A DNA stretch of 64,000 nt from Tautonia marina. Lineage in GTDB: Bacteria; Planctomycetota; Planctomycetia; Isosphaerales; Isosphaeraceae. This document shows, piece after piece, positions 1 through 64,000 of this stretch. The position numbers and the translations under genes are program-made. The notes beneath the pieces were generated by a model, which saw only the letters and a program-made list of their open reading frames with translations, had not been told where the DNA came from and ran no database searches. The DNA lies in contig NZ_WEZF01000007.1 of assembly GCF_009177065.1 (NCBI RefSeq), positions 186,001 to 250,000 of the forward strand, read 5' to 3'. The stretch's first letter is position 1; each line of letters starts with the position of its first letter.

Positions 1-393
1 CCACAAGATCAAGGCGAAGGGAATCCACCAGACCAGGTCGTTCGAGAGCAAGATCGCCCCAAACTTCAAAGGGAGCGATCCCTGCCACAACGCCTGAGCA
101 AAACCGATCGGCCCGAAGATCTTGCCCAGGAACCCGACCAGCACGATCGGCCAGTGTCGATACGGATCAAACGCCGCGATGGCATAGCCGATGCCGTACA
201 CCCCCACGATCATCCCGATGCACTGCCACAACTCCGGATAATTCGGAGCCTCCATCCCGGCCCAGGTAAAGAGGGCACTCGGGAAGACCACCGCCCAGGC
301 CCCGAACACCAGGTTGTACGCCGCCGCCGCCAGCAGCCATCCCTTCATCCAGGCGGCTCCCGACCTCGGTCCCCTGTTCTCAGGTCTGATCAT
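1..393 (-). CDS. small polytopic membrane protein, 3' end outside window
   Basis: Reads from an ATG at 391-393 to the left window edge without a stop (131 codons visible). The product has at least three hydrophobic stretches: WLLAAAYNLVFGAWAVVF, a Gly/Ile-rich segment (IGMIVGVYGIGYAIAAF) and WPIVLVGFLGKIFG. It starts inside the stop codon of the upstream DoxX-like gene (ATGA overlap), so the two are translationally coupled and probably form one membrane module. I do not recognise a named family. The start is well supported by the overlap and by a GGAGGAG ribosome-binding site just upstream. The C-terminus is not visible. Confidence 0.7.
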   Translation of the reverse strand, partial: MIRPENRGPRSGAAWMKGWLLAAAAYNLVFGAWAVVFPSALFTWAGMEAPNYPELWQCIGMIVGVYGIGYAIAAFDPYRHWPIVLVGFLGKIFGPIGFAQALWQGSLPLKFGAILLSNDLVWWIPFALILW

Positions 394-764
394 CGCTGCT
401 CCTCCTTCCAGGTCAGTCGGTATGCCGCGGCCACGAAGACCGCCTGAAAGACCAGGCGGCCCCAGAGCAGGACAGGATCACGAATCCCGAACATTTCGAT
501 CCCATTCCAGGCCACATGCACATGGGCCGGCAAAATCGCCACAAAATAGGCCACCAGGCACCACGCCGTGAGTCTTCTCAGCCGAGGCACCCACAGCCCC
601 AACGCCGCCGCCAGTTCCAGCACCCCCGTCACATAAATGATCGTCAGATGCCAAGGCAGATACGGCGGCATCGCCGGCATGAAGACGTTCGGAGCAATCA
701 AATGCACCACCCCGGCCACCGCCAGAATGCCGCTCATCACCCCTCGGATCCGCTGCTCCATCAT
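390..764 (-). CDS. DoxX-like membrane protein
   Basis: 124 aa with four predicted hydrophobic helices: ILAVAGVVHLIAPNVF, LTIIYVTGVLELAAALGLW, LTAWCLVAYFVAILPAHVH and LLWGRLVFQAVFVAAAY. The G-V-L-E-L-x-A-A-x-G-L-W segment, the four-helix layout and the length fit the DoxX/SURF4-like family. These are inner-membrane proteins of mostly undefined function, sometimes tied to redox or quinone chemistry. It overlaps the next gene by 4 bp, indicating coupled translation. No regulator is visible upstream, where relic DNA begins. The family assignment is from helix pattern and motif only. Confidence 0.7.
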   Translation of the reverse strand: MMEQRIRGVMSGILAVAGVVHLIAPNVFMPAMPPYLPWHLTIIYVTGVLELAAALGLWVPRLRRLTAWCLVAYFVAILPAHVHVAWNGIEMFGIRDPVLLWGRLVFQAVFVAAAYRLTWKEEQR

Positions 765-830
765 CCCCCCCCAACCGTCATCGAAATTCCCCCTCCTTCG
801 TTATGCACCTCCCGTCCAGTCCCCCCCCAA

Positions 831-944
831 TCCCCCCCTGATCTCGCCGAGATCGCCTGGGCTTGGCCGACTCTGCCCGAAGCCGTGAAGGCTGGCATCC
901 TGGCGATGGTCCGCGCCTCCTCGGGTGGAAAGGAGATGCGATGA
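831..944 (+). pseudogene. detached C-terminal tail of a planctomycete-type integrase
   Basis: Encodes PPDLAEIAWAWPTLPEAVK followed by AGILAMVRASSGGKEMR and a stop. It closely matches the tail at 7091-7293 (PPDLAEVIASWEVLPEAVK, AGIMAMVRASSGGEATG). The latter lies in frame with an integrase across an attachment site, so this piece is read as the tail of another, otherwise lost, integrase. No attachment-site copy or catalytic region is visible upstream, because the DoxX-like gene begins at 764. Confidence 0.6.
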
Positions 945-947
945 GCC

Positions 948-1139
948 GTGCTCGATCCCGAGCGCGTGCGTCTTCTCCTCGAAGCGCTTCGAGCCGACAC
1001 ATACATCGGGACCGCTTGCCAAGCGACCGGGATCAGCCGAAGCACGCTGCACCGATGGCTGGAGTGGGGACGATCAAGATCCCCTCGATCGAGCGTTTCG
1101 ACGGGAGTACCGGGACGCATCTGGCTGGCCGGGGAGTGA
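948..1139 (+). pseudogene. small helix-turn-helix protein remnant
   Basis: From a GTG just after the integrase-tail stop the frame reads LDPERVRLLLEALRADTY then IGTACQATGISRSTLHRWLEWGRS. This is a clear helix-turn-helix of the kind found in small terminase- or transposase-like DNA-binding proteins. After the HTH the frame appears to shift: a plausible continuation (FRREYRDA) sits in another frame and then VTVTGRAAAEDGG in a third. It is therefore probably a decayed gene. The stop at 1139 ends only the first-frame reading. Confidence 0.4.
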
Positions 1140-1178
1140 CCGTGACCGGCCGGGCGGCGGCCGAGGACGGCGGCCTGC

Positions 1179-4100
1179 TCAGGAGGACAGGACCGGTTCT
1201 GACCGATCCGCCTCGAGGCTCGACTCCTCGGACCGGGCCGGGGCCGGTCGACGACGGAACAGCCCGCTGAGGTCATCCAGGTAGGAATAGATGACCGGGA
1301 CGGCCAGCAGGGTGAGCAGCAGCGACATCATCTGGCCGCCGACGGTCAGCACGGCGATCGACCGTCGTTCCTCGGCCCCCGGCCCCGTGGCGATGAGCAG
1401 CGGCAGCAGGCCCGCCACGAAGGCGACGGTGGTCATCAGGATCGGCCGCAGGCGGTCCCGGTTGGCCCGGATGATCGCATCGTACCGATCGAGACTCTGA
1501 GCCCGGAGCACGTTCATGTGATCGACTTGCAGGATTGCCGCCTTCTTCACCACACCGAAGAGGACGAGGATCCCCAGCGCCGAGTAGACGTTCAGCGTCT
1601 CCCCGCCCCAGGCCAGGCTGAGCAGGCCGAAGGGGATGGCCAGCGGCAGCGAGAGGAGGATGGTGAAGGGGTGGATCAGGTGCTCGTACTGCGCGGCGAG
1701 CACAATATACATAAAAACGAATGAGAGGACGAAGGTCCATCGGAAGTCGTCGAAGGTGCGCTCCAGTTCCCGGCCGCCGCCGAGGACTCGGGTCTCCATC
1801 TCGGGGGGGATGCCCATCTCGACAGCGGCGGCCTGGAGAGCCTCAATCCGGCCGCCGAGCGAGTAGCCGGGGGCGACGTTGGCCCGGACGGCGACCATCC
1901 GCTGGCGGTCGAGGCGGTCGATCCGGGCGGCGGCGTTGCCGATCCGGAAGGAGACGACGTTGTCGATCCGGGTCAGGACCGGTTCGGTAGGAGCCTCCCG
2001 GGCGGCCGAGGCGACCCCCCGGCGATCGATGCTGGGGTTGGCCCTCACGAAAAGCTGCGAGATAGACTGGACGTCGCTCCGGTCGACGCCGACGAGCCTC
2101 AGCTCGACGTCGTAGGCGTCGTCAACCGTCTCGTCGCGGTACCGGGAGACGCGGTCGTCGCCGCCAACGGCCACGCGGAGCGTGTCGGCGATCTCCCTCA
2201 CGTCGACGCCGAGCACGGCGGCCCGCTCCCGCTTGATATCGACCAGAAGCTCCGGCTTGTCGAGTTGCAGGGTGGTCGTCAGGTCGACAATGCCCGGGAT
2301 CTCCTCAGCTCGTGCCTTCAGGGCGTCGGCGAAGGCGGCCAACTGGATCAGGTCGGGGCCGGTGATCGAGAAGTCGATGTCGACCGGGGCCCCCTGGCGC
2401 AACGAGGTCAGGTTCCGCACCGAGACGCGCACCCCGGGGACGACCTTCAGGCGCTCGCGGACGGCGACCATCTTTTCCTGCTGGCTGAAGTTCCCCCGGA
2501 ATGCCTCCCCCGGATCCCCTCTGAGCAGCCCCTGGAAGAGTCGTCCGAGGGAGAAAGTCCTCGACTCGATGTCCTGGAGCCTCACGAACATCTGGCCTCG
2601 GTTGACCGATCCCCACCCGCCGATGGTGGTGAGCACGGTCGTCACGCCCGGCTCGGCGAGCAGGAATTCCTCGGCCACCCGCATCGCCTCGTCGGTGGAG
2701 ACGAGGCTGGCCCCCTCCCCAGTCTCGACCCGAATCTCGAACTCCGACTCGTCCACGTTCGTGGGGATGTAATCTCGTTTAACATAACTGTACAGGGTGA
2801 TGTTCGACGCGATGACCAGGACCGAGACGATCAGGACCAGCCAGCGGAACCGCATCGCCAGGCCAAGCAGGCCGAGGTAGCTTCGCTCGATGACGCCGTA
2901 GAATCCTCGGCGGGAGCCGGGGTGCTCGGGGTCCGGCATGCCGGGCCTCAGCAGCTTGCTGCACATCATGGGGGTCAGGCTGAAGCTGACGAGCATCGAG
3001 ACGAGGATGGCCACCGATGCCGTGATGCCGAACTCGTAGAGCATCCGCCCGGTCACGCTGGAAAGGAACGAGACGGGCAGGAAGACGATGATCAGCGAGA
3101 GGGTCGTCGCCAGCACCGCCGGACCGATCTCCCGGGTCCCCCGGATGGCCGCCTCATAGGGGTCCATCCCGCGCTCCTCGATGCAGTGGAAGATGTTCTC
3201 CAGCACCACGATGGCATCGTCGATCACCACGCCGACCATCAGCACGAGCGCCAGCATCGTCATGTTGTTCAGGGTGAACCCGAACATCTTCATGAAGGCG
3301 AACGTGGCCACGATGGAGGCCGGGATTGCCACCGAGGCGATGATGGTCGATCGCCAGGACCTCATGAACGCCAGCACCGTCAGGCAGGCGAGGATGCTGC
3401 CCACGACCAGGTGGGACTCGATCTCGTGCAGGGCGGCGACGATGTAGCGGGACTGGTCCTGGATCAGCTCAAGCGTCACGTCCGGGGGGAGCATCGCCCG
3501 GGCTCGTTCCAGCCGGGCCTTGACCCCCTCGACCACCCGGACGGTGTTCTCACCGGACTGCCGCTGGACCTGGATGATCACCGCGGGGGCGCCGTTGAGC
3601 CGGGCGGCCGTGCGGACCTCCTTGGTCCCGTCGGTCACGGTCCCCAGGTCCTGGAGGCGGATCGGCCGGCCGTTGACAGTCGAGACGACGAGCTCGGGGA
3701 ACTCCTCGGAGGTGTCGACGCGGCCGAGGGTCCGCAGGGCACGCTCGCGGGGACCCTCGTCCACCAGGCCACCGGGGACCTCGGCGTTCTGCCTCGCGAT
3801 GGCGTCCCGGACCTGGAGGATCGAGAGCTGGTGCGAGGCGAGCCGGGGGGCATCGATCTCGACCCGGATGGCCCGCTCCTCGGCGCCGGAGATCGTCACC
3901 TCGCCGACCCCCGGCGCCGACTCGATGACGTTCTTTACCGAGCGGTCGGCCAGCAGGTACAGCTCCTTCGCGGATCGGGGGCCGGAGACGGCCAGCGAGA
4001 GGATCGGCGAGGAGTCGAGGTCGCGCTTCTGGACGACGGGCGGGTCGATCCCGGGGGGGAGCAGGTTGAGCACGCCGGCCACGGCGTCGCGGATGTCCTG

Positions 4101-4418
4101 GGCGCCGGCGTCGGAGTTCCGGTTGAGGTCGAAGGTGACGATCACGAAGGACTGGCCGTCCCGGGAGATCGACCGGAGCTCGTCGATGCCGGCAACGGTG
4201 GCGACGGCGTCCTCGATGACCTGGGAGACCTCCGATTCGACCTCGGTCGAGGCGGCGCCCGGGTAGGTCGTCCGCACGTAGACCGTCGGCAGGTCCATGT
4301 TCGGGAAGCGGTCGACCCCCAGCTGGGGGAAGGCGGCGATGCCGGCCACGACGAATGCCGTGATGAGCATCATCGCGAACACGGGCCGCTTGACGCAGAG
4401 CTCGGAGAGCCAGTACAT
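1179..4418 (-). CDS. RND efflux transporter permease, HAE1 (AcrB/MdtC-like) type
   Basis: 1079 aa, usual size for the family. It starts MYWLSELCVKRPVFAMMLITAFVV (TM1), followed by a large periplasmic porter region. The TM4 motif VLMVGVVIDDAIVVLENI carries the paired Asp residues that relay protons in hydrophobe/amphiphile exporters. A second large periplasmic loop and a C-terminal block of TM helices (FVLSFVFMYIVLAAQYEHLIHPF and beyond) follow. It works as a proton-driven trimer in the inner membrane. It is 80 bp downstream of its adaptor gene, clearly the same operon. No TolC-type outer-membrane factor is in the window. Substrate is unknown; heavy-metal CusA-type motifs were not noticed. Confidence 0.95.
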   Translation of the reverse strand: MYWLSELCVKRPVFAMMLITAFVVAGIAAFPQLGVDRFPNMDLPTVYVRTTYPGAASTEVESEVSQVIEDAVATVAGIDELRSISRDGQSFVIVTFDLNRNSDAGAQDIRDAVAGVLNLLPPGIDPPVVQKRDLDSSPILSLAVSGPRSAKELYLLADRSVKNVIESAPGVGEVTISGAEERAIRVEIDAPRLASHQLSILQVRDAIARQNAEVPGGLVDEGPRERALRTLGRVDTSEEFPELVVSTVNGRPIRLQDLGTVTDGTKEVRTAARLNGAPAVIIQVQRQSGENTVRVVEGVKARLERARAMLPPDVTLELIQDQSRYIVAALHEIESHLVVGSILACLTVLAFMRSWRSTIIASVAIPASIVATFAFMKMFGFTLNNMTMLALVLMVGVVIDDAIVVLENIFHCIEERGMDPYEAAIRGTREIGPAVLATTLSLIIVFLPVSFLSSVTGRMLYEFGITASVAILVSMLVSFSLTPMMCSKLLRPGMPDPEHPGSRRGFYGVIERSYLGLLGLAMRFRWLVLIVSVLVIASNITLYSYVKRDYIPTNVDESEFEIRVETGEGASLVSTDEAMRVAEEFLLAEPGVTTVLTTIGGWGSVNRGQMFVRLQDIESRTFSLGRLFQGLLRGDPGEAFRGNFSQQEKMVAVRERLKVVPGVRVSVRNLTSLRQGAPVDIDFSITGPDLIQLAAFADALKARAEEIPGIVDLTTTLQLDKPELLVDIKRERAAVLGVDVREIADTLRVAVGGDDRVSRYRDETVDDAYDVELRLVGVDRSDVQSISQLFVRANPSIDRRGVASAAREAPTEPVLTRIDNVVSFRIGNAAARIDRLDRQRMVAVRANVAPGYSLGGRIEALQAAAVEMGIPPEMETRVLGGGRELERTFDDFRWTFVLSFVFMYIVLAAQYEHLIHPFTILLSLPLAIPFGLLSLAWGGETLNVYSALGILVLFGVVKKAAILQVDHMNVLRAQSLDRYDAIIRANRDRLRPILMTTVAFVAGLLPLLIATGPGAEERRSIAVLTVGGQMMSLLLTLLAVPVIYSYLDDLSGLFRRRPAPARSEESSLEADRSEPVLSS

Positions 4419-4498
4419 GGGACCTCTTCCGCGAGGGGCAGGGGCCGAAGGCCGGGGAATCGGAGGGGGGAGGACGCGACGGATCCGAGCCGATCCGG

Positions 4499-5791
4499 TC
4501 AGGGGCTCGGGGACTCGTCGGGGTGTTCGCCGTCGCCGCCATCGTTGGGGAGGGCGGCGATCTCCATCGGGATCTCGACCGGGGCAGGGCGGCCGAGGGA
4601 GCCGTCGAGGAGAACCTGCTCGCCAGGCTCAAGGCCGTCGAGGATCTCGATGAGGTCGTCTCGATGGCCCCCCAGCTCGACCGGCTGCTCGACGGCGCTC
4701 CCGTCGACCACCTTCCAGACCTTCCGGGTGCCGGCGAACTCGACGACGGCCGATTTCGGCAGCGCGATAATCCGACGGGACTGGTCGAGGACCACCTCCC
4801 CCTGGGAGAACTGGCCGGCCTGGATGGCGTGGTCGGGGTTGGGGACGCTCGCCTCGAAAAGGACGGAGCGGCTGAAGGGGTCGATCGAGGGGCTGATCCG
4901 GGTGATCGTCACCTCGGGGAGCTCGGGGCCGGTCTCCACCCGGAGCCGGACGAGCTGGCCGATCGCCAGGCTGGAGGCGAACAGCTCGGGGACCGTCCCC
5001 CGGTAGCGGAGCGGGTCGTCCCGGATCAGGGTGGCAACGGGGGCGCCAACCTGGACGTACATGCCGGGGGAGACGTGGCGGTCCTGGATCCGGGCGTCAA
5101 AGGGGGCGCGGATCTCGGCGTCCTCCAGAGCCTGCCGGGCCAGCTCGAGCTGGGCGGTGCGGACCTTGGCGGTGGCGATCAGCTCCCGGACGGAATTGAT
5201 GGCCGAGGCGTGCCGGGCTCGGGCCACCTGTTCGGCGGTCAGGGCGGTCTCGTACTCGATGTCGGTGGCGACCTGGCGGTTGCGGAGGGCGGCGGAGCGC
5301 TCCCGGTCGGCCCGGGCCTGGTCCCAGAGGGCTTTCTGCTCGAGGACGATCGGGCAGGCTTCGGGCTCGAGGTCGTCGAGCGGGTCCTCGAGGTCGAGGC
5401 CGATGGCGGCCCTCGCCTGGATCAGCTCGGCCTCAGCCTGTCGGACCTGCTCCTGAAGCTCCCGGCGGTCGAGCGAGGCGAGCACGGTGCCGGCCTCGAC
5501 GAAGTCGCCGAGGTCGACGTGGACCTTGTCGATCCGGCCGGCGACCTTCGCGCCGACGACGGTGGTCTCGTCGGCCACGAGGTTTCCCTGCGTGGCTACT
5601 TCGCTGGGCCACTGCTGCTCGGAAACCTCGACCACCGTGGCCCGGATCGGCGAGGGGGTGGGCGTCGCGGTGGCCGCGACCCCCTCGGACTCGGAGCAAC
5701 CGGCCGAACCGGCCGTCAGGGCGAGCAGCAGCCCGAGGAGTAGGAACTCGGGGGTGCCGGAAGGACCTCGGAGAGTTGGGTGGCCGGGCAT
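4499..5791 (-). CDS. RND efflux periplasmic adaptor lipoprotein (AcrA/HlyD family)
   Basis: 430 aa from the ATG at 5791. The frame is open further upstream, but this start gives a lipoprotein signal peptide (FLLLGLLLALTAGSAGC, lipobox AGSAGC). Domain order is a biotinyl-lipoyl half (TVVGAKVAGRIDKVHVDLGD), a coiled-coil hairpin rich in Arg/Glu/Ala (LQEQVRQAEAELIQARAAIG, then ADRERSAALRNRQVA), a second lipoyl half (IRAPFDARIQDRHVSPGMYV), and beta-barrel and membrane-proximal domains. It bridges the permease and an outer-membrane channel. It is the first gene of the two-gene operon. A ribosome-binding site is only weakly visible (CGAGGAC). Confidence 0.9.
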   Translation of the reverse strand: MPGHPTLRGPSGTPEFLLLGLLLALTAGSAGCSESEGVAATATPTPSPIRATVVEVSEQQWPSEVATQGNLVADETTVVGAKVAGRIDKVHVDLGDFVEAGTVLASLDRRELQEQVRQAEAELIQARAAIGLDLEDPLDDLEPEACPIVLEQKALWDQARADRERSAALRNRQVATDIEYETALTAEQVARARHASAINSVRELIATAKVRTAQLELARQALEDAEIRAPFDARIQDRHVSPGMYVQVGAPVATLIRDDPLRYRGTVPELFASSLAIGQLVRLRVETGPELPEVTITRISPSIDPFSRSVLFEASVPNPDHAIQAGQFSQGEVVLDQSRRIIALPKSAVVEFAGTRKVWKVVDGSAVEQPVELGGHRDDLIEILDGLEPGEQVLLDGSLGRPAPVEIPMEIAALPNDGGDGEHPDESPSP

Positions 5792-6220
5792 GGTCTTTGC
5801 GTCCTCGAGGGGGGGGCGGCACGGGCCTCGGCGGGGATGAGGCGGGGCGGTCGGGCAGGTGAGGCGGACGTCCCGGGAGACGCCGAGGTCAAACGCGGCC
5901 ATCGCCCGCCGGGGAGGCGGTCGATCCGATCCGATACCAATAAGTGCGTCGTCAGGCGGGGGATAGGGCGGCGTTCAGATCTAAAATTGCCCGATCGGAG
6001 GCGCCCGTCAACACCCCAGCGGCCGGGAGACCGCCTCGGAGGGCCGATGGCCAGGTGAAACGCGACCCCGGGATTGGACCATTACGCCAGTCAAGACTGG
6101 CCCTCCCAGGAGCAGGACGATTACAAAGCCTCGTTCGGCCGTTTATCCCTTGCCGTCGTAAGGACTTCCCGTTCCCGCCCAAGGGCCGCCTCCGATGGAT
6201 GTGACACCGAATCCACTGAA
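5792..6220. other. intergenic region upstream of efflux operon
   Basis: About 430 bp with no convincing gene, tRNA or repeat. It must hold the promoter of the efflux operon (minus strand), but no clear -35/-10 pair stands out. The right part borders the 3' end of the broken IS630-type transposase and may include its terminal inverted repeat, which I could not define without the partner end. Confidence 0.5.
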
Positions 6221-6777
6221 TCACGAACCATTGAGGGCGACGGCCCAGTGGAAGCCGGACGCCCCGTGAACGACCTCGGGGTGGTCCATCAGCCACCGGC
6301 ACCACTCGGCCAACGGCTCCTCCATCGCCTCCAGGTCCTCAACACCCTGGTTGGCCACCGCCTCACGCAGCAGCGGTCAGAGCGGCTCGACCGGCTGCAA
6401 CTCCGGGTTCTTCGGCGGCAACCGGTGCAGGAACACGTTTGCAGGGACCTCCAAACGCTTGGCGAGGTGCCAACCGGCGTTGTCGACCAACACGACTAGC
6501 AGCTTGCGGCCCTCCGGATCGGCCCAGCGGGCGAAATCCGCCAGGGCCGCGGCCATCCACTCGGTGTTCGCCGCCGGCAGGATCAGCTCCAGGCTCCGGC
6601 CGCTCGCCGGGTGGACGAAGCCAGAGACGGAGAGCCTCTGGCACTTCGTGCGGCCATGCGCCGTGGGCCGCTGGCCCTTGAGCGACCAGCCCCGCCGGGC
6701 GATCAGCTTGAGCCCCAGCTGGGCCTCATCTTCGGCCCAGAGCTCGAGGGTCTGCTCCGGATGCCTGCGGCGCAGCC
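6221..6777 (-). pseudogene. IS630-family transposase, truncated with internal stop
   Basis: Read on the minus strand, the frame gives LGLRRRHPEQTLELWAEDEAQ, LGLKLIARRGWSLKGQ, a central segment ending LVVLVDNAGWHLAKRL, FLHRLPPKNPELQPVEPL and a C-terminus FHWAVALNGS. EDEAQLGL, VDNAGWH and PKNPELQPVE are the catalytic-core blocks of IS630/Tc1-mariner DDE transposases. An in-frame TGA at 6377-6379 replaces the Trp expected after VEPL. The N-terminal half is missing: homology stops at about 6778, where unrelated integrase DNA begins. It is a non-functional relic and marks a rearrangement. Confidence 0.85.
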
Positions 6778-7043
6778 CGAGGCCCCGGGCCGTCGATCTG
6801 GAAGGGGCCGCCGCGCTGCCTTACCTCGGCCCCGATCTTCCGAGCCCCGAGGGGCAGGCCGCGATCGGGACCGACGGACGCATCAGCGAGCGCCTTGCCC
6901 ACCCGAGGGGAGGGAACACGTCGAACACGGTCGGTTACTGGCGAGAACGCCGACACGTCCACCTTCGCTTCCGATCGGCGCAAAGAGAACCCCGAGAAGC
7001 CCTTAGACGTCTCGGGGCGGGTGGTATCGTCTGCTGTCGCAAG
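6778..7043 (+). pseudogene. 3' fragment of an older tyrosine integrase
   Basis: From 6778 the plus strand reads RPRAVDLEGAAALPYLGPDL and later ATGTDG-like IGTDGR, matching the integrase at 15833-17203 (RPRAVDLEQAARSLPTFRP, ATGTDGG). After one frameshift near 6885-6895 it continues DRRKENPEKPLDVSGRVVSS then AVASSGGGTRTP. The intact integrase has GRKGKPETGLVASGRVVSD then AVVNSGGGTRTP. The match runs right up to the left 47-bp attachment repeat. The upstream part, including the catalytic residues, is gone and replaced by the IS630 relic. This indicates a related element once sat in tandem at this tRNA site. Confidence 0.75.
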
Positions 7044-7090
7044 TAGCGGCGGAGGGACTCGAACCCCCGACACGCGGATTATGATTCCGC
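7044..7090. repeat. attL: 47-bp copy of tRNA-Met 3' part
   Basis: Identical over 47 bp to 17149-17195. It contains the tRNA anticodon arm, variable loop, T arm, 3' acceptor strand and discriminator base (minus-strand sense), but the 5' acceptor and D arm are missing, so it is not a tRNA gene. Identity ends at the discriminator base on one side and after the anticodon stem on the other. The DNA to its left is only imperfectly similar to the DNA left of the right copy (integrase 3' ends). Confidence 0.92.
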
Positions 7091-7293
7091 GAAGCGATTA
7101 CGCTAACTTACAACCCGCCAAGCCTTTACGTCTTGCTTCTGTTCCCGTTGCCCCTTATTTGCCCCACGAGGCCCCCGAGACGCCCCCAGACCTGGCCGAA
7201 GTGATTGCCTCGTGGGAGGTGCTGCCCGAAGCTGTGAAGGCCGGGATCATGGCGATGGTCCGGGCCTCCTCGGGTGGGGAAGCGACAGGGTGA
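7091..7293 (+). other. stranded C-terminal tail exon of the element's integrase
   Basis: In the frame that crosses the left att copy (GGGTRTPDTRIMIP) the DNA continues RSDYANLQPAKPLRLASVPV, then APYLPHEAPETPPDLAEVIA, SWEVLPEAVK and AGIMAMVRASSGGEATG, and a stop at 7293. The same frame crosses the right att copy inside the integrase. Joining the ends in an excised circle would therefore extend the integrase by these 67 residues. A very similar tail occurs at 831-944. In the integrated state this DNA has no evident start codon of its own and is probably not translated as a separate protein. Confidence 0.65.
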
Positions 7294-7313
7294 GTCGGTC
7301 GCGGCCTGAACGA

Positions 7314-8294
7314 TCAGGTCAAGGCATCCTCGAAATCAACGACATCGGCTTTCGCCCTGGAAGTCTTGCCGAGGGAGAAACGGTCGAGAAGGTCACGGAT
7401 TTTGGTCCCGAAGCTGATCTTCGGGGGAGGCTCGGGGGTGTGGCCGTCGCAGCGTTGTTCAAGCTCACGGGCGACCCTGCGGACGTTGTCGTAATAGGTA
7501 TCGAATCGGGCCTTGAGCGTCCGAAAGTCGATCGTCTCGTCAGTGCTCGTCGCGAGCTTGGGGGTATCGGGCAAGAAATTATTGAAGACCGGGGGCATGG
7601 CCTTCTGGCTGGACGCTTCGAGAATTTGGGGGAGCTTGGTGCGATATTGCTGGGTGCGTTTGTCGGTCTTATTGAGGACCATTCCGACGATCTTCGGGAC
7701 CGGCTCTTGATTCAGGTCGCAGGCGTAGTCGATGAGTTCGAACGTGTCCGGGAGGCCGTTCAGTGAAATCTGGTTCGGCTCGATCGGGATGAGGACGAAA
7801 TCGCTCATGACGAGGCCGTTCACGACCAGCGTATGACGCTGATCGACGTGACTCGGGAGATCGACGAGCACGAAGTCATATGCGCTCAGCGATGGCTTGA
7901 GGTAGTCGCGGAAAAGGCCCGCGTCCTTCGTACGGTGCATCCGTTCCTCGATGTCGAGGATGCCGGGCTTGTCGGGGACAAGGACATCAATCCGAGCGAG
8001 TGGTGTGCCCTTCACCATGCTGGCAGGGCGTTCCGTGATGTAATCGTTGGGTTGCGCCAGGGACCTCCGAGTCCGCAAGAGCCTGTCCGCGAGCTTGGTG
8101 ATACTCCGATGACTCTGGACGGCATGAGCAACCTCACGATGCCCGAGCAGGGAGCAGGAACTCGATGCCTGCGAGTCGAGGTCGATCACAAGGACTCGTT
8201 TCTTACGATTGGATGACAGGAATTCGGCAACGCCGACGGTTAGAGTCGATTTCCCCACTCCGCCCTTGTTGTTGTAAATCGAGACGACGTGCAT
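7314..8294 (-). CDS. ParA/MinD-type partition ATPase
   Basis: 326 aa. The N-terminus MHVVSIYNNKGGVGKSTLTV has the deviant Walker A motif KGGVGKST, followed by VLVIDLDSQAS (Walker A' region) and FVLVDLPSHVD (Walker B). The C-terminal 60 residues are a charged extension. ParA ATPases move or position DNA with a ParB/centromere partner. No ParB is visible, so one of the element's small proteins or host factors may serve. A CGGAG ribosome-binding site lies 8 nt before the ATG. It is transcribed towards attL and ends only 20 bp from the stranded integrase tail. It likely aids inheritance of the excised form. Confidence 0.9.
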   Translation of the reverse strand: MHVVSIYNNKGGVGKSTLTVGVAEFLSSNRKKRVLVIDLDSQASSSCSLLGHREVAHAVQSHRSITKLADRLLRTRRSLAQPNDYITERPASMVKGTPLARIDVLVPDKPGILDIEERMHRTKDAGLFRDYLKPSLSAYDFVLVDLPSHVDQRHTLVVNGLVMSDFVLIPIEPNQISLNGLPDTFELIDYACDLNQEPVPKIVGMVLNKTDKRTQQYRTKLPQILEASSQKAMPPVFNNFLPDTPKLATSTDETIDFRTLKARFDTYYDNVRRVARELEQRCDGHTPEPPPKISFGTKIRDLLDRFSLGKTSRAKADVVDFEDALT

Positions 8295-8504
8295 TGCGCG
8301 GCTCCGAGGAATCTCTACATGTTCAGGAGGACTCCCTGCCCGGTTCAGTCATCCTTCAAATCATTGAACCATGAAATTGACCTTGAAGACATCTCCTTGT
8401 GACCTTTCGAGCGTGATGAAAATCACCCAAGAATCCCTCCCCGCAGCGGTGTCTCGATCTCTGCCGATCGTCATTCTGGACTCGGCCCGGTGGTTCGAAC
8501 TGAG

Positions 8505-8546
8505 AAGGCCCCGACCCAACGACGACTCGCCGGGGGTCGGGGCCTT
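8505..8546. terminator. long GC hairpin between parA and the small-gene unit
   Basis: AAGGCCCCGACCC (8505-8517) pairs perfectly with GGGTCGGGGCCTT (8534-8546), giving a 13-bp stem with a 16-nt loop. It lies just beyond the stop codon (8574) of the minus-strand zinc-ribbon gene and before the parA promoter. It fits a terminator, with the stem's own T/A ends acting in both directions. Confidence 0.75.
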
Positions 8547-8573
8547 CGAGGGAGGACATTCCTGCTGTTCACC

Positions 8574-8870
8574 TCAAAAGGGTGGGATGTCTCGGAGAAC
8601 CGGGTCTGCCGGAAGGACGGGGGGACCGTCGAGGGAGGCTCGTTCGGCCGCTCCGCAGGCGTTACAGGCGCCGTCGGCGATCTGGTCGGGGCCGGGGAGA
8701 TCGTACTCGATCAGGACGCGACCGCAGGAGCAGACGAGGCGGCCCGAGGGGGTCGAGTCGGGGTCGTCGAGGTCGGGGGAGGCGGGGCCGAGGGTCCAGC
8801 GGATTTCGTCGGTCCAGGCTGGCCAGGTCGAGGGGTCGGAATGCTGGGGGAGTCGGGTCGGGGTGCTCAT
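8574..8870 (-). CDS. small zinc-ribbon-like protein of unknown function
   Basis: 98 aa from the ATG at 8870, chosen for the AGAGGA ribosome-binding site 7 nt upstream. Longer starts would run through non-coding-looking DNA. The central part has a CxC...CxxC pattern (LVCSCGRVLIEYDLPGP then ACNACGAAE) that could bind one zinc ion. The N-terminus is Pro/Trp/Asp-rich (PSTWPAWTDEIRWTLGPAS). It lies 79 bp downstream of another small minus-strand gene and is probably co-transcribed with it. Function unknown; likely an accessory protein of the element. Confidence 0.6.
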   Translation of the reverse strand: MSTPTRLPQHSDPSTWPAWTDEIRWTLGPASPDLDDPDSTPSGRLVCSCGRVLIEYDLPGPDQIADGACNACGAAERASLDGPPVLPADPVLRDIPPF

Positions 8871-8949
8871 GGGTGATCCTCTGGGAAAGGATTGGGATGA
8901 GAGGGGAAGCGATGGGGCCGGGAGTGGAAGACTCCCGACCCCGAACCGA

Positions 8950-9198
8950 TCAGAGGTAGCAAGGGGACTCGACGCGGCGCTCGGCCTCTGCGTCGGCCGC
9001 CACCTGTTCCCAGAGGATCGAGGCGGTGTCGGTGTCGAGGGAGTGGAAGTCGCCGCCCTGCGCGGCATGCCAGGCCGCATCTTCGGCCGAATAGCGGACG
9101 CGGCGGAGGGGGTTGCCGAAGGTGTCGGTCGGGCGATCGAGCCCGAGGCCGAAGCGGGTGGTCTTGACGCGGCGGGTGCTGTCGAAAAGGATCGTCAT
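8950..9198 (-). CDS. small hypothetical protein of the element
   Basis: 82 aa, starting MTILFDSTRRVKTTRFGLGL with an AGGAG ribosome-binding site about 8 nt upstream. The middle (YSAEDAAWHAAQGGDFHSLD) suggests helices, and the protein is acidic at its C-terminal half. No recognised domain or catalytic motif. It probably heads a two-gene minus-strand unit with the zinc-ribbon gene. It is transcribed divergently from the ribbon-helix-helix-like gene at 9374, so the region between holds promoters for both. Confidence 0.55.
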   Translation of the reverse strand: MTILFDSTRRVKTTRFGLGLDRPTDTFGNPLRRVRYSAEDAAWHAAQGGDFHSLDTDTASILWEQVAADAEAERRVESPCYL

Positions 9199-9281
9199 GG
9201 GTGAGGCTCCTATTCAGCCTTGCCCTCGGGGGGTCGGGTGAGTACCAGTCACTCGGCCCCCTCTCGTTTTCGGGCTTGCCC

Positions 9282-9350
9282 TTTGCTCGCCCGACATGAA
9301 AGAGTATAATTCATGTGTACCCATAAAGTCAATATCGGTGCACCCATAAA
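9282..9350 (+). promoter_or_regulatory. promoter with paired operator-like direct repeats
   Basis: TTTGCT (9282-9287) and a perfect TATAAT (9305-9310) are 17 bp apart. Immediately downstream are two direct repeats, GTGTACCCATAAA (9315-9327) and GTGCACCCATAAA (9338-9350), which differ at one base and are 23 bp apart start to start, about two helical turns. They lie between the -10 box and the gene encoding a small DNA-binding protein at 9374. That placement fits autorepression. Confidence 0.65.
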
Positions 9351-9373
9351 ATCAGAAAACAGGGGAGCGATCC

Positions 9374-9577
9374 ATGACGGACGCCACGCGCACCCGAGGC
9401 CGACCGCCGTCCGAGCGGAAGCGGACGGGCCAGGTCAAAATCCGGTGTTATGAGGAATGGGCGGACTGGCTCCGATCGGCCTCCGACCAGACCGGCCAGG
9501 ATGCCGCCGAGATCATCGCGGAAGCTGTCGCCGCTTGGGCGAAGCGAAAGAAGCTGCCCGCGCCGCCGGAACGGTGA
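9374..9577 (+). CDS. small ribbon-helix-helix-like DNA-binding protein
   Basis: 67 aa: a basic N-terminus (TRTRGRPPSERKRTGQVKIR) followed by two predicted helices (EEWADWLRSASDQTG and DAAEIIAEAVAAWAKRKK). Length, the GRPP-type arm and the layout resemble CopG/Arc-type ribbon-helix-helix repressors, although the strand-helix-helix core is only inferred. The gene is preceded by a strong -10 box and two operator-like repeats that it may bind. A GGGGAG ribosome-binding site lies about 7 nt before the ATG. Confidence 0.6.
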   Translation: MTDATRTRGRPPSERKRTGQVKIRCYEEWADWLRSASDQTGQDAAEIIAEAVAAWAKRKKLPAPPER

Positions 9578-9718
9578 ACCGGCGCCCGGATCACGACCGA
9601 TCCGCCTCGGGGGGATCGCGGGTCTGTTGGATGCTTGCACCTCTGTTCAGGAGCGTGTATCGTCGCTCTCGTGAGAGGCCGTTGCGGCGATTGGCCACCT
9701 TCGAGAGGAGATAATCCA

Positions 9719-10504
9719 ATGAAAATCATCCTAGCATTCGTGCTGGCGTGCGCCGCGATTGCGGCCCGATCGGAGGCCCAAGTCGATGTGAGGTACGACC
9801 CGGCGACGGACCGCAAGGTGGCAACTTTCGAGATGAGCCGTCCCCCTGAGCAGGACGGGGGCTCCAACGACAGGCCCGAAGCCTTCCGTCTGCTGCTCTA
9901 CGGTGATGGCCGCGAGCCAGCCGACTTAAACAGCGCGACGTTTGAGATGGAGTTCAGCAACCTCTCGGGGTTCCTCTTCGAGCCCCGGGAACGAGTCATG
10001 TTCTACGCCGACGGCGAGCGGTGGGATGTGCCCGTCGAGGTCGTTCGCAAGGCCCGCCGGCCCGACGTGATTTACTCCGGGCCCGCCTCGCCCAGTAACG
10101 CGGACGTAGTCGTCTTCGACGAGCGGATTGAGGCCACCTTCGATGCCGAACGGCTCGATCTGATGGCCGAGGCCAAAGAGGTTGTCATCGGCATCGGCGA
10201 ACGGCGGTACGTCGTCTCGGGCCGGAACCGTGGGACGCTGGCGACCGCAGCCGACATCCGGCAGGACCTCGCGATGCTGGACCAGATCGTCGAAAGGCTC
10301 CGGGCCGAACGGCTGGCAGCCGAGGCGTACCAGGACGCGATCGAGGAGGCCCGCGCTGAGGCGAAGTCGAAGACGACCCGTCGGGCGGCCGAGTCTTTCC
10401 TGACCCGCCGCCACCGGGAGATCGTGGCCGAGTTGTGCGAACGCTATGACCTCACCCCCGAGGCGATCGAGGCCGCATGGAAGGCTCGTTACAGCAAACC
10501 CTGA
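9719..10504 (+). CDS. secreted or periplasmic protein of unknown function
   Basis: 261 aa from the ATG at 9719, chosen for its AGAGGAG ribosome-binding site and because it opens a signal peptide (MKIILAFVLACAAIAARSEA). The mature protein is beta-rich in its first half (FEMEFSNLSGFLFEPRERVM, ERWDVPVEVVRKARRPDVIY). The C-terminal half is helical and charged (RLRAERLAAEAYQDAIEEAR). No family recognised. The stop overlaps the next start (TGATG), so it is coupled to the small winged-helix-like gene. It is the only clearly exported product of the element and may be cargo. Confidence 0.65.
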   Translation: MKIILAFVLACAAIAARSEAQVDVRYDPATDRKVATFEMSRPPEQDGGSNDRPEAFRLLLYGDGREPADLNSATFEMEFSNLSGFLFEPRERVMFYADGERWDVPVEVVRKARRPDVIYSGPASPSNADVVVFDERIEATFDAERLDLMAEAKEVVIGIGERRYVVSGRNRGTLATAADIRQDLAMLDQIVERLRAERLAAEAYQDAIEEARAEAKSKTTRRAAESFLTRRHREIVAELCERYDLTPEAIEAAWKARYSKP

Positions 10505-10800
10505 TGAACGGATCGAAAAAGACGACTCCGCTTCAGCTCCGTGCCTTGGCCGTTGCGCTGAAGCGTTACGAGGAAAGAGAATCGGCTACGGTGTCGGCGC
10601 TCGATTTGGTGTCCGTCGCGCTTTTGCATCCGCGCTGCGCTTGCTCGTCATCCAAACCCGAACGCCGCCTTCTCAAGGCCGCTCGCCTCGCGCGTCGCGA
10701 TCTCGAACGACTCGTGGAACGTGGGTATGCAACCTCCGACGGCCTCGGGACCGTCCGGTTGACTCCGAGCGGACTCGATCTCGCTCGCGACCGACGTTGA
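10504..10800 (+). CDS. small helical, possibly winged-helix protein
   Basis: 98 aa from the ATG that overlaps the preceding stop (TGATG). The segment SKPERRLLKAARLARRDLER, LVERGYATSDGLGTVRLTPS, GLDLA looks like a winged helix-turn-helix: recognition helix then a short wing ending in a T-P-x-G-x-x-L-A pattern typical of MarR/PadR-like C-termini. The N-terminal third is less diagnostic. If correct, it could be a regulator acting on the palindromes just downstream. Family assignment is tentative. Confidence 0.5.
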   Translation: MNGSKKTTPLQLRALAVALKRYEERESATVSALDLVSVALLHPRCACSSSKPERRLLKAARLARRDLERLVERGYATSDGLGTVRLTPSGLDLARDRR

Positions 10801-10812
10801 CGTGCCGCCGGG

Positions 10813-10961
10813 TGGAACACTGTTCCAGGAGGGAGGGGGCAGCCCGGTTCCGTCCCGATCGGGGACGGGGGGCCGAGGTGCCTCGGATATGGCCTTCCCC
10901 GAAATGGCTCTGGGTCCAATGCGTCGTCGGTGCCCTGATCGATGCTGTAACACTGTTACAG
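10813..10961. promoter_or_regulatory. two palindromes sharing an AACACTGTT core
   Basis: TGGAACACTGTTCCA (10813-10827, 15 bp) and CTGTAACACTGTTACAG (10945-10961, 17 bp) are both perfect around a single central C and share AACACTGTT. They are 132 bp apart start to start in a 457-bp non-coding stretch of the element. Paired sites of this kind suggest a dimeric repressor, possibly with looping. The regulator is unknown. The rest of 10801-11257 holds no convincing gene. Confidence 0.55.
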
Positions 10962-11157
10962 TTCGAGCGGTGCTGCAACGCCAGAACAATTCCCTGCCTT
11001 GCGAGTCCTAACAAATCGCCCGCGAACCCTTCGCAGAGTGGGTTTCACGGCTGTGCGGCAGTGAAGTCAAATCAGACCCTCCAATCGGTCGTCGGGATGG
11101 GTATTTGATCCGATCTGGATCAGGTGACGCCCGTTCAGATACAATTGCGACGGGTAA

Positions 11158-11181
11158 GCCCCTGTCTGGCCAGACAGGGGC
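11158..11181. promoter_or_regulatory. 24-bp perfect palindrome upstream of the 320-aa gene
   Basis: GCCCCTGTCTGG is followed directly by its reverse complement CCAGACAGGGGC, with no spacer. A hairpin with no loop is poor as a terminator, so a dimer-binding operator for the gene at 11258 is more likely. An imperfect dyad, TGATCC and GGATCA around GATCT (11107-11123), lies 50 bp upstream. Confidence 0.55.
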
Positions 11182-11257
11182 CGTGCGGGTCGGGCTCGTC
11201 ATCGGTCCCCCAGCCGAGACGACGCCCGGCCCGGCCCGATCCTCTGGGGGATGATTC

Positions 11258-12220
11258 ATGAGCCGTTACGACGATGGCACTGCGTCGGTCCTGTCAGAAC
11301 TTCGGCATGACTTCCGCAGTGCCGCCGACAAGGGCCGCGACCTGTTCGGGATCATCGTGTGCGATCTTATCGAGGTGCTGGACCGACCCAACGATGCCGG
11401 GTGGGGTAGCCGCCTCCCATCGGTTCGCCCATTGACTCGGTACGGATCGCCATTCGAGAACCACGTCTGGAACAGGTTCTACGCTTGGCCGGATCGCAAG
11501 GTCCTCGCTGCCTACTACGGCGCCCCCGAGCGCTTCGACACCTGGCTTGCCCTCGCCAATCGGGCTTATCGGGCGACCTGGGACTTTCCGGCCATCCTCC
11601 ACAACGCCACTCCGGAACCATTCCCTCGCGCCGGAGCGATCAACCGCGCCAACGCTGCCGCGTGGCTCGCCACGGTTCACCGACTCGCCTGGGTGGCACC
11701 CGCGGACGAAACCCTCAGCACTTGCCGCATGACGGAGTTCAGGCCAGGCCGCATGACGCAATGGTACGAGCCCGCCGATTGGGACGCATGGGCACGAGAC
11801 AGGGCAAGGGCGGGCGGATTCCCGAGCGATCACCCGGATACCCTCCCGAGCTGCTGGTACTCGACCCTGCCGGAAGGGCTCGACTTGTTCTCTGCCTCCG
11901 CCGAGGCCATCCAGATCATCTCGAAGGCCTTGCCGAATCTAGTGCCGGGCGATGCCACACCCCCAGACGACGCGGCACGATTCGAGGCGAAGCCCGAGGC
12001 CCCGCATGACCTCGTGACACTCAATCAGGCCGCTGGAATGGTGCATCGGGTGAAGCGAACACTTGAAGGATACAAGAACAAAGGGATGCCCGATCCCGTC
12101 GTGGAAGGTGGAGGGGGAAGGTCTGCCCTGTATGACTGGAAGGAGATGAAGCCCTGGCTTCAAGACACCTTCGGAGTGATTCTGCCCGACACCTTCCCCG
12201 CGAACCGCCGAAACACATAA
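11258..12220 (+). CDS. hypothetical protein with C-terminal MerR-fold DNA-binding region
   Basis: 320 aa. Residues 1-230 have no recognised domain but include many Trp/Tyr and Pro residues (FENHVWNRFYAWPDRKVLAA). Residues about 250-310 (LVTLNQAAGMVHRVKRTLEG, YKNKGMPDPVVEGGGGRSAL, YDWKEMKPWLQDTFG) form a MerR/excisionase-like winged helix. The wing is Gly-rich and a W-x-x-M-x-P-W-L end follows. This domain is frequent in planctomycete accessory genes. A strong RBS-like GGGGG lies before the ATG. It is the first gene of the rightward module leading to the replication genes, and may regulate that module. Confidence 0.6.
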   Translation: MSRYDDGTASVLSELRHDFRSAADKGRDLFGIIVCDLIEVLDRPNDAGWGSRLPSVRPLTRYGSPFENHVWNRFYAWPDRKVLAAYYGAPERFDTWLALANRAYRATWDFPAILHNATPEPFPRAGAINRANAAAWLATVHRLAWVAPADETLSTCRMTEFRPGRMTQWYEPADWDAWARDRARAGGFPSDHPDTLPSCWYSTLPEGLDLFSASAEAIQIISKALPNLVPGDATPPDDAARFEAKPEAPHDLVTLNQAAGMVHRVKRTLEGYKNKGMPDPVVEGGGGRSALYDWKEMKPWLQDTFGVILPDTFPANRRNT

Positions 12221-12317
12221 AAGATCGCTAACTGAAAACCGCCGAAAACCGCACGCAACCGCCCCGCCCCTGATTAGGTTCGCTCGCGTGGTCCCGTTAC
12301 TCCCGGAGACACGCGAG

Positions 12318-12551
12318 ATGATCGAACCGGTGAAGATCGAACCCGAGGCCCTGTACGATGACGCCGCCCTGCGTCAGACCCTCGGGTTGACCTGCTCTGC
12401 TCTGTCCGCTGGCCGCCGTTCGGGTGCCCTGCGATACACGAGGCAGGGGAAACGAACGCTCTATAAGGGGGCCTGGATTCTGGCCTGGTTGGAATCCGAG
12501 GCGAAGCCCTCCACACCCTCCCATAAGGCTACCGGCCGGGGGGGGCGATGA
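12318..12551 (+). CDS. small excisionase-like DNA-binding protein
   Basis: 77 aa from the ATG at 12318 (GGAG about 10 nt upstream; an earlier in-frame GTG exists). Sequence DAALRQTLGLTCSALSAGRR, SGALRYTRQGKRTLYKGAWI, LAWLES has the MerR/excisionase layout: helix, recognition helix, short wing, and an Arg-x-x-Tyr-Lys-G-x-W-I-L-x-W-L ending. Such proteins act as recombination directionality factors or repressors. It overlaps the next gene by 4 bp (ATGA). A role in excision is an inference from size and position. Confidence 0.65.
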   Translation: MIEPVKIEPEALYDDAALRQTLGLTCSALSAGRRSGALRYTRQGKRTLYKGAWILAWLESEAKPSTPSHKATGRGGR

Positions 12552-12769
12552 TGGAACGTCCCTCCCTGCCCGAGGCCCCCACGAGGCCCCCGGTCGAACG
12601 CCTGGCCCTGCGCCTGGATGAGATCGCCGAAGCCATCGGCATCTCTCGTCGCACGATCGAACGCGAGCGATCGGCCGGACGATTCCCGAAGCCCGACCGG
12701 GTGATCGGCCGAGTTTCGCTCTGGAGCCGATCGACGATCATCAAATGGCTGGAAGGGGGTGTAGCATGA
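12548..12769 (+). CDS. AlpA-like helix-turn-helix regulator
   Basis: 73 aa. LALRLDEIAEAIGISRRTIER, RERSAGRFPKPDRVIGRVSL, WSRSTIIKWLEGG is the standard AlpA/MerR-like fold: E-I-A-E-x-I-G-I-S-R-x-T-I, the G-R-F-P-x-P wing and W-x-x-x-x-I-x-x-W-L. AlpA-type proteins activate integrase or excision genes of prophages and islands. It sits in an overlapping chain: ATGA overlap with the gene before it and ATGA overlap with the DUF3987 gene after it. Confidence 0.8.
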   Translation: MMERPSLPEAPTRPPVERLALRLDEIAEAIGISRRTIERERSAGRFPKPDRVIGRVSLWSRSTIIKWLEGGVA

Positions 12770-14481
12770 GCAGCCCCATCACGCCCGCCGCCGCCTGGAT
12801 CATCGGCCGCCTCGTCGCTGGCCTGGAAGTGAATGGCCATCTGGACGCCCTAGATGGACCCCTACGGGGGTTCGTCGATCACCTGGCAGGATTGACCGTC
12901 GATCCCGCCGATGACCGTAAGAAGGCCCTGGATGGCTTCCTGGCCGCCCGAGATGATCGAGATGAAGTCTTGCAGAAGATCCTGGCCGTCGATCTGAGTA
13001 AGCCGATTCCCGAAGCGGAGCAGGAGCAGGAGAAGCCCGACGAGGGGGACGACTGGGGGCCGATCCGATTCGGGACGCTCCCAAGTGTCGAGCCGTTCCC
13101 CTTGCACGTCCTTTCCGCACCGGCCCGCGACCTGGCCGAAGCTGCGGCCGAATCGATCGGATGCCCGGTCGATTTCCCCGCCGTCGCGTGCCTGGCCGTC
13201 GCCTCGGGGATCATCGGCCAATCGGTCCGACTGCTGATCAAGGCGGGATATTTTGCATCGGCATCGGTCTATGCGGCCCTCGTGGGGGGGCCGTCGATCG
13301 GCAAGTCGCCTGCGCTTCGGGTCGCGACGTTGATCCTGTGGGCGATCGCCAATGAGCTTCATCTGGAGTGGCAGCGCGAGATGGAAGCCTGGGAGATGGA
13401 GGACCCGAAAGAACGAGGCCCGAAGCCCCAGCTACGTCGTCTCGCTTCCAGTGATTGCACGACCGAAGCCCTCGGGCCGATCCTGGCCGATAACCCACGA
13501 GGTTTGACCGTCCTGCCCGACGAGATGACGAAGTGGGTGTTGTCGATGGATCAATACAAGGGTGGCAAGGGTGGCGATCGTCCGTTCTACCTGTCGGCAT
13601 GGGCCGGGGAACCCGTCTTCATCGACCGGGCGAAGAACATGAAGGAACCGATCGCCGTTCCTCATCCCTTCCTGACCGTCATCGGCGGGATGACGCCCGA
13701 CATGCTTTCGACCCTGCCCGAGGGGAAGGGACGCGATGACGGGTTCCTGGCCCGGCTCTTGTTTGCTTTTCCCGATCCGGTGACCAGACGCCGCTATTCC
13801 GAACGAGGCATTCCCGAGGATGTTGCAACCGACTGGGCAAACCTCGTCCGAAGTCTTTGGGGTCGGGGGATGCGATTCGTCAACGGTCGGGAGCAAGCCC
13901 ACGTCGTCGGCATGACGCCCGAGGCCCGCAAGGCATGGGTGGCCCTGATGAATGCCCACTTGGCCGAACACGAGGCCGATGACTTCGATGATGCCCTGGA
14001 AGGATGCTGGGGGAAGCTGGAAGCCTACGCCGGTCGCCTGGCCCTCATCCTTCACCTGATGGACCTGTCGAGCGATCCGACGAGGCCCGCCCCGGTCGAA
14101 CCGCCCGACCTGGGTGAAACCGTCATCGACGCCGCCGCCGATCTGCTCGTCTACTTCAAGAGCCACGCCCGCCGGACCTACGCCGCGATGGGTGGCAAGG
14201 CGGAGCAAGGCGGATCGGATGTCCGGGCGATCATTCGGTGGGTGTTGCGGAACGACCTGACCCGATTCTCAACACGAGACATCGACCGGAATATCCCCCG
14301 GTTCCACGACAATGACGCCGCCCTGACCGATGTCCTCGATTGGCTCGTTCGCCACAACATCATCCGGCCCTACTCTCTGCCCGAGGGGGAGCAACCTCGA
14401 CGCGGACGCAAACGCGTCCCTGAGTTTGACGTGAACCCGCTGCTACGGACCTCCCCACGGTTCCGACACCTTCGACGCTGA
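12766..14481 (+). CDS. DUF3987 (YfjI-like) P-loop protein of replication module
   Basis: 571 aa from the ATG that overlaps the AlpA-like stop. The Walker-A-like motif ALVGGPSIGKSPALRVA lies near residues 178-193, followed by LTVLPDEMTKWVLSMDQYKG with the GGKGGDRPFYLSAWAG block and FLTVIGGMTPDMLS. These are the hallmark blocks of DUF3987/YfjI proteins. These are helicase-like ATPases that accompany primases in plasmids, phages and satellites. The C-terminal 60 residues include a winged-helix-like region and a basic tail. It likely opens or recognises the origin-like repeats that follow at 14492-14565. Exact activity is unproven. Confidence 0.85.
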   Translation: MSSPITPAAAWIIGRLVAGLEVNGHLDALDGPLRGFVDHLAGLTVDPADDRKKALDGFLAARDDRDEVLQKILAVDLSKPIPEAEQEQEKPDEGDDWGPIRFGTLPSVEPFPLHVLSAPARDLAEAAAESIGCPVDFPAVACLAVASGIIGQSVRLLIKAGYFASASVYAALVGGPSIGKSPALRVATLILWAIANELHLEWQREMEAWEMEDPKERGPKPQLRRLASSDCTTEALGPILADNPRGLTVLPDEMTKWVLSMDQYKGGKGGDRPFYLSAWAGEPVFIDRAKNMKEPIAVPHPFLTVIGGMTPDMLSTLPEGKGRDDGFLARLLFAFPDPVTRRRYSERGIPEDVATDWANLVRSLWGRGMRFVNGREQAHVVGMTPEARKAWVALMNAHLAEHEADDFDDALEGCWGKLEAYAGRLALILHLMDLSSDPTRPAPVEPPDLGETVIDAAADLLVYFKSHARRTYAAMGGKAEQGGSDVRAIIRWVLRNDLTRFSTRDIDRNIPRFHDNDAALTDVLDWLVRHNIIRPYSLPEGEQPRRGRKRVPEFDVNPLLRTSPRFRHLRR

Positions 14482-14491
14482 AAAGGGACTG

Positions 14492-14565
14492 CCCGACATA
14501 CCCGACACAATTGACGAATTACCCGACCGGCCCGCCATTCTGTCGTTATTGTCGGGTATGTCGGG
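14492..14565. repeat. iteron-like CCCGAC array with 16-bp inverted repeat, candidate replication origin
   Basis: In the 114-bp gap between the DUF3987 and primase genes, CCCGACATACCCGACA (14492-14507) and its exact reverse complement TGTCGGGTATGTCGGG (14550-14565) flank a 42-bp spacer that is AT-richer than its surroundings. CCCGAC occurs at 14492, 14501 and 14522, and inverted at 14551 and 14560, with 9-bp spacing inside each arm. The arrangement suggests a protein-bound origin or operator between two replication genes. A simple attenuator hairpin is the alternative. Confidence 0.6.
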
Positions 14566-14595
14566 TGATTCCTAGAAAGTGAGGGAAGCCCGCCA

Positions 14596-15822
14596 ATGAT
14601 CTGGCCATTGACCGCGACCGGCCCGCCCCGAGGCCGGATCGACTGGCAGGAGCTTCGGGACCGGATCGACCTGGCCGCCGTTGCCACCGCCTTGATGGGG
14701 CCGCCCCCCGGCCGACGAGGCGAACGGGGCCGCCGGTTATGGTGGCCCTGCCCGTTCCACGATGACCAGAACCCGAGCTTCGCCATCGACCCGAGCAAGC
14801 CGTTCTGGAAGTGCTACGGATGCAACGAACGGGGGGACGCTGCGAACCTCGTGATGCTGGTTCGATCGTGTTCCTTCCCCGAGGCCGTGAAGTGGCTGGC
14901 CGACTTTGCAGGGGGAGCAATCCCGTATCACTGGAGCAGTGATAGAGCAGTGATACGAAGCAAGCCGAAAGCCCCCCCGAGGCCCCCGAGCGGCCCCGAG
15001 GGGATGACCGCCGACGAGGCCGATCGACTCGTGGCCGAAGCCTCTGATCGTCTCTGGAGCCGTTCTGGAGCCGATGCCCTGGATGACCTGCGATCCCGTG
15101 GTCTGGATGACGAGGCGATCCGCGCGGCCCGCCTCGGGTTCGATCCCAGCGTTCAGGCCACGACGCGGGACGGCCGCCCCTACCGGGCCTCGGGGATCGT
15201 CATTCCCTGGGTGGAGCACAGCCGGTTGACGCTGATCAAGGTTCGCCAGCCCGAGGGCCGGAAACCGAAGTACGCCGAAGTCTACAGGCACAATCTCTCC
15301 CTGTACGTCGCTGCTCCGATCCTGCCCGGCCGCCCGGTGGTCGTGACAGAGGGGGAGCTTGACGCCCTGATCGTTGCCCAGCAAATTGCCCACCTGGGTT
15401 GTGGGGTGGCCACGACCGGATCGGCCAGCAACCGGCCCGATCGTTCCACGGTGGCCCGTCTGCTCCCTGCTACGCCCTGGATCATTGCAACCGATGCCGA
15501 CGAGGCCGGGGATCGGCTGGCCGATGCCTGGGTGGAACTGGCCCCCGGCCGATGCCGACGAGCAAGGCCCCCCGGACCCGGGAAGGATTGGGGAGATTGC
15601 CACGCCGCCGGATCTGGGAGAGTTGCGTACTTCCTGGCCCCGCTGGTCATGACTCCGCCCTCGTGGGAGGCGCTTTCAGCCCTCCAATGGGCCGAGCCGA
15701 CCGACGACGACGAACCGCCCGGAATTCTGGACGGATGTCAATCAGTCGAGTTGAACCCGCCGGATCAATCGCGTATCATTCTGACTTATCACGACTGCAT
15801 GCGCCAGCATGCGACAACGTAG
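14596..15822 (+). CDS. DnaG-type primase with CHC2 zinc finger and TOPRIM domain
   Basis: 408 aa. The N-terminal CHC2 zinc finger is clear: WWPCPFHDDQNPSFAIDPSK then FWKCYGCNERGDA (about residues 48-80). The TOPRIM core follows near residues 245-300 with VVVTEGELDALI (catalytic Glu) and IIATDADEAGD (Asp-x-Asp). The protein synthesises RNA primers, probably for replication of the excised element with the upstream DUF3987 protein. GAGGGAAG lies upstream of the ATG as ribosome-binding site. The integrase starts 10 bp after its stop. No DnaB-interaction domain was recognised. Confidence 0.88.
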   Translation: MIWPLTATGPPRGRIDWQELRDRIDLAAVATALMGPPPGRRGERGRRLWWPCPFHDDQNPSFAIDPSKPFWKCYGCNERGDAANLVMLVRSCSFPEAVKWLADFAGGAIPYHWSSDRAVIRSKPKAPPRPPSGPEGMTADEADRLVAEASDRLWSRSGADALDDLRSRGLDDEAIRAARLGFDPSVQATTRDGRPYRASGIVIPWVEHSRLTLIKVRQPEGRKPKYAEVYRHNLSLYVAAPILPGRPVVVTEGELDALIVAQQIAHLGCGVATTGSASNRPDRSTVARLLPATPWIIATDADEAGDRLADAWVELAPGRCRRARPPGPGKDWGDCHAAGSGRVAYFLAPLVMTPPSWEALSALQWAEPTDDDEPPGILDGCQSVELNPPDQSRIILTYHDCMRQHATT

Positions 15823-15832
15823 GGAGAAAGTG

Positions 15833-17203
15833 ATGGCTGACTTTCGGAAACGTGGCCGGAACTGGTACTTCCGATTCACGGATGCCAATGGCCAGCGAAC
15901 CGAGCGTAGGGGATGCCCTGACCGCCGGATGACGGAACAGATGGCCCGTGAGGCGGAATCGAAGGCCGCCCAAGAACGGGCCGGAATGATCGACCCGAAG
16001 GCCGAAGCCTACCGGCTCCACGAGTCGAAGCCCTTGGCCGATCATCTGAGCGACTTCCAGACCCACCTGACCGCCAAGGGGAACACGAGCAAGCATGCCG
16101 TTCTGTTCTCGGAACGTGCCCGGCGGGTGGCGACGGTGGCCAAGGTGGATCGGCTATCCGACCTGACTCCGGCGCGGATTCAGGCTGCCCTGTCGTCTCT
16201 GCGCGACGAGGGGAAAAGCTTGGCGACCTGCAATCATCATCGGGCCGCGATCCGGGGATTCAGCCGATGGGCCTGGAAGGATGGCCGACTGCGAGACGAT
16301 CCCCTCGTGGGGGTGGCTGGCTTCAACGCCAAGGAAGATCGCCGGCACGATCGCCGAACGCTTTCCATCGAAGAACTGAGCCGCCTCATTCGAGCGGCCC
16401 ACGAGGGACCGACCTACCGGAAGATGACCGGCCCGGCCCGAGCGTTGTGTTATCGCCTGGCCGTGGCGACGGGCCTACGGTTCTCGGAGATCAAGAGCAT
16501 CACGCCCCGATCGTTCGTCCTGGGTTCCGAGGCCCCCATGGTGACGGTGGCCCCCGGTTACACGAAGAACGGCCAGACCGCGACGTTACCCCTGCCTCAC
16601 GACCTGGCCGACGACCTGGCTCCCTATCTGGCCACGATCGCCCCCGAGGCCCCCGCCTTCCCCCTGCCTGGCCGTGGGGCCGATATGCTGAAAGTTGATC
16701 TGCAAGCCGCTGAGATCGCCTACCGCGACGATGCGGGCCGGGTGTTCGACTTCCATAGCCTGAGATGCCAGTTGGCCACGCTCGCCGATCAGGCCGGGGT
16801 CTCCCCCCGAGTCGTACAACGCCTGATGAGGCATTCCACGCTGGAACTGACCGGACGCTACACGAGGCCCCGCGCCGTCGATCTGGAGCAGGCCGCCCGG
16901 TCCCTGCCCACATTCCGCCCCAAGGCCCCCACGAGCGAATCGGAAGCAGCCCGAGCAACCGGAACCGATGGAGGCGTTGGTGGGAATCTTGCCCCTTATT
17001 TGCCCCTTACAGGGGACGGATCGAGTCGGCCCGAGTCGGATACCGTCGCAATCTCTGATATGAGCGACGCCCTGGCCATCGGGCGCAAAGGAAAACCCGA
17101 GACGGGTTTAGTCGCCTCGGGCCGGGTGGTGTCGGATGCTGTCGTGAATAGCGGCGGAGGGACTCGAACCCCCGACACGCGGATTATGATTCCGCTGCTC
17201 TAA
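15833..17203 (+). CDS. int: tyrosine recombinase (integrase) of the element
   Basis: 456 aa in the integrated state, from the ATG at 15833 (AGGGAGA ribosome-binding site). An N-terminal arm (RKRGRNWYFRFTDANGQ) and a core-binding SAM-like domain precede the catalytic domain. The catalytic residues are Arg in ATGLRFSEIKSI, HSLR in FDFHSLRCQLATLADQ, His in LMRHS and Tyr in TGRYTR, so the active site is complete. The last 19 codons are read through the tRNA-Met sequence (attR) and end LL-stop. In an excised circle the same frame would continue into the 67-codon tail at 7091-7293, giving about 521 aa. It mediates insertion into tRNA-Met(CAT). Confidence 0.92.
   Translation: MADFRKRGRNWYFRFTDANGQRTERRGCPDRRMTEQMAREAESKAAQERAGMIDPKAEAYRLHESKPLADHLSDFQTHLTAKGNTSKHAVLFSERARRVATVAKVDRLSDLTPARIQAALSSLRDEGKSLATCNHHRAAIRGFSRWAWKDGRLRDDPLVGVAGFNAKEDRRHDRRTLSIEELSRLIRAAHEGPTYRKMTGPARALCYRLAVATGLRFSEIKSITPRSFVLGSEAPMVTVAPGYTKNGQTATLPLPHDLADDLAPYLATIAPEAPAFPLPGRGADMLKVDLQAAEIAYRDDAGRVFDFHSLRCQLATLADQAGVSPRVVQRLMRHSTLELTGRYTRPRAVDLEQAARSLPTFRPKAPTSESEAARATGTDGGVGGNLAPYLPLTGDGSSRPESDTVAISDMSDALAIGRKGKPETGLVASGRVVSDAVVNSGGGTRTPDTRIMIPLL
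17149..17195. repeat. attR: 47-bp repeat inside the intact tRNA-Met
   Basis: Exact copy of 7044-7090. Here it is joined to the 5' half of the tRNA, so the functional tRNA is rebuilt on the integrase side. It also forms the last codons of the integrase frame. Confidence 0.92.
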
Positions 17204-17222
17204 CCAACTGAGCTACGCCGCC
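17149..17222 (-). tRNA. tRNA-Met(CAT)
   Basis: Read from 17222 down, the cloverleaf is complete. The acceptor is GGCGGCG with CGCCGCT (one G-U at the end) and the D arm is GCTC/GAGC. The anticodon stem is GCGGA/TCCGC with loop ATCATAA, giving anticodon CAT; the T arm is GGGGG/CCCTC with loop TTCGAGT. The discriminator is A and CCA is not encoded. The sequence type matches elongator tRNA-Met rather than initiator. It serves as the integration site of the 10.1-kb element. Confidence 0.95.
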
Positions 17223-17269
17223 GATTCTCGTCGAAAACTCGGGAGGGCAATCGACTGTTGAGATGAGGG

Positions 17270-17298
17270 ATCATACGGCAAGCAGAGAGGTTTTTCAA
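17270..17298 (-). promoter_or_regulatory. promoter of tRNA-Met
   Basis: On the minus strand TTGAAA (17293-17298) and TATGAT (17270-17275) are exactly 17 bp apart, about 45 bp before the tRNA 5' end. A good sigma-70-like match. Confidence 0.7.
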
Positions 17299-17508
17299 CA
17301 CCAAGGAAGATCAGATCGAAGGAAGATGACGGGCATCGAGACAGGAAGGCGGGCGTGAACTCGTGGCAAGGGAAGCCAGGCACGCTCTGGCATGTGGGAC
17401 TTGGTTGGGAGCATCTCCAACCGTCTCCAAGGGAATGTCGAACCACCCGCGAGGAATAGTCGTGTTGAGCAGACTCGACAAAGTGTACAAAAAATCTGTA
17501 GTGCCCTC

Positions 17509-17537
17509 TTGCGAGCCAGCGAGGGTCGCGATACAAA
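17509..17537 (+). promoter_or_regulatory. candidate promoter of the retron-like ncRNA and operon
   Basis: TTGCGA (17509-17514) and TACAAA (17532-17537) are 17 bp apart, each matching four of six consensus bases. Initiation would fall near 17544, about 10 nt before the proposed a1 arm of the ncRNA. Moderate support; no other pair in 17299-17554 looked better. Confidence 0.5.
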
Positions 17538-17554
17538 AGTGACCGTCGAGTCAA

Positions 17555-17840
17555 TCGACGGATAAGCAACGGATTGGAGAACAGGTCTAGCTCGACGCTT
17601 CGGCGTCGGGGCGGCGTTGCGCCGCCCGTGGAAACGATCCGCTTCGCATCACAACGAAGGCTGTTTCAGGCCCGCTGATCGCCCCGGGGGTGATTACCTT
17701 GTCGGCGGGCCTGGTCCAACCGCGCCGATCGCGGTTCCGCCGACAAGGTAATCACCCCCGGGGCGGCGGGCCAGTGAGCCTTCGATGTCCCAGGTCTGGT
17801 AGTAGACTCTCCAATGTCCATCAAATTGCTTTTCCGGCGA
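17555..17840 (+). ncRNA. predicted retron msr-msd-like noncoding RNA
   Basis: The features follow retron order. An a1 arm, TCGACGGATAAGCAA (17555-17569) plus ATTGGAGA (17573-17580), pairs with a2 TCTCCAAT (17808-17815) plus TTGCTTTTCCGGCGA (17826-17840): 8/8 and 13/15 matches. TAGC (17588-17591) follows a1, with G17590 as candidate branch base. Two msr-type hairpins come next: CGACGC-TTCG-GCGTCG (17593-17608) and GGGCGGCG-TTG-CGCCGCCC (17609-17627), then a weaker one at 17636-17650. A giant msd-type hairpin has an outer stem (17655-17662 with 17777-17784), a middle stem (17669-17675 with 17766-17772) and a perfect 28-bp inner stem (17681-17708 with 17737-17764). It precedes an operon ending in a retron-type RT. 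Function is inferred, not shown. Confidence 0.7.
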
Positions 17841-17956
17841 TGCGAGACCCGGAACGGGCGGCCCGGCCAGGATCAACTGCTGGTCGGGCTCGCTCAATCC
17901 GGTTCACTCTTCCTTGTGATGAACCACCCCGATCCGGCTCGACGGAGCGTACCGCC

Positions 17957-20900
17957 GTGGCGATTCGACGCACCCTCGACGACGTCCGCCGCGCCTGGGA
18001 GGCTCGCGACCCGATCCTCGTGGATCTGATCGTCGCCATCGCCTCGGAGCCCGACCCCGAGCCCCAAGCACCTCTGCGAGACGGGGCGCCGACGTTCGGT
18101 CGCGTCCTTGCCGAGACGCAAACCAAGGCGTTTCGCAAGAAATCGCTGGACCAACAGCGCATCGAACGCATCGAGCGTTTCGCGGCGGTCGAAGCCCCCG
18201 ACGCCGAGGTGCCGTTGCCCGACCGGCTCCGCCTGCATGAGGTGATCCTCGGACTCTGGACTGACGGTTCTCCGTTCGCCCGATCCTGCCTGCTTCGCCT
18301 CATCGACCTTCTGCCGCTGACCTACGGTCCCTGGCGGGCCTTGAAACGCATCTTCAAGGAGGCCGAGGCCCAGCACGATCTGGAGGTCTGGAGCGCGCTG
18401 GTCGCCCGGTTCGACGTGGCTTATGCCAGCCGCGACCACACGATCAGCCGACGGACGATGGCGTACCTCGTGCGCCGGGCCTGGCGATCGCTTCGGAGGA
18501 TCGGGCAGGGCATGCCGGTTGCCTATCCCGATGCGGCCTCGGCGGTGCTGGCCCGCTACCCGGAATCCTGGAGCACTTGGCGTGCTCGCACCGAAGGAGC
18601 CTGGGTTTTCAATCACCTGCTCTATCACGGTTCCAGCACACGAGCCGGTTCGAAACCCTACAACCGCAGTCGCTTCGGCTTCGGCGCGACCCACAAGGAC
18701 CCGTTGACCACCCGGGCCTTCCCCGATCTCTGGCGTCGCAGCCCTCGCCCGTTGTTTGGCCTGCTGGAGCGAGCCCGCTGCAACCACGTCCGAGGTTATG
18801 CCGCTGAGGCCTTGAAGAAAGACTTCCGAGCCGCCCTGCGCGAGGTCGAACCCGCCTGGGTCGTCCGCCTGATCGCCTCATCAAGCGAGGCGGTGCATGA
18901 TTTTGTCGTCTGGATTCTCGGCAACGTGCCGAAGTTCGAGCAAGGAAGCTTCCGCACGCTGGGCCTGCACGACGCGGTCCTTCGTTTATTCGACTCACCG
19001 AGCGACGAGGCCCGGTCGTATGCCGCCTCATACGCCCGGACTCATGCTCGTGATCTTCCCGTTGCGACCCTGATCCGCCTGGCCGACAACCCGAGCGATT
19101 CCGTTCGAAAACTCGCCGCCGACCTGCTCGGCGAACGCGACCCGAGACGCGACATCGGCCTCGACGCCTGGGGACGCTTGCTCGAAACCGAACACGGCCA
19201 TGCCCTCGCCGCCCAGGTCATTCAGAAGCACTTCGGTCCGAAAGAACTGACACCCGAGTGGTTCGCCGACCGCCTCTTCTCACCGAGCGATGAAGCATTC
19301 GAATTTGTCTCGGAGCTTCTCCCGAAGATCCACCCGAGCAAAACCCTGGGTGCTGCCTATTTCCAAGCCTTGATCGACCGCGACGACCGAACCGCCGAGG
19401 AACCTGCCGGCGACGTGGTCGGCTTTGCCATGGAGCACCTTGCCCGGTTCGAACCGAATACCTTCGACCCCGAATTTCTCTCCCTCTTGCTCCTGCGTCC
19501 CGGGACGTCCTGGGAGGCCGCCGACTGGATCGATGAGGGTCGGCTCAAGGCCTCCGCGATCCCCCTCGACCTGCTCAAGGCACTGGCCTTCCATCCCGAC
19601 TGGGACGAACATCCCGTCGTTCGCAAGGCTCGCGCTCTCGGCAAACGTTGGGGAAGCGAACTGACGTTTGATGAGGATCTGGCGGATCGGGTCCTGGTCT
19701 GGCTTCGGGACGTCCGCCGTTTCCTGCCGGCAGATCTCGGGTTCGACTGGCTGATGACCCTCGTCCGACGGGCCGAGCCACGCTATCACGACTTCGCCGT
19801 CGAGGTGATGATCAAGGGGTTCGTCCCCGCCGATTTTGCCCCCTCCGAATCGCACCCCGAACCCGAACAGAGTTCCCCGGCCGAGCAGGAGATCACGGTC
19901 GATTTCGGCGGGGCCTCGTTCCTCTTTACCGGCAAGCTCGCGACCATGCAGCGCAAGGATGCCGAGGGAAAAGTTCGCAACGCCGGCGGCGCGGTTGCCT
20001 CCGGAGTGACGGCCAAGCTGCATTATCTGGTGATTGGTGACGAGGGCTCGCCACTCTATGGCAACGGCAAGAAAGGCTCGAAGCAGGTCAAGGCCGAGCA
20101 ATTGAACGCCGAAGGGGCGAACATCCGGATCATCTCGGAAACGGCCTTTCTTCAAATGCTCACCGGTCGTACCCGGGAAGTCTCGGCCGACGCCACGTTG
20201 CTCGGGTGCGATCGGCTCTGGCAACTGGCTGTCGGAGGCGGGGCCGAGGATGCTCGGCTAGGCCAGTTCGCCCGCAAGTATCTGCGGCGTCATCATCCCG
20301 AGATGGCCCTCGACGAAACCGATCGGCCCGTCGATCCCGGAGCTGAGATCCCTCCCGAGTTCCTCAGCTTCGATCGCGTCCGCCCCTTGTTCTTCGAGTC
20401 AAGGGAGCCGCTCCGTTCCTTCGCCCTGGCGATCGCTCGTTACGAGTTCGCTCGGTGGGCTCCTCCCGGTCCCGACCTCGTTCGCCTTGCCGAGGCTCCC
20501 TTCAGCGATGTCCGGCGCTTCGTGGCCGAAGCCCTCCTGGCCGAGGCGAGTCCCGAGCATCGCCGCTACCGCATCGACCCTGATTCGCTCAGCCCGGCCG
20601 CCGTCTATCGCTTCTGTGAGTCGAGCGACGACGCCACCCGAGCCCTCGGCCTGAAGCTGATCGCCCGGTCCCCCCGGCTCCGACTCCCTCAGGAACTCTA
20701 CCGGCTGACCGAAAGCCCCGACCGCGCCGTTCGGGCCTTCGTGCTGCGAGCCTTGTGGGCTCTGTACCGCGATCGCCACGTAACCGACGATTGGTCGCCG
20801 TTCGTTGCTCCGAAGCCGACCATCGGCCCCGTCGCTCGCAAGAAAGCGGCTGAAGCGGCCGAAGCACGCGGCTCCGGTCCCCCCGCTCGGCCCGAGCAAC

Positions 20901-21271
20901 CGCCCGCGACCGCGAACCGGATGAGCGACCTCCTGCGCCGGATGCTGTTCGAACTTCCGCCAGGCCGCCCCGGTCGCCGCTCCGCCTCGACCGATGACAC
21001 TCGCAATGATGGTGACGGCTTCGATCGACTCCAACCGCTCTCAAATCGTCTTGCAAAACTGGCGATTGTGGAAACCCTGCGTGATCTGGCGATGGAGGAC
21101 GAGGCGTTCGCCCGATCGGCCTTGCCGCCCCTGGTCGAGTTCATGGCATCGCACGGCAAAAGCGAACATGCCGCCTGTCTGGTCGCCGTCACCCGCATTC
21201 GCCGCGCTCATCCCGACCTGGCAGCGGTGGGAATGGCCTCGGAAACCACTGAGAAGGAGGCCACCTCGTGA
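17957..21271 (+). CDS. HEAT-repeat protein with internal BRCT domain (retron-associated)
   Basis: 1104 aa from a GTG with GGAG 9 nt upstream. An in-frame ATG at 17840 is possible but would add low-complexity residues and overlap the ncRNA a2 arm. Most of the protein is helical ARM/HEAT-like repeats with recurring V-R-x-x-A and L-L-x-x segments (VRKLAADLLGE, VRRFVAEALLAEA, VRAFVLRALWALY). At about residues 645-735 lies a BRCT domain (ASFLFTGKLATMQRKDAEGK, VRNAGGAVASGVTAKLHYLV, a Lys-rich loop, then IISETAFLQML). BRCT domains bind phosphoproteins or DNA ends. It overlaps the next gene by 4 bp (GTGA). In the retron context it is a likely effector or scaffold subunit. Confidence 0.8.
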   Translation: MAIRRTLDDVRRAWEARDPILVDLIVAIASEPDPEPQAPLRDGAPTFGRVLAETQTKAFRKKSLDQQRIERIERFAAVEAPDAEVPLPDRLRLHEVILGLWTDGSPFARSCLLRLIDLLPLTYGPWRALKRIFKEAEAQHDLEVWSALVARFDVAYASRDHTISRRTMAYLVRRAWRSLRRIGQGMPVAYPDAASAVLARYPESWSTWRARTEGAWVFNHLLYHGSSTRAGSKPYNRSRFGFGATHKDPLTTRAFPDLWRRSPRPLFGLLERARCNHVRGYAAEALKKDFRAALREVEPAWVVRLIASSSEAVHDFVVWILGNVPKFEQGSFRTLGLHDAVLRLFDSPSDEARSYAASYARTHARDLPVATLIRLADNPSDSVRKLAADLLGERDPRRDIGLDAWGRLLETEHGHALAAQVIQKHFGPKELTPEWFADRLFSPSDEAFEFVSELLPKIHPSKTLGAAYFQALIDRDDRTAEEPAGDVVGFAMEHLARFEPNTFDPEFLSLLLLRPGTSWEAADWIDEGRLKASAIPLDLLKALAFHPDWDEHPVVRKARALGKRWGSELTFDEDLADRVLVWLRDVRRFLPADLGFDWLMTLVRRAEPRYHDFAVEVMIKGFVPADFAPSESHPEPEQSSPAEQEITVDFGGASFLFTGKLATMQRKDAEGKVRNAGGAVASGVTAKLHYLVIGDEGSPLYGNGKKGSKQVKAEQLNAEGANIRIISETAFLQMLTGRTREVSADATLLGCDRLWQLAVGGGAEDARLGQFARKYLRRHHPEMALDETDRPVDPGAEIPPEFLSFDRVRPLFFESREPLRSFALAIARYEFARWAPPGPDLVRLAEAPFSDVRRFVAEALLAEASPEHRRYRIDPDSLSPAAVYRFCESSDDATRALGLKLIARSPRLRLPQELYRLTESPDRAVRAFVLRALWALYRDRHVTDDWSPFVAPKPTIGPVARKKAAEAAEARGSGPPARPEQPPATANRMSDLLRRMLFELPPGRPGRRSASTDDTRNDGDGFDRLQPLSNRLAKLAIVETLRDLAMEDEAFARSALPPLVEFMASHGKSEHAACLVAVTRIRRAHPDLAAVGMASETTEKEATS

Positions 21272-24200
21272 GCGTCCAGGAAACCTACCTGACGTACCGG
21301 GGGGAGATCCGAGCCCTGGCCTCCTCAGGCAAATGGCTCGCCTTCGTGACCGAACACCCCGAACAGCGGCCGACCGCCGTCTACCGACTCGACTGCGAAT
21401 CGTTGACCCTCGCCACCGACCCACTCCCCACCGGAGCGAAGTCGATCTGCCTGATCGGCGATGACCTCTGGATCGGCGGCACCGACGGAGTCTGCTACCG
21501 CGGGTCGCTCCAGGGAGGCGCCCCAGGCCGATCCCTGACCATCGAGGGCGGCCCCCTCTCGGCTCTGGTCCCCCTGGCCGAAAACCGCCTGGCAATCGCT
21601 TCGGGGCAAACCCTCACAATCGCCGACATCAAGAAAAGCAAACCTGCTGCCCTTCAGACACTCGACCTCCCGGCTGAGATCACCTGCCTGGCCTGCGATC
21701 CGACCGGCCTCTGGCTCGTCGCAGGAACGAGCAAGGGGGATGTCTCCGTCTTCTCGGCCGAAGGGCGCGAGGACTTCCTCCTCAGCGAGTCGAGCAAGCT
21801 GCACGAGGGGGCCGTCTCGGCCTTGCGGTTCGAACCGGACGAGCTTCGCTTCCTCTCGGCCGGGGCTGATCGCAAGCTGCTTTCGACCCTGGCCCGCGGA
21901 ACGCTCGAACCGGAAGACCGGGGCAAGAGCAACACCCATGAGGATGTTATCACCAGGATCGTCTGGGCTCCGGGAGACCGCTTCCTCACGGGATCGCGCG
22001 ATTCGACCGTCAAAACCTGGCCCCGCACCGGGGGAAGCCGTCCGGCGACCTTGAAAGACGGCGTGGCAAAGGTGCGCGATCTGGCGATCGTCACGGTCCA
22101 CGAGCGTCCCCGGCTGGTCATCGCCTGCGAAGACAACACCCTTCGTCTGGTCGTGCTCGATGCCGCCGGTAAGTTCGGCGACGCGACCGCCCGCATCTAC
22201 GATGGCCTCGCCCGAGCCAGGCACGAACTCTCCCAGAGCGATCCCCGACGCCGTGAAGCTGCCCTCGTCAGCCTGACCGAGGCCGGTGATTCCGCCGCCG
22301 TCGAACTGCTCGCCGAGCACTGTCGTGCTGACACCGATCCGGATCTCCGACTCGACGCCGCCCGACGCCTCGGCCAGGCCGATCACTCTCGCGTCGTCCC
22401 CTTGCTCGAAGGGTTGCTCGATCACCCGGACGAACGGGTCCGTGTGCTCGCCTTCGAGCAGCTCCGTGCCCGCACCGACGCGGCGGATTTCCGCCCAATC
22501 GACCTGGCCCTGAAGACCGATCATCCCGAGATCGGCCGTCTGGCTGTCCAGGCCCTCGAACCTCTCGCTCGGCGCGATGAACAGGCTCTCGACCGCCTCC
22601 TGGCCACCCTCGACGCCCGCCAGTGGGAAGTCCGCCGATCGGCCGCCGAAGCCCTGGAAGCCATCCACGCTCCTGATGCTCCCGAGGCCGATTTGATTGC
22701 CCTCGGCTCCAAGCACGCCGACCTACGCCGCTGGGCCCTCGTCCGATTGCTCCAGCGCGGCTTGCTCGATCGCTCCGAGGTCGCAACCGCCCTGCGTCGC
22801 CGCTCAGACGATCGCGATGCCGACGTGCGTCGCGTTGCGTTCTTGCTCCTGCTCCACACCCGACCTCGCCTGCTGGACACCCTTCGCCAGCGCGATCCGG
22901 ACCTCGACCGACAGCTCAACGACCTCGCCACCGATCCTGGCGGGCCAGGGCAGGGGGGAACGACCGAGGTCGCAGATTCCGCCTCCGACCCCAAACCCAA
23001 AGGGAAGGCCCGAGCGGCCAAGTCTCCGAAACCCTCGAAAAAGGCCGCATCCGAGGCCGTCTCGGTGACGGATCTCGACGCCGATGACCTCGCTCCCTTA
23101 CTGAACGCCTCGGCGAGCCGATCGCTCGACACCTCCCTCCGAGGGGCTCGCGGCCTGGCCTTGCTCGGCGACCCGAGAGCCTTCGGCCTGCTGCTCCAAC
23201 TGAGCCGGGAAGCCGATGCCACCGCCCGCGTCGAGGTCTGTCGAGCCCTGGCTGCGCTCGGAGATGACGCGGCCCGTCACCGCCTCCGGTCGCTCGTGCA
23301 TGACGAAGCTCCGGAAGTCCGCGACGCCGCCTTCTCCGCTCTCGCCTCGATCGACCACGATGCCCCTTTGCTCGCCGCCGAGGCCGGCCTGAACGCCGAT
23401 CACGACGACGTCCGCCGCCGAGGCCTGCAACTCCTGCTGGCCGAGGCCCGCAAGGCCCCCCCGAAATCAGCCGATGATCCGATCGGGCGTCTGCTTGTGC
23501 GAGCCCTGAATGATGGGTCGCCCCCGATCCGGGCCGAGGCGTTCAAGGCCTCGCTCAACCTTCCCGTCGCCGGTGGCGGAGCCGGGGCGCTCCGCTTCAC
23601 CCGGCAAAGCATCCACACCGATGTCCGCCGCGAAGTCCTCACCGAGGTGCTCGCACAGCTCGCCCAACCCTGGGCCTGGGACCTCCTGCTGGAAGTCTTC
23701 GACGACCCCGACTCCGAACTTCGAGCCGATGCCTTCGCGGCCGCCTCGACCAAGGCCAAGGGGCTCGATGTGCTGGAGGCCGCGCTCGGCGCCCGCTTCG
23801 CTGACGTGCGGGCGAAGGCCGTCGCCGCTCTGGTGAAAAAGCATTCGGCCAGGGCCCACGCCATCCTCGCTCGCGCGATCGACGACGAGGACCGCGATGT
23901 TCGGCTCGCTGCCATCGACGCCCTTGTGTCCAACGACGCCCGATCCTTGCTCGCATCGGCCCTGGCCGCTCCTCACGCCGATGTCCGTGTTCGGGCGGCT
24001 CGGGCGTTGGCCCGGCACGGCGATCGGGCGGCACTCGGACCGCTCATCTCCCTCGCCGCCGCTCCCGAGCCGACCGAATCGGAACGCCTCTCCGACTGGC
24101 TCGATCTGGCGGGATTGGCCCTCAATGGCCTCGCCGAGCTGGGAGACGCCGAGGCAGTGCTCCCCGTCCTCCCCTTGCTCGACTCCACGCACCCACCGCT

Positions 24201-27200
24201 TCGCAAAGGGGCCGCCGAGGTCCTCGTCTGGTGCGTCGATTCCGAGGCAATCGATCCGCTTCGCCAGGCCCTTTCCCACGCCGACCTCCACGTGAAATAC
24301 CGGGCCGCGATGGGCCTGGCCCTGCGCGGAGATGCATCGACCGCCCCTCTGATCGACTCGGCCGAGGGAACGAAAGTCCTCAGCCGAGACGACCGTCTGG
24401 CCGCCGCCGTCGCCCTGGGAGATCCGGGTGAAGGGCGAGTTGTGCTGACCCTCGACGACGAAAACGCGGCAATCCGAGATCGCGCCCTGTTGCTCTTGAT
24501 GCTTCGGGAACACCACACCCCCCGAGGCGACGCAGACCGATTGATCGCCGCCCTGTCGAGCCGATCCCCTCGCGTCCGCCTTGTCGCCGCCGATGCCTTG
24601 CAATCCGCCCACGACCGGGCCGCGCTGCTCGCCACCATCACCCGATTGATCAACGACCGTGACGACCAGACCGCCTGGACGATTTCCGAAACCACCGTCA
24701 ACACGCTGGCCGATCTTCTCGTCCTGGCCCCTCCCATCGTCCAGGCCAGGGGAGTGATCCGCCTCCTCCCACTGCTCGGACCGGACGAAAAGGAACAAGC
24801 GGCCTTCGAGCTTGCCTGCACCGCCTTCGCTCAGCGGTTCGGCTCCTCAGTCACCGTCACTCCCGACAACGGCTCGCACGCTCGATCCGATTCGATCCCC
24901 GCCCTCGAACTCCGCGCCCGGGCCTTCGGCGCCTATGTCGGCCTCGTCCGGGAGCAAGCCGCCCCACCCGCGTCGGGCCGATCGAAGAAGCGCCAGGCCA
25001 CCGCCAATCCGGCCGCCGAGGCCGCGATCGTCCGCGTCCGTCGCGCGGCTCTCGACCGGCTTCGATCCCTGGCGATCGACGACCCAAGCCTCGCCGCCGC
25101 CAGTGTTCCGGTCATGCTCCAGGCCCTGGCCGACCCGAACCAGGTGGTCCGATTCACCGCGTTTGACCACCTGCACGCCCTCGGAACCGACTCCACCCTG
25201 CTCGGGGCCGAAGCGCTCGGCGCCGGCCCGACCGATGTGGGCGTTCGTGGCCTCGAACTCCTCAGCGGCAGCAAGGACGATCCGAGCGGCCAATCGGTGC
25301 TTGAGCAGGTGATGATGACCCGCAAGGACAACCTTGCCACCGAGGCCGCTCGCCTGCTCGGCGATCGCCTCGGCCGCGCCGTCGTGGCGACCAGGGCCCT
25401 CGATGCCGCTTCCGAGCCGCTCCGCTTGCTCGCCGTTTCCTGGCTCCGCGAATTTGCCGAGTCCGACCCAAAGGCCCTGACCGCCCTGCGCGGCGCGCTC
25501 GAATCCCGCTTCGCCGCCGTCCGCCGTTCGGCCGCCTTCGCCCTGGCGGAACGGCACGATCCGGCCGCATTCGAGGCACTGGTTCGTCTGCTCAACACCC
25601 TGGTCGAGCCCCGGGACCGGCAGAACGTCATTGCCGCCTTCGACACGCTCGGCGACCCCCGAGCGGCTGGAGTCTTCCTTGACCTCATCGACACCAACGC
25701 CTCCGGCACCGCCTCGGCCGAAGTCCTCATTCCCGCCGCCGCAAAGTTCCGCCGGCCCGACGATTCCTCTCGGCTCCTTGCGTTCATGGAACGGCTCCCC
25801 AAGGCCCGGATGCTTTGCTTCCAGGCCGTCCTGGCAATCAGTGGGTACGACCAGCCCGTCGCCGACCCCCAGGATGAACGCCCCAACGATCGTCGATGGA
25901 TGGAGTCTCAGCACCCGAGGCGAGACGCGATCCTTGCCTCCCTTCTCGATCGCTGCCTCACTCTCGGCGAAACCCGGCTCATCCAGCGAGCCATCACCCC
26001 GGCGCGTTGGGCCCTGGGTTCAGAGGTCAACGAACCGCTCGGCCTCGCCTCCACCCATCCCGAGGAATGGCCCCGCCGCGAGGCGATCGAAGCCCTCGGC
26101 TGGCGGCTTCGCAAGCGCAACGGCCCGGCCGACCCCTTGCTCAAAGCCCTCCAGCATCCCGATCCCGTCACCCAGTTCCTCGCCGCCGAAGGGCTCGCGC
26201 TTGGGGCTCGGACCGAGGGGATCAGCGTCCTGCTCTCCGCCGTCGATTATCTTTCCGACCTCGCGCTCCGCCGCCGGGCCGTCGTCGCCCTCGGCGAGCT
26301 GGAAGACCCGAGAGCCTTCGACCGCATCCTGCAACTGGCCGGCGAATCCGGCCACGCCCTGCAAGATGTCGCCGCCGAGGCCCTCGGTCACCTCGGCCGA
26401 GGGCCCCGATCCGCCGACGTGTTCAAACTGCTCGATCGCCAGAGCCGATCCTCCGGCTCCGTCGCGGCAATGGCCTTGCGAGGACTCCGCTGGCTCGGCA
26501 CCCGCGAGGCCTGGGCTCGGATCCGCGAGGTCGCAAGCACCGAGCACGATCGATCCGACCTCGTCCCAATCGCCCTCGACCTGCTCGCCTTCGACGACGA
26601 GACGGCCACGCGAGACCTCTTGCTTCGGCAGCTCCGCGAAGCCACCTGGCCCGACTACTACATCGCCCTCCGCAGCGCCCGGAACCTGTTCGGCCCCGAG
26701 TCGATCGAGCCTGACGAGGCCGCCGTCCAAAATCCGTTCGACCGGTTCGGTTCGGGCCGGTTCACCTGGTCCGACCTCCAGAAACGCTTCGACATCCCCC
26801 TCGCCGAACCGCTCGAACGACTCCGCGAACACGCCGATCCCGCCCGGCTGTTCGCACTTATTCCCCGTTGCTCAGAAACCAACGCCAAGGCGATCGGTGC
26901 CATCCTGCTTGATCTTCCAGAGCCTCCGCTCACCGAGGCCCGCGCCGCGATCGACTCCGAAAGTGCCCCGGCCGTCGCCACCGCGGCCCACATCCTGGGC
27001 CGGACCAAGGATGCGAAGTCCGGACCGAACCTCGCCAGTGCCCTCTCGCGATGGACCACAATCTGGACCGCGTCCCGCGAAGCGGCCAGGCGGGTCGAAA
27101 CCCGCGTCGCCGGCCCTTGCCGCGACGACGAGGCGCGCCTCCTCGCCACGCTCGCCTGGGCGGCAGGGCGAACCGAATCGGCGGTTGACGAGTTGCTCCA

Positions 27201-27789
27201 GCTCATCGCCTTGGAACTTGCAAGCGATCCCGATCAGACCGATCCGCGCATCCTCCGATCGGCGGTCGAGGCCCTGACGCTGTTCGCATCGCCTCCACCC
27301 GCCGTATTGGACATTCTCGCCACCCTCGCCCGCGAAGGCCCGGCCGACCTCCGGACCCTCGCCACTGATGCCCTCGCCCGGTTCGATCCAAAGCGAGCCT
27401 CGACCATCGCCTCCGACCTGATCGGCGACCCGGTCGGCTTCGACCGCCTCTCGCATCACCTCAGCAATACCCTCGACGGTCCGCTGACCGAAGCGGCCCC
27501 CAACCTGCACGCCCAGGGGGTTGCGCTGCCCCAGCTCGTGGCCCGAGGACACCTCGATCCCCTGGCAACCGTCGCCGTCGATCGTTCCCTGCCCGATGCC
27601 GCCCGTCTCGGAGCCGTCGAGGCCCTGGCCGCCCTCGCCAGCGAATCAGCAGAGGAGCATCTCAGAGCAGTCGGCCTCGATGCCGCCAACGACGAAGCCT
27701 TGCGTAAAGGTGCCTGGCGAGCCCTCCGCCGCTCAAGGCGTCTCCGCGATCGCTCCCGCAATCCCCGACGCCACGAGGTGACGCCATGA
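21268..27789 (+). CDS. giant beta-propeller plus HEAT-repeat protein (retron-associated)
   Basis: 2173 aa from a GTG with AAGGAGG 8 nt upstream, overlapping the previous stop. Residues 1 to about 310 form WD40-like blades (YLTYRGEIRALASSGKWLAF, HEGAVSALRFEPDELRFLSA then GADRKLL, HEDVITRIVWAPGDRFLTGS then RDSTVKTW). From about 320 to the end are dozens of HEAT/PBS-lyase-like repeats (DPDLRLDAARRLGQADHSRV, DERVRVLAFEQLRA, DVRRRGLQLLLAEA). There is a Lys/Ala-rich linker near residue 575. No catalytic motif was seen. It is an adaptor or sensor-like solenoid, coupled by ATGA overlap to the SWIM-WGR gene. It is one of the largest genes in the window. Confidence 0.8.
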   Translation: MSVQETYLTYRGEIRALASSGKWLAFVTEHPEQRPTAVYRLDCESLTLATDPLPTGAKSICLIGDDLWIGGTDGVCYRGSLQGGAPGRSLTIEGGPLSALVPLAENRLAIASGQTLTIADIKKSKPAALQTLDLPAEITCLACDPTGLWLVAGTSKGDVSVFSAEGREDFLLSESSKLHEGAVSALRFEPDELRFLSAGADRKLLSTLARGTLEPEDRGKSNTHEDVITRIVWAPGDRFLTGSRDSTVKTWPRTGGSRPATLKDGVAKVRDLAIVTVHERPRLVIACEDNTLRLVVLDAAGKFGDATARIYDGLARARHELSQSDPRRREAALVSLTEAGDSAAVELLAEHCRADTDPDLRLDAARRLGQADHSRVVPLLEGLLDHPDERVRVLAFEQLRARTDAADFRPIDLALKTDHPEIGRLAVQALEPLARRDEQALDRLLATLDARQWEVRRSAAEALEAIHAPDAPEADLIALGSKHADLRRWALVRLLQRGLLDRSEVATALRRRSDDRDADVRRVAFLLLLHTRPRLLDTLRQRDPDLDRQLNDLATDPGGPGQGGTTEVADSASDPKPKGKARAAKSPKPSKKAASEAVSVTDLDADDLAPLLNASASRSLDTSLRGARGLALLGDPRAFGLLLQLSREADATARVEVCRALAALGDDAARHRLRSLVHDEAPEVRDAAFSALASIDHDAPLLAAEAGLNADHDDVRRRGLQLLLAEARKAPPKSADDPIGRLLVRALNDGSPPIRAEAFKASLNLPVAGGGAGALRFTRQSIHTDVRREVLTEVLAQLAQPWAWDLLLEVFDDPDSELRADAFAAASTKAKGLDVLEAALGARFADVRAKAVAALVKKHSARAHAILARAIDDEDRDVRLAAIDALVSNDARSLLASALAAPHADVRVRAARALARHGDRAALGPLISLAAAPEPTESERLSDWLDLAGLALNGLAELGDAEAVLPVLPLLDSTHPPLRKGAAEVLVWCVDSEAIDPLRQALSHADLHVKYRAAMGLALRGDASTAPLIDSAEGTKVLSRDDRLAAAVALGDPGEGRVVLTLDDENAAIRDRALLLLMLREHHTPRGDADRLIAALSSRSPRVRLVAADALQSAHDRAALLATITRLINDRDDQTAWTISETTVNTLADLLVLAPPIVQARGVIRLLPLLGPDEKEQAAFELACTAFAQRFGSSVTVTPDNGSHARSDSIPALELRARAFGAYVGLVREQAAPPASGRSKKRQATANPAAEAAIVRVRRAALDRLRSLAIDDPSLAAASVPVMLQALADPNQVVRFTAFDHLHALGTDSTLLGAEALGAGPTDVGVRGLELLSGSKDDPSGQSVLEQVMMTRKDNLATEAARLLGDRLGRAVVATRALDAASEPLRLLAVSWLREFAESDPKALTALRGALESRFAAVRRSAAFALAERHDPAAFEALVRLLNTLVEPRDRQNVIAAFDTLGDPRAAGVFLDLIDTNASGTASAEVLIPAAAKFRRPDDSSRLLAFMERLPKARMLCFQAVLAISGYDQPVADPQDERPNDRRWMESQHPRRDAILASLLDRCLTLGETRLIQRAITPARWALGSEVNEPLGLASTHPEEWPRREAIEALGWRLRKRNGPADPLLKALQHPDPVTQFLAAEGLALGARTEGISVLLSAVDYLSDLALRRRAVVALGELEDPRAFDRILQLAGESGHALQDVAAEALGHLGRGPRSADVFKLLDRQSRSSGSVAAMALRGLRWLGTREAWARIREVASTEHDRSDLVPIALDLLAFDDETATRDLLLRQLREATWPDYYIALRSARNLFGPESIEPDEAAVQNPFDRFGSGRFTWSDLQKRFDIPLAEPLERLREHADPARLFALIPRCSETNAKAIGAILLDLPEPPLTEARAAIDSESAPAVATAAHILGRTKDAKSGPNLASALSRWTTIWTASREAARRVETRVAGPCRDDEARLLATLAWAAGRTESAVDELLQLIALELASDPDQTDPRILRSAVEALTLFASPPPAVLDILATLAREGPADLRTLATDALARFDPKRASTIASDLIGDPVGFDRLSHHLSNTLDGPLTEAAPNLHAQGVALPQLVARGHLDPLATVAVDRSLPDAARLGAVEALAALASESAEEHLRAVGLDAANDEALRKGAWRALRRSRRLRDRSRNPRRHEVTP

Positions 27790-29681
27790 GCGACGCCCCC
27801 AACGCTTCCCAGGTCCCGAGCGAGCCTGAGCCCGTCGAGACCGAGATGCCGTCTCACACCGACGTCGATCTCGCCTACGCCGCGCCCAGCACGCTCGTCT
27901 CCGACGACAATCACGCCACGCTCGCCCTTGTCGGCAATCTGAAGCGTCCCGCCGTGCGGTTCGAGGCCAACTTGACCGACCCGCTCCGCTTCCGCGAAGC
28001 AATGGGTGCCCTCTACGCCGTCGTCGGCAGCGATTACCGCTACGTCCCCAAAGACCGCACGGCCTATCTCGCCTACCGACGGATGCGGGCGGAATCGGCC
28101 AACCTCGGCCTCTGGGAAGGGCAGCGGGCTTACTTCTCCTGGCTGATGCGCAATGATCCGCTTGCGTATGTGATCCTCGATCCGGTCGTCTCCGTCCATC
28201 CCGATCAGGTCTTCTTCGAGGTCTTCAGCAAGGACGAAGGGACCTATGCCAAGCTCGGCGTCGATCTCGACGCCTTCGAGCACGACCCCGCCATCACCCC
28301 CCACTGGGGCACCACGAACATCGACTTCAGCGAGGCGCTTCACCTGGGCCTCGAACAACTGCGCAGCGAACGGCCGACCCGCCTGAGGATCGGGCAAGAC
28401 GGGGTCTCCGTCCGCACCGAAGGGACCGGCACGGTCCTGGAGAAATCCATCCGGGTGCCCGATTCCTGGCTCCGCGGGTTCCTCCAGGTCCAGTCGGCCG
28501 CGGCCCTCCCGCGTGACTCCTTCACCCTGAACCCGATCGACCTCTACAACGCCCTGCGTCACCTTCGGATGCACGCCGACCGCAAGGGAAAACGCCGCGG
28601 CCTTCGGATCGAGCTCGTTCCCGGCGAACCCCCACGGCTGGTCCTCGAACCCTGGGAAACCCTCATCCCCTCCTCGGCCGCACCGTATCAGGGCAAAACC
28701 GCCAAGGTCGTCCGGGTCTGGGGACGCCGTCGCCTGTTTCTCCTTCGTCGGTTCCTTCCGCTCGTCGAGGAGGTCGAGGTTCATCTGCTCGGCAGCGGCT
28801 TGCCCAGCTTCTGGGTCCTCCGCGCAGGCCCGTTGACCCTGACCCTCGGCCTAACCGGCTTCACCGCCGCGAACTGGTCGCAGGCCATCCGGTTCGACCT
28901 GCTCCTGCCCCGCAAGACCCAGGACACGACGGCCGAACTCGACCTCGTCCTCGCCCACCTGGCCGATCACTGGAAGGCCGGCGCCGGCGATTTGCTCAAG
29001 GCCACCAAGCTGAAATGGGAAGCCCTGGTCGAGGCCCTTCAACTTGGTTGCCAGCAAGGGCGGATCATGTACGACCTGGCTGCCGACGTCTACCGCCTTC
29101 GCCCCCTGACCGATGCCCCCATCGACCTCACTCGCCTCGAATATCGCAACGCCCGCGAGCGCACCGCGCACGACCTGATCGCCCGCCGAGGGGCCGTGAC
29201 CATCGTCTCCGAGACCCGAATCGCCGCCACCGGCCTTGAGCTGACCGGCCGGGTCGAGGTGGCCGAAGACCGCCGCGAGTATCGACCGGTCCTCCTCCTG
29301 ACCGACGAAGGGCAGGTCGCCAAGGCCGAATGCACCTGCCCATTCTTCCGCCGACAGGGGCTCAAGAACGGTCCATGTGCTCACCTGATCGCCCTTCGGC
29401 TCCTCCACGCCGAGCGCGAAGCGCAACGCCGTCGCGGCCTGACCCCGGCCGAAGCCCTCACCGCCGAGACTCGGGCCTTCAGCCGTCGCGACCCTCAGGG
29501 AGAATCGGTCTATCAACTGGCCCTCGATCGTCAACGCCTCACAATCCACTGGGGCCGTGCCGGTCAGCCGCTCCGCCGCCAGCGCTTGACCTTCAACTCG
29601 ATCGACGACGCACGCCGGGCTTACCTTGCCCGTGTCTCGGAACTCTCGACCGGAGGCTACCTCGATGCCTCCGACAGCTAA
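27786..29681 (+). CDS. SWIM zinc-finger and WGR-domain protein (WHSWIM-like)
   Basis: 631 aa; its ATG overlaps the stop of the giant gene. The SWIM zinc finger is explicit near residues 515-540: AECTCPFFRRQGLKNGPCAH (C-x-C...C-x-H). A C-terminal WGR domain follows near 575-625 (QLALDRQRLTIHWGRAGQPL, RRQRLTFNSIDDARRAYLAR). The region before the SWIM finger looks like a winged helix (REAMGALYAVVGSDYRY, later WEALVEALQLGCQQG). WGR and SWIM domains bind nucleic acids. From memory, retrons with ARM/HEAT partners carry such WHSWIM proteins. The E. coli yeh/molR cluster also combines WGR and SWIM proteins, but no MoxR/VWA genes are present here. Confidence 0.85.
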   Translation: MSDAPNASQVPSEPEPVETEMPSHTDVDLAYAAPSTLVSDDNHATLALVGNLKRPAVRFEANLTDPLRFREAMGALYAVVGSDYRYVPKDRTAYLAYRRMRAESANLGLWEGQRAYFSWLMRNDPLAYVILDPVVSVHPDQVFFEVFSKDEGTYAKLGVDLDAFEHDPAITPHWGTTNIDFSEALHLGLEQLRSERPTRLRIGQDGVSVRTEGTGTVLEKSIRVPDSWLRGFLQVQSAAALPRDSFTLNPIDLYNALRHLRMHADRKGKRRGLRIELVPGEPPRLVLEPWETLIPSSAAPYQGKTAKVVRVWGRRRLFLLRRFLPLVEEVEVHLLGSGLPSFWVLRAGPLTLTLGLTGFTAANWSQAIRFDLLLPRKTQDTTAELDLVLAHLADHWKAGAGDLLKATKLKWEALVEALQLGCQQGRIMYDLAADVYRLRPLTDAPIDLTRLEYRNARERTAHDLIARRGAVTIVSETRIAATGLELTGRVEVAEDRREYRPVLLLTDEGQVAKAECTCPFFRRQGLKNGPCAHLIALRLLHAEREAQRRRGLTPAEALTAETRAFSRRDPQGESVYQLALDRQRLTIHWGRAGQPLRRQRLTFNSIDDARRAYLARVSELSTGGYLDASDS

Positions 29682-29740
29682 ATCGTTTCCCCTGTCCGCA
29701 TAACTTCGATCATCTCTCCTGGTTCGAACCCCGGTGCTCG

Positions 29741-30610
29741 ATGACTGCCGTCCATCGCCCCGTTTTGCTCGACGAAGTCCTCACCTGGCTCGACCCGAAG
29801 CCAGGTGGCGTCTTTGTCGACGCCACGGCCGGCGCCGGGGGGCATTCGGCCGCCCTGGCCAAGCGGGTCGGGGCGGACGGACGTGTCATCAGCTTCGACC
29901 GCGACCCCATGATGCTCGACTTCGCCCGAGATCGCACCAGGGGCCTGCCGGTCACACTCGTCCATTCGGCCTACGACCGGCTCGTCGAGGAGCTTGATTC
30001 GCTCGGCATTGCGCAGGTCGACGGCATTCTGGCCGATCTCGGTTTCGCGTCCGATCAGATGGACACCGGCTCCCGCGGCTTCAGCTTTCAGCGCGAGGGG
30101 CCGCTCGACATGCGCTTCGACCCATCGCAGCCAACCACCGCCGCCACCCTGGTCAACGAACGCTCGGCCGATGAGCTGATCGCCCTGTTCCGCGACCTGG
30201 GAGACGAGCCCCGAGCCCGAGCCATCGCCGACCGCATTGTCGAACGCCGCCACCAAGGGCCCATCACCACCACCGAGGAACTTGCCTCCTTGATCCGAAG
30301 CGTTTACGGCCACCGGCGCGAGCGGATCGATCCGAGTACCCGCGTCTTCCAGGCCCTCCGGATCGCTGTCAACGATGAGCTGTCTCTTCTCGATCGCTTC
30401 CTCGCCGTTGCCCCCGATCGGCTCCGGCTTGGCGGTCGGTTCGTTGTGATCAGCTTTCACTCACTCGAAGATGAACGCGTCAAGGCCGCTTTCCGCGATG
30501 ACGAGCGCCTCCGCCCCTTGACCCGCAAACCCGTCATCGCCAGCGACCGCGAAGTCCGGCAGAATGCCCGCTCCCGCAGCGCCAAGCTCCGCGCCGCCGA
30601 GCGAGCCTGA
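29741..30610 (+). CDS. rsmH: 16S rRNA m4C1402 methyltransferase RsmH
   Basis: 289 aa from the ATG at 29741; earlier in-frame codons run through the previous gene. Motifs are MTAVHRPVLLDEVLTWLDPK, the SAM-binding FVDATAGAGGHSAALAKR, VDGILADLGFASDQMD, GFSFQREGPLDMRFDP, and the closing RVFQALRIAVNDEL and VVISFHSLEDERVK blocks, all typical of RsmH/MraW. It N4-methylates C1402 in the ribosomal P site. Normally rsmH sits in a division/cell-wall cluster. Here it is 59 bp after the SWIM-WGR gene and 65 bp before the RT gene, same strand. Confidence 0.95.
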   Translation: MTAVHRPVLLDEVLTWLDPKPGGVFVDATAGAGGHSAALAKRVGADGRVISFDRDPMMLDFARDRTRGLPVTLVHSAYDRLVEELDSLGIAQVDGILADLGFASDQMDTGSRGFSFQREGPLDMRFDPSQPTTAATLVNERSADELIALFRDLGDEPRARAIADRIVERRHQGPITTTEELASLIRSVYGHRRERIDPSTRVFQALRIAVNDELSLLDRFLAVAPDRLRLGGRFVVISFHSLEDERVKAAFRDDERLRPLTRKPVIASDREVRQNARSRSAKLRAAERA

Positions 30611-30675
30611 CCCCCAATCGTCGCAATCAAGACCACCACCCCATTCCGTGTTCCCCTCCCAAAGGAGAGGCCCCC

Positions 30676-31995
30676 ATGTCCCGAGCCACCGATCTCCTCT
30701 CGCTCTGGCGGGCCATCGAACACGCAGGGGGCATTGACGCCTATGTGAACACGCAGCTTGCCGAACGCGGCTTCCTCGTCGCTCGCCGAGACGTGGACAC
30801 AATGTCCGACCGCGAACGCACCGCCTACAAGAAACAACTTAAGGAAGAAGCCGCCCATCGTCGGGAACTGAAGCGAGAGGCCTGGAAAGCCTATCGCGCC
30901 CGGCACATCGTCCACCTGGGCGAGGGCATCTACTGGAACGATCAGGCGACCAAGGACCCCTGGGACGCTCCCGACGCCGAGGAACGCGCCGCCGAGAACG
31001 AACTGCCTCCGCTCGACTCGCCCCGCGATCTGGCCGAGGCTCTCGGCCTGACGATTTCCCAACTCCGCTGGCTCGCCTTCCACCGCGACGCGGCCACCTC
31101 GATCCACTATCGACGCTTCACCATTCCCAAGCGAGACGGCTCGGAACGAGCCATCTGGGCCCCTTTGCCAACCCTCAAGGCCGCCCAGCACTGGATTCTC
31201 CGCAACATCGCCGAAAAGCTTCCCGTCCACGGCGCGGCGCACGGATTTCTGGCCGGCCGGTCGATTCTGTCCAACGCCAGCAACCATGTCGATTCGGCGC
31301 TGGTCGTGAAAATGGATCTCAAGGATTTCTTTCCCTCGGTCACTTTTCGGCGCGTGAAGGGGATCTTCCGCCGGGCCGGCTACCGCGAGCAGGTGGCAAC
31401 GCTACTCGCCTTGATCTGCACTGAAGCCCCCCGGGAGATCGTCGAGCAAGGCAAGACGACCTACTACGTCGCCCTTGGCCCTCGGGCCTTGCCCCAAGGC
31501 GCACCGACGAGCCCGGCCTTGACCAATACCCTCTGCCTTCGGCTCGATCGCCGGCTCGATGGCCTCGCCCAGTCGCTCGGCTACCGCTACACCCGCTACG
31601 CCGATGACCTGACCTTCAGCCTCCCCCGCAGTCACGAGGGAGACCCGAAGCTCGGCACCTTGCTCGGCAAGGCCCGCCGTGTGGTCGAGTCCGAAGGATT
31701 CACCGTCCGGCTCGAAAAGACCCGCGTCGCCCGCCCCGGCGCCCGTCAGCAGGTCACCGGACTGGTCGTCAACGGCGCGGCTTCCCCTCGCACACCTCGC
31801 ACCCTTCGCCGCCAACTCCGGGCCGCAGTCCACAATCTTCAAACTGGAAAACCTCGGCCCGACGCCGACACGCCCGAACGGCTCGCCGGCCTCATCAGCT
31901 ATGTGGCCATGACCGACCCGACCCTCGGTCAGGCACTTCAAGCCCAGTGGACCAACCCATCAAAACCAACCAGCTCCGATGACTCGCCGAGCTAA
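30676..31995 (+). CDS. retron-type reverse transcriptase
   Basis: 439 aa, ATG with AAAGGAGAGG just upstream. It has an N-terminal extension of about 120 residues with a basic coiled segment (KKQLKEEAAHRRELKREAWK). The RT fold follows: RRFTIPKRDGSERAIWAP, DLKDFFPSVTF (near 213, first catalytic Asp), LPQGAPTSPALTN (near 272), YTRYADDLTFS (near 308, the YADD active site) and QQVTGLVVN (near 361, retron-type VTG motif). No maturase or endonuclease domain. It should convert part of an msr-msd RNA to branched DNA. The flanks (65 bp before, 261 bp after) show no msr-msd of their own. The best candidate lies at 17555-17840. Confidence 0.9.
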   Translation: MSRATDLLSLWRAIEHAGGIDAYVNTQLAERGFLVARRDVDTMSDRERTAYKKQLKEEAAHRRELKREAWKAYRARHIVHLGEGIYWNDQATKDPWDAPDAEERAAENELPPLDSPRDLAEALGLTISQLRWLAFHRDAATSIHYRRFTIPKRDGSERAIWAPLPTLKAAQHWILRNIAEKLPVHGAAHGFLAGRSILSNASNHVDSALVVKMDLKDFFPSVTFRRVKGIFRRAGYREQVATLLALICTEAPREIVEQGKTTYYVALGPRALPQGAPTSPALTNTLCLRLDRRLDGLAQSLGYRYTRYADDLTFSLPRSHEGDPKLGTLLGKARRVVESEGFTVRLEKTRVARPGARQQVTGLVVNGAASPRTPRTLRRQLRAAVHNLQTGKPRPDADTPERLAGLISYVAMTDPTLGQALQAQWTNPSKPTSSDDSPS

Positions 31996-32256
31996 CCGGT
32001 ATGTTCAGGCGCCCCACCTTCCCAATTAAGCAACGGGGACGTCCACATGCCTGCATGTTGGTGACACCAGAATTTCAGTGAATTCCGCTCAAGCTGATTG
32101 AAGGGGCTTGCGTCAACCTTCCGGAGGATGTAGACCTGAAACGTATGTCCCTGCCCTGCCCACGAGACCGTCGAAGATGCCGGTCGGTGCTTCGAGGCGA
32201 AGGCTTGGCCCCGCAGCCTTATCTTGGAGGGCCTCAGAGCCCTCGGAGGCAATCTT

Positions 32257-34032
32257 ATGGAGGTTCGGCTCGTCCAACTCAGTGCCTACGGGAATGAGCA
32301 GTTCCGCATGACGGAACGCGAATGCGTCATCGGCCGCGAACCCTCGTGTCATCTTCGTCCCGATCATGGTCGGGTCAGCAAACGCCATTGCCGCCTGTAC
32401 TGGCAAGGCATCCGCCTGTTTGTCGAGGACATCAACTCGGCCGACGGAACGCTGGTTAACGGCGATCGCATCCTCGTCCCCACCGAATTGCACGATGGCG
32501 ACGAGCTCTGCGCCGGCCCGGTTCATTACCTCGTCATGATTGCCGATGCGGATGAGATGGCCCAGCGTGATGCCTCCTGGGTGGCGCGAGCCGTCAAGGC
32601 TCGCCAGAAGCTGCAACCAGCCGCCAGCCCCTCGGATTCGAGCATTCCCCTCTCTCCGGCCATGCGGACGGCTCGATCCATTCTCGACCGCATTGCCCAC
32701 GAACACGAACAAGAGCATGAAGGGGAGCACCCTCACGAGCACGCTCCCCCCCCCAACCAGCATGGCCTCTCGATCGAGGATCAGGACGGCATCGCGCTGG
32801 CCCGCATTCTCGATCGCGACCTGATCGACGAGCAGGACATCCGACGGGTCACGCAACAGCTTGAAGAGCTAATCCTCGCCGGCAAGGTCCGCATTGCGCT
32901 CGATTTCCGCAACGTTGAACACTGCTCCAGCCAGGCCCTCAGCACCGTCCTCCGTGTCTACGACCGTTGCCGCACCGAAGGCGGAGCCTTGAAAGTCTGC
33001 ACCGTGCAGCCGGCGGTCGCTCAACTGTTCTTCATGACCGACCTGCACAAGCATATCGAAATCTTCCCAGACACCCGGCCGGCCCTGGAGAGTGTTTGGC
33101 CACAGCCATCTCCCCAGGACGCCGAATCCACCTCGGCCGATTCGTCCTTCGGCACCCTGGCCCCCGATCCGACCGCGGGAGCCCCCTGTGTCCGCCTGAT
33201 TGTTGCGGTCGGCAAGGCCAAGGGACGCGCCATCGAGGTCAAGGGCCGTCGCTTCGTGATCGGCCGGGATGCTCGTTGCCAGCTCCGCCCCAACAGCGAG
33301 ACGATCAGCCGGATTCACGCCATCATCGAACGCCGAGACGGCAAGGTCTTCGTCCGGGACTATGGCACCAAGAACGGCACGATCCTCGCCGGTCGGACCC
33401 TCCGCGGGGAGGAGGCCGAGGCGCACGACGGTGATTCCCTTCAGGTCGGCGTCCTCGGCTTTTCGCTTCAGATTCTCCCCGTCACCGGCACGGCTCCTCC
33501 GACCGACGATGACATCCTCACCTCCTGGCTCCGCGATCAGGCGTCTTCGGCCAATCCCGATGCCCCGACCGCCCTCCTGATTCCCACCGTTCAGGGGGCA
33601 TCCTCCAATCTATCACCTCCCGACGACCAGGAGGACGACACCAACGACCCCGACGCCTCTCACGCCGACCCCAATCTTTCCACCAACGCCCTGGCTTGCG
33701 AAATCGTGCGGGGGGTCCTCGTCGCCCGTATCCGGGAGTCGTTGCTCGACGACGAATCGACCGTCGGCCCGCTTCGTTACGACCTCCAAACCTTCTTCGA
33801 CAAGCCCCTCCCGCGCCGGGTCGTTCTGAGCATGGAACACGTCAATTACCTGTCGAGCCGGGCCGTCGGCGCGTTGCTCGCCTTCTTCCAGCACCTCGAC
33901 CGCGAGCACGGAGCCATGCGGGTCTGCTGCGTCTCGCCGAAGGTCTTGCCCGTGCTCGACTCGATGCGATTGCCGAAGCTGGTCGATCTCTATGCCTCGG
34001 TCGAGGAAGCCATCGACGACCCCTGGATCTGA
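32257..34032 (+). CDS. FHA-STAS-FHA-STAS signalling protein
   Basis: 591 aa from the ATG at 32257 (CGGAGG 7 nt upstream). The first FHA domain (VIGREPSCHLRPDHGRVSKR then HCRLYW, INSADGTLVNG) is followed by a His/Glu-rich linker (EHEQEHEGEHPHEHAPPP) and a STAS/anti-sigma-antagonist-like domain (ALDFRNVEHCSSQALSTVLR). A second FHA (FVIGRDARCQLRPNSETISR then IHAIIE, DYGTKNGTILAG) and a second STAS-like domain (VVLSMEHVNYLSSRAVGALL) follow. FHA domains bind phosphothreonine. The position of the STAS phospho-site is occupied by SSQ and SSR. No kinase adjoins it. Probably an independent signalling adaptor. Confidence 0.85.
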   Translation: MEVRLVQLSAYGNEQFRMTERECVIGREPSCHLRPDHGRVSKRHCRLYWQGIRLFVEDINSADGTLVNGDRILVPTELHDGDELCAGPVHYLVMIADADEMAQRDASWVARAVKARQKLQPAASPSDSSIPLSPAMRTARSILDRIAHEHEQEHEGEHPHEHAPPPNQHGLSIEDQDGIALARILDRDLIDEQDIRRVTQQLEELILAGKVRIALDFRNVEHCSSQALSTVLRVYDRCRTEGGALKVCTVQPAVAQLFFMTDLHKHIEIFPDTRPALESVWPQPSPQDAESTSADSSFGTLAPDPTAGAPCVRLIVAVGKAKGRAIEVKGRRFVIGRDARCQLRPNSETISRIHAIIERRDGKVFVRDYGTKNGTILAGRTLRGEEAEAHDGDSLQVGVLGFSLQILPVTGTAPPTDDDILTSWLRDQASSANPDAPTALLIPTVQGASSNLSPPDDQEDDTNDPDASHADPNLSTNALACEIVRGVLVARIRESLLDDESTVGPLRYDLQTFFDKPLPRRVVLSMEHVNYLSSRAVGALLAFFQHLDREHGAMRVCCVSPKVLPVLDSMRLPKLVDLYASVEEAIDDPWI

Positions 34033-34055
34033 GCCGATCGCGCCTCGCGCTCTCC

Positions 34056-34331
34056 TCAAATCAGGAACACCCAGACCACCGCTCCGATCCCCAACAGACC
34101 CAACGCCACCCACCACCACGGCTTCCCCTCCCTCCCTCGGAGGCGCCGGACGATGAAATCCCCACAGTGGGGGCATCGTTCGGCGTCTTCATACACCTCG
34201 GCACCACAGGCCGGGCAGGGGAGGACCACCGTCTCCTCATTGTCATCATCATCGGCCCCTTCATCCCATTCATCGGGGCGATCATCCCAGTCGTCGGGAT
34301 CGTGTTCCCAGTTCGGCGACGCTCGACGCAT
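34056..34331 (-). CDS. zinc-ribbon protein with C-terminal membrane anchor
   Basis: 91 aa from the ATG at 34331 (GGAGGG upstream). A very acidic N-terminus (EHDPDDWDDRPDEWDEGADD) is followed by a double-CxxC zinc ribbon (LPCPACGAEVYEDAERCPHC, G). A basic stretch and a single C-terminal TM helix (WWWVALGLLGIGAVVWVFLI) complete it, so it is tail-anchored with the zinc ribbon in the cytoplasm. Function unknown; similar small proteins are common in this phylum. It converges on the FHA-STAS gene (23 bp between stops). Confidence 0.75.
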   Translation of the reverse strand: MRRASPNWEHDPDDWDDRPDEWDEGADDDDNEETVVLPCPACGAEVYEDAERCPHCGDFIVRRLRGREGKPWWWVALGLLGIGAVVWVFLI

Positions 34332-34505
34332 GGTGAACCCTCCGGGATGATTCGACCCGTAAGACCTCGGCACGCCAACTCCCCTCGGAATTGGACCAGA
34401 CCAAGACTTGAGTTTCTCGACCGATCGGCCCGAAATCTGCTCGTAAACAGGTCATAACGCTCAAACTGATGCGTTGCCATCCCGTAAAACCGAGGGAGCC
34501 GGAAC

Positions 34506-35639
34506 GTGGCAACACCAGGGACAGGGGGGCGGCTGGCCATTCTGGGGGCCGGCCACGCGCATATGGAGGTGATTCGGAGGCTCCGCCCCCTGACCCACGC
34601 CGGGGTCGAGGTCACCATCGTCGATCAGGACGACTTCTGGTACTCGGGTCTCGCCACGGGAATGCTCGGTGGACAGTACGAGGTGGAGCACGATCGGATC
34701 AGTGTCGAGACCCTGGCCCGGCGGGTCGGCGCGCGGTTCCTCCGGGATCGGGTCACGCAGGTCGATCCGGCCGCCCGAGTCGTCCATCTTACCGGGGGAG
34801 CGTCGCTCGCCTACGACGTGGCATCCCTCGACCTCGGCAGTTGCGTTCCGGTGGATCGGGTCGAGGGACTCGGCTCGAACGCCTTCCTCGCCAAACCGAT
34901 CCGACGCTTGGCCAAGCTCCGGGCAGACCTGACCCGTCGCGTCCAGCCAGGGAACGGCCGTCCCGGCCAGCCCCCCCGCATCCTGGTCATCGGAGGGGGC
35001 GCCACCGCCTGCGAAATCGCCCTGAATCTCCGGGCCCTGGCCGATCGCCTCAAGGCGCAAGCCTCCATCACCCTGGTAACCTCGGGTGATCGCCTCCTCA
35101 GCAGCTTCCCTGAATCCGCCTCCCGAACCCTGACCGAACTGCTCGATCGCCGCGCAGTCGCCGTCCGAACCGGCGACACCGTGGCTCGGGTCGAGCCCGA
35201 CGCGGCGGTCCTGAGCAGTGGTGGCCGGATCGACTACGATCTGGTCGTTGCCGCCATCGGACTGGTCGCTCCCCCCGTCATCAGTCAGATCGGTCTGCCC
35301 ACAAACGACGAAGGCCGCCTCCTCCTCGACCCGTTCCTTCGATCGGTCCAGGAACCGACCCTCTTTGCCGGGGGAGACTGCGCCACCCTTGAGGGCGTTA
35401 ACCTCCCCCAGATCGGAGTGGTCGCCGTGCGGCAGGCCCGAGTTCTGGCCCACAACCTCCGCGCGACGATCCTCGGCGGTCGCCTCCGCCGCTATCGCCC
35501 CCAGCGCCGCTGGCTTCAGATCCTCAACCTGGGTGACGGCACCGGCCTGGCCTGCTGGGGAGCCTTCTCCCTCCGAGGCCGGGCCATGCTCGCCTGGAAA
35601 GACCTGCTCGACCGCAATTTCCTCCGGCAGCTCCGATGA
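34506..35639 (+). CDS. FAD-dependent pyridine nucleotide-disulfide oxidoreductase (NDH-2/SQR-like)
   Basis: 377 aa from a GTG with GGAG/GGA upstream. The N-terminal FAD dinucleotide fold LAILGAGHAHMEVIRRLRPL (G-x-G-x-x-H) and VTIVDQDDFWYSGLATGMLG resemble type II NADH dehydrogenases and the selenide-water-dikinase-linked Ndh-like proteins. The second, NAD-binding Rossmann motif is ILVIGGGATACEIALNLRAL. The FAD-binding closing motif TLFAGGDCATLEG sits near residue 285. No redox CxxC is seen, so it is not a disulfide reductase. Probably membrane-peripheral quinone or NAD(P)H chemistry; substrate unknown. Confidence 0.8.
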   Translation: MATPGTGGRLAILGAGHAHMEVIRRLRPLTHAGVEVTIVDQDDFWYSGLATGMLGGQYEVEHDRISVETLARRVGARFLRDRVTQVDPAARVVHLTGGASLAYDVASLDLGSCVPVDRVEGLGSNAFLAKPIRRLAKLRADLTRRVQPGNGRPGQPPRILVIGGGATACEIALNLRALADRLKAQASITLVTSGDRLLSSFPESASRTLTELLDRRAVAVRTGDTVARVEPDAAVLSSGGRIDYDLVVAAIGLVAPPVISQIGLPTNDEGRLLLDPFLRSVQEPTLFAGGDCATLEGVNLPQIGVVAVRQARVLAHNLRATILGGRLRRYRPQRRWLQILNLGDGTGLACWGAFSLRGRAMLAWKDLLDRNFLRQLR

Positions 35640-35671
35640 TCGACATAGATCGAGAAGCACCAATCTGTCGA

Positions 35672-37054
35672 TCAGACCAGCTCATGAATCGGCTCGCCAT
35701 GCGGCAAGAGCGGGATGGGCCGATTGGTCTGGTCGGGGAAGACGGCGTGCGGATCAATCCCGAGGTAGGTGTACCAGGTGGCCAGCAGGTCGCTCGGTCG
35801 GAGGAAGCGATCGACCGGCTCATCCCCTCGTCGGTTGGTGGCGCCGATGACCTGGCCCATTGGCATCCCGCCGCCTGAGAGCAAGAGCGACATCGACTTG
35901 CCCCAGTGCTCGCGCCCGGGTTGCCCCTTGTGATTGGAGAGCTTCGGCGTGTGGCTCATCTCTCCCATGACCACCACCAGGGTGTCGCGGTCCATCCCCC
36001 GAACATGCACATCCTCGATCAGGGCCGACACGGCACGATCGAGGACCGGAAGACGGATCTTCATCTGTTCAAAGATGTTCCAGACGCTCGCGTGGTCGTC
36101 CCACGAAAACGCTTTCTGACCCGGCACGCAGGGGAAGTCGACCGTCACCAGCCGCACGCCCGACTCGACCAGCCGCCTGGCCAGCAGGCAGCGCTGGCCG
36201 ATCTCGTCGCGGCCGTAGCGATCGCGGAGCCGAGGGTCTTCGCCCGAGAGATCGAAGGCATCGCGTGCGGTTGTGCCGGTCAATAGGGTCAGCGCCTGCT
36301 GCTGGAACGAGTCGAGCGACTCGACCGACTCGGTCTGCTCGATGGTCCGGCGCATCCGCTCGAAGTCGTCGAGCAGACGCCCTCGCCCCGAGAGCCGGGC
36401 CCGAGGGCCTTCATCGAGGCTCAGGGCCGGTACGTGGAACTTCGGATCGTTCGGATCGGCCGTCACCACGAACGGGCCGAACGAGTCGCCAAAGTGCCCG
36501 CCTCCCGTGTAGCGCACCCGAGGCAGGGCCACCCACTGCGGCAGGCCTGGCAACCGGCTCGGCAAGAGCTTGTGAGCGGCCTGGAAGAGGTCGGGCTGCT
36601 TCGGCTTGTAGGGGGGCGTCTCGACGATCTCCCCCGTATAGCCGGTCATCACCGTGTGGGTGCTGTTCATGTGGCCGGGGCTATCGTGGGAGAGCGATCG
36701 GATCAACACATACTTGTCCGCAATCTTCGACAGCCGGGGCAGGTGCTCGCTGATGAAAATGCCGGGGACGTTCGTCTCGATCGGGTTGAACTCGCCGCGG
36801 TACTCGGCCGGGGCGTCGGGCTTGAGGTCAAACGTCTCCATGTGGCTCGGGCCTCCCCAGAGCCAGATGAGAATGATCGACGGCCCCGACTTTGGCCCCG
36901 ATCCCATGCCTGCCCCCGCTCCCGCCGCGGCCGCCTCCAGGCGGAACAGGTCCGCCAACCCCAGGGTCGAGAGGCCGGTGAGCGAGGCCCGCAGGAACGA
37001 CCGGCGCGGCAGGGTCCCTTCGCATCGGGTCGGCATCGCAATCGGGCGGGACAT
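35672..37054 (-). CDS. DUF1501 protein with Tat signal
   Basis: 460 aa from the ATG at 37054 (AAGGAG 10 nt upstream). It carries a twin-arginine signal (RRSFLRASLTGLSTLGLADL). The body shows standard DUF1501 blocks: SIILIWLWGGPSHMETFDLK, PDAPAEYRGEFNPIETNVPG, LIRSLSHDSPGHMNSTHTVM, VTVDFPCVPGQKAFSWDDHA, VVVMGEMSHTPKL and GREHWGKSMSLLLSGGGM. DUF1501 proteins are alkaline-phosphatase/sulfatase-fold proteins exported in huge numbers by planctomycetes, usually next to DUF1549/cytochrome genes. No such partner is here. It lies between the oxidoreductase and a sulfatase. Enzymatic role unproven. Confidence 0.92.
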   Translation of the reverse strand: MSRPIAMPTRCEGTLPRRSFLRASLTGLSTLGLADLFRLEAAAAGAGAGMGSGPKSGPSIILIWLWGGPSHMETFDLKPDAPAEYRGEFNPIETNVPGIFISEHLPRLSKIADKYVLIRSLSHDSPGHMNSTHTVMTGYTGEIVETPPYKPKQPDLFQAAHKLLPSRLPGLPQWVALPRVRYTGGGHFGDSFGPFVVTADPNDPKFHVPALSLDEGPRARLSGRGRLLDDFERMRRTIEQTESVESLDSFQQQALTLLTGTTARDAFDLSGEDPRLRDRYGRDEIGQRCLLARRLVESGVRLVTVDFPCVPGQKAFSWDDHASVWNIFEQMKIRLPVLDRAVSALIEDVHVRGMDRDTLVVVMGEMSHTPKLSNHKGQPGREHWGKSMSLLLSGGGMPMGQVIGATNRRGDEPVDRFLRPSDLLATWYTYLGIDPHAVFPDQTNRPIPLLPHGEPIHELV

Positions 37055-37220
37055 CGGCAGGCTCCTTGCGTCGAAGGGGTCCGGCCTCTGTCTCGGCCGG
37101 CAATCCAGGGGACACTCGGGGCCGAAAAAGGGGAGAGGCACGGCCCAAATCGTTCTTGGTGGTACTTTACGAGAGCCCACCTTTGTTGATCAAGGGTTAA
37201 TCACAAGGGGAACACCGGGG

Positions 37221-38633
37221 TCATCGTGCTTCCTCGCGTAATCGCTTCAGGGCATCCCGTAATTCGGCCAGCCGATCCGCCTGGGCCGGGTCACTGGCCA
37301 GGTTGTGCTCCTCGAAGGGGTCGGCCCTCAGGTCGTACAGTTCCTCGAAGTCCCACTCGGGCCAGTAGGAGTACTTCACGTCCTTGCGGACGACCGCCTC
37401 GGAGCTGGGAATCCGCTCGCGGTTGGACACGGTGGGATGCTCGTAGTAGAACTCCTGTCGCCAGGCAGGCGGCTCGGCCTTGAGGTAAAGCGGGGCGAAG
37501 TCCTTGCCTTGCATCCCCTCGGGTGCCGGAATTCCCGCGGCGGCCAGGAAGGCCGGGGCAATGTCCACGTTGAGCACGAAATCGTCGTTGACGTGCCCTC
37601 GGCGCATGGGGTGCATCCGAGGGTCAACCACGATCAAGGGGACCCGTAGCGATTCCTCATACGGATACCACTTGTCGGCCAAGCCGTGCTCGCCGTGGAA
37701 GTAGCCATTGTCTCCCATGAAGACGATCAGGGTGTTGTCCATCACTCCCTGGCGTTCCAGTTCCTCGACAATCCGGCCGATGGTGTGGTCCACCTCGGTC
37801 GCCATGCGGTAATAAGCTTTCATGTATCGCTGATAACGCTCCGGGGTATCGAACCGCCAGTACCACCGGACGCGGCCCTCGTTCTTCTCGGTCGCCAGGA
37901 AGGGGGGCAAGGCGCGGAAGTGGGCTTCGGTGGCGGTTGCGGTCACGGGAATCGTTACGTTTTCATAAAGCGAGGCACTTTCCGGTTGATACAGGTACTG
38001 ATCGGGATGCGGGTCCTCGGCATGGGTGGCGAAGAACGACACCGTGAGGCAGAACGGCTGATCCTTCGGCCGCTCGTCGAGGAATTGCAAGGCATCGCGC
38101 TCGTTGCGGGCCGTGACGTGGATCTTGGTCCCATCCGGCAGGGTCATGTAGTGCCAACCCATGTACGACGTGCCGAAATCGAACTGATCACTCGGAAACG
38201 GCCCGTTGTGCCACTTGCCGACGAACCCGAGCCAGTACCCCGCCTCGCGGAGCAGGCCCGGATAGGTCTCGGCCCAGGGGGTCGGAATCGGCTCGGGAAG
38301 CGATGAGCCGTGACGCGCCATCCATTGCCCGGTGAACAGGCTCGCCCGGCTCACCCAGCAAATCGAGGTCGTCACCCGAGCCTGCCGGAACCAGGCCCCC
38401 CGAGCGGCCAGAGCGTCGAGATGCGGTGTCTGCACGATCCGGTTGCCAGCGTAGCCGAGCGTGTCCCATCGCCAGTCGTCGGCAAACAACATGACGATGT
38501 TGGGTCGGTTGGCCGCATCCTCCTGCGCCTGAACGGTCGAGCCGGTGAGACCGCTCCAGAGGATCGCCAACATCCCGAGCGAAGGGACGCGTCGAACAGC
38601 CCAAACCCGGGCCACCGTGAGAACACCGTGCAT
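37221..38633 (-). CDS. secreted sulfatase
   Basis: 470 aa from the ATG at 38633 (GAGG 8 nt upstream; a second ATG at 38657 is possible). The frame is open much further but reads non-coding-like sequence. Signal peptide: [19 protein letters not shown]. Metal-binding start [15 protein letters not shown], the active-site segment [18 protein letters not shown] (Cys about residue 92), later [26 protein letters not shown] and the C-terminal YELYDL-type [15 protein letters not shown] are all sulfatase hallmarks. The formylglycine motif is C-W-V-S-R rather than C-x-P-S-R. Planctomycetes use these to desulfate polysaccharides. Same orientation as DUF1501. Confidence 0.9.
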
Positions 38634-38918
38634 CAGATTGGCCTCGTCTTGGCGCATGAATCGCAGTTCGTCCGAACCGCTACGGATCGGGTCGCGATTC
38701 CCCCCTGAACCGTGATCGTCACACCCTAGCCCACCGCCTTGCCCGACACAACGCCCCCGCAAAACCCAATCAATCCAACGAACCCGAACGGCCGATACAA
38801 AAAGGTCCGAATCGACCCTCTCCCCCAATCGCGAAAATTGGGCAAGATAGAGCAACCGTAGCGATTCCGTTTCGCCAGCGATCCGGCATTTTTGGTCCCA
38901 ATCGCCCCGGGAGACCCC

Positions 38919-40802
38919 ATGATGGAATTCACGAGACGCACCGTTCTTGGGACGATCGGCACCGTGGGGGCGGGCCTGGCCGCAGAGGCGGCGGCCCAGG
39001 AGACCCCGCCGGCCCCCGATCCGAGGTTGCCCCTGGTCGCTGTTCCCCCGGAGCAAGGGGCAGGCATCAAGGGGCGGATGACCGGCGCGAAGGCCGCCGC
39101 CGCCGCCTTTCAGGCCGAGCGGGTGCCGTGTGTCTTCGGTGTGCCGGGGGCTCAGAACAATGAGTTCTGGGACGCGATGAAGACATTGGGCGTCCCTTAC
39201 ATGCTCAACAGCCACGAATCGGCCGCGCCGATCATGGCCGATGCCTCGGCCCGAGTCTCGGGCAAGGTTGGGGCGTTCGCCCTGATCCCAGGCCCCGGCC
39301 TGACGAACGCGATGACCGGTATTGGTGAGGCTTTGCTCGATACGGTGCCGATCGTCGGCCTGGTGACGGACGTCAAGCGCGGCCCGGCTGCTCCGCTCGG
39401 CCAGGTGCATTCGCTGAACAACGCGGCGATCCTCCGGACGGTCTGCAAGCACGTGATCGAGGTGCATCACCCGGGCCAGATCGCCGCGGCGATCCATCGC
39501 GCCTTCCAGTTGGCGAAGGCCGGGCCTCCGGGGCCGGTGGGCGTGGTCGTGCCGTATGATCTGCTGTCGATGACCTGGGATTACGACGAACCGGTCCCCC
39601 TGGAACTGGCCCCGCCCTGGGACGAGGCCGCGGTCCGCAAGGCGATCGACATTCTGCGCGATCCGACTCGGCGTGTGGGCATTTACGCCGGTCTCGGCAC
39701 GGCCGAGGCCAGCGCGGCCCTGGTCGCCGTGGCCGAGCTGCTTCAGGCTCCTGTGGCCACAAGCGTGAGTGGCAAGGGGGTGATCCCCGACGATCACCCG
39801 CTGGCCGTCGGTTGGGGCTACGGCTCCTTCGGCACCCGGGCGGCCGAGCGGGCCTTCAAGCAGGTCAACACGGTGCTGGCCATCGGGGTCCGTTACAACG
39901 AGGTCACGACAGCCAACTACAACATCCCCAAGCATGAAAACCTGATTCACGTGGACATTGATCCCGCCGTGCTCGGCCGAAACGTGCCGGCCTCGGTGAA
40001 GGTCCACGCCGAGGCCGGGGCCTTCCTCTCCCGGGTGCTCGCGGAAGGGGAGCCGCTCCGACGGCCACCCAACGTAAAGCTCGTCCGCGCAATTCAGGAC
40101 GACCGCCAGGCCGAGCGGGCCGAGCACGTCGCCGTCCAGGTGACGAAGGGAGTGGACCCAATGCGATTCCTGGCCCTGCTCGGCGAGGCGATCGGGCCGG
40201 AGGGCCTGATGTTCGTCGACGTGACCGCCTCGACCCACTGGGCCGCCGAGGCTGTGCGACGCCAGGGGCCGCGACGCTTCATCACCCCGGCCGACAATCA
40301 GAGCATGGGCTGGGCCGTCTCGGCGGCGATCGGGGCCCAGCGGACCCGTCCCGACCTGCCGGTCGCCTGCGTCACGGGCGATGGCTGCTTCCTGATGTCG
40401 GGCCTGGAAGCCTCGACCGCGGCCCGGGCGCATCTGCCCGTACGCATCTTCGTGCTTGACGATGGCGTGTATCACTACATGCAGATGCTTCAGGAACCCT
40501 TGTTCAAGCGGACGACCGCCACGCACCTGGCGAAGCTCGATTACACGGCCCTGGCGCGAGGCATGGGCCTGTCGTCGCTGTCGATCGAGTCGAACGATCA
40601 GGTGCTCGGCGGCATTGCCACGGCGATGTCGCACCCCGGGCCGATCCTGGTGCGGGTGGCAATCTCCTACGAAGGCCGCGACCTGCGCTGGCTGGACTCG
40701 CTCCGCACCTCGTACCTCGACAAGATGGACACCGGCCAGAAGGCCCGCGCCGCCTTCCGGCTGTTCGGACGGGTGGCGAACCCCTTGCTTGAGAATGACT
40801 GA
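38919..40802 (+). CDS. exported ThDP-dependent enzyme (acetolactate-synthase fold)
   Basis: 627 aa (ATG at 38919, or the next ATG at 38922). The N-terminus [20 protein letters not shown] with AAAQ is a Tat signal. The three ThDP-enzyme domains follow: the Pyr domain with the conserved Glu ([19 protein letters not shown]), a central domain ([20 protein letters not shown]) and the PP domain with [20 protein letters not shown] and a closing LDDGVYH. That places Asp-Asp where most homologues have Asn-Asn in the GDG...NN cofactor motif. Cytoplasmic relatives make acetolactate or decarboxylate oxalyl- or benzoylformate-type substrates. Export of such an enzyme is unusual and the substrate is unknown. 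It diverges from the sulfatase gene. Confidence 0.85.
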
Positions 40803-40925
40803 GGCATCTCGAGTTGTCATGGTCGTGAGCGGCGATCGGTGTCGAGGCGAGGTTTGAAATCCGGGGGCTCCTCCGGGTTCATCGGGTTCTGATGGGAAAC
40901 GGGGGATTGTCGGCGGGACTGCTTG

Positions 40926-41726
40926 TCAGAAGCAGACGTCGACGATTCCCCCCTCGACCCGATGGGCCGCGCCGCTGGTGGCCGAGGCCAGGGGGGAGCA
41001 GAGGTAGACGGCGTGAGCGGCGACCTCCTCGGGGGTGGCGAAACGCCGGATGAGGGAGCTGGGCCGGACCATCGGCACGAATTCGGCCTTCATCGCCTCG
41101 GCGGTGGTACCGCGCTGCTCGGCCATCCGTTCCACGAAGGTCGCCACGCCTTCGGTCCAGGTCGGGCCGGGCAAGAGGCAGTTGACGGTGACGCCTGTGC
41201 CGGCGAGGGTCTTGGCCAGCCCTCGGGAGATGGCGAGCTGGGCGGTCTTGGTCATGCCGTAGTGGACCATCTCTTGCGGGATGTTGATGCCGGATTCGCT
41301 GGAAATGAACAGGATCCGGCCCCAGCCACGGTCGCGCATGCCGCCCATCAGGGCCCGGGAGCAGCGGACCCCGGACATGACGTTGACGTCGAAGAAGCGC
41401 TGCCAGTCGGCGTCGGGAATCTCGTCGAACGGCTTCGGCTCGAAGATGCCGACGTTGTTGACCAGGATATCGACCGGGCCGACAGCCTCGGCCCCCTTGA
41501 GCAACGTCTCGACCCCTTCGGCCGTATCGAGGGCACAGGCGACCCCGTGCACGGCGCCTCCCCCCAGGGAGGAAAGCTCCCGGGCGGTGGCCTCGACCGT
41601 CTCGGGGTTGCGGCCGTTGATGATGACGGCCGCCCCTTCGGCGGCGAGGGCGGCGGCGATCGCCTTGCCGATCCCAGCGGTTGAGCCGGTGACGAGGGCG
41701 ATCTTGTCGGAAAGCTGCATATCCAT
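40926..41726 (-). CDS. short-chain dehydrogenase/reductase (SDR)
   Basis: 266 aa, ATG at 41726 with AAAGGA upstream. The classical SDR pattern is complete: cofactor motif VTGSTAGIGKAIAAALAAEG, ILVNNVG, catalytic Ser in ILFISSESGINIPQEMVHYG, and Y-x-x-x-K in HYGMTKTAQLAISRGLAKTL. The C-terminal GPTWTEG and GAAHRVEGGIVDVCF blocks follow. The NGR after the second beta strand suggests NADP(H) preference. It lies 21 bp downstream of the sialidase-like gene, same strand, likely co-transcribed; a link in sugar metabolism is plausible but unproven. Confidence 0.93.
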   Translation of the reverse strand: MDMQLSDKIALVTGSTAGIGKAIAAALAAEGAAVIINGRNPETVEATARELSSLGGGAVHGVACALDTAEGVETLLKGAEAVGPVDILVNNVGIFEPKPFDEIPDADWQRFFDVNVMSGVRCSRALMGGMRDRGWGRILFISSESGINIPQEMVHYGMTKTAQLAISRGLAKTLAGTGVTVNCLLPGPTWTEGVATFVERMAEQRGTTAEAMKAEFVPMVRPSSLIRRFATPEEVAAHAVYLCSPLASATSGAAHRVEGGIVDVCF

Positions 41727-41747
41727 GTAAGTGTCCTTTGGTGCGGA

Positions 41748-42797
41748 TTAGAGCTGATTCGGGTCGAGTTCCACGTGCTTGATGCGGGTCCGGTTCCAGG
41801 TGTAGGTGATGTGGATCGTCCCGTCTTTGGCCTGGATGACGGCGGGGTAAGAGTACTCACCGGGCTCGGACTCCAGGGTGTGAATCATGGTCCAGGTCTG
41901 GCCGTCATCCTCAGAGATCGCCACGTTGAGCGGGGACCGGCCGCGTTCGGTGGCGTTGTAGACGAGCAGGTGGCGGCCATCGGCGAGGGTCACGGCGTCG
42001 GTCCCGGAGTTCGGGTTGGGCAGGTCGGTCAGGGTCATCTCGGACCAGGAGGCGCCGCCGTCGGTCGAAACGCTCTGCCAGAGCCGGGCCTGTCGGCTCC
42101 GGCCGAGGGCGACAAGCGAGCCGTCGGCCCGAGTGAGGATGCTTCCCTGGATCGCGCCAATGGATTCACCATCGTTGATCGGTCCGGTGCGAATCCAGGT
42201 GAGGCCGAGGTCGGGGGTCGTCTCGAAGTGGACGCGCCAGCCGTCGTCCTCGGTACTGGTCGGGCAGAGCAGTGAACCGTTGGGCAGGGCGATCGGCTTG
42301 TTCTTGATCGGACCGAGGATCCCCTCGGGCAAGCGCCGGGGGGTCGACCAGGAGAGCCCGCCGTCGAGGCTGGTGGTGAGCATTCCCCACCAATCCCTCG
42401 GGCTCGGTCCGACCTTGTAGAAGAGGAGCAGGGGGCCATCCTCCGCCTGAAAAAGGACCGGGTTCCAGCACGGGTGGCGGACGACCTGCCCTTCGGGGGT
42501 CGTGTACTGGATGCCGTTGGCGACCTCGACGGGAGCCGACCAGGAGGCGCCGGGGGTCTTGCGGGCGACCCAGATGCCCACGTCGGGGTGCTTCTCTCGG
42601 GTCCCGCCGAACCAGGAGGCGACGAGGGTGCCGTCGGGCGTCTCGGCGATCGTCGAGGCGTGGCACTGGGGGAACGGGGCCTCCTCGTAGATGAACTCCT
42701 CGACCTGGGGCGGGGGGACCGCCCCGATCGCCAGAGACGCCCCCGCGAGCAGGACCCAAAGCGGAGCAACGGTCAGCACCCTGGCAGCAATCGACAT
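41748..42797 (-). CDS. secreted exo-alpha-sialidase-like BNR-repeat protein
   Basis: 349 aa from the ATG at 42797 (GGAGGAT 8 nt upstream). It opens with a signal peptide (RVLTVAPLWVLLAGASLAIG). Asp-box (BNR) motifs recur: SLDGGLSWSTP, STDGGASWSEM, SEDDGQTWTMI. Blocks such as TIAETPDGTLVASWFGGTRE, RHPCWNPVLFQAEDGPLLLF and TDAVTLADGRHLLVYN are typical of the planctomycete six-bladed propeller family annotated as exo-alpha-sialidase. Real specificity is uncertain. It probably heads an operon with the SDR gene. Confidence 0.88.
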   Translation of the reverse strand: MSIAARVLTVAPLWVLLAGASLAIGAVPPPQVEEFIYEEAPFPQCHASTIAETPDGTLVASWFGGTREKHPDVGIWVARKTPGASWSAPVEVANGIQYTTPEGQVVRHPCWNPVLFQAEDGPLLLFYKVGPSPRDWWGMLTTSLDGGLSWSTPRRLPEGILGPIKNKPIALPNGSLLCPTSTEDDGWRVHFETTPDLGLTWIRTGPINDGESIGAIQGSILTRADGSLVALGRSRQARLWQSVSTDGGASWSEMTLTDLPNPNSGTDAVTLADGRHLLVYNATERGRSPLNVAISEDDGQTWTMIHTLESEPGEYSYPAVIQAKDGTIHITYTWNRTRIKHVELDPNQL

Positions 42798-42962
42798 CGG
42801 GACATCCTCCGAACAAGACGGAACCGGTCCAACGGGGCCGACCATCGACCCGGACCAGCGGGATACCTCGGCCCGACTCCCAAGGATGCCGCCAGAACTA
42901 ACGGATCGCCAGAGGGCGCTGGTCTGCCTCGGCAGGAGGCTCCGGAAAAGGTCAGGGGCGTC

Positions 42963-43392
42963 TTGGTGCGCTTCGGTGCGCGACGACCACATCGTGTAAG
43001 TCTTTCAAAGACAAACGCTTTGGCCTAATTGGCGCGGTTCGTTTCGGGAATCGGGCCGACCGACCATCCAGGCGGGTCCAGACGGGGACGATCGAGCGAA
43101 CAGGGGGCTCGGTGCGCGTCTGAATCGGGAGTTGGTGCGCTTCGGTGCGCGGACCGGTTGAAACGCAAGTCGTTTCAGAAGAAGCCTTTTCGCAAGAACT
43201 CACCAGTTCGTTTCGGGAAATTGAGTGTGCTGAAGAGGACGGAGAGGAAACGGGGTTGGAACGCCTGGGAGCGAGGTGTCGGGTGATGGGAGCCGGTGCG
43301 CCGTGGGTGCGCGGGCGGGTGCGCCGAGCATGCTTGACACAAATGGTTTTCACAGAAGGGCTTCGCACGAAAACACTGATTCGTTTCGGGAA
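42963..43392. repeat. three degenerate tandem units of about 170 bp
   Basis: Each unit begins with a GGTGCGC...GGTGCGCG pair and ends with TTCGTTTCGGGAA. The first motif occurs at 42963, 43132 and 43293 (the first two copies identical over 20 bp, the third degenerate). The last motif occurs at 43037, 43206 and 43380. Spacing is therefore about 161-173 bp. Between them each unit has a variable AAG/TTTCA/GAA-rich middle. The 817 bp between the flanking genes (42798-43614) otherwise contain no convincing gene. Confidence 0.6.
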
Positions 43393-43614
43393 TCGAGGGA
43401 GTCAGCGTGATCGGGGGCAATCGAACGGGTCCGGGTGATTGCGGACATCCCAACTCAAAGATATGGCTCACCCAAAAGCCTGGTTCAGGAATCCGGCCAG
43501 GAAGACTCGACATGCCGGGTTGAGAAAGAACGGGGGGGCGGGGGGTGCAAGCGGAGAAACGATCCCTGGAGCAAGAGAACCCCCTTTAATCATCGTGCGA
43601 GGGACGAGGGGCAG

Positions 43615-44961
43615 TCACACAATCCGGGAGAATCGAGCGAATCGAGATGGCAAGGCAACGCGAGGCGACCGAGAAAGGTTTGCGGACGAAAGGGCAGAGG
43701 AGGGTTCGTGAAGGTGTCGAGTGAGGGCAAGCGAGGCAAGGGCGTGAAGTAGGGTAAGGCCAAAGCCGACCGGGGCGATCCAGGAGGTCAGGCCGCCGAG
43801 TTGAAGAGTGCCGAGGGTGATCGACCCGATGAGGGCAGCGACGGGATTGAGCGCTCCGATCGTCCAGGCACGAACGCGGAGGCGGTCGGCTCGGGAGAAC
43901 TGGTTGGTCACGAGCTGATTGATCGGGTTGCGGAGGCCGAAGCGCAGCTCGGATTCGAGCAGGCGGCTCCAGACGGCCGCCAGCAGGGTCAGCTCCCAGA
44001 GGTTGCGCCCCATGCCGAGGAGCAACAGGAGGACCGTCACGCCGATCGCTCCCCGGAGGCCCGCGAAGCGGACCAGGCGGTTGACGATCAGCAGTTGCAC
44101 CAGGAACGAGGCGAGCAAGGCCCACTGGGTGTATCGACCGAGAAACGCGGCCAGTTCGGCCTCGGACGTGAAATGATGATCGAAAAAGGAATTGTACTGA
44201 TAGTTGAGAAACCATCGAATCATCATGAACAGGCCCGACGAGATGACCAGCCACCGAAAGAGAGGGGATCGGGTCAGGCCGCCGGAAGTGTTCGCGGGAT
44301 CGGGAGTCGTGGCGATTGGGTCGTCCGGGGCAGGGGGGAGTCGTCTCGCGAGGATCGCGACCGCCAGGGCCCCGGCAAACATCAAGGTTGAGACAAGAGG
44401 AGCAAGCTGGAGGACTCCCAGGGCCGGGCCAAGGTGTTCGAGCGCTCCGCCGCCGACCAGGCCGCCGAAGCGACCGCCGGCGTAGACGATAGGGAGGATG
44501 CGGTTCAGATCGATGCGGGTGAAGTACTCTTGCAAGAAGGTGCCGAAGTGTGCAAGCACCAGCACGAGCGCGATCTCGCGCGTTGCGAAGAAGACGGCCG
44601 GGGCTGCGAGCCTTGGCGCACGGCCAAGGAGGCCCAGACCGGCCGCCCAGGCGATCAGGAAGACACACGCGCCTCCCATCAAAATGGTCTGGAATACCGC
44701 TGGAACCGAGCGATACCGAGCCAGCCGAATGGATCCCCCCACGGCAACCATGCTGCCGATCGCCGTCAGGCCATAGCAAAGCGGGAGCCGATCGGCCCCA
44801 ACCCTTCCGAGAAAGAGAGTCAGGGCCATGCCATCGGCCATCGTCAAGGCGGCGAACAGGACCGCATAGAGGGCGAAGAACGGAACCAGGCGAAAAACGT
44901 CGCCTGGAGCGAGACAGCAGAGCGTGCCGATTCGTCGATCGAGCCATTCGAACACGAGCAC
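43615..44961 (-). CDS. polytopic membrane transporter-like protein (MFS/ATP-ADP carrier fold)
   Basis: 448 aa from a GTG (GGAG just upstream). At least ten hydrophobic helices are visible (LVPFFALYAVLFAALTMADG, VFQTILMGGACVFLIAWAAG, FRWLVISSGLFMMIRWFL, GVTVLLLLLGMGRN, VAALIGSITLGTLQL). Segments such as FGTFLQEYFTRIDLNRILPI and SRLLESELRFGLRNPINQLV resemble NTT/ATP:ADP antiporter-like and related MFS proteins found in free-living bacteria. There they are often linked to HEAT-repeat sensors rather than energy parasitism. Substrate unknown. The C-terminal 30 residues are polar, Ser/Arg-rich. It is 216 bp downstream of the ATP-grasp gene; co-transcription is possible but a REP-like hairpin intervenes. 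Confidence 0.7.
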   Translation of the reverse strand: MLVFEWLDRRIGTLCCLAPGDVFRLVPFFALYAVLFAALTMADGMALTLFLGRVGADRLPLCYGLTAIGSMVAVGGSIRLARYRSVPAVFQTILMGGACVFLIAWAAGLGLLGRAPRLAAPAVFFATREIALVLVLAHFGTFLQEYFTRIDLNRILPIVYAGGRFGGLVGGGALEHLGPALGVLQLAPLVSTLMFAGALAVAILARRLPPAPDDPIATTPDPANTSGGLTRSPLFRWLVISSGLFMMIRWFLNYQYNSFFDHHFTSEAELAAFLGRYTQWALLASFLVQLLIVNRLVRFAGLRGAIGVTVLLLLLGMGRNLWELTLLAAVWSRLLESELRFGLRNPINQLVTNQFSRADRLRVRAWTIGALNPVAALIGSITLGTLQLGGLTSWIAPVGFGLTLLHALASLALTRHLHEPSSALSSANLSRSPRVALPSRFARFSRIV

Positions 44962-45110
44962 AGAGACTCCAGGTACGGGAACGGCCAGGGGAACAGGTCA
45001 TGCGGAGCAAACGGAGCGGCCCTTCATCAACGGAGGGCGTTTCCAAAGCGATGATCAGGGCTCGGACAGGGCGATGAGCGTGGCCTCGATCGCCCGGCCC
45101 CTCACCCCAA

Positions 45111-45136
45111 CCCTCTCCCCGCTCGCGGGGAGAGGG
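45111..45136. terminator. REP-like GC hairpin, likely terminator
   Basis: CCCTCTCCCCGC and its exact complement GCGGGGAGAGGG are separated by two bases (12-bp stem), embedded in CCCCTCACCCCAACCCTCTC. This is a very widespread REP-type motif in GC-rich bacteria. It lies 42 bp beyond the stop of the ATP-grasp gene. Confidence 0.7.
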
Positions 45137-45177
45137 GGTCAGAAGTGTTCGGTCAGAGAATCGGGCGGAGGCTCCAC

Positions 45178-46644
45178 TCAGGCAACCTGAACAAGGGAAC
45201 GCTCGCCGACAGGGACGCGGAGTCCGAGAGGAGCGGGGACGGAGGCGGGTTCGAGCGTCTCAAGAACCGACGCGACATAGCCGGTGCAGAATCGGCACAG
45301 GTCGGCAAGTTCCGATTCCTCGATACCGAGCGTGGCCAGCGTTTTCTCGTTCGAGAGCGGGAGCACGTACTCGCGTCCGGGGCGGGACGTGGTCGAGGAG
45401 GAGGCAGTGACATTATTGATGAGCATGCCGCGATCGACGGATGCGGCGTCGAAGCGAGCAGCGGAGACCTTGGCGATGGACGGGAAAGGGCGGAGGTGGT
45501 CGCCGTCGCGGTAGACGACCACGCGAAGCTCGAACTTGTGGCCGTGGAGGTGATGCGTCGGGTCGTCGATGACGGCGGAGTCGAGGTACTCGCACACGGT
45601 GTAGGGGAGGCCGCCGCCCTGATAGTCGTAGTGCTCCTGGATGAACGAGAGGGAGCGATCGATTCGGGAAATGATGGCCGCGGTCGGCTCGTCGGAATCG
45701 AGGAAGAACTCGATGCCGTGCCCCAACCCGGTTGCCATCGGCTTGATGACGGTTCGACGCCCGGCACGGACCCAGGCGAGGACCGTCTCGATCAACTCAA
45801 CCCGAGTCCGGGCGCGGGCAAACGGAATCGCTCGATCGACGAGAGGAAAAGCGCCGGGGTCGAGCGTGGCGTTGTAGTGGTTGAAGACGTCGTAGGCGGT
45901 CGCCTTGTCGGCCCCGGCCACGAAACAGCGGTTGGCGGTGAACCAGCGGTCGAGATCGATTCGGTTGTCGAATCGCTTAACTAAATTCATACAAAAGCGA
46001 TCGTTGACGGTCGCCGACACGGGAGAGCCACACAGGCGAAGCCTTCCGGAGGAGTCGCAGGTCATCGCCTCGGCCAGCTCGCGGAGGTGGCCGAGCACGA
46101 CGGTCGGCCGGGTTGGTTGCCAGGTGCCCATGCGGGCGATTTGATCCCAGCTCAGGAGGTCGCAGCGCTCTCCCAGGCAGGCGAAGCCGCGGGCAATGGC
46201 ATCGGCATAGAGAATTTTTTCATAAAAGAGCCGATTGACGCGAGGAGACTTGCGATTCTCTCGGCCCGATGAGGCGATGACGATGAGGGGGGGTGAGCCC
46301 TCGTCAGCCACGGGAAGGGCCTCGGGAATCTCGGAAAAGGCGTCGAGCACCGACGCCACCGCCGGTTCCGTCATGTTTGTCAAGCCGCCGATTCCAGTCC
46401 CGTTCAGCTCGGCCACCTGAAATCGGGGGCGGCCCTGCTGGTCTCGGTGGACGAGAAGATCGAGCGGAGCGACAAAAAAGTGACGGCGGGAGAGGGCCGA
46501 CACCGGCATGAACTGACTTGCGGTCATGTGAATGCGATCGACGAGGGAGTGATCCTGACTCTCTCGGACGGCCGCGCGACTTTCCTGGGCTTCGCCAAAC
46601 ATGGACGACGCCGCCACAAGGGTTTCGAGCGCAATCGAGACCAC
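45178..46644 (-). CDS. ATP-grasp-fold protein of unknown substrate
   Basis: 488 aa. The N-terminal third includes RFQVAELNGTGIGGLTNM and a Rossmann-like VVLGHLRELAEAM. The ATP-grasp features come later: AGRRTVIKPMATGLGHGIEF (Lys in a phosphate-binding Gly-rich loop near residue 305), KFELRVVVYRDGDHLRPFPS then IAKVSAARFD, and MLINNVTASSS (Asn near the metal site). These give the R-x-x-x...N-N signature of ATP-grasp ligases. Such enzymes join a carboxylate to an amine or thiol. The partner substrate is not evident. A longer or shorter start is possible (ATGs at residues 15 and 40). Confidence 0.7.
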   Translation of the reverse strand: MVSIALETLVAASSMFGEAQESRAAVRESQDHSLVDRIHMTASQFMPVSALSRRHFFVAPLDLLVHRDQQGRPRFQVAELNGTGIGGLTNMTEPAVASVLDAFSEIPEALPVADEGSPPLIVIASSGRENRKSPRVNRLFYEKILYADAIARGFACLGERCDLLSWDQIARMGTWQPTRPTVVLGHLRELAEAMTCDSSGRLRLCGSPVSATVNDRFCMNLVKRFDNRIDLDRWFTANRCFVAGADKATAYDVFNHYNATLDPGAFPLVDRAIPFARARTRVELIETVLAWVRAGRRTVIKPMATGLGHGIEFFLDSDEPTAAIISRIDRSLSFIQEHYDYQGGGLPYTVCEYLDSAVIDDPTHHLHGHKFELRVVVYRDGDHLRPFPSIAKVSAARFDAASVDRGMLINNVTASSSTTSRPGREYVLPLSNEKTLATLGIEESELADLCRFCTGYVASVLETLEPASVPAPLGLRVPVGERSLVQVA

Positions 46645-47369
46645 GTGCGATTCCCCCTGGAACGGGGGCCCTCGATGGGTTCGAAATCATGAAAACAGTT
46701 TTTTGCGTTTCGCGTTCGATTGGACCGAGAAAACGCCGGAATCGGCGATCCGAGAGCAACGAGACGTGAGCTGCCGGGACGAGCGAACTTCGAAACGCGG
46801 TCGATGGTGGAGCGGAAACGCGAACCGCGTGCCAGAACGTGGACCAACCGCCGCCATCATGCAGACACCGACATACAAGGATTCTGGAACACGACAACTG
46901 AACCCCTGTCAAGATCGCGCTCGGAAGCTGTTGAGCGACAAGGGGCTGGGAAGGTTGAATCAAGGTTACATCGAGCGGAACGACCGAGGGATTCAACACA
47001 TTCGGGAGCCGGATCGAGGATCAGGTGGGTCAGGGTGGTTCGGTCCGGAACGGGAAAAACTACAATCGGTGAAAACCCGAACAAAGCGATTCAAATTCGC
47101 GCAGGCGTGCATTGATCGACGAATCCACATCAGGGAACCCACGGAACCATGCCGGGTAGGTTCCTGAGATGACAGAACGATTGAATCGAGGATGGAGTAT
47201 CCTGACGAGGAGAGCTCCCTCTCCCCCGCACGCGGCGGCGAGGGAGACGGAAGCGGCGATCAGATCCCACCAGGAGCGAGAACGGATCATCCCGTCCGTT
47301 GGGGTGCTGACGATCGACGGGGGGTCCGGTAGGATGAACAGTCCCGCCGAGCCGGGAAGGAGCCCCATC
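46645..47369. other. 725-bp non-coding stretch
   Basis: Lies between the divergent ATP-grasp and LarA-like genes. It is clearly less GC-rich than its surroundings and has frequent GAAA/TTTCG runs. Open frames on both strands are short, Arg/Ser-rich and lack ribosome-binding sites. No tRNA, hairpin pair or repeat stood out. Confidence 0.5.
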
Positions 47370-48695
47370 ATGATGCCGAACGAGGTTGACATTCCCACCG
47401 TTGCCCGCGTCCGCCAGCGGACCGCCTTCCCCGCGCTCGAGGACGCACCGGCCGCCGTGGCCGAGGCGATCCGGACGAGCCACATCACGGCCCGGATCCC
47501 GAAAGGGGGACGGGTGGCGCTGACGGTCGGCAGCCGGGGGATTGTGGGGATTGACCGAATTACCCGGGCAGCGGTGGCCACGCTCAAGGGGCTTGGGTTT
47601 GCGCCCTTTGTGGTGGCGGCGATGGGGAGTCACGGCAAGGGGACGGCCGAGGGGCAGCGGGCCTTGCTGGCCGAACTGGGGGTGACGGAGGAAGCCATCG
47701 GTTGCCCGATCCGGTCGGAGATGGAAACGGTCATCCTGGGGACGAACTCGTTCGGACTGCCGATTCACTTCGACCGCAACGCCTTTGATGCCGAGGGGGT
47801 CGTCCTGCTCAACCGGATCAAGCCCCACACATCCTTCACCGGCCGTTATGAGAGCGGCCTGTTGAAGATGTTGACCATTGGCCTGGGGAAGCAGGAAGGG
47901 GCGGCGCAGGTGCACAAGCTCGGCCTGCCGGGGTTGCGGGCCTTGCTGCCGGAGGTCGGAGCGTTCTTGCTGCGGAAGACGCCGGTAGCGCTCGGGATCG
48001 CCCTGCTGGAAAACGCCGAGGAACGGACGGCGAAGGTCGAGGTGGTGGAGCCGGAGGAGTTGCTGGAGATTGAGCCCCGGTTGCTCGACGAGGCAAGGCA
48101 GATGATGGGGCGCTTGCCGTTCGATCAGATCGATGTGTTGATTGTCGGCGAGTTGGGGAAGAATTACAGCGGGACCGGCATGGACCCGAACGTGATCGGC
48201 CGGCAGCGGGTCGAAACGATGCCCGACTTGCCAAGGCCGGTCATTACCCGTCTGGCCGTGCTGGACCTGTCTCCCGAAACGCGCGGGAATGCCACCGGGA
48301 TTGGTCTGGCCGACCTGACGACCGATCGCCTGATCCGGCGGATTGACCCCGAGCCGATGCGGGTCAATTGCTTCACCAGCAACTTTTTGACCCGGGCGAG
48401 AATTCCGCTGGCCCTGCCGAGCGATCGAGACGTGATCGCCATGTGCGTGCAAACCTGCTGGCGCCTGGATCCGTCGCAGGTCCGGATGGTGGTGATTCCG
48501 AATACGCTGGAACTGGAAACGATGTATGTCTCGCCCGCCCTGGCCGACGAGGTGAACGCCGGGGAGCGGATGAGCTTTGGCTCGGGGTTCGCTCCGCTAC
48601 CGTTTGGCCCCGATGGGACACTGGATCAACGCACGATGTTCCCGAGAAGCGTGCAAGGGCGGCGGCCCGCGACGGAGGCAATTTGCCAAATTTGA
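47370..48695 (+). CDS. LarA-like (DUF2088) nickel-enzyme-family protein
   Basis: 441 aa from the ATG at 47370 with AAGGAG 8 nt upstream (a second ATG follows immediately). Blocks such as GGRVALTVGSRGIVGIDRIT, FAPFVVAAMGSHGKGTAEGQ, VLLNRIKPHTSFTGRYESGL then LKMLTIGLGKQEGA, and DVLIVGELGKNYSGTGMDPN match the lactate-racemase-domain (DUF2088) family. GSHG and KPHTSF sit where LarA-type proteins bind the nickel-pincer cofactor and substrate. No larB/C/E cofactor-synthesis genes are in the window. The reaction (racemase or epimerase) is inferred only from family. Confidence 0.8.
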   Translation: MMPNEVDIPTVARVRQRTAFPALEDAPAAVAEAIRTSHITARIPKGGRVALTVGSRGIVGIDRITRAAVATLKGLGFAPFVVAAMGSHGKGTAEGQRALLAELGVTEEAIGCPIRSEMETVILGTNSFGLPIHFDRNAFDAEGVVLLNRIKPHTSFTGRYESGLLKMLTIGLGKQEGAAQVHKLGLPGLRALLPEVGAFLLRKTPVALGIALLENAEERTAKVEVVEPEELLEIEPRLLDEARQMMGRLPFDQIDVLIVGELGKNYSGTGMDPNVIGRQRVETMPDLPRPVITRLAVLDLSPETRGNATGIGLADLTTDRLIRRIDPEPMRVNCFTSNFLTRARIPLALPSDRDVIAMCVQTCWRLDPSQVRMVVIPNTLELETMYVSPALADEVNAGERMSFGSGFAPLPFGPDGTLDQRTMFPRSVQGRRPATEAICQI

Positions 48696-48818
48696 CCAGA
48701 AACGAGTTGCACAGGAGCAATCTGCGCAGAATGGTAACAGTGTGAGGATCGCACTGCCTTTCCGGTTGATGAGCACATCGCGCGCACTTCCAAGCACCAG
48801 CAACCGGGCATTGTGACC

Positions 48819-51800
48819 ATGAGCGCATCGAACAGGATCGGGACCGAGCGCGGCGATCGCCGGCCCGGTGAGCGGCGGCCTCACGCAATCATCGAGCGGT
48901 TTGAGCGGGCCTCGGCCGACGAGCTTGAGGAGATTTTGACGAGCCCGACGTCGGAAGACGAGCGGGCCTTGCGGCGTTATCTCGGCGACGATCGCTTTCG
49001 TCGGATGCGAGCGCTGGCCGTGGCGCCACCGCCGGGCACCCGAGGGACGCCCGCTGCCCCTCGGGGGAATGTGGTGGTGCTGCCCGGCCTGATGGGCAGC
49101 ACCCTGCATGCGATCGACCGGCGGGGGAACGATCAGGAGATCTGGTTGAACCTCTGGCGGCTGGCCCGCGGGGGGATCGGTCGTCTGCAACTGGCGAGCG
49201 ATGGGATCTTGCAGGCGGACCCGAGCCTCTCGACCCGGACAGGGAATGTCTTGTGGAAATATTATGGGGAGCTGGTCCTGGCGATGCGCCGACACTGGCG
49301 AGTTGTCGTCTTTACGTATGACTGGCGGAAGGATCTCAGGCTGGCGGCCGATGCCTTGCTGGCCAGCATCAACACGCACTTCGGCCCCGATGAGCCGGTG
49401 CATCTGGTGGCGCACTCGATGGGTGGCTTGGTGGCGCGCAGTTTTATTGACCGGCACGGGGAACGGTGGCGGTCGATGTGGTCGGGAGGGGCAGAGCGGC
49501 GGTCGCGCGGGGGGCGGTTGGTGATGCTCGGAACGCCGAACCACGGGTCGTACCTGGTGCCGCAGGTGCTTTGTGGTCTGGCGAACACGGTCTGGATGCT
49601 GGAGCGGCTCGACCTGTCGCGCGACATGGCGGGGATGCTGCGGGTGGTGCACTCGTTCCCGGGGGTCTATCAACTCTTGCCATCGCCGATTGTCGATGCG
49701 AACGCAGAGGTTTTGTACGATCCGACGACGTATGGATCGACGGGGGTGTCGAGCCGACATCTGGCGGGGGCTCGGGCCTTTCACGAGGGGCTGGCCCGAT
49801 CGCTTGAGACGCCCGAGACTCGACGGGCGATCGAGGAGCGCTTGATCTATGTGGCAGGGAAAGGGTTGGCAACCCCCGACGGCATCGCCTCGGGGAAAAT
49901 CGACCACCTGGCCCGCGTGACGCAACCGAAGGGATTCGACCTATCCAAGCATTATCTGTTCACTAAAAATGGGGATGGAAGTGTTTCCCGGCGGTTGGGG
50001 CAGTTACGGGATCGGGACGGAAGCTTGATTCACGTGCGCACATTCACGGTCGAAAATGAGCATGCGGCGATGTTGGAAAATCCGAACGTGCTGAGCGCCG
50101 TGAACGAGGTGCTCCAGTTCGGCGATGTCCGTGCTTTGGTGGCTCGTGGGGCAGGACCGGCAGCGATGGCTGGCTCGGGGACACTGGTGGAGCAAGGCTG
50201 GAGCAATCCGGCCGAGGCGCCGGATCGTGAGCCTCGGCATGATTCCGAGGCGGCCCGGCGGTGGACGGAGCACCAGCAGGCGCAGCGGACAGCCTTCGAG
50301 GTTTCAATGCGCCGGAGCCGCGCCCAGGTCGAGACGACGCGAGGGCCAGAGGGCGAAGATGTCGATCAAGAAGCGATGGCCTTGTCGCATGAATCAGGTG
50401 CGATAGAAGGGTTGATCCTTGAAGAGGTTATCGGGGGTCGAGGGGGATCGGCGGGGGAGAGCGATGCGTCGTTGGCAATCGAGCCGCCGAGGATCGCCCT
50501 GCATCTGGCCCTGGATGAGATTGCGGCGATCGGCTCGCGAGCGTTGCGGGTGGAGGGGCAGACCGAGGCGCCTCCAATCGACGCAATCGCGCTGGGTCAT
50601 TACTCGGGAGAGACGCCGAGGCCAGGAGATCCGGCGTGGGAGCTGGACGAGTTGGTCAGCCGATGTCGATGTCCGGAAACGTTCCGAACGGAGGAGGCTG
50701 GAAGTGGATCGCCGGCGTTGTCGCATGCTCATCGGTTCCTGGGTCCGATCATCGAGCGAGGGCTGGCACAGGGAGCGATTGGACAACCGTATTTTCTGCC
50801 GGACCCGCGAGAACCGTCTCGCGTGATCGCACTGTGCGGGATGGGGGTTCCGGGAGGATTCGGGGCCCCGGAGCTAACGGTGCTGGCCAGAGAGTTGCTC
50901 TGGGCGCTCGGGAAGCTGGGAAAACGTCACCTGGCGACCGCGCCGATCGGAACCACGAATGCTCATTTGCCCCCGGCTGAGGCGGCCGAGGCGTGGGTCA
51001 GGGGGATCAAGCTGGCATTCAGCGGGCTCGACGTGGCCGACAATCAGCGGGTCGAGCACCTGACGTTCGTGCTGTCCGACCCCCGAATCGTTCCGGAGGT
51101 GGACCGGACCTTCCGACAGCTTCAAAAGGAGTACCGACGGACCAATCGGTTGATCCTGGACTATGAGCCGATGACCGAAGAGCAACTGAGTGCGCTGGAG
51201 GATCGAGCGATTGCCTTCGAGCAGGAGATATTTACCCGCCAATGGGCCGAGCGTCGGCGGCGCTGGAATTCGAACGGGAGTTCGGAGCCGTGGGAAGGAG
51301 GAGAAGATCCGGTGCGGATCACGGTTCGGTTTGGTCCTGGCGACCGGTCGAATCGGCGGGTCTTCCGGTTTGGTGCGGTGACGCGATCGGCCTCGTTACC
51401 GATGCGAGAAATCGACGTGGACCCGAGCCTGGTGGCATCGGCCAATCAGGAGCTGGCGACCGAGTCTGATCTGGATCGGCAGTTCGGACGAGGACGGTTT
51501 CTGGGGCAACTGGTCTTACCTCGCGACTTCCGGCCGTTGCTGAGGACTGGCGGGCCGCTGGTGATGATGCTCGACGCGACCTCGGCCCGGATCCACTGGG
51601 AGATGGTGGCGCGGCCCGAGCTTTGGAACCAGGGGGATGCAGGTGAGGATCAGGAATCGTTGTTGGGTGGAGTGCTGGACGGGTCTGCCTTCCTGGGGAC
51701 GAGCCGGGGACTGACGCGGCAGTTGATCAGTGGATTTGGGGCGCCGCCGGAGCCGCCACCACCGAGGCGGAGGTTTCTGCGCGTGCTGGTCGTGGCCGAT

Positions 51801-52631
51801 CCGGCGGCCGATGCTCCGTTGCCGGGGGCGAGGCGCGAGGGAATCGCAACCGTCGATCTGTTCCGCGCGTTCAACACGACCTGGGGACACTCAGGAAACG
51901 TGGTTGAAGTGGATGCGTTGATCGGTCCCGAGGAGGCAACCCGGACGAATGTCTTGCGTCATTTGATGGGACGGACCTACGACGCCTTGCACTACGCCGG
52001 TCATGCGTTCTATCAGAAGGACGACCCGGCGGGGTCGGGTCTGCTGTTCTCGGACGGGCAGGTGATTTCGGCTCACGAGATGAGGAGGGTTGATCGAGTT
52101 CCGAAGTTTGTGTTCATGAATGCTTGTGAGTCGGGAGTTGTCCCGTCGATGCTTGAGGAGGGGGTGATCGGCTATCATTCAGAACGGGCGCCGAGCTTTG
52201 CGGAATCGTTCTTCGAGCGAGGGGTGTCAAACTTCGTGTGCACGGCGTGGCCGGTGCATGACGAGGCGGCAACGGCCTTCTCTCAAACGCTTTACCGAGG
52301 GTTGCTCGGGCTCTCAGAGGAAGACGACGGCCGAATCGACGCGTCGCGGCCCCAGGTAATTCATCGGGCGATGCAGGCGGCACGGCGAGCGGTTGCCCGG
52401 TTGAATCATGTGCCCGGCGGCGCACTGACCTGGGGTGCGTACCAGCATTACGGGAACCCGGAGTTCGCCTTCTTCGATGAGTCGCGGATGGTCCGGGGAG
52501 ATGCCGCGGTGGTGGCGTTTGGAGGGCCGGCGGGGCCTTCGGGCACGACCGCGCCGCCGCGGCGGGGATCCTCGAAGCGGTCGCCCCGGACACCCAAACC
52601 GGGATCGACGCCGGAGGAGGGCGTGGCCTGA
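48819..52631 (+). CDS. alpha/beta-hydrolase (LCAT/PGAP1-like lipase) fused to CHAT protease domain
   Basis: 1270 aa (ATG at 48819; a GTG six bases earlier is possible). Residues 80-420 form a lipase: VVVLPGLMGSTLHAIDRRGN, VVVFTYDWRKDLRLAADALL and the nucleophile elbow VHLVAHSMGGLVARSFIDRH (Ser about 201), then LVMLGTPNHGS. A middle region of about 450 residues resembles a nucleoside-hydrolase/macro-like sensor only weakly (ALCGMGVPGGFGAPELTVLA). The C-terminus has a caspase-like CHAT domain: YDALHYAGHAFYQKDDPAGS (catalytic His about 1059) and KFVFMNACESGVVPSMLEEG (catalytic Cys about 1100), then FVCTAWPVHDEAATAFSQTL. Both active sites look intact. It is monocistronic. Possible conflict or programmed-death effector. 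Confidence 0.88.
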   Translation: MSASNRIGTERGDRRPGERRPHAIIERFERASADELEEILTSPTSEDERALRRYLGDDRFRRMRALAVAPPPGTRGTPAAPRGNVVVLPGLMGSTLHAIDRRGNDQEIWLNLWRLARGGIGRLQLASDGILQADPSLSTRTGNVLWKYYGELVLAMRRHWRVVVFTYDWRKDLRLAADALLASINTHFGPDEPVHLVAHSMGGLVARSFIDRHGERWRSMWSGGAERRSRGGRLVMLGTPNHGSYLVPQVLCGLANTVWMLERLDLSRDMAGMLRVVHSFPGVYQLLPSPIVDANAEVLYDPTTYGSTGVSSRHLAGARAFHEGLARSLETPETRRAIEERLIYVAGKGLATPDGIASGKIDHLARVTQPKGFDLSKHYLFTKNGDGSVSRRLGQLRDRDGSLIHVRTFTVENEHAAMLENPNVLSAVNEVLQFGDVRALVARGAGPAAMAGSGTLVEQGWSNPAEAPDREPRHDSEAARRWTEHQQAQRTAFEVSMRRSRAQVETTRGPEGEDVDQEAMALSHESGAIEGLILEEVIGGRGGSAGESDASLAIEPPRIALHLALDEIAAIGSRALRVEGQTEAPPIDAIALGHYSGETPRPGDPAWELDELVSRCRCPETFRTEEAGSGSPALSHAHRFLGPIIERGLAQGAIGQPYFLPDPREPSRVIALCGMGVPGGFGAPELTVLARELLWALGKLGKRHLATAPIGTTNAHLPPAEAAEAWVRGIKLAFSGLDVADNQRVEHLTFVLSDPRIVPEVDRTFRQLQKEYRRTNRLILDYEPMTEEQLSALEDRAIAFEQEIFTRQWAERRRRWNSNGSSEPWEGGEDPVRITVRFGPGDRSNRRVFRFGAVTRSASLPMREIDVDPSLVASANQELATESDLDRQFGRGRFLGQLVLPRDFRPLLRTGGPLVMMLDATSARIHWEMVARPELWNQGDAGEDQESLLGGVLDGSAFLGTSRGLTRQLISGFGAPPEPPPPRRRFLRVLVVADPAADAPLPGARREGIATVDLFRAFNTTWGHSGNVVEVDALIGPEEATRTNVLRHLMGRTYDALHYAGHAFYQKDDPAGSGLLFSDGQVISAHEMRRVDRVPKFVFMNACESGVVPSMLEEGVIGYHSERAPSFAESFFERGVSNFVCTAWPVHDEAATAFSQTLYRGLLGLSEEDDGRIDASRPQVIHRAMQAARRAVARLNHVPGGALTWGAYQHYGNPEFAFFDESRMVRGDAAVVAFGGPAGPSGTTAPPRRGSSKRSPRTPKPGSTPEEGVA

Positions 52632-52673
52632 TCTGCCAAGATCGGGGCCAGGGCACGCCTCCGGTTCGAGCAA

Positions 52674-53522
52674 TCAGGACGGGCGGCGACGGCGGCCGGG
52701 GGGACGGTTGCGGCGAGGGCCAGGGCGGCCGCGGTCGGAGCCGCCCCCCTCGCCGGCTTCCAGGGCGTCGAGTTCGGCGGAAGGGCCTCGGCTGACGAAG
52801 TCGGGGCGGGGGAGGTTCTGGACAAGGTCGCGGATGTCCCCCTGGCGGAGGTCGTCGCGTCGGGTGCAAACGGCGCGAAAGATCGGAAGGCCGCGGCTTC
52901 GGGCGAGGATCTCGCGGCGAGAGCGGCCCTCGGGAGCATCAGGCCAGGGGGAGGGATGGGGCCGGACGGTGAAGAAGGAGGGAAGCACCTGGGTCATGTA
53001 CTCCCAGTACTCGGGGCTGTCGGTCTGGACGACGAACAGGCCGCCGGGTTTCAGGGCGCGATGGATGTGCTTGAGGACTGCAGGGGTGACGAGGCGGAGG
53101 CGAGCGTCTTTTGGGTCGTGGTAGGGTTGGGGGTGGTAGAGGTGGATTTCGGAAACGCTGCCGAAAGGAACATACGATCGCAAAAACGATTGTGCATCCT
53201 TCACGGCCACGCGGACGTTGTGCAGGCCGCGCTGGTTGGCACGCTTGGTGGCGTAGCGGACAACGGCGGGCACGATGTCGATGGCGACGTGGTCGTGATC
53301 GGGGCGATTCAGGGCACTGAGCAGGGTGAAGCGGCCGTTGCCGCAGCCGAGGTCGAGGACGATCGGGGCCTCGCGGCCGAACAGGGTCGCCCAGTCGAGC
53401 GGGCCGTCCTCGGGAGGCGGCAGGCGCTTGATCGCCGTGCGGGCCCACTCGGATTCGGGAAGGATGCGTCCGGGGATGGGCACGCCGAATTCGGATTCAA
53501 GGGCGGAGGAGTCGTGTTCCAT
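52674..53522 (-). CDS. trmB: tRNA (guanine-N7)-methyltransferase TrmB
   Basis: 282 aa from the ATG at 53522 (no strong ribosome-binding site; the frame is open upstream). SAM-binding motif PIVLDLGCGNGRFTLLSALN, DHVAIDIVPAVVRYATKRAN and the TrmB-type EIHLYHPQPYHDPKDARLRL block (family usually has F-P-D-P-W-x-K-x-R-H; here HPQPYHDPKDAR), with GGLFVVQTDSPEYWEYMTQV following. It methylates G46 of tRNA. A Gly/Arg-rich C-terminal tail (GRPGPRRNRPPGRRRRP) is unusual and may help RNA binding. The Trp/Lys change in the substrate motif leaves some doubt. Confidence 0.8.
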   Translation of the reverse strand: MEHDSSALESEFGVPIPGRILPESEWARTAIKRLPPPEDGPLDWATLFGREAPIVLDLGCGNGRFTLLSALNRPDHDHVAIDIVPAVVRYATKRANQRGLHNVRVAVKDAQSFLRSYVPFGSVSEIHLYHPQPYHDPKDARLRLVTPAVLKHIHRALKPGGLFVVQTDSPEYWEYMTQVLPSFFTVRPHPSPWPDAPEGRSRREILARSRGLPIFRAVCTRRDDLRQGDIRDLVQNLPRPDFVSRGPSAELDALEAGEGGGSDRGRPGPRRNRPPGRRRRPS

Positions 53523-53696
53523 TGAGGATACCGGGAAAGGCTCGCGTGGCGTGATCACGACGCGAGGGAGGGGAAGGAAGGGAGCAGTTCCGGAAGACGG
53601 GATGAAGGACAACCGCCACGGAGAACGAATCGACAAACACCGATTTAACTGAATGATTGTTTTTCAGATGGTTTTTCGAGTGGCTGGGGTCCAGGG

Positions 53697-55097
53697 TCAA
53701 GGCTGGGGAATGCGGTGCAGGGTGTAGTGGGCGATGTCTGGCTCGGCCCCGGGAAGGTCGGCGCGGATCTCGTAGATCCGACCCGGAATGAGCGGCTCGC
53801 GAAGCGTCAGGCGGACGGAGTGCGGGGCATCACCCGGATCGACCGAGGCAACGGAGAGAAACTCGATGTCGGTCGGCGGCGAGTGATACGAGCCTTGAAA
53901 CACATGATGATATCGCTTGATGGAGTAGCGCGAAGGATCGAGTGCGAGGTCGGGATCGGGGGGATCGGTGAAGAAGCGGAGGGTAAAGCCATCGGGCTCA
54001 GCCGTGGCCTCGGCGATCCCAAAGTCGGGCTCGCCGGTGTACCGGACACGGTAAATGGCGCCTTGCTCGGGTTCGGCTCCCCAGGAGGGTTCGCGGATGC
54101 TACCGACGTAGAGGGTGCCGTCGGGGGCAAAGGCAAGGGTTAACGGGCCGAGGAGGTTGCCGAGGAACGGATAGCAGGCCCCTTGAACTTCGCCGTCCAC
54201 CGTTTCGAGTGAGGCTCGCATGATAAAACGGTTGTTATATTCGCAGAGAACAAGCTGGCCTTCGAGCGGGCCGAAGTGGCCCCCTGTCTCGGCAAAGGCG
54301 AGGCCGTTGACCGATCGGGCCCAGGGGTAGGGGATGAGGATGTTCGGCGTGTACGGTTCCGCGCCCTCGGGACCGGAGGGGGGATCGGCCTGGCTCGGAT
54401 AGCCGTACCACTGGCCGGGGCGGAGGACGTTGATCTCGCAGTTGGTTTTTTGCTGCCCCTGGTTGTCGGTGAAGACGACGAGTCCATCGGTCGATCGAGT
54501 GGCCCAGCCGGTCGGATAGCGGAGGCCTTGGGCGAGGACCTCGACCGAGCCGGTTTCGGGATCGACCTTGATCGCCTTGCCTCGCAGGTGGTGACGCCCT
54601 TCAACGGAGCGCTCGCGGACGTCGTCGGTCACGGGGCTAACGACGTAAGAGCCGTCGGCCCATCGGGCGATGCCGGTCGTCCAGTCGTGGTGGTCTCGGG
54701 TCACGTCCCATTCGTCGGTGATGGTGAGCCAGCGGTCGGCCCAGTTGTCGCCGTCGGTGTCGGAGAGGCGGATCAGTGCGGATCGGGTGGCGACGATCAG
54801 GTCGTCTCCCTCGGCGATCATGCCGAGCGGCCAGTGAGGCAAGGTGCCGGCCCATCGATGGTACGAGTCGGGGATGCTGTCTTCGTCGGAATCGACCAGG
54901 AGTAAGACATCGCCATCCATCGAACCGACCGCCAGGGTGCCATCGGGGCGAACGGCCATGCAGCTTGGCAAGACGTCGGCGGGCAAGGGGAGCCGCTCGG
55001 CGCGGTAGCCGGAGAACTCAGGGCCCTGGGCCATGACCGAAGGGACGACCGCCAGTGCGAAGGCAAGACAAGCCAGTCCCAGCAGAGAGGATTTCAT
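53697..55097 (-). CDS. secreted PQQ/sorbosone-dehydrogenase-like beta-propeller protein
   Basis: 466 aa from the ATG at 55097, giving a signal peptide (MKSSLLGLACLAFALAVVPS, then VMAQ). The rest is a beta-propeller: PSCMAVRPDGTLAVGSMDGD, DDLIVATRSALIRLSDTDGD, DHHDWTTGIARWADGSYVVS, LRYPTGWATRSTDGLVVFTD and LTLAFAPDGTLYVGSIREPS. It resembles the heme-binding/sorbosone dehydrogenase-type proteins abundant in planctomycetes, but no C-terminal cytochrome CxxCH is present. The Asp-rich DSDEDSIPD and DTDGDNWAD loops may bind calcium. Substrate unknown. Confidence 0.75.
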   Translation of the reverse strand: MKSSLLGLACLAFALAVVPSVMAQGPEFSGYRAERLPLPADVLPSCMAVRPDGTLAVGSMDGDVLLLVDSDEDSIPDSYHRWAGTLPHWPLGMIAEGDDLIVATRSALIRLSDTDGDNWADRWLTITDEWDVTRDHHDWTTGIARWADGSYVVSPVTDDVRERSVEGRHHLRGKAIKVDPETGSVEVLAQGLRYPTGWATRSTDGLVVFTDNQGQQKTNCEINVLRPGQWYGYPSQADPPSGPEGAEPYTPNILIPYPWARSVNGLAFAETGGHFGPLEGQLVLCEYNNRFIMRASLETVDGEVQGACYPFLGNLLGPLTLAFAPDGTLYVGSIREPSWGAEPEQGAIYRVRYTGEPDFGIAEATAEPDGFTLRFFTDPPDPDLALDPSRYSIKRYHHVFQGSYHSPPTDIEFLSVASVDPGDAPHSVRLTLREPLIPGRIYEIRADLPGAEPDIAHYTLHRIPQP

Positions 55098-55336
55098 GGA
55101 ATTCCAACGGCACATACGTCATCCCCTTGCAGTCGATCACGGGCCTTCGAGCGATGGCCCTGGTCTTCGCTCGCACGCGGAAGCATTCCATCTTTGCCGA
55201 TCGAGGGGTCATCGGACAAGCGAAGCCTTCGGAGCCGATCGGTTTCGCGAAGCCGAACCGAGAGGAACGGATCGGGATGATTCGGGTATGATCCTGAAGG
55301 GGCCGATGCGCACGGATCGGCGGGATCGAGAGACCA

Positions 55337-55702
55337 ATGGACGCGTTTGGAGTGTTTCCCGTGGCCGATCAATCGAAGGTGCTGCATACCCTGTCCGATC
55401 TGGTGGCCGAGCGGAAGGCGAACCCGCCCGAGGAGCGATCGTACATGGTCTCGCTGCTCAAGGGGGGCGTGCCGAAGATCGCCGCGAAAATCACCGAGGA
55501 AGCGGCCGAGGTGGTCGAGGCGGCCGACGAACCAGGAGAGGAGGGGAAGGAGCATCTTGTCAAGGAGGTGGCCGACCTCGTTTTTCATGCGATCGTGATG
55601 CTCGGCCATCGCGACCTGCACTGGTCGGCGGTGGAAGCGGAGCTGGGCCGACGGTTCGGGGTCAGCGGAATCGTCGAGAAGGAGTCGAGGGGGAAGGCGT
55701 GA
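55337..55702 (+). CDS. hisE: phosphoribosyl-ATP pyrophosphatase HisE
   Basis: 121 aa. LHTLSDLVAERKANPPEERS, YMVSLLKGGVPKIAAKITEE, AAEVVEAADEPGEEGKEHLV, KEVADLVFHAIVMLGHRDLH matches HisE (MazG-like fold). The K-I-x-E-E-A-x-E and E-x-x-D-L-x-x-H metal-binding helices are intact. It hydrolyses PR-ATP to PR-AMP in histidine synthesis. Free-standing HisE (no HisI fusion) and no other his genes nearby. The stop may overlap a GTG start of the following thioredoxin-like gene (GTGA), suggesting one transcript. Confidence 0.93.
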   Translation: MDAFGVFPVADQSKVLHTLSDLVAERKANPPEERSYMVSLLKGGVPKIAAKITEEAAEVVEAADEPGEEGKEHLVKEVADLVFHAIVMLGHRDLHWSAVEAELGRRFGVSGIVEKESRGKA

Positions 55703-55752
55703 CGGAGAGGGGAGTCACACGTCCACTGACTCACCCGGGAGGTCGAGTGCCG

Positions 55753-56115
55753 ATGCGGCCAGAGTGGCAGCCCTCGTCAGAGGTGCTTGATGCGACCGCC
55801 CTGAGCGAGGTGCTCGCGAGGCATCCGGTCGTGGTCTTGCACGTCTGGGCGGTTTGGAATCAGGTGGATCGGCAGTGTGATGAGCGGCTCAGGGTCGTCC
55901 GGGAGGAGTTCGCGGATCGGGTCGTCTTTGGTGCGATTGATGCGGACGATCCGGAGCAGGGGGCGTTTCTTCGGAGCTGGGCGGTGGGCAATCTTCCGGC
56001 GATTGTGGGCTTCGTTCGGGGGGCTCGGGTGGAGACGGTCGTCGGCCTTCGCCCGGTGGTGGAGTTGCGAGCGAGGGTTGCGGGCTGGGTGGAGCGGGCG
56101 TTTCGTCCTCCGTGA
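55753..56115 (+). CDS. thioredoxin-fold protein lacking the CxxC site
   Basis: 120 aa from the ATG at 55753 (GGAGG 10 nt upstream). A GTG at 55699 overlapping the hisE stop is the alternative start. ALSEVLARHPVVVLHVWAVW, NQVDRQCDERLRVVREEFAD, RVVFGAIDADDPEQGAFLRS, WAVGNLPAIVGFVRGARVET has thioredoxin strand order including the cis-Pro (NLPAIV). The W-C-x-x-C motif is replaced by W-N-Q-V-D-R-Q-C, so normal dithiol chemistry is impossible. Probably a chaperone-like or structural thioredoxin domain. Co-transcribed with hisE. Confidence 0.75.
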   Translation: MRPEWQPSSEVLDATALSEVLARHPVVVLHVWAVWNQVDRQCDERLRVVREEFADRVVFGAIDADDPEQGAFLRSWAVGNLPAIVGFVRGARVETVVGLRPVVELRARVAGWVERAFRPP

Positions 56116-56165
56116 TGACGGGCAGGAGCAAGCGATCGAGCGATCCGAGAGAATGGAGGGGTTCG

Positions 56166-56576
56166 ATGTTTGGCTGGTTCCGGAGACGTCGAGACGAACG
56201 ATCGGCGAAGGCAGCGGTCGAGGTGGAACCGGGCACCATCCATCAGCACCCGGAGCGTTGCCCGCTCAATGTGCCCGGCCCGTTTTACACGACGGGGCAA
56301 TGCCTGGCGTGCGAGGCTCCTGAGTTCGAGGCTCCCGACCTGCTCGCGCTGTTGAATGATGAGAACATCACGACGTACTTCGTCAAGCAGCCGGAAACGG
56401 CCGAGGAAATCGAGCGGGCCTGTCGAGCGATTGAGGTCTGCTGTGTCAATGATCTGCGGTACGGCGGCACCGATCGGGCGATCCTCGAACGGCTCGGGAA
56501 CGACGAGGAAACCTGTGATGTCGTGCTTCGAAACGGTCGGCTCATCCTGAGCAAATCGGCAGGAACGACGGGGTGA
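56166..56576 (+). CDS. small Cys-containing (ferredoxin-annotated type) protein
   Basis: 136 aa from the ATG at 56166 (GGAGGGG 5 nt upstream; an ATG at 56112 overlapping the previous stop also exists). After a basic start (FGWFRRRRDERS) comes HPERCPLNVPGPFYTTGQCL then ACEAPEFEAPDLLALL, with three Cys. This block recurs in planctomycete proteins annotated as ferredoxins. Later C-C-V-N-D adds a Cys pair. The C-terminal half (DRAILERLGNDEETCDVVLR) has no known motif. A metal or Fe-S role is possible but unproven. Last gene of the hisE unit, followed by a terminator. Confidence 0.6.
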   Translation: MFGWFRRRRDERSAKAAVEVEPGTIHQHPERCPLNVPGPFYTTGQCLACEAPEFEAPDLLALLNDENITTYFVKQPETAEEIERACRAIEVCCVNDLRYGGTDRAILERLGNDEETCDVVLRNGRLILSKSAGTTG

Positions 56577-56635
56577 GCAGCGACCCGCCCGATGATTCGG
56601 ACAGTTTGACGAAGGGTAGGCAAGGCCCCAAGGGC

Positions 56636-56682
56636 AAGGCCCCGGCATCCGATCGGTTGCGACCGAAGGGTGCCGGGGCCTT
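56636..56682. terminator. bidirectional terminator
   Basis: AAGGCCCCGGCA (56636-56647) pairs perfectly with TGCCGGGGCCTT (56671-56682): a 12-bp stem between the convergent ferredoxin-like and DsbD-like genes. Confidence 0.85.
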
Positions 56683-56716
56683 GGCTGGTTTGACGGAACT
56701 GACAAGCGAGCGGGAA

Positions 56717-59700
56717 TCACTCGCTCGCGGAGGCGGTCTTGGCGAGGTTGCTGAACTCGGCGAGGCCGCGGTCGAGGTAGGCGACGAAGTCGTCGGGCTC
56801 GATGTAGCCGCCGCGGGGGGTGAGGACGAGCTGCTCGTCGGGGGTGAGGATGACGTAGAGCGGGCTGACCTGCTGGTTGGTCAGCTCGACTTCGAGCATG
56901 AGGTTCTGCTCGGCGAGGTCGAACTTCTCGTCGGGCGTGAGTTCCTCGACCGGGACGCGGTCGGTGTAGAGCTGGACGGGGACGAACTGTTCGAGGCGCT
57001 GGACGACCTCGGGCCGGGGGATGACGGATTTCTCCATCAGGCGGCAGTTGGCGCAGTTGACACCGGTGAAGTCGATGAGAACCGGCTTGCCGGTCGCCTT
57101 CGCCTGTTCGAGGGCGGCCTCGTAGCTCATGCCCCACCAGACACCGTGGAAATTGCGGGCGCGGCGGACGGGGTCGGTCTCGTTTTCATCCACGAGCATC
57201 CCGCCGGGGCTGGCACCGCCGCCCCCCCCGCCGGTCATGCCGCGCTTCTGCATCTGCAGCAGGATGTCCATCTCGTCGGCATCGGCCGGAAGCAGGCCGA
57301 CGACGACGCGGTCGTAGATCTTGCTCTTGGGCGGGTAGCCGAACAGGGCGGGGGAGAAGTAGAGGCCGAGGCCGAGGAAGAGCGTGCCGAAGAGGATGCG
57401 GCCGGCACCGACCTGCACCTCGCCGTGGTCGTGGTTCGTCTTGAACATGCCGAGCAAGTACAGCCCGCAAACCACGGCGATGATGACCCAGGTGGCCAGC
57501 AAGACCTGAGCGTCGAGCCAGGCGTTTTCGGGGTTGGCTCCCAGGCTGATCTCGGCGGTGTTGAGGAACTTGAAGGCCGCGCCGATCTCGATCAGGCCGC
57601 CGACGACCTTCACGGCGTTCATCCAGTCGCCACTCTTGGGCATGCTCTGCAAGAGGCCCGGAGCCAGGGCGAGCAGGAAGAAAGGCAAGGCCAGGACCGT
57701 GGCAAAGGTGGCCAGACCGATCACCGGGTAGAGGTAGCTACCGCCAGCCGCCAGCACGAGCAGGGCCCCGACGACCGGGAAGGTGCAGGTGAAGGAGGTG
57801 ATCGTCAACGTCAGGGCCATGAACATCACGCCGACCATCCCACCGCGGGCCTCACCCTGGGCCGAGGCGTTGAGCAGGAAGTTCGGCAATCGGATCTCGA
57901 AGACGCCGAGCAGGCTGAGGCCGAAGGCGATGAACAGGCCGGCGACCAGCAGGTTCAGCCAGGCCGCGTTTGCCAGTTGCGAGAGCGAGGCCGCGCCGAA
58001 GAAGGCCGAGAACAGGACACCGACCAGCGTGAACACGCCGATGATCGCCACGCAGTAGGTGACGGCCAGGCCGGTCGTGCTGCGGTCCTTGCGCATCTGA
58101 CCCTGCTTGACGAAGAAGTTGACCGTGATCGGCACCATCGGCCAGACGCAGGGCATGAGCAGGGCCACCAGGCCGCCCAGGGCCGACCAGGCCATGAAGG
58201 AGAGCAACCCCTGGTCGAGCTTCTCAGCAAGTTCTCCGGTGGCAACACCGGGGCTGGAGGCGATCGGCTCGGCGGTGGTTTCAGCCGAGGCATCCGAGGC
58301 AGTCGGGGACGCAGTCGAGGGCGTGGAGGCGAGCGTCGGCGCCGGGGTCGAGCCGTCGCCTTCGAGGACGGTCAGGGTGACGGAGGGCAGCGTCAGGCGG
58401 GTCGGGGGCTTGCAGCTCTTCGGGTCGCAAAGCTGAAACTGGATCTGCGTGCGGAGCGTCCGCTCCCCCGGCGCCGCGTCGGCCGGAACGCGAAGCGGCA
58501 AGGTCCAGGTGACCTCATCTTCGAAGTAGTCGTAGGCCAGCACGCCGGAGACTTCCTCGGGCACGTGGGCCTCGCGGTCCGAGGTCCAGTCGCCGGCCGG
58601 TTCCAGCCCGCTCAGGCCGAACAGGTCGAAGCGGGTGGGAACGGCGGCCACCCCCTCGGGAATCGTGTCGGAAATCGCGTAAATGTGCCACGTGGGATCA
58701 AGCGTGACCGCGACCTGATAGTTGACGATCTCGCCCGGGCGGGCTTCAACGGGTTCGATTGTGGTTTTGAACTGCGCTTCTTTCGGCTGAAGGACCGGCG
58801 GGGAATCGCGGCGCTCGGGCTGGGCGTCGTCTTGCGCGGCTGAGGCCGAAGTGGTCGGTTCCGCGGCAGGAGCGGCGGAGGAAGCAGGTTCGGCGGGGTT
58901 GGACTCAGGAGCAGGGCTCGGGGTCGAGCCGTCGCCTTCGAGGACGGTCAAGGTGACCGGAGGCAGCGTCAGGCGGGTCGGGGGCTTGCAGCTCTTCGGG
59001 TCGCAAAGCTGAAACTGGATCTGCGTGCGGAGCGTCCGCTCCCCCGGCGCCGCGTCGGCCGGAACGCGAAGCGGCAAGGTCCAGGTGACCTCATCTTCGA
59101 AGTAGTCGTAGGCCAGCACGCCGGAGACTTCCTCGGGCACGTGGGCCTCGCGGTCCGAGGTCCAGTCGCCGGCCGGTTCCAGCCCGCTCAGGCCGAACAG
59201 GTCGAAGCGGGTGGGAACGGCGGCCACCCCCTCGGGAATCGTGTCGGAAATCGCGTAAATGTGCCACGTCGGGGCCAGCGTGACCTTGACCTGATAGTTA
59301 ACGACCTCGCCAGGACGGGCTTCCACGGGTTCGACGGCGGTGGTGAACGCCGCTTCCTTCGGTTGCAGCGGGGCGGGGGAATCGCGGCGCTCGGGCTGGG
59401 GGTCATCCTGGGGGGCGATCAGGAGCGGGCCGAACAGGCCGAGGAGCGACGAGGCGGGGCGATCGATTCGGGCCTGGGTGTTCGGATCGAGGATCGTCAG
59501 GGTTGCGGTCGGAACGGTCCGACGGGTCGGGGGCTTGCAGACCGAATCGTCGCAGAGCTGGAAAAAGACCTGGGTTTTGAGATCGACGGCGCCGGGCCGG
59601 GCATCGTCTGGGACGCGGAGGGTGCGCTTCCAGGTGACGGTGCCTTCGTGGTAGGAGAAGCTGAGCAGGTCGGAATTCGGATCGCTCGCCTTTGGGGGTT

Positions 59701-60055
59701 GCGAGGGGGTCCAACCCCTGTCATCCGGTTCGAGGCCACCGAGAGAGAACAGTTCGAAGCGGGTGGGGAGGACGGCGACGCCTTCGGGAATCTCCTCGGC
59801 GTGGGCGTAGAGATGCCAGGAATCGTCCAGCTTGGCCGTGATGGCATAGGTGACCGTTTCGCCAGGCCGGACTTGTGGGGGCTCAACGGCTGCGGTGAAG
59901 GCAACTTCCCTGGGCTGGAGCGGCGCGGGGGAGTCGTTCCGGGTCGGCTTGGGATCGTCGGCCGAGGCTGAGGCCGTGGCGGAAACGGAAACCATCAGCA
60001 GGGCGAGGATCAGGCCGCCGACCGTCGAGGGTCGGAAGCGTCGGGCGATTCGCAT
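56717..60055 (-). CDS. DsbD-like thiol:disulfide interchange protein with three N-terminal domains
   Basis: 1112 aa, about twice DsbD. Signal peptide (VGGLILALLMVSVSATASAS) is followed by three DsbD-alpha-like immunoglobulin-fold domains with Cys pairs (FFQLCDDSVCKPPT, then twice FQLCDPKSCKPPT). Next is an eight-helix transmembrane electron-transfer domain containing SALGGLVALLMPCVWPMVPI and ITSFTCTFPVVGALLVLAAG, whose two Cys fit the DsbD membrane pair. Last is a C-terminal thioredoxin domain with PVLIDFTGVNCANCRLMEKS. It would carry electrons from cytoplasmic thioredoxin to the periplasm. Domains 2 and 3 are nearly identical through a recent duplication. Confidence 0.92.
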   Translation of the reverse strand: MRIARRFRPSTVGGLILALLMVSVSATASASADDPKPTRNDSPAPLQPREVAFTAAVEPPQVRPGETVTYAITAKLDDSWHLYAHAEEIPEGVAVLPTRFELFSLGGLEPDDRGWTPSQPPKASDPNSDLLSFSYHEGTVTWKRTLRVPDDARPGAVDLKTQVFFQLCDDSVCKPPTRRTVPTATLTILDPNTQARIDRPASSLLGLFGPLLIAPQDDPQPERRDSPAPLQPKEAAFTTAVEPVEARPGEVVNYQVKVTLAPTWHIYAISDTIPEGVAAVPTRFDLFGLSGLEPAGDWTSDREAHVPEEVSGVLAYDYFEDEVTWTLPLRVPADAAPGERTLRTQIQFQLCDPKSCKPPTRLTLPPVTLTVLEGDGSTPSPAPESNPAEPASSAAPAAEPTTSASAAQDDAQPERRDSPPVLQPKEAQFKTTIEPVEARPGEIVNYQVAVTLDPTWHIYAISDTIPEGVAAVPTRFDLFGLSGLEPAGDWTSDREAHVPEEVSGVLAYDYFEDEVTWTLPLRVPADAAPGERTLRTQIQFQLCDPKSCKPPTRLTLPSVTLTVLEGDGSTPAPTLASTPSTASPTASDASAETTAEPIASSPGVATGELAEKLDQGLLSFMAWSALGGLVALLMPCVWPMVPITVNFFVKQGQMRKDRSTTGLAVTYCVAIIGVFTLVGVLFSAFFGAASLSQLANAAWLNLLVAGLFIAFGLSLLGVFEIRLPNFLLNASAQGEARGGMVGVMFMALTLTITSFTCTFPVVGALLVLAAGGSYLYPVIGLATFATVLALPFFLLALAPGLLQSMPKSGDWMNAVKVVGGLIEIGAAFKFLNTAEISLGANPENAWLDAQVLLATWVIIAVVCGLYLLGMFKTNHDHGEVQVGAGRILFGTLFLGLGLYFSPALFGYPPKSKIYDRVVVGLLPADADEMDILLQMQKRGMTGGGGGGASPGGMLVDENETDPVRRARNFHGVWWGMSYEAALEQAKATGKPVLIDFTGVNCANCRLMEKSVIPRPEVVQRLEQFVPVQLYTDRVPVEELTPDEKFDLAEQNLMLEVELTNQQVSPLYVILTPDEQLVLTPRGGYIEPDDFVAYLDRGLAEFSNLAKTASASE
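58344..59269. repeat. recent 576-bp intragenic duplication in the DsbD-like gene
   Basis: 58344-58693 and 58920-59269 (350 bp each) are identical apart from a few substitutions near their left ends (for example CAGGGTGAC versus CAAGGTGAC). The copies encode the second and third N-terminal Cys-pair domains. Codon-level identity shows the duplication is recent or maintained by gene conversion. Confidence 0.88.
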
Positions 60056-60503
60056 CGCGTCATGCCTCCCGGGCGAGAGTCGAACAAAGGGGCTCGTGAA
60101 GGATCGGTCGGTCCGATCTTCGGCCCATTCGAACCAATTCGTTGTATCCTAGCGGGCGTTCCGTCGCGGCCACAACCCGACGGAAGCCGGGGAACGTGGT
60201 CTGGCCTCCCTGTACGATCTCCGGTTGGTGTTTGTGCGATCGACTTTTGTTCCGAGCCTCAGGAAGCGACATGAGCGGGCCTCGGTCGTCGAGACCGCAC
60301 GGGGGCCTTTGGGAGATCGGGCGATCCGGGTTGACCGTTCGGGAGGATCGGCCTACGATCCGCCTCCCGCCGGGCGTGGAATCGGAGCGGAACGCCCCTG
60401 CGCACGCAACTCGAAGCCCCCCCTTTCGCGAGACGATCGTACCCGGCGGCCCGTGGGATGGACTCAAACACGCTCGAAGGGCCGATCGGGGAGGCGATTT
60501 CCA
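60056..60503. other. divergent intergenic region
   Basis: About 450 bp between the divergent DsbD-like and phosphatase genes. It must contain both promoters. No repeats, RNA gene or well-supported small gene seen; open frames through it are extensions of the phosphatase frame without a good start. Confidence 0.5.
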
Positions 60504-61166
60504 ATGCGCATTGCGATGGCCGCGGCACTGACGGCGGTCGTCGCCGGGGTGGCGACCTGGCTGACGATCGAGGTGCAGAACAACCGCCTGGTCTGGGATC
60601 ACTTCGACGTGGTCACGCCCGGGGTGCTCTACCGGAGCGGCCAGCTCAACCCCGAGCAACTGGCCGAGGCGATCGAGCTGTACTCCTTGCGAACGGTGGT
60701 CAGCTTCCATCTGCCGGGGCCGAACGTCGACGCCGAGCGTCGGCTGGTCGAGCGGCTCGGGGCCGAGTTCATCAACCTGCCGATGCCCGGCGACGGCTTC
60801 GGCCGCGAGGAGCAGTTTCGCCAGGTGATGGAGGCCATCGACGACCCCATGCGCCATCCGGTCCTGGTCCACTGTGCCCGAGGGACCTGCCGAACCGGCG
60901 CAATGGTCGCCCTCTATCGCATGGAACGGCAAGGCTGGACGCTCGATGACGTGGCGGCCGAGCTGGAGCGGCAAGGCTACCGCGAAGGTTGGCTCTGCGG
61001 CTACGTCTACGGCATGGTCGATCACTGGCCGACCGACACCTTCCCGGGCATTCCCGACCGATCGGGCCAGACGCCGTCGGACGGACAGGCCGAACCGTCA
61101 CCCGATCCGGACGCAACCTTCGCAAAGGCGGAGCACGGGCACGAGCACGGAGGAACGACCCGATGA
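60504..61166 (+). CDS. membrane-anchored protein tyrosine/dual-specificity phosphatase
   Basis: 220 aa from the ATG at 60504 (GGGGAGG upstream). An N-terminal TM anchor (IAMAAALTAVVAGVATWLTI) precedes a cysteine phosphatase domain: LYRSGQLNPEQLAEAIELYS, TVVSFHLPGPNVDAERRLVE, and the P-loop VHCARGTCRTGAMVALYRM (C-x5-R; Cys about residue 123). A general-acid Asp is likely in PMPGDGFGR. A Pro/Asp/His-rich tail follows. The catalytic domain faces the periplasm or exterior if the anchor inserts normally. Its stop overlaps the start of the next membrane protein (ATGA), so they are coupled. Confidence 0.85.
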   Translation: MRIAMAAALTAVVAGVATWLTIEVQNNRLVWDHFDVVTPGVLYRSGQLNPEQLAEAIELYSLRTVVSFHLPGPNVDAERRLVERLGAEFINLPMPGDGFGREEQFRQVMEAIDDPMRHPVLVHCARGTCRTGAMVALYRMERQGWTLDDVAAELERQGYREGWLCGYVYGMVDHWPTDTFPGIPDRSGQTPSDGQAEPSPDPDATFAKAEHGHEHGGTTR

Positions 61167-62929
61167 GCCAGACAACGACCAGCACCCCCGAACTGATCAC
61201 CGCTCCGCGTCGTTTGCGGGCGGACCAACCGCGGGAGGGGTCGTCCTTCGGCGGAGTCCGACAAACGGCGGTGATCGTGGTGGCGATCATCACCGTGTTC
61301 ACCTTGCTCGGCGCCGGCAGGCTCGACCTGGGCCCGCTGGAGGCTCGGCTCGGGATGGCTTCCGGAGAGCAAGTCGGGCCCTTCGGCCTGGTTTACGGGG
61401 CGTGGGAGCCGGGCTTGCTGCCGGGCCGGGTTGTGCCGAGCCAAATCTGGGCCTGGTTCTACGGCGGCATTACCGCGACAGCCGCCGCGGTGCGGTGGCC
61501 GGAGGCGATCGCAGCAGCCCTGATCGCCCTGGTCGCGTCGCGTCGTCTGGGGGCGGTGATGGGGCAGCGGGCGGCGATCCTGGCGGCGCTGACCACGGCC
61601 GGAACCGTGGCGATGATCGACCGCTCGGCGGCCGGAATCGGGTTGCTCGACGGGGCGATCGCCTGGCTCGTCTACGGAACGACCGGCAGCCATGCCCTGA
61701 TGCTCAAGCCGATCGTGCCCGATCTGAACCTGATCGCCGGCCTGGGAGCGGTGCTGGCACTCGACCGGCTGCGATCGCAAGGGCCTGACCTGGCGGTTGG
61801 GCTGCTGGCGGGTCTGGCCGGGCTGGCCGGTGGCTGGCCGATGCTGGCGATCGTGGCGGTGCCGGCGTTCGTGATCGGCTCGAAGGAGGGGGCGAAGCCG
61901 GGGCGAGCGGTCCTCGGGGCGCTGGCGGTCGGGCTGTCCTGGTCGGTCTGGGCCTGGTCGACGGCTCGGTTCGATGCCTGGGCGGCGGCCGTGGCCCTGC
62001 CGTTGGTGAAGGGGCCGACCTGGACGCTCGCACTCTGGGCCGCAGCGTATGCCTTGCCGTGGTCAACCCTGGCGATCTTGCCCGCGTTCCGATCGGTTCG
62101 GGACGGCTGGTCGGAGGAGGGGAAGGGGTTTGTCTTCGACTGGCTGAAAATCGTCGGAGCCCTGGCGCTGGCTGGGACCTTGATTCCGGGGCTCGGCAAC
62201 GCGGCTCGGGTGCCGATGCTCGTCGGACTGGCGATGGCGTCGGCCGCGGGGCTGGAACGGGTGCTCCGCGACTGGTCGGGGCTGTCGAAGGGGGCCAGGT
62301 GGACCTTCTGGGCGGCGGCCATCTTGGGAAGCCTGGGCTGGGCCGCGCTGGCCACGCCGATTTTCGGGTACGTGGCGGCGGCAATCGGGGCCTATCGATC
62401 GCTGGCGATCCTGCTGATCGCCATGGGGCTGATCGCGCCGGCCGTGGCGCTGGCGGGCCGATCGTGGTCAAGGCCGGTGCTGGGAGTGGCGGCCTTGGTA
62501 CTGGTCTGCCTCGGCTTGAAGCTGGCACACTGGGGAGTGATCGTTCCGGAGTGGAATTACCGGGCCAGCCAGGGCCCTTGGGGGCGAGCGATCGGTCAGT
62601 GGATGCCGAGAACCGCGACGCTTTACTTCATCAACGCGACGACGTTCAACCCGGGCATTCCCGATCGGGACCGCTGGCCGGCCGATCTGGCCTTCCATAC
62701 CGAACGGAAGGTCCGCCAGATTCCGGCCCCCGAGGCGCTCGATGTCGAACCTCGCGGACGGGCGCCGCATTTCGTGCTGCTGCACCCCTCGGAATTCGAA
62801 CGCTGGCCCAAGACGGCCCCGCCCATCCAACTCGTCCGGACCTTGCAGGACCGGACCGGAGAGCCTCGGGTGCTGGCCAGGACCGAAGGGCCGATGTATC
62901 CCGATCGGCGGAAGGAACTGGGCGAGTAA
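61163..62929 (+). CDS. polytopic membrane protein, glycosyltransferase-39/ArnT-like
   Basis: 588 aa, ATG overlapping the phosphatase stop. About twelve hydrophobic helices (TAVIVVAIITVFTLLGAG, LAVGLLAGLAGLAGGWPMLA, VLGVAALVLVCLGLKLAHWG). The layout (loop after TM1 with YGAWEPG, many Ala/Gly/Leu helices, a C-terminal periplasmic region with ATLYFINATTFNPGIPDR) resembles PMT/ArnT-type glycosyltransferases and their planctomycete relatives. The usual Asp-Glu motif in the first loop is not evident. Possible role with the phosphatase in cell-envelope modification, inferred only from coupling. Confidence 0.6.
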   Translation: MSQTTTSTPELITAPRRLRADQPREGSSFGGVRQTAVIVVAIITVFTLLGAGRLDLGPLEARLGMASGEQVGPFGLVYGAWEPGLLPGRVVPSQIWAWFYGGITATAAAVRWPEAIAAALIALVASRRLGAVMGQRAAILAALTTAGTVAMIDRSAAGIGLLDGAIAWLVYGTTGSHALMLKPIVPDLNLIAGLGAVLALDRLRSQGPDLAVGLLAGLAGLAGGWPMLAIVAVPAFVIGSKEGAKPGRAVLGALAVGLSWSVWAWSTARFDAWAAAVALPLVKGPTWTLALWAAAYALPWSTLAILPAFRSVRDGWSEEGKGFVFDWLKIVGALALAGTLIPGLGNAARVPMLVGLAMASAAGLERVLRDWSGLSKGARWTFWAAAILGSLGWAALATPIFGYVAAAIGAYRSLAILLIAMGLIAPAVALAGRSWSRPVLGVAALVLVCLGLKLAHWGVIVPEWNYRASQGPWGRAIGQWMPRTATLYFINATTFNPGIPDRDRWPADLAFHTERKVRQIPAPEALDVEPRGRAPHFVLLHPSEFERWPKTAPPIQLVRTLQDRTGEPRVLARTEGPMYPDRRKELGE

Positions 62930-62968
62930 CGCGCGGATCGAAAGACGGACCACAATCGAAACGAAACG

Positions 62969-63006
62969 AACGGGCCGAGCCTTCCGGATGGGATGCTCGG
63001 CCCGTT
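62969..63006. terminator. bidirectional terminator before purM
   Basis: AACGGGCCGAGC (62969-62980) pairs with GCTCGGCCCGTT (62995-63006), followed by a T run on the plus strand and preceded by AA on the other side. It separates the convergent glycosyltransferase-like gene and purM. Confidence 0.88.
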
Positions 63007-63034
63007 TTGCGTCGAGAGGTACACGAGGGGCCAC

Positions 63035-64000
63035 CTATTCGGCCCAGCGAACGGAGCGCTCGCCGGGCTCGACCTCGCCGATCACCCAGGCGGGCACGCC
63101 GGCCTCGGTGCGGAGGTAGCGGGCGATGGCATCGGCGTAGTAGTCGGCGACGATCAGGACGAGGCCGATCCCCATGTTGAAGACGCGGAAGGCTTCGTCG
63201 TCGGGCAGGTGGCCGATCGAGCGAAGCCAGCCGAAGACGGGGGGGATTTCCCACGACCCGCGGTGAAGCCGGATCGCCAGGCCTTCGGGCAGGACGCGGG
63301 GAGGGTTGTCGATCAGGCCGCCGCCGGTGATGTGGGCAATTGCATGGACGATGCGCTTGACCCGGTAGTGCCTGTAAACGGTCTTCATCGCCTTGACGTA
63401 GATACGGGTCGGCTCCAGAAACTCGTCGGCCACGGTGCGGCCGAGTTCCGGGACGTGCGATTCGGGCTTCAACCCGGCCACGTCGAAGGCGAGCTTGCGG
63501 GCCAGACTGTAGCCGTTCGAATGCAGGCCCGAGCTGGCCAGACCGATCACCTTGTCGCCGGCCCGGACTTCCGAGCCGTCGAGAATCTGCTTGCGATCGA
63601 CCACACCGAGGGAGAACCCGGCCAGGTCGTACTCTCCCGAGTGGTAGAAGTCGGGCAGGATAGCCGTCTCGCCGCCGAGCAGGGCGCATTCGGCCTGCAC
63701 ACAGCCGTCGGAGATCCCCTGGACAATCCGGCGGGTCAGATCGGGGTCGTCGCGGCTCATGGCGACGTAGTCGAGGAACAGGAGCGGCTCGGCCCCGGCG
63801 CAGAGACAGTCGTTGACGGACATCGCCACCAGGTCGATGCCGACCGTCTCGTGCCGGTTGGTGGCGAAGGCCAGCTTCAGCTTCGTGCCGACGCCGTCGG
63901 TCGAGGCCACAAGGACCGGGTCGTGATAGGTCCGGGTCAGAAGCCGGATCTTGTCGTCGAGCCGAAACAATCCGGCAAAGCCCCCCGGCCATTCGATCAC
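63035..64000 (-). CDS. purM: phosphoribosylformylglycinamidine cyclo-ligase (AIR synthetase), N-terminus outside window
   Basis: The frame is open to the right window edge (at least 321 codons; the real start is beyond 64000). Blocks VLVASTDGVGTKLKLAFATN, GIDLVAMSVNDCLCAGAEPL then LFLDY, CALLGGETAILPDFYHSGEY, DLAGFSLGVVDRK, IGLASSGLHSNGYSLARKLA and AHITGGGLIDNPPRVLPEGL are characteristic of PurM. It closes the imidazole ring of AIR in purine synthesis. No other purine gene is visible. Converges on the glycosyltransferase-like gene with a shared terminator. Confidence 0.96.
   Translation of the reverse strand: MIEWPGGFAGLFRLDDKIRLLTRTYHDPVLVASTDGVGTKLKLAFATNRHETVGIDLVAMSVNDCLCAGAEPLLFLDYVAMSRDDPDLTRRIVQGISDGCVQAECALLGGETAILPDFYHSGEYDLAGFSLGVVDRKQILDGSEVRAGDKVIGLASSGLHSNGYSLARKLAFDVAGLKPESHVPELGRTVADEFLEPTRIYVKAMKTVYRHYRVKRIVHAIAHITGGGLIDNPPRVLPEGLAIRLHRGSWEIPPVFGWLRSIGHLPDDEAFRVFNMGIGLVLIVADYYADAIARYLRTEAGVPAWVIGEVEPGERSVRWAE

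Follow-up and report, generated by a model that had tools for sequence, protein, structure and literature searches.

Among described systems, the one closest to the locus analysed here is the type XIII retron, represented in PADLOC-DB by RT_XIII, HEAT-ARM_XIII and SWIM_XIII, a typing that reportedly goes back to Mestre et al. 2020. Retron-Eco1 (Ec86), of type II-A, shares the general mechanism and the reverse transcriptase (RT), and its RT is the closest solved structure; its locus is compact and its effector is a different one, the Ec86 effector gene also lying between the ncRNA and the RT. Across retrons, TAGC is the norm for the sequence around the branching G, and msd stems as a rule include mismatched or wobble pairs (PMC6868368). 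The msDNA has been described as a latch, which holds the effector complex until a phage disturbs it (PMC13158370). Of further relevance is Retron-Nex1 (Ne160) of Nannocystis exedens, known as several msr-msd repeats with no RT within a kilobase, which were earlier read as a duplication caused by a distant RT or another element (PMC6868368).

The window, a 64,000-nucleotide stretch of the Tautonia marina genome, holds RT, HEAT-ARM and SWIM genes of type XIII; the RT, the SWIM protein and both HEAT-ARM proteins match their PADLOC-DB counterparts over most of their length. Whereas the other type XIII retrons examined have a different RNA, located between SWIM and RT and/or before SWIM, the window carries a structured RNA at 17555-17840, at the head of the operon, on the same strand as the RT and about 13 kb from it within one gene array. 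The preliminary description had proposed this segment as the template and primer RNA for the RT at 30676, a proposal that now finds support in covariation, in the occurrence of the RNA only together with the operon and in the assignment of the RT to type XIII. It is highly likely that 17555-17840 is the msr-msd RNA of the type XIII RT at 30676-31995, that it is a free-standing gene, and that its predicted branched msDNA would form a phage-sensing complex with the partner proteins. Several points count against this reading: retron cassettes of msr, msd and RT are usually compact, but RNA and RT are 13 kb apart here and megabases apart in some Myxococcota; no sigma-70-like promoter was found; the proteins examined have no recognisable toxin domain that could be assigned the effector step; and one genome, G470, has HEAT-ARM with no RNA detected. 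The genes of the operon are as follows.

17957-21271, + strand: HEAT-ARM_XIII, 1104 aa, alpha-solenoid around a central BRCT domain (about 652-735); PADLOC PDLC02921, 1134 bits; Pfam HEAT_2 and BRCT; predicted model
21268-27789, + strand: giant HEAT-ARM_XIII, 2173 aa, N-terminal WD40-like propeller followed by HEAT repeats; PADLOC PDLC02919, 1951 bits, full-length; Pfam
27786-29681, + strand: SWIM_XIII, 631 aa, predicted clamp-like fold (about 58-369), SWIM zinc finger (507-537) and WGR domain (576-629); PADLOC PDLC02972, 630 bits; Pfam; model
29330-30610, + strand: rsmH-like methyltransferase ORF (domain from about 29750), outside the retron core; Pfam; locus comparison
30676-31995, + strand: retron type XIII RT, 439 aa, with NASNH, YADD and VTG; PADLOC PDLC02956, 543 bits; motifs; nearest solved relative the Ec86 RT

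NAxxH and VTG are motifs of retron RTs, and the RT of the window has them in regions X and Y, together with YADD. Its best matches in the PDB are likewise retron RTs, with the Ec86 RT as the nearest solved relative (E 1e-42). The first HEAT-ARM protein most likely starts at GTG 17957 and not at GTG 17690, where the listed open reading frame begins and overlaps the RNA, because the homologous DNA upstream is RNA and not protein; homologues and DNA conservation both indicate the later start. Partial similarity to WGR_XIII was seen in the HEAT-ARM protein, and the WGR domain sits at the C-terminus of the SWIM protein. No recognisable nuclease or toxin domain was found in the 1104-aa HEAT-ARM and SWIM proteins. 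The predicted model of the SWIM protein (pLDDT 79, pTM 0.74) was compared by Foldseek, where the great majority of the matches listed were sliding clamps (PCNA, 9-1-1 or bacterial; best E 2e-7), and realignment of its residues 55-368 gave Z 15.2 and an rmsd of 2.9 A over 218 of 249 residues; the SWIM partner is thus predicted, by the model only, to have a PCNA-like sliding-clamp fold. Two neighbours fall outside the system. The rsmH-like gene, considered as a component and dropped, is the only convincing rsmH match of the genome and lies between SWIM and RT in the window's genus only, and the tRNA-Met gene adjoins the RNA only in some loci of the same genus. A phage-type integrase ORF at 15809-17222 runs into this tRNA-Met gene.

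The RNA itself can be divided into the following parts.

17555-17589, + strand: a1 arm, the 5' end of the RNA, with TCTA just before the branch G; minimum-free-energy (MFE) pairing with 17801-17840 and own-versus-swapped duplex energies
17590, + strand: predicted branching guanosine, the G of TAGC, whose 2'-OH would prime reverse transcription; first unpaired base after a1
17594-17607, + strand: msr hairpin 1, GACGC-TTCG-GCGTC; MFE and double changes
17609-17627, + strand: msr hairpin 2, GGGCGGCG-TTG-CGCCGCCC; MFE and alignments
17643-17802, + strand: predicted msd template for a cDNA of about 153-160 nt, which would be copied from 17802 to a putative endpoint at 17643-17650; structure and conserved a2/msd boundaries
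17680-17708, + strand: left arm of the msd core stem, perfect over 29 bp, its sequence near-random between loci
17709-17736, + strand: terminal loop of 28 nt with a conserved CAACC..CGCC..GGTT motif
17737-17765, + strand: right arm of the msd core stem, perfect over 29 bp
17803-17840, + strand: a2 arm (TAGAC...); MFE and own-versus-swapped duplex energies

The segment has an MFE of -172.9 kcal/mol, compared to -116.1 +/- 5.1 for 200 dinucleotide shuffles, none of which folded as well (z -11.2), and this fold bears out the retron-like anatomy first described for it. Specifically, the a1/a2 inverted repeat flanks the msr-msd region; G17590 lies directly after a1 in TAGC, the sequence (alongside CAGC or GAGC) expected of retrons, and the AGC is invariant in an alignment of 14 sequences; and two short msr hairpins, in the retron range of one to three, accompany a single long msd hairpin with its base at about 17650-17662 and 17777-17789. 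With 5-6 pairs, msr hairpin 1 is slightly below the usual 7-10. The perfect core duplex noted in the preliminary description is present, with a length of 29 bp and not the 28 bp given there. Rfam returned no family above the gathering threshold for 17555-17840, only sub-threshold matches to microRNA hairpins, and the promoter proposed at 17509-17537 was not recovered by a sigma-70 consensus scan of the + strand.

The structure is conserved by compensatory change. In seven giant operons with the same RNA, 94.2% of cells pair across 77 tested pairs, and 39 of the 77 show double changes (RNAalifold was also run); none of 500 shuffles equalled the observed pairing and double-change values, and in a control with the partners offset by 1-3 columns pairing fell to 38-48%. 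R1, a model built from the msr portion, was scanned against 59 loci that had been retrieved through similarity to the HEAT-ARM protein and gave 40 matches in 35 of them, every one on the coding strand and with E down to 3e-24; some of these 35 loci come from training genomes (for example Singulisphaera acidiphila), and most do not. The RNA was found in 30 of the 33 Planctomycetota loci fetched in this way, the three misses starting at contig ends. The two msr hairpins contain 86 doubly changed cells compared to 25 expected over the 40 R1 matches, in an alignment fitted to the model, and within hairpin 1 double changes affect three of five pairs in the 14-sequence alignment and all five with 40 sequences. 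For the 54 RNAs with a placeable a2, the a1/a2 duplex averages -23.6 kcal/mol with their own arms versus -14.1 with swapped arms, the former value being somewhat favoured because a2 had been located through its complementarity to a1. The expectations that a covariance model would find this RNA upstream of homologous HEAT-ARM operons, conserved and covarying, and that a1/a2 and the hairpins would show compensatory changes, have therefore been confirmed: the RNA is nearly always directly upstream of HEAT-ARM, and a1 and a2 covary across the 54 RNAs.

Whole-genome samples tie the RNA to the operon. Across 45 genomes of the window's order, the RNA occurs in 10 of 11 with the giant operon and in none of the 34 others (p 3e-9), a test that is partly circular because several Isosphaeraceae sequences belonged to the training set of the model; the ten are exactly the genomes with an assembled operon head, and the operon of the eleventh is cut at a contig end. 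Among 392 Planctomycetota genomes, RNA and operon occur in the same three and the RNA in none of the other 389, a result that adds just absence elsewhere because all three positive genomes trained the model. The Myxococcota test is not circular: in 29 genomes of the order of Nannocystis, none of them used in training, the RNA was detected in 15 of the 16 with HEAT-ARM (undetected in G470) and in none of the 13 without (p 2e-7). In all three samples, the RNA is confined to genomes with the giant operon.

These Myxococcota also contain the most distant arrangements. For six species of Nannocystis, for Minicystis and for several Polyangia, the search revealed no RNA copy at the operon, and in Minicystis and Nannocystis the two lie 1.9-5.6 Mb apart, so that RNA and RT do not share one locus. 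The complete chromosome of N. poenicansa carries the RNA pair at 7.768 Mb and the RT of the operon at 11.154 Mb; the corresponding positions are 9.285 Mb (9,285,044-9,285,463) and 3.663 Mb in N. exedens DSM 71, whose other retron RT is at 7.17 Mb, and the RNA of Minicystis rosea is at 2.751 Mb with the operon RT at 0.877 Mb. In draft genomes of Polyangia, RNA and operon either fall on separate contigs or are separated by about 15 kb (Byssovorax, L097). The flanks of the unlinked copies, over stretches reaching about 9 kb per side, yielded no homologue of RT, SWIM or HEAT-ARM. In the six Nannocystis species, the RNA pair occupies one orthologous site, where two islands of about 225 nt stand out by their conservation from the less conserved stretch that separates them; substitutions seen within the perfect core stem are matched by compensatory changes in the opposite arm. 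Nannocystis genomes carry a second retron RT as well, RT_A, and the RNA is adjacent to neither, which would fit a role of this RNA in the other, type XIII-like retron, with a link to the giant operon only elsewhere. Such a role is improbable, since RT_A has an adjacent RNA of its own with matching a1/a2 and falls outside the giant-operon clade of the RT tree, and since the unlinked RNA tracks the HEAT-ARM of the giant operon in the order sample. Under the preferred assignment to the giant-operon RT, the RNA of Nannocystis and Minicystis would act in trans from its distant locus.

The tandem RNA pair of N. exedens DSM 71 resembles Retron-Nex1 in host, orphan status, repeats and size (about 153-160 nt of predicted cDNA). 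It is plausible, and a strong lead, that this pair represents the orphan Ne160 repeats, given the agreement in host, arrangement and size. In contrast to the earlier reading of Ne160 as a product of duplication or retrotransposition, the orphan RNA would then be tied to a distant operon. This offers a testable answer to the 1990s puzzle of msr-msd repeats without an RT in N. exedens and may explain orphan msDNA.

The position of the RNA also varies among linked copies. In Planctomycetota it lies directly upstream of HEAT-ARM with two exceptions, namely L071, where it is about 2.5 kb upstream, and Uabimicrobium amorphum (L072/L120), where it follows the RT. In the basal myxobacterial clade L158-L160, up to three copies lie between SWIM and RT and/or after the RT. 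The RTs of giant operons form one clade (100/100), in which RT-side RNAs are basal and head and trans positions lie above. No other conserved RNA was found beside the RT in the window's clade, an alternative that the preliminary description had named, and the gene before the RT (SWIM or RsmH) ends about 30-65 nt short of it in the window, L033, L042, L052 and L054. In type XIII retrons further removed from that clade, a different RNA has been retained between SWIM and RT, and the long distance between RNA and RT is therefore a real rearrangement. It is very unlikely that the RNA is instead a structured, cis-acting leader or attenuator of the giant operon: although in most Planctomycetota it directly precedes the first gene (with a median gap to HEAT-ARM of 87 nt among R1 matches) and is followed by terminator-like hairpins in 8 of 54 copies, it has the a1/a2 pairing, TAGC and long msd hairpin of a retron, and because copies exist beside the RT or unlinked to the operon, cis regulation cannot be their common role. 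Rather, the RNA behaves as a free-standing gene whose location with respect to the RT has shifted repeatedly.

A dispersed inverted repeat such as a MITE, raised at the outset as an alternative, is ruled out for the window by a single genomic copy of the 17555-17840 DNA, save for the match to its own reverse complement, and one hit of the RNA model. The wider notion of a mobile repeat or retrotransposed msDNA copy that lies near the operon by chance, with relics in Nannocystis, draws on tandem copies in several loci (L067/L074, L080, L084, L127), on the unlinked Myxococcota copies and on the relic idea put forward for N. exedens in 1997-2002 (reported in PMC6868368), but has very little probability given one to three unscattered copies per sampled genome, their restriction to genomes with the operon and the intact, compensated state of both Nannocystis copies at their orthologous site.

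The msd stem differs from those of most retrons. While retron msd stems generally have mismatched or wobble pairs, the core stem of the window is perfect, and a perfect Watson-Crick stem of 20 bp or more is present in 51 of 54 RNAs, with lengths clustering at 24 and 29-30 bp. No two of the 51 msd arms are the same; aligned positions are 31% identical, compared to 27.5% expected from composition, and this near-random identity applies between genera and between tandem copies. The pattern points to selection on the perfection and length of the duplex, with a sequence that is little constrained between genera. The idea of a stem that is hypervariable over short range was withdrawn, as the stems of Nannocystis orthologues are conserved and their changes compensated. 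An exact 21-nt piece of the window's msd arm had no match in viral contigs, which argues against a simple phage-derived arm.

The available data are compatible with a model in which a1/a2 pairing presents G17590 to the RT, which would start cDNA synthesis from the 2'-OH of this base and extend it over about 153-160 nt of template, as far as approximately 17643-17650. The product would be a branched msDNA with a perfect 29-bp DNA duplex as its core. The complex of msDNA and RT may then join the clamp-like SWIM/WGR, HEAT/BRCT and WD40-HEAT solenoid proteins in a phage-sensing complex, in which the clamp-like protein would engage the perfect duplex and the solenoid proteins could serve as scaffold or effector. 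A defence function of the window's retron is presumed by analogy, and the assignment of partners to the unlinked RNAs is similarly putative. A broader possibility, put forward tentatively and with somewhat less than even expectation, is that the immune system of giant type XIII retrons is a split one. The template RNA would be an autonomous gene, placed at the head of the operon, next to the RT or at megabase distance (with orphan Ne160 as the trans form), and the msDNA a duplex fixed in length, free of mismatches and free in sequence, which would be held in a PCNA-like clamp and read by its shape and length and not by its sequence.

These findings bear on how retrons are searched for and used. 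Searches for retron RNAs usually look just upstream of an RT and can miss whole classes, because the RNA can lie 13 kb or megabases from it. A predicted clamp-fold partner together with a perfect, sequence-free msDNA duplex suggests a mode of DNA sensing that is undescribed in the retron literature surveyed. The unlinked relatives are, furthermore, candidates for a natural system in which RT and msr-msd work in trans, which would be useful for editing tools. Type XIII itself is an established type; the papers surveyed contained no description of the RNA family, of its location at the operon head or in trans, or of the clamp fold, and these features may be new.

Several minor observations accompany these results. 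One RT can be accompanied by tandem RNA copies with different msd stems: two or more msr-msd copies per operon were seen in L067 (G001, 2632-3340), L080, L084, L127 and L158, and tandem copies are also listed for L067/L074. One planctomycete (G129) has a second RNA copy on another contig (C1266:2435-2521) in addition to one near the operon. Type XIII retrons of Planctomycetes that lack the giant gene sometimes have two related RNAs with differing perfect stems, one before SWIM and one before the RT (L039 14492/16445, L041 13869/16454 and L043 3651/5694, in oriented loci). ACCCCT and GTAC are weakly enriched in the otherwise unrelated msd arms of the 51 RNAs. Intergenic hairpins in L036, L040 and L055, of the CACAGAGGCACAGGGACACAGAG type, were considered as extra retron RNAs and rejected, being repeat-like and devoid of msr anatomy; these long perfect inverted repeats (L036 3320-3423, 9735-9805 and 11675-11792; L040 16790-16905; L055 1040-1139) probably constitute a dispersed repeat family.
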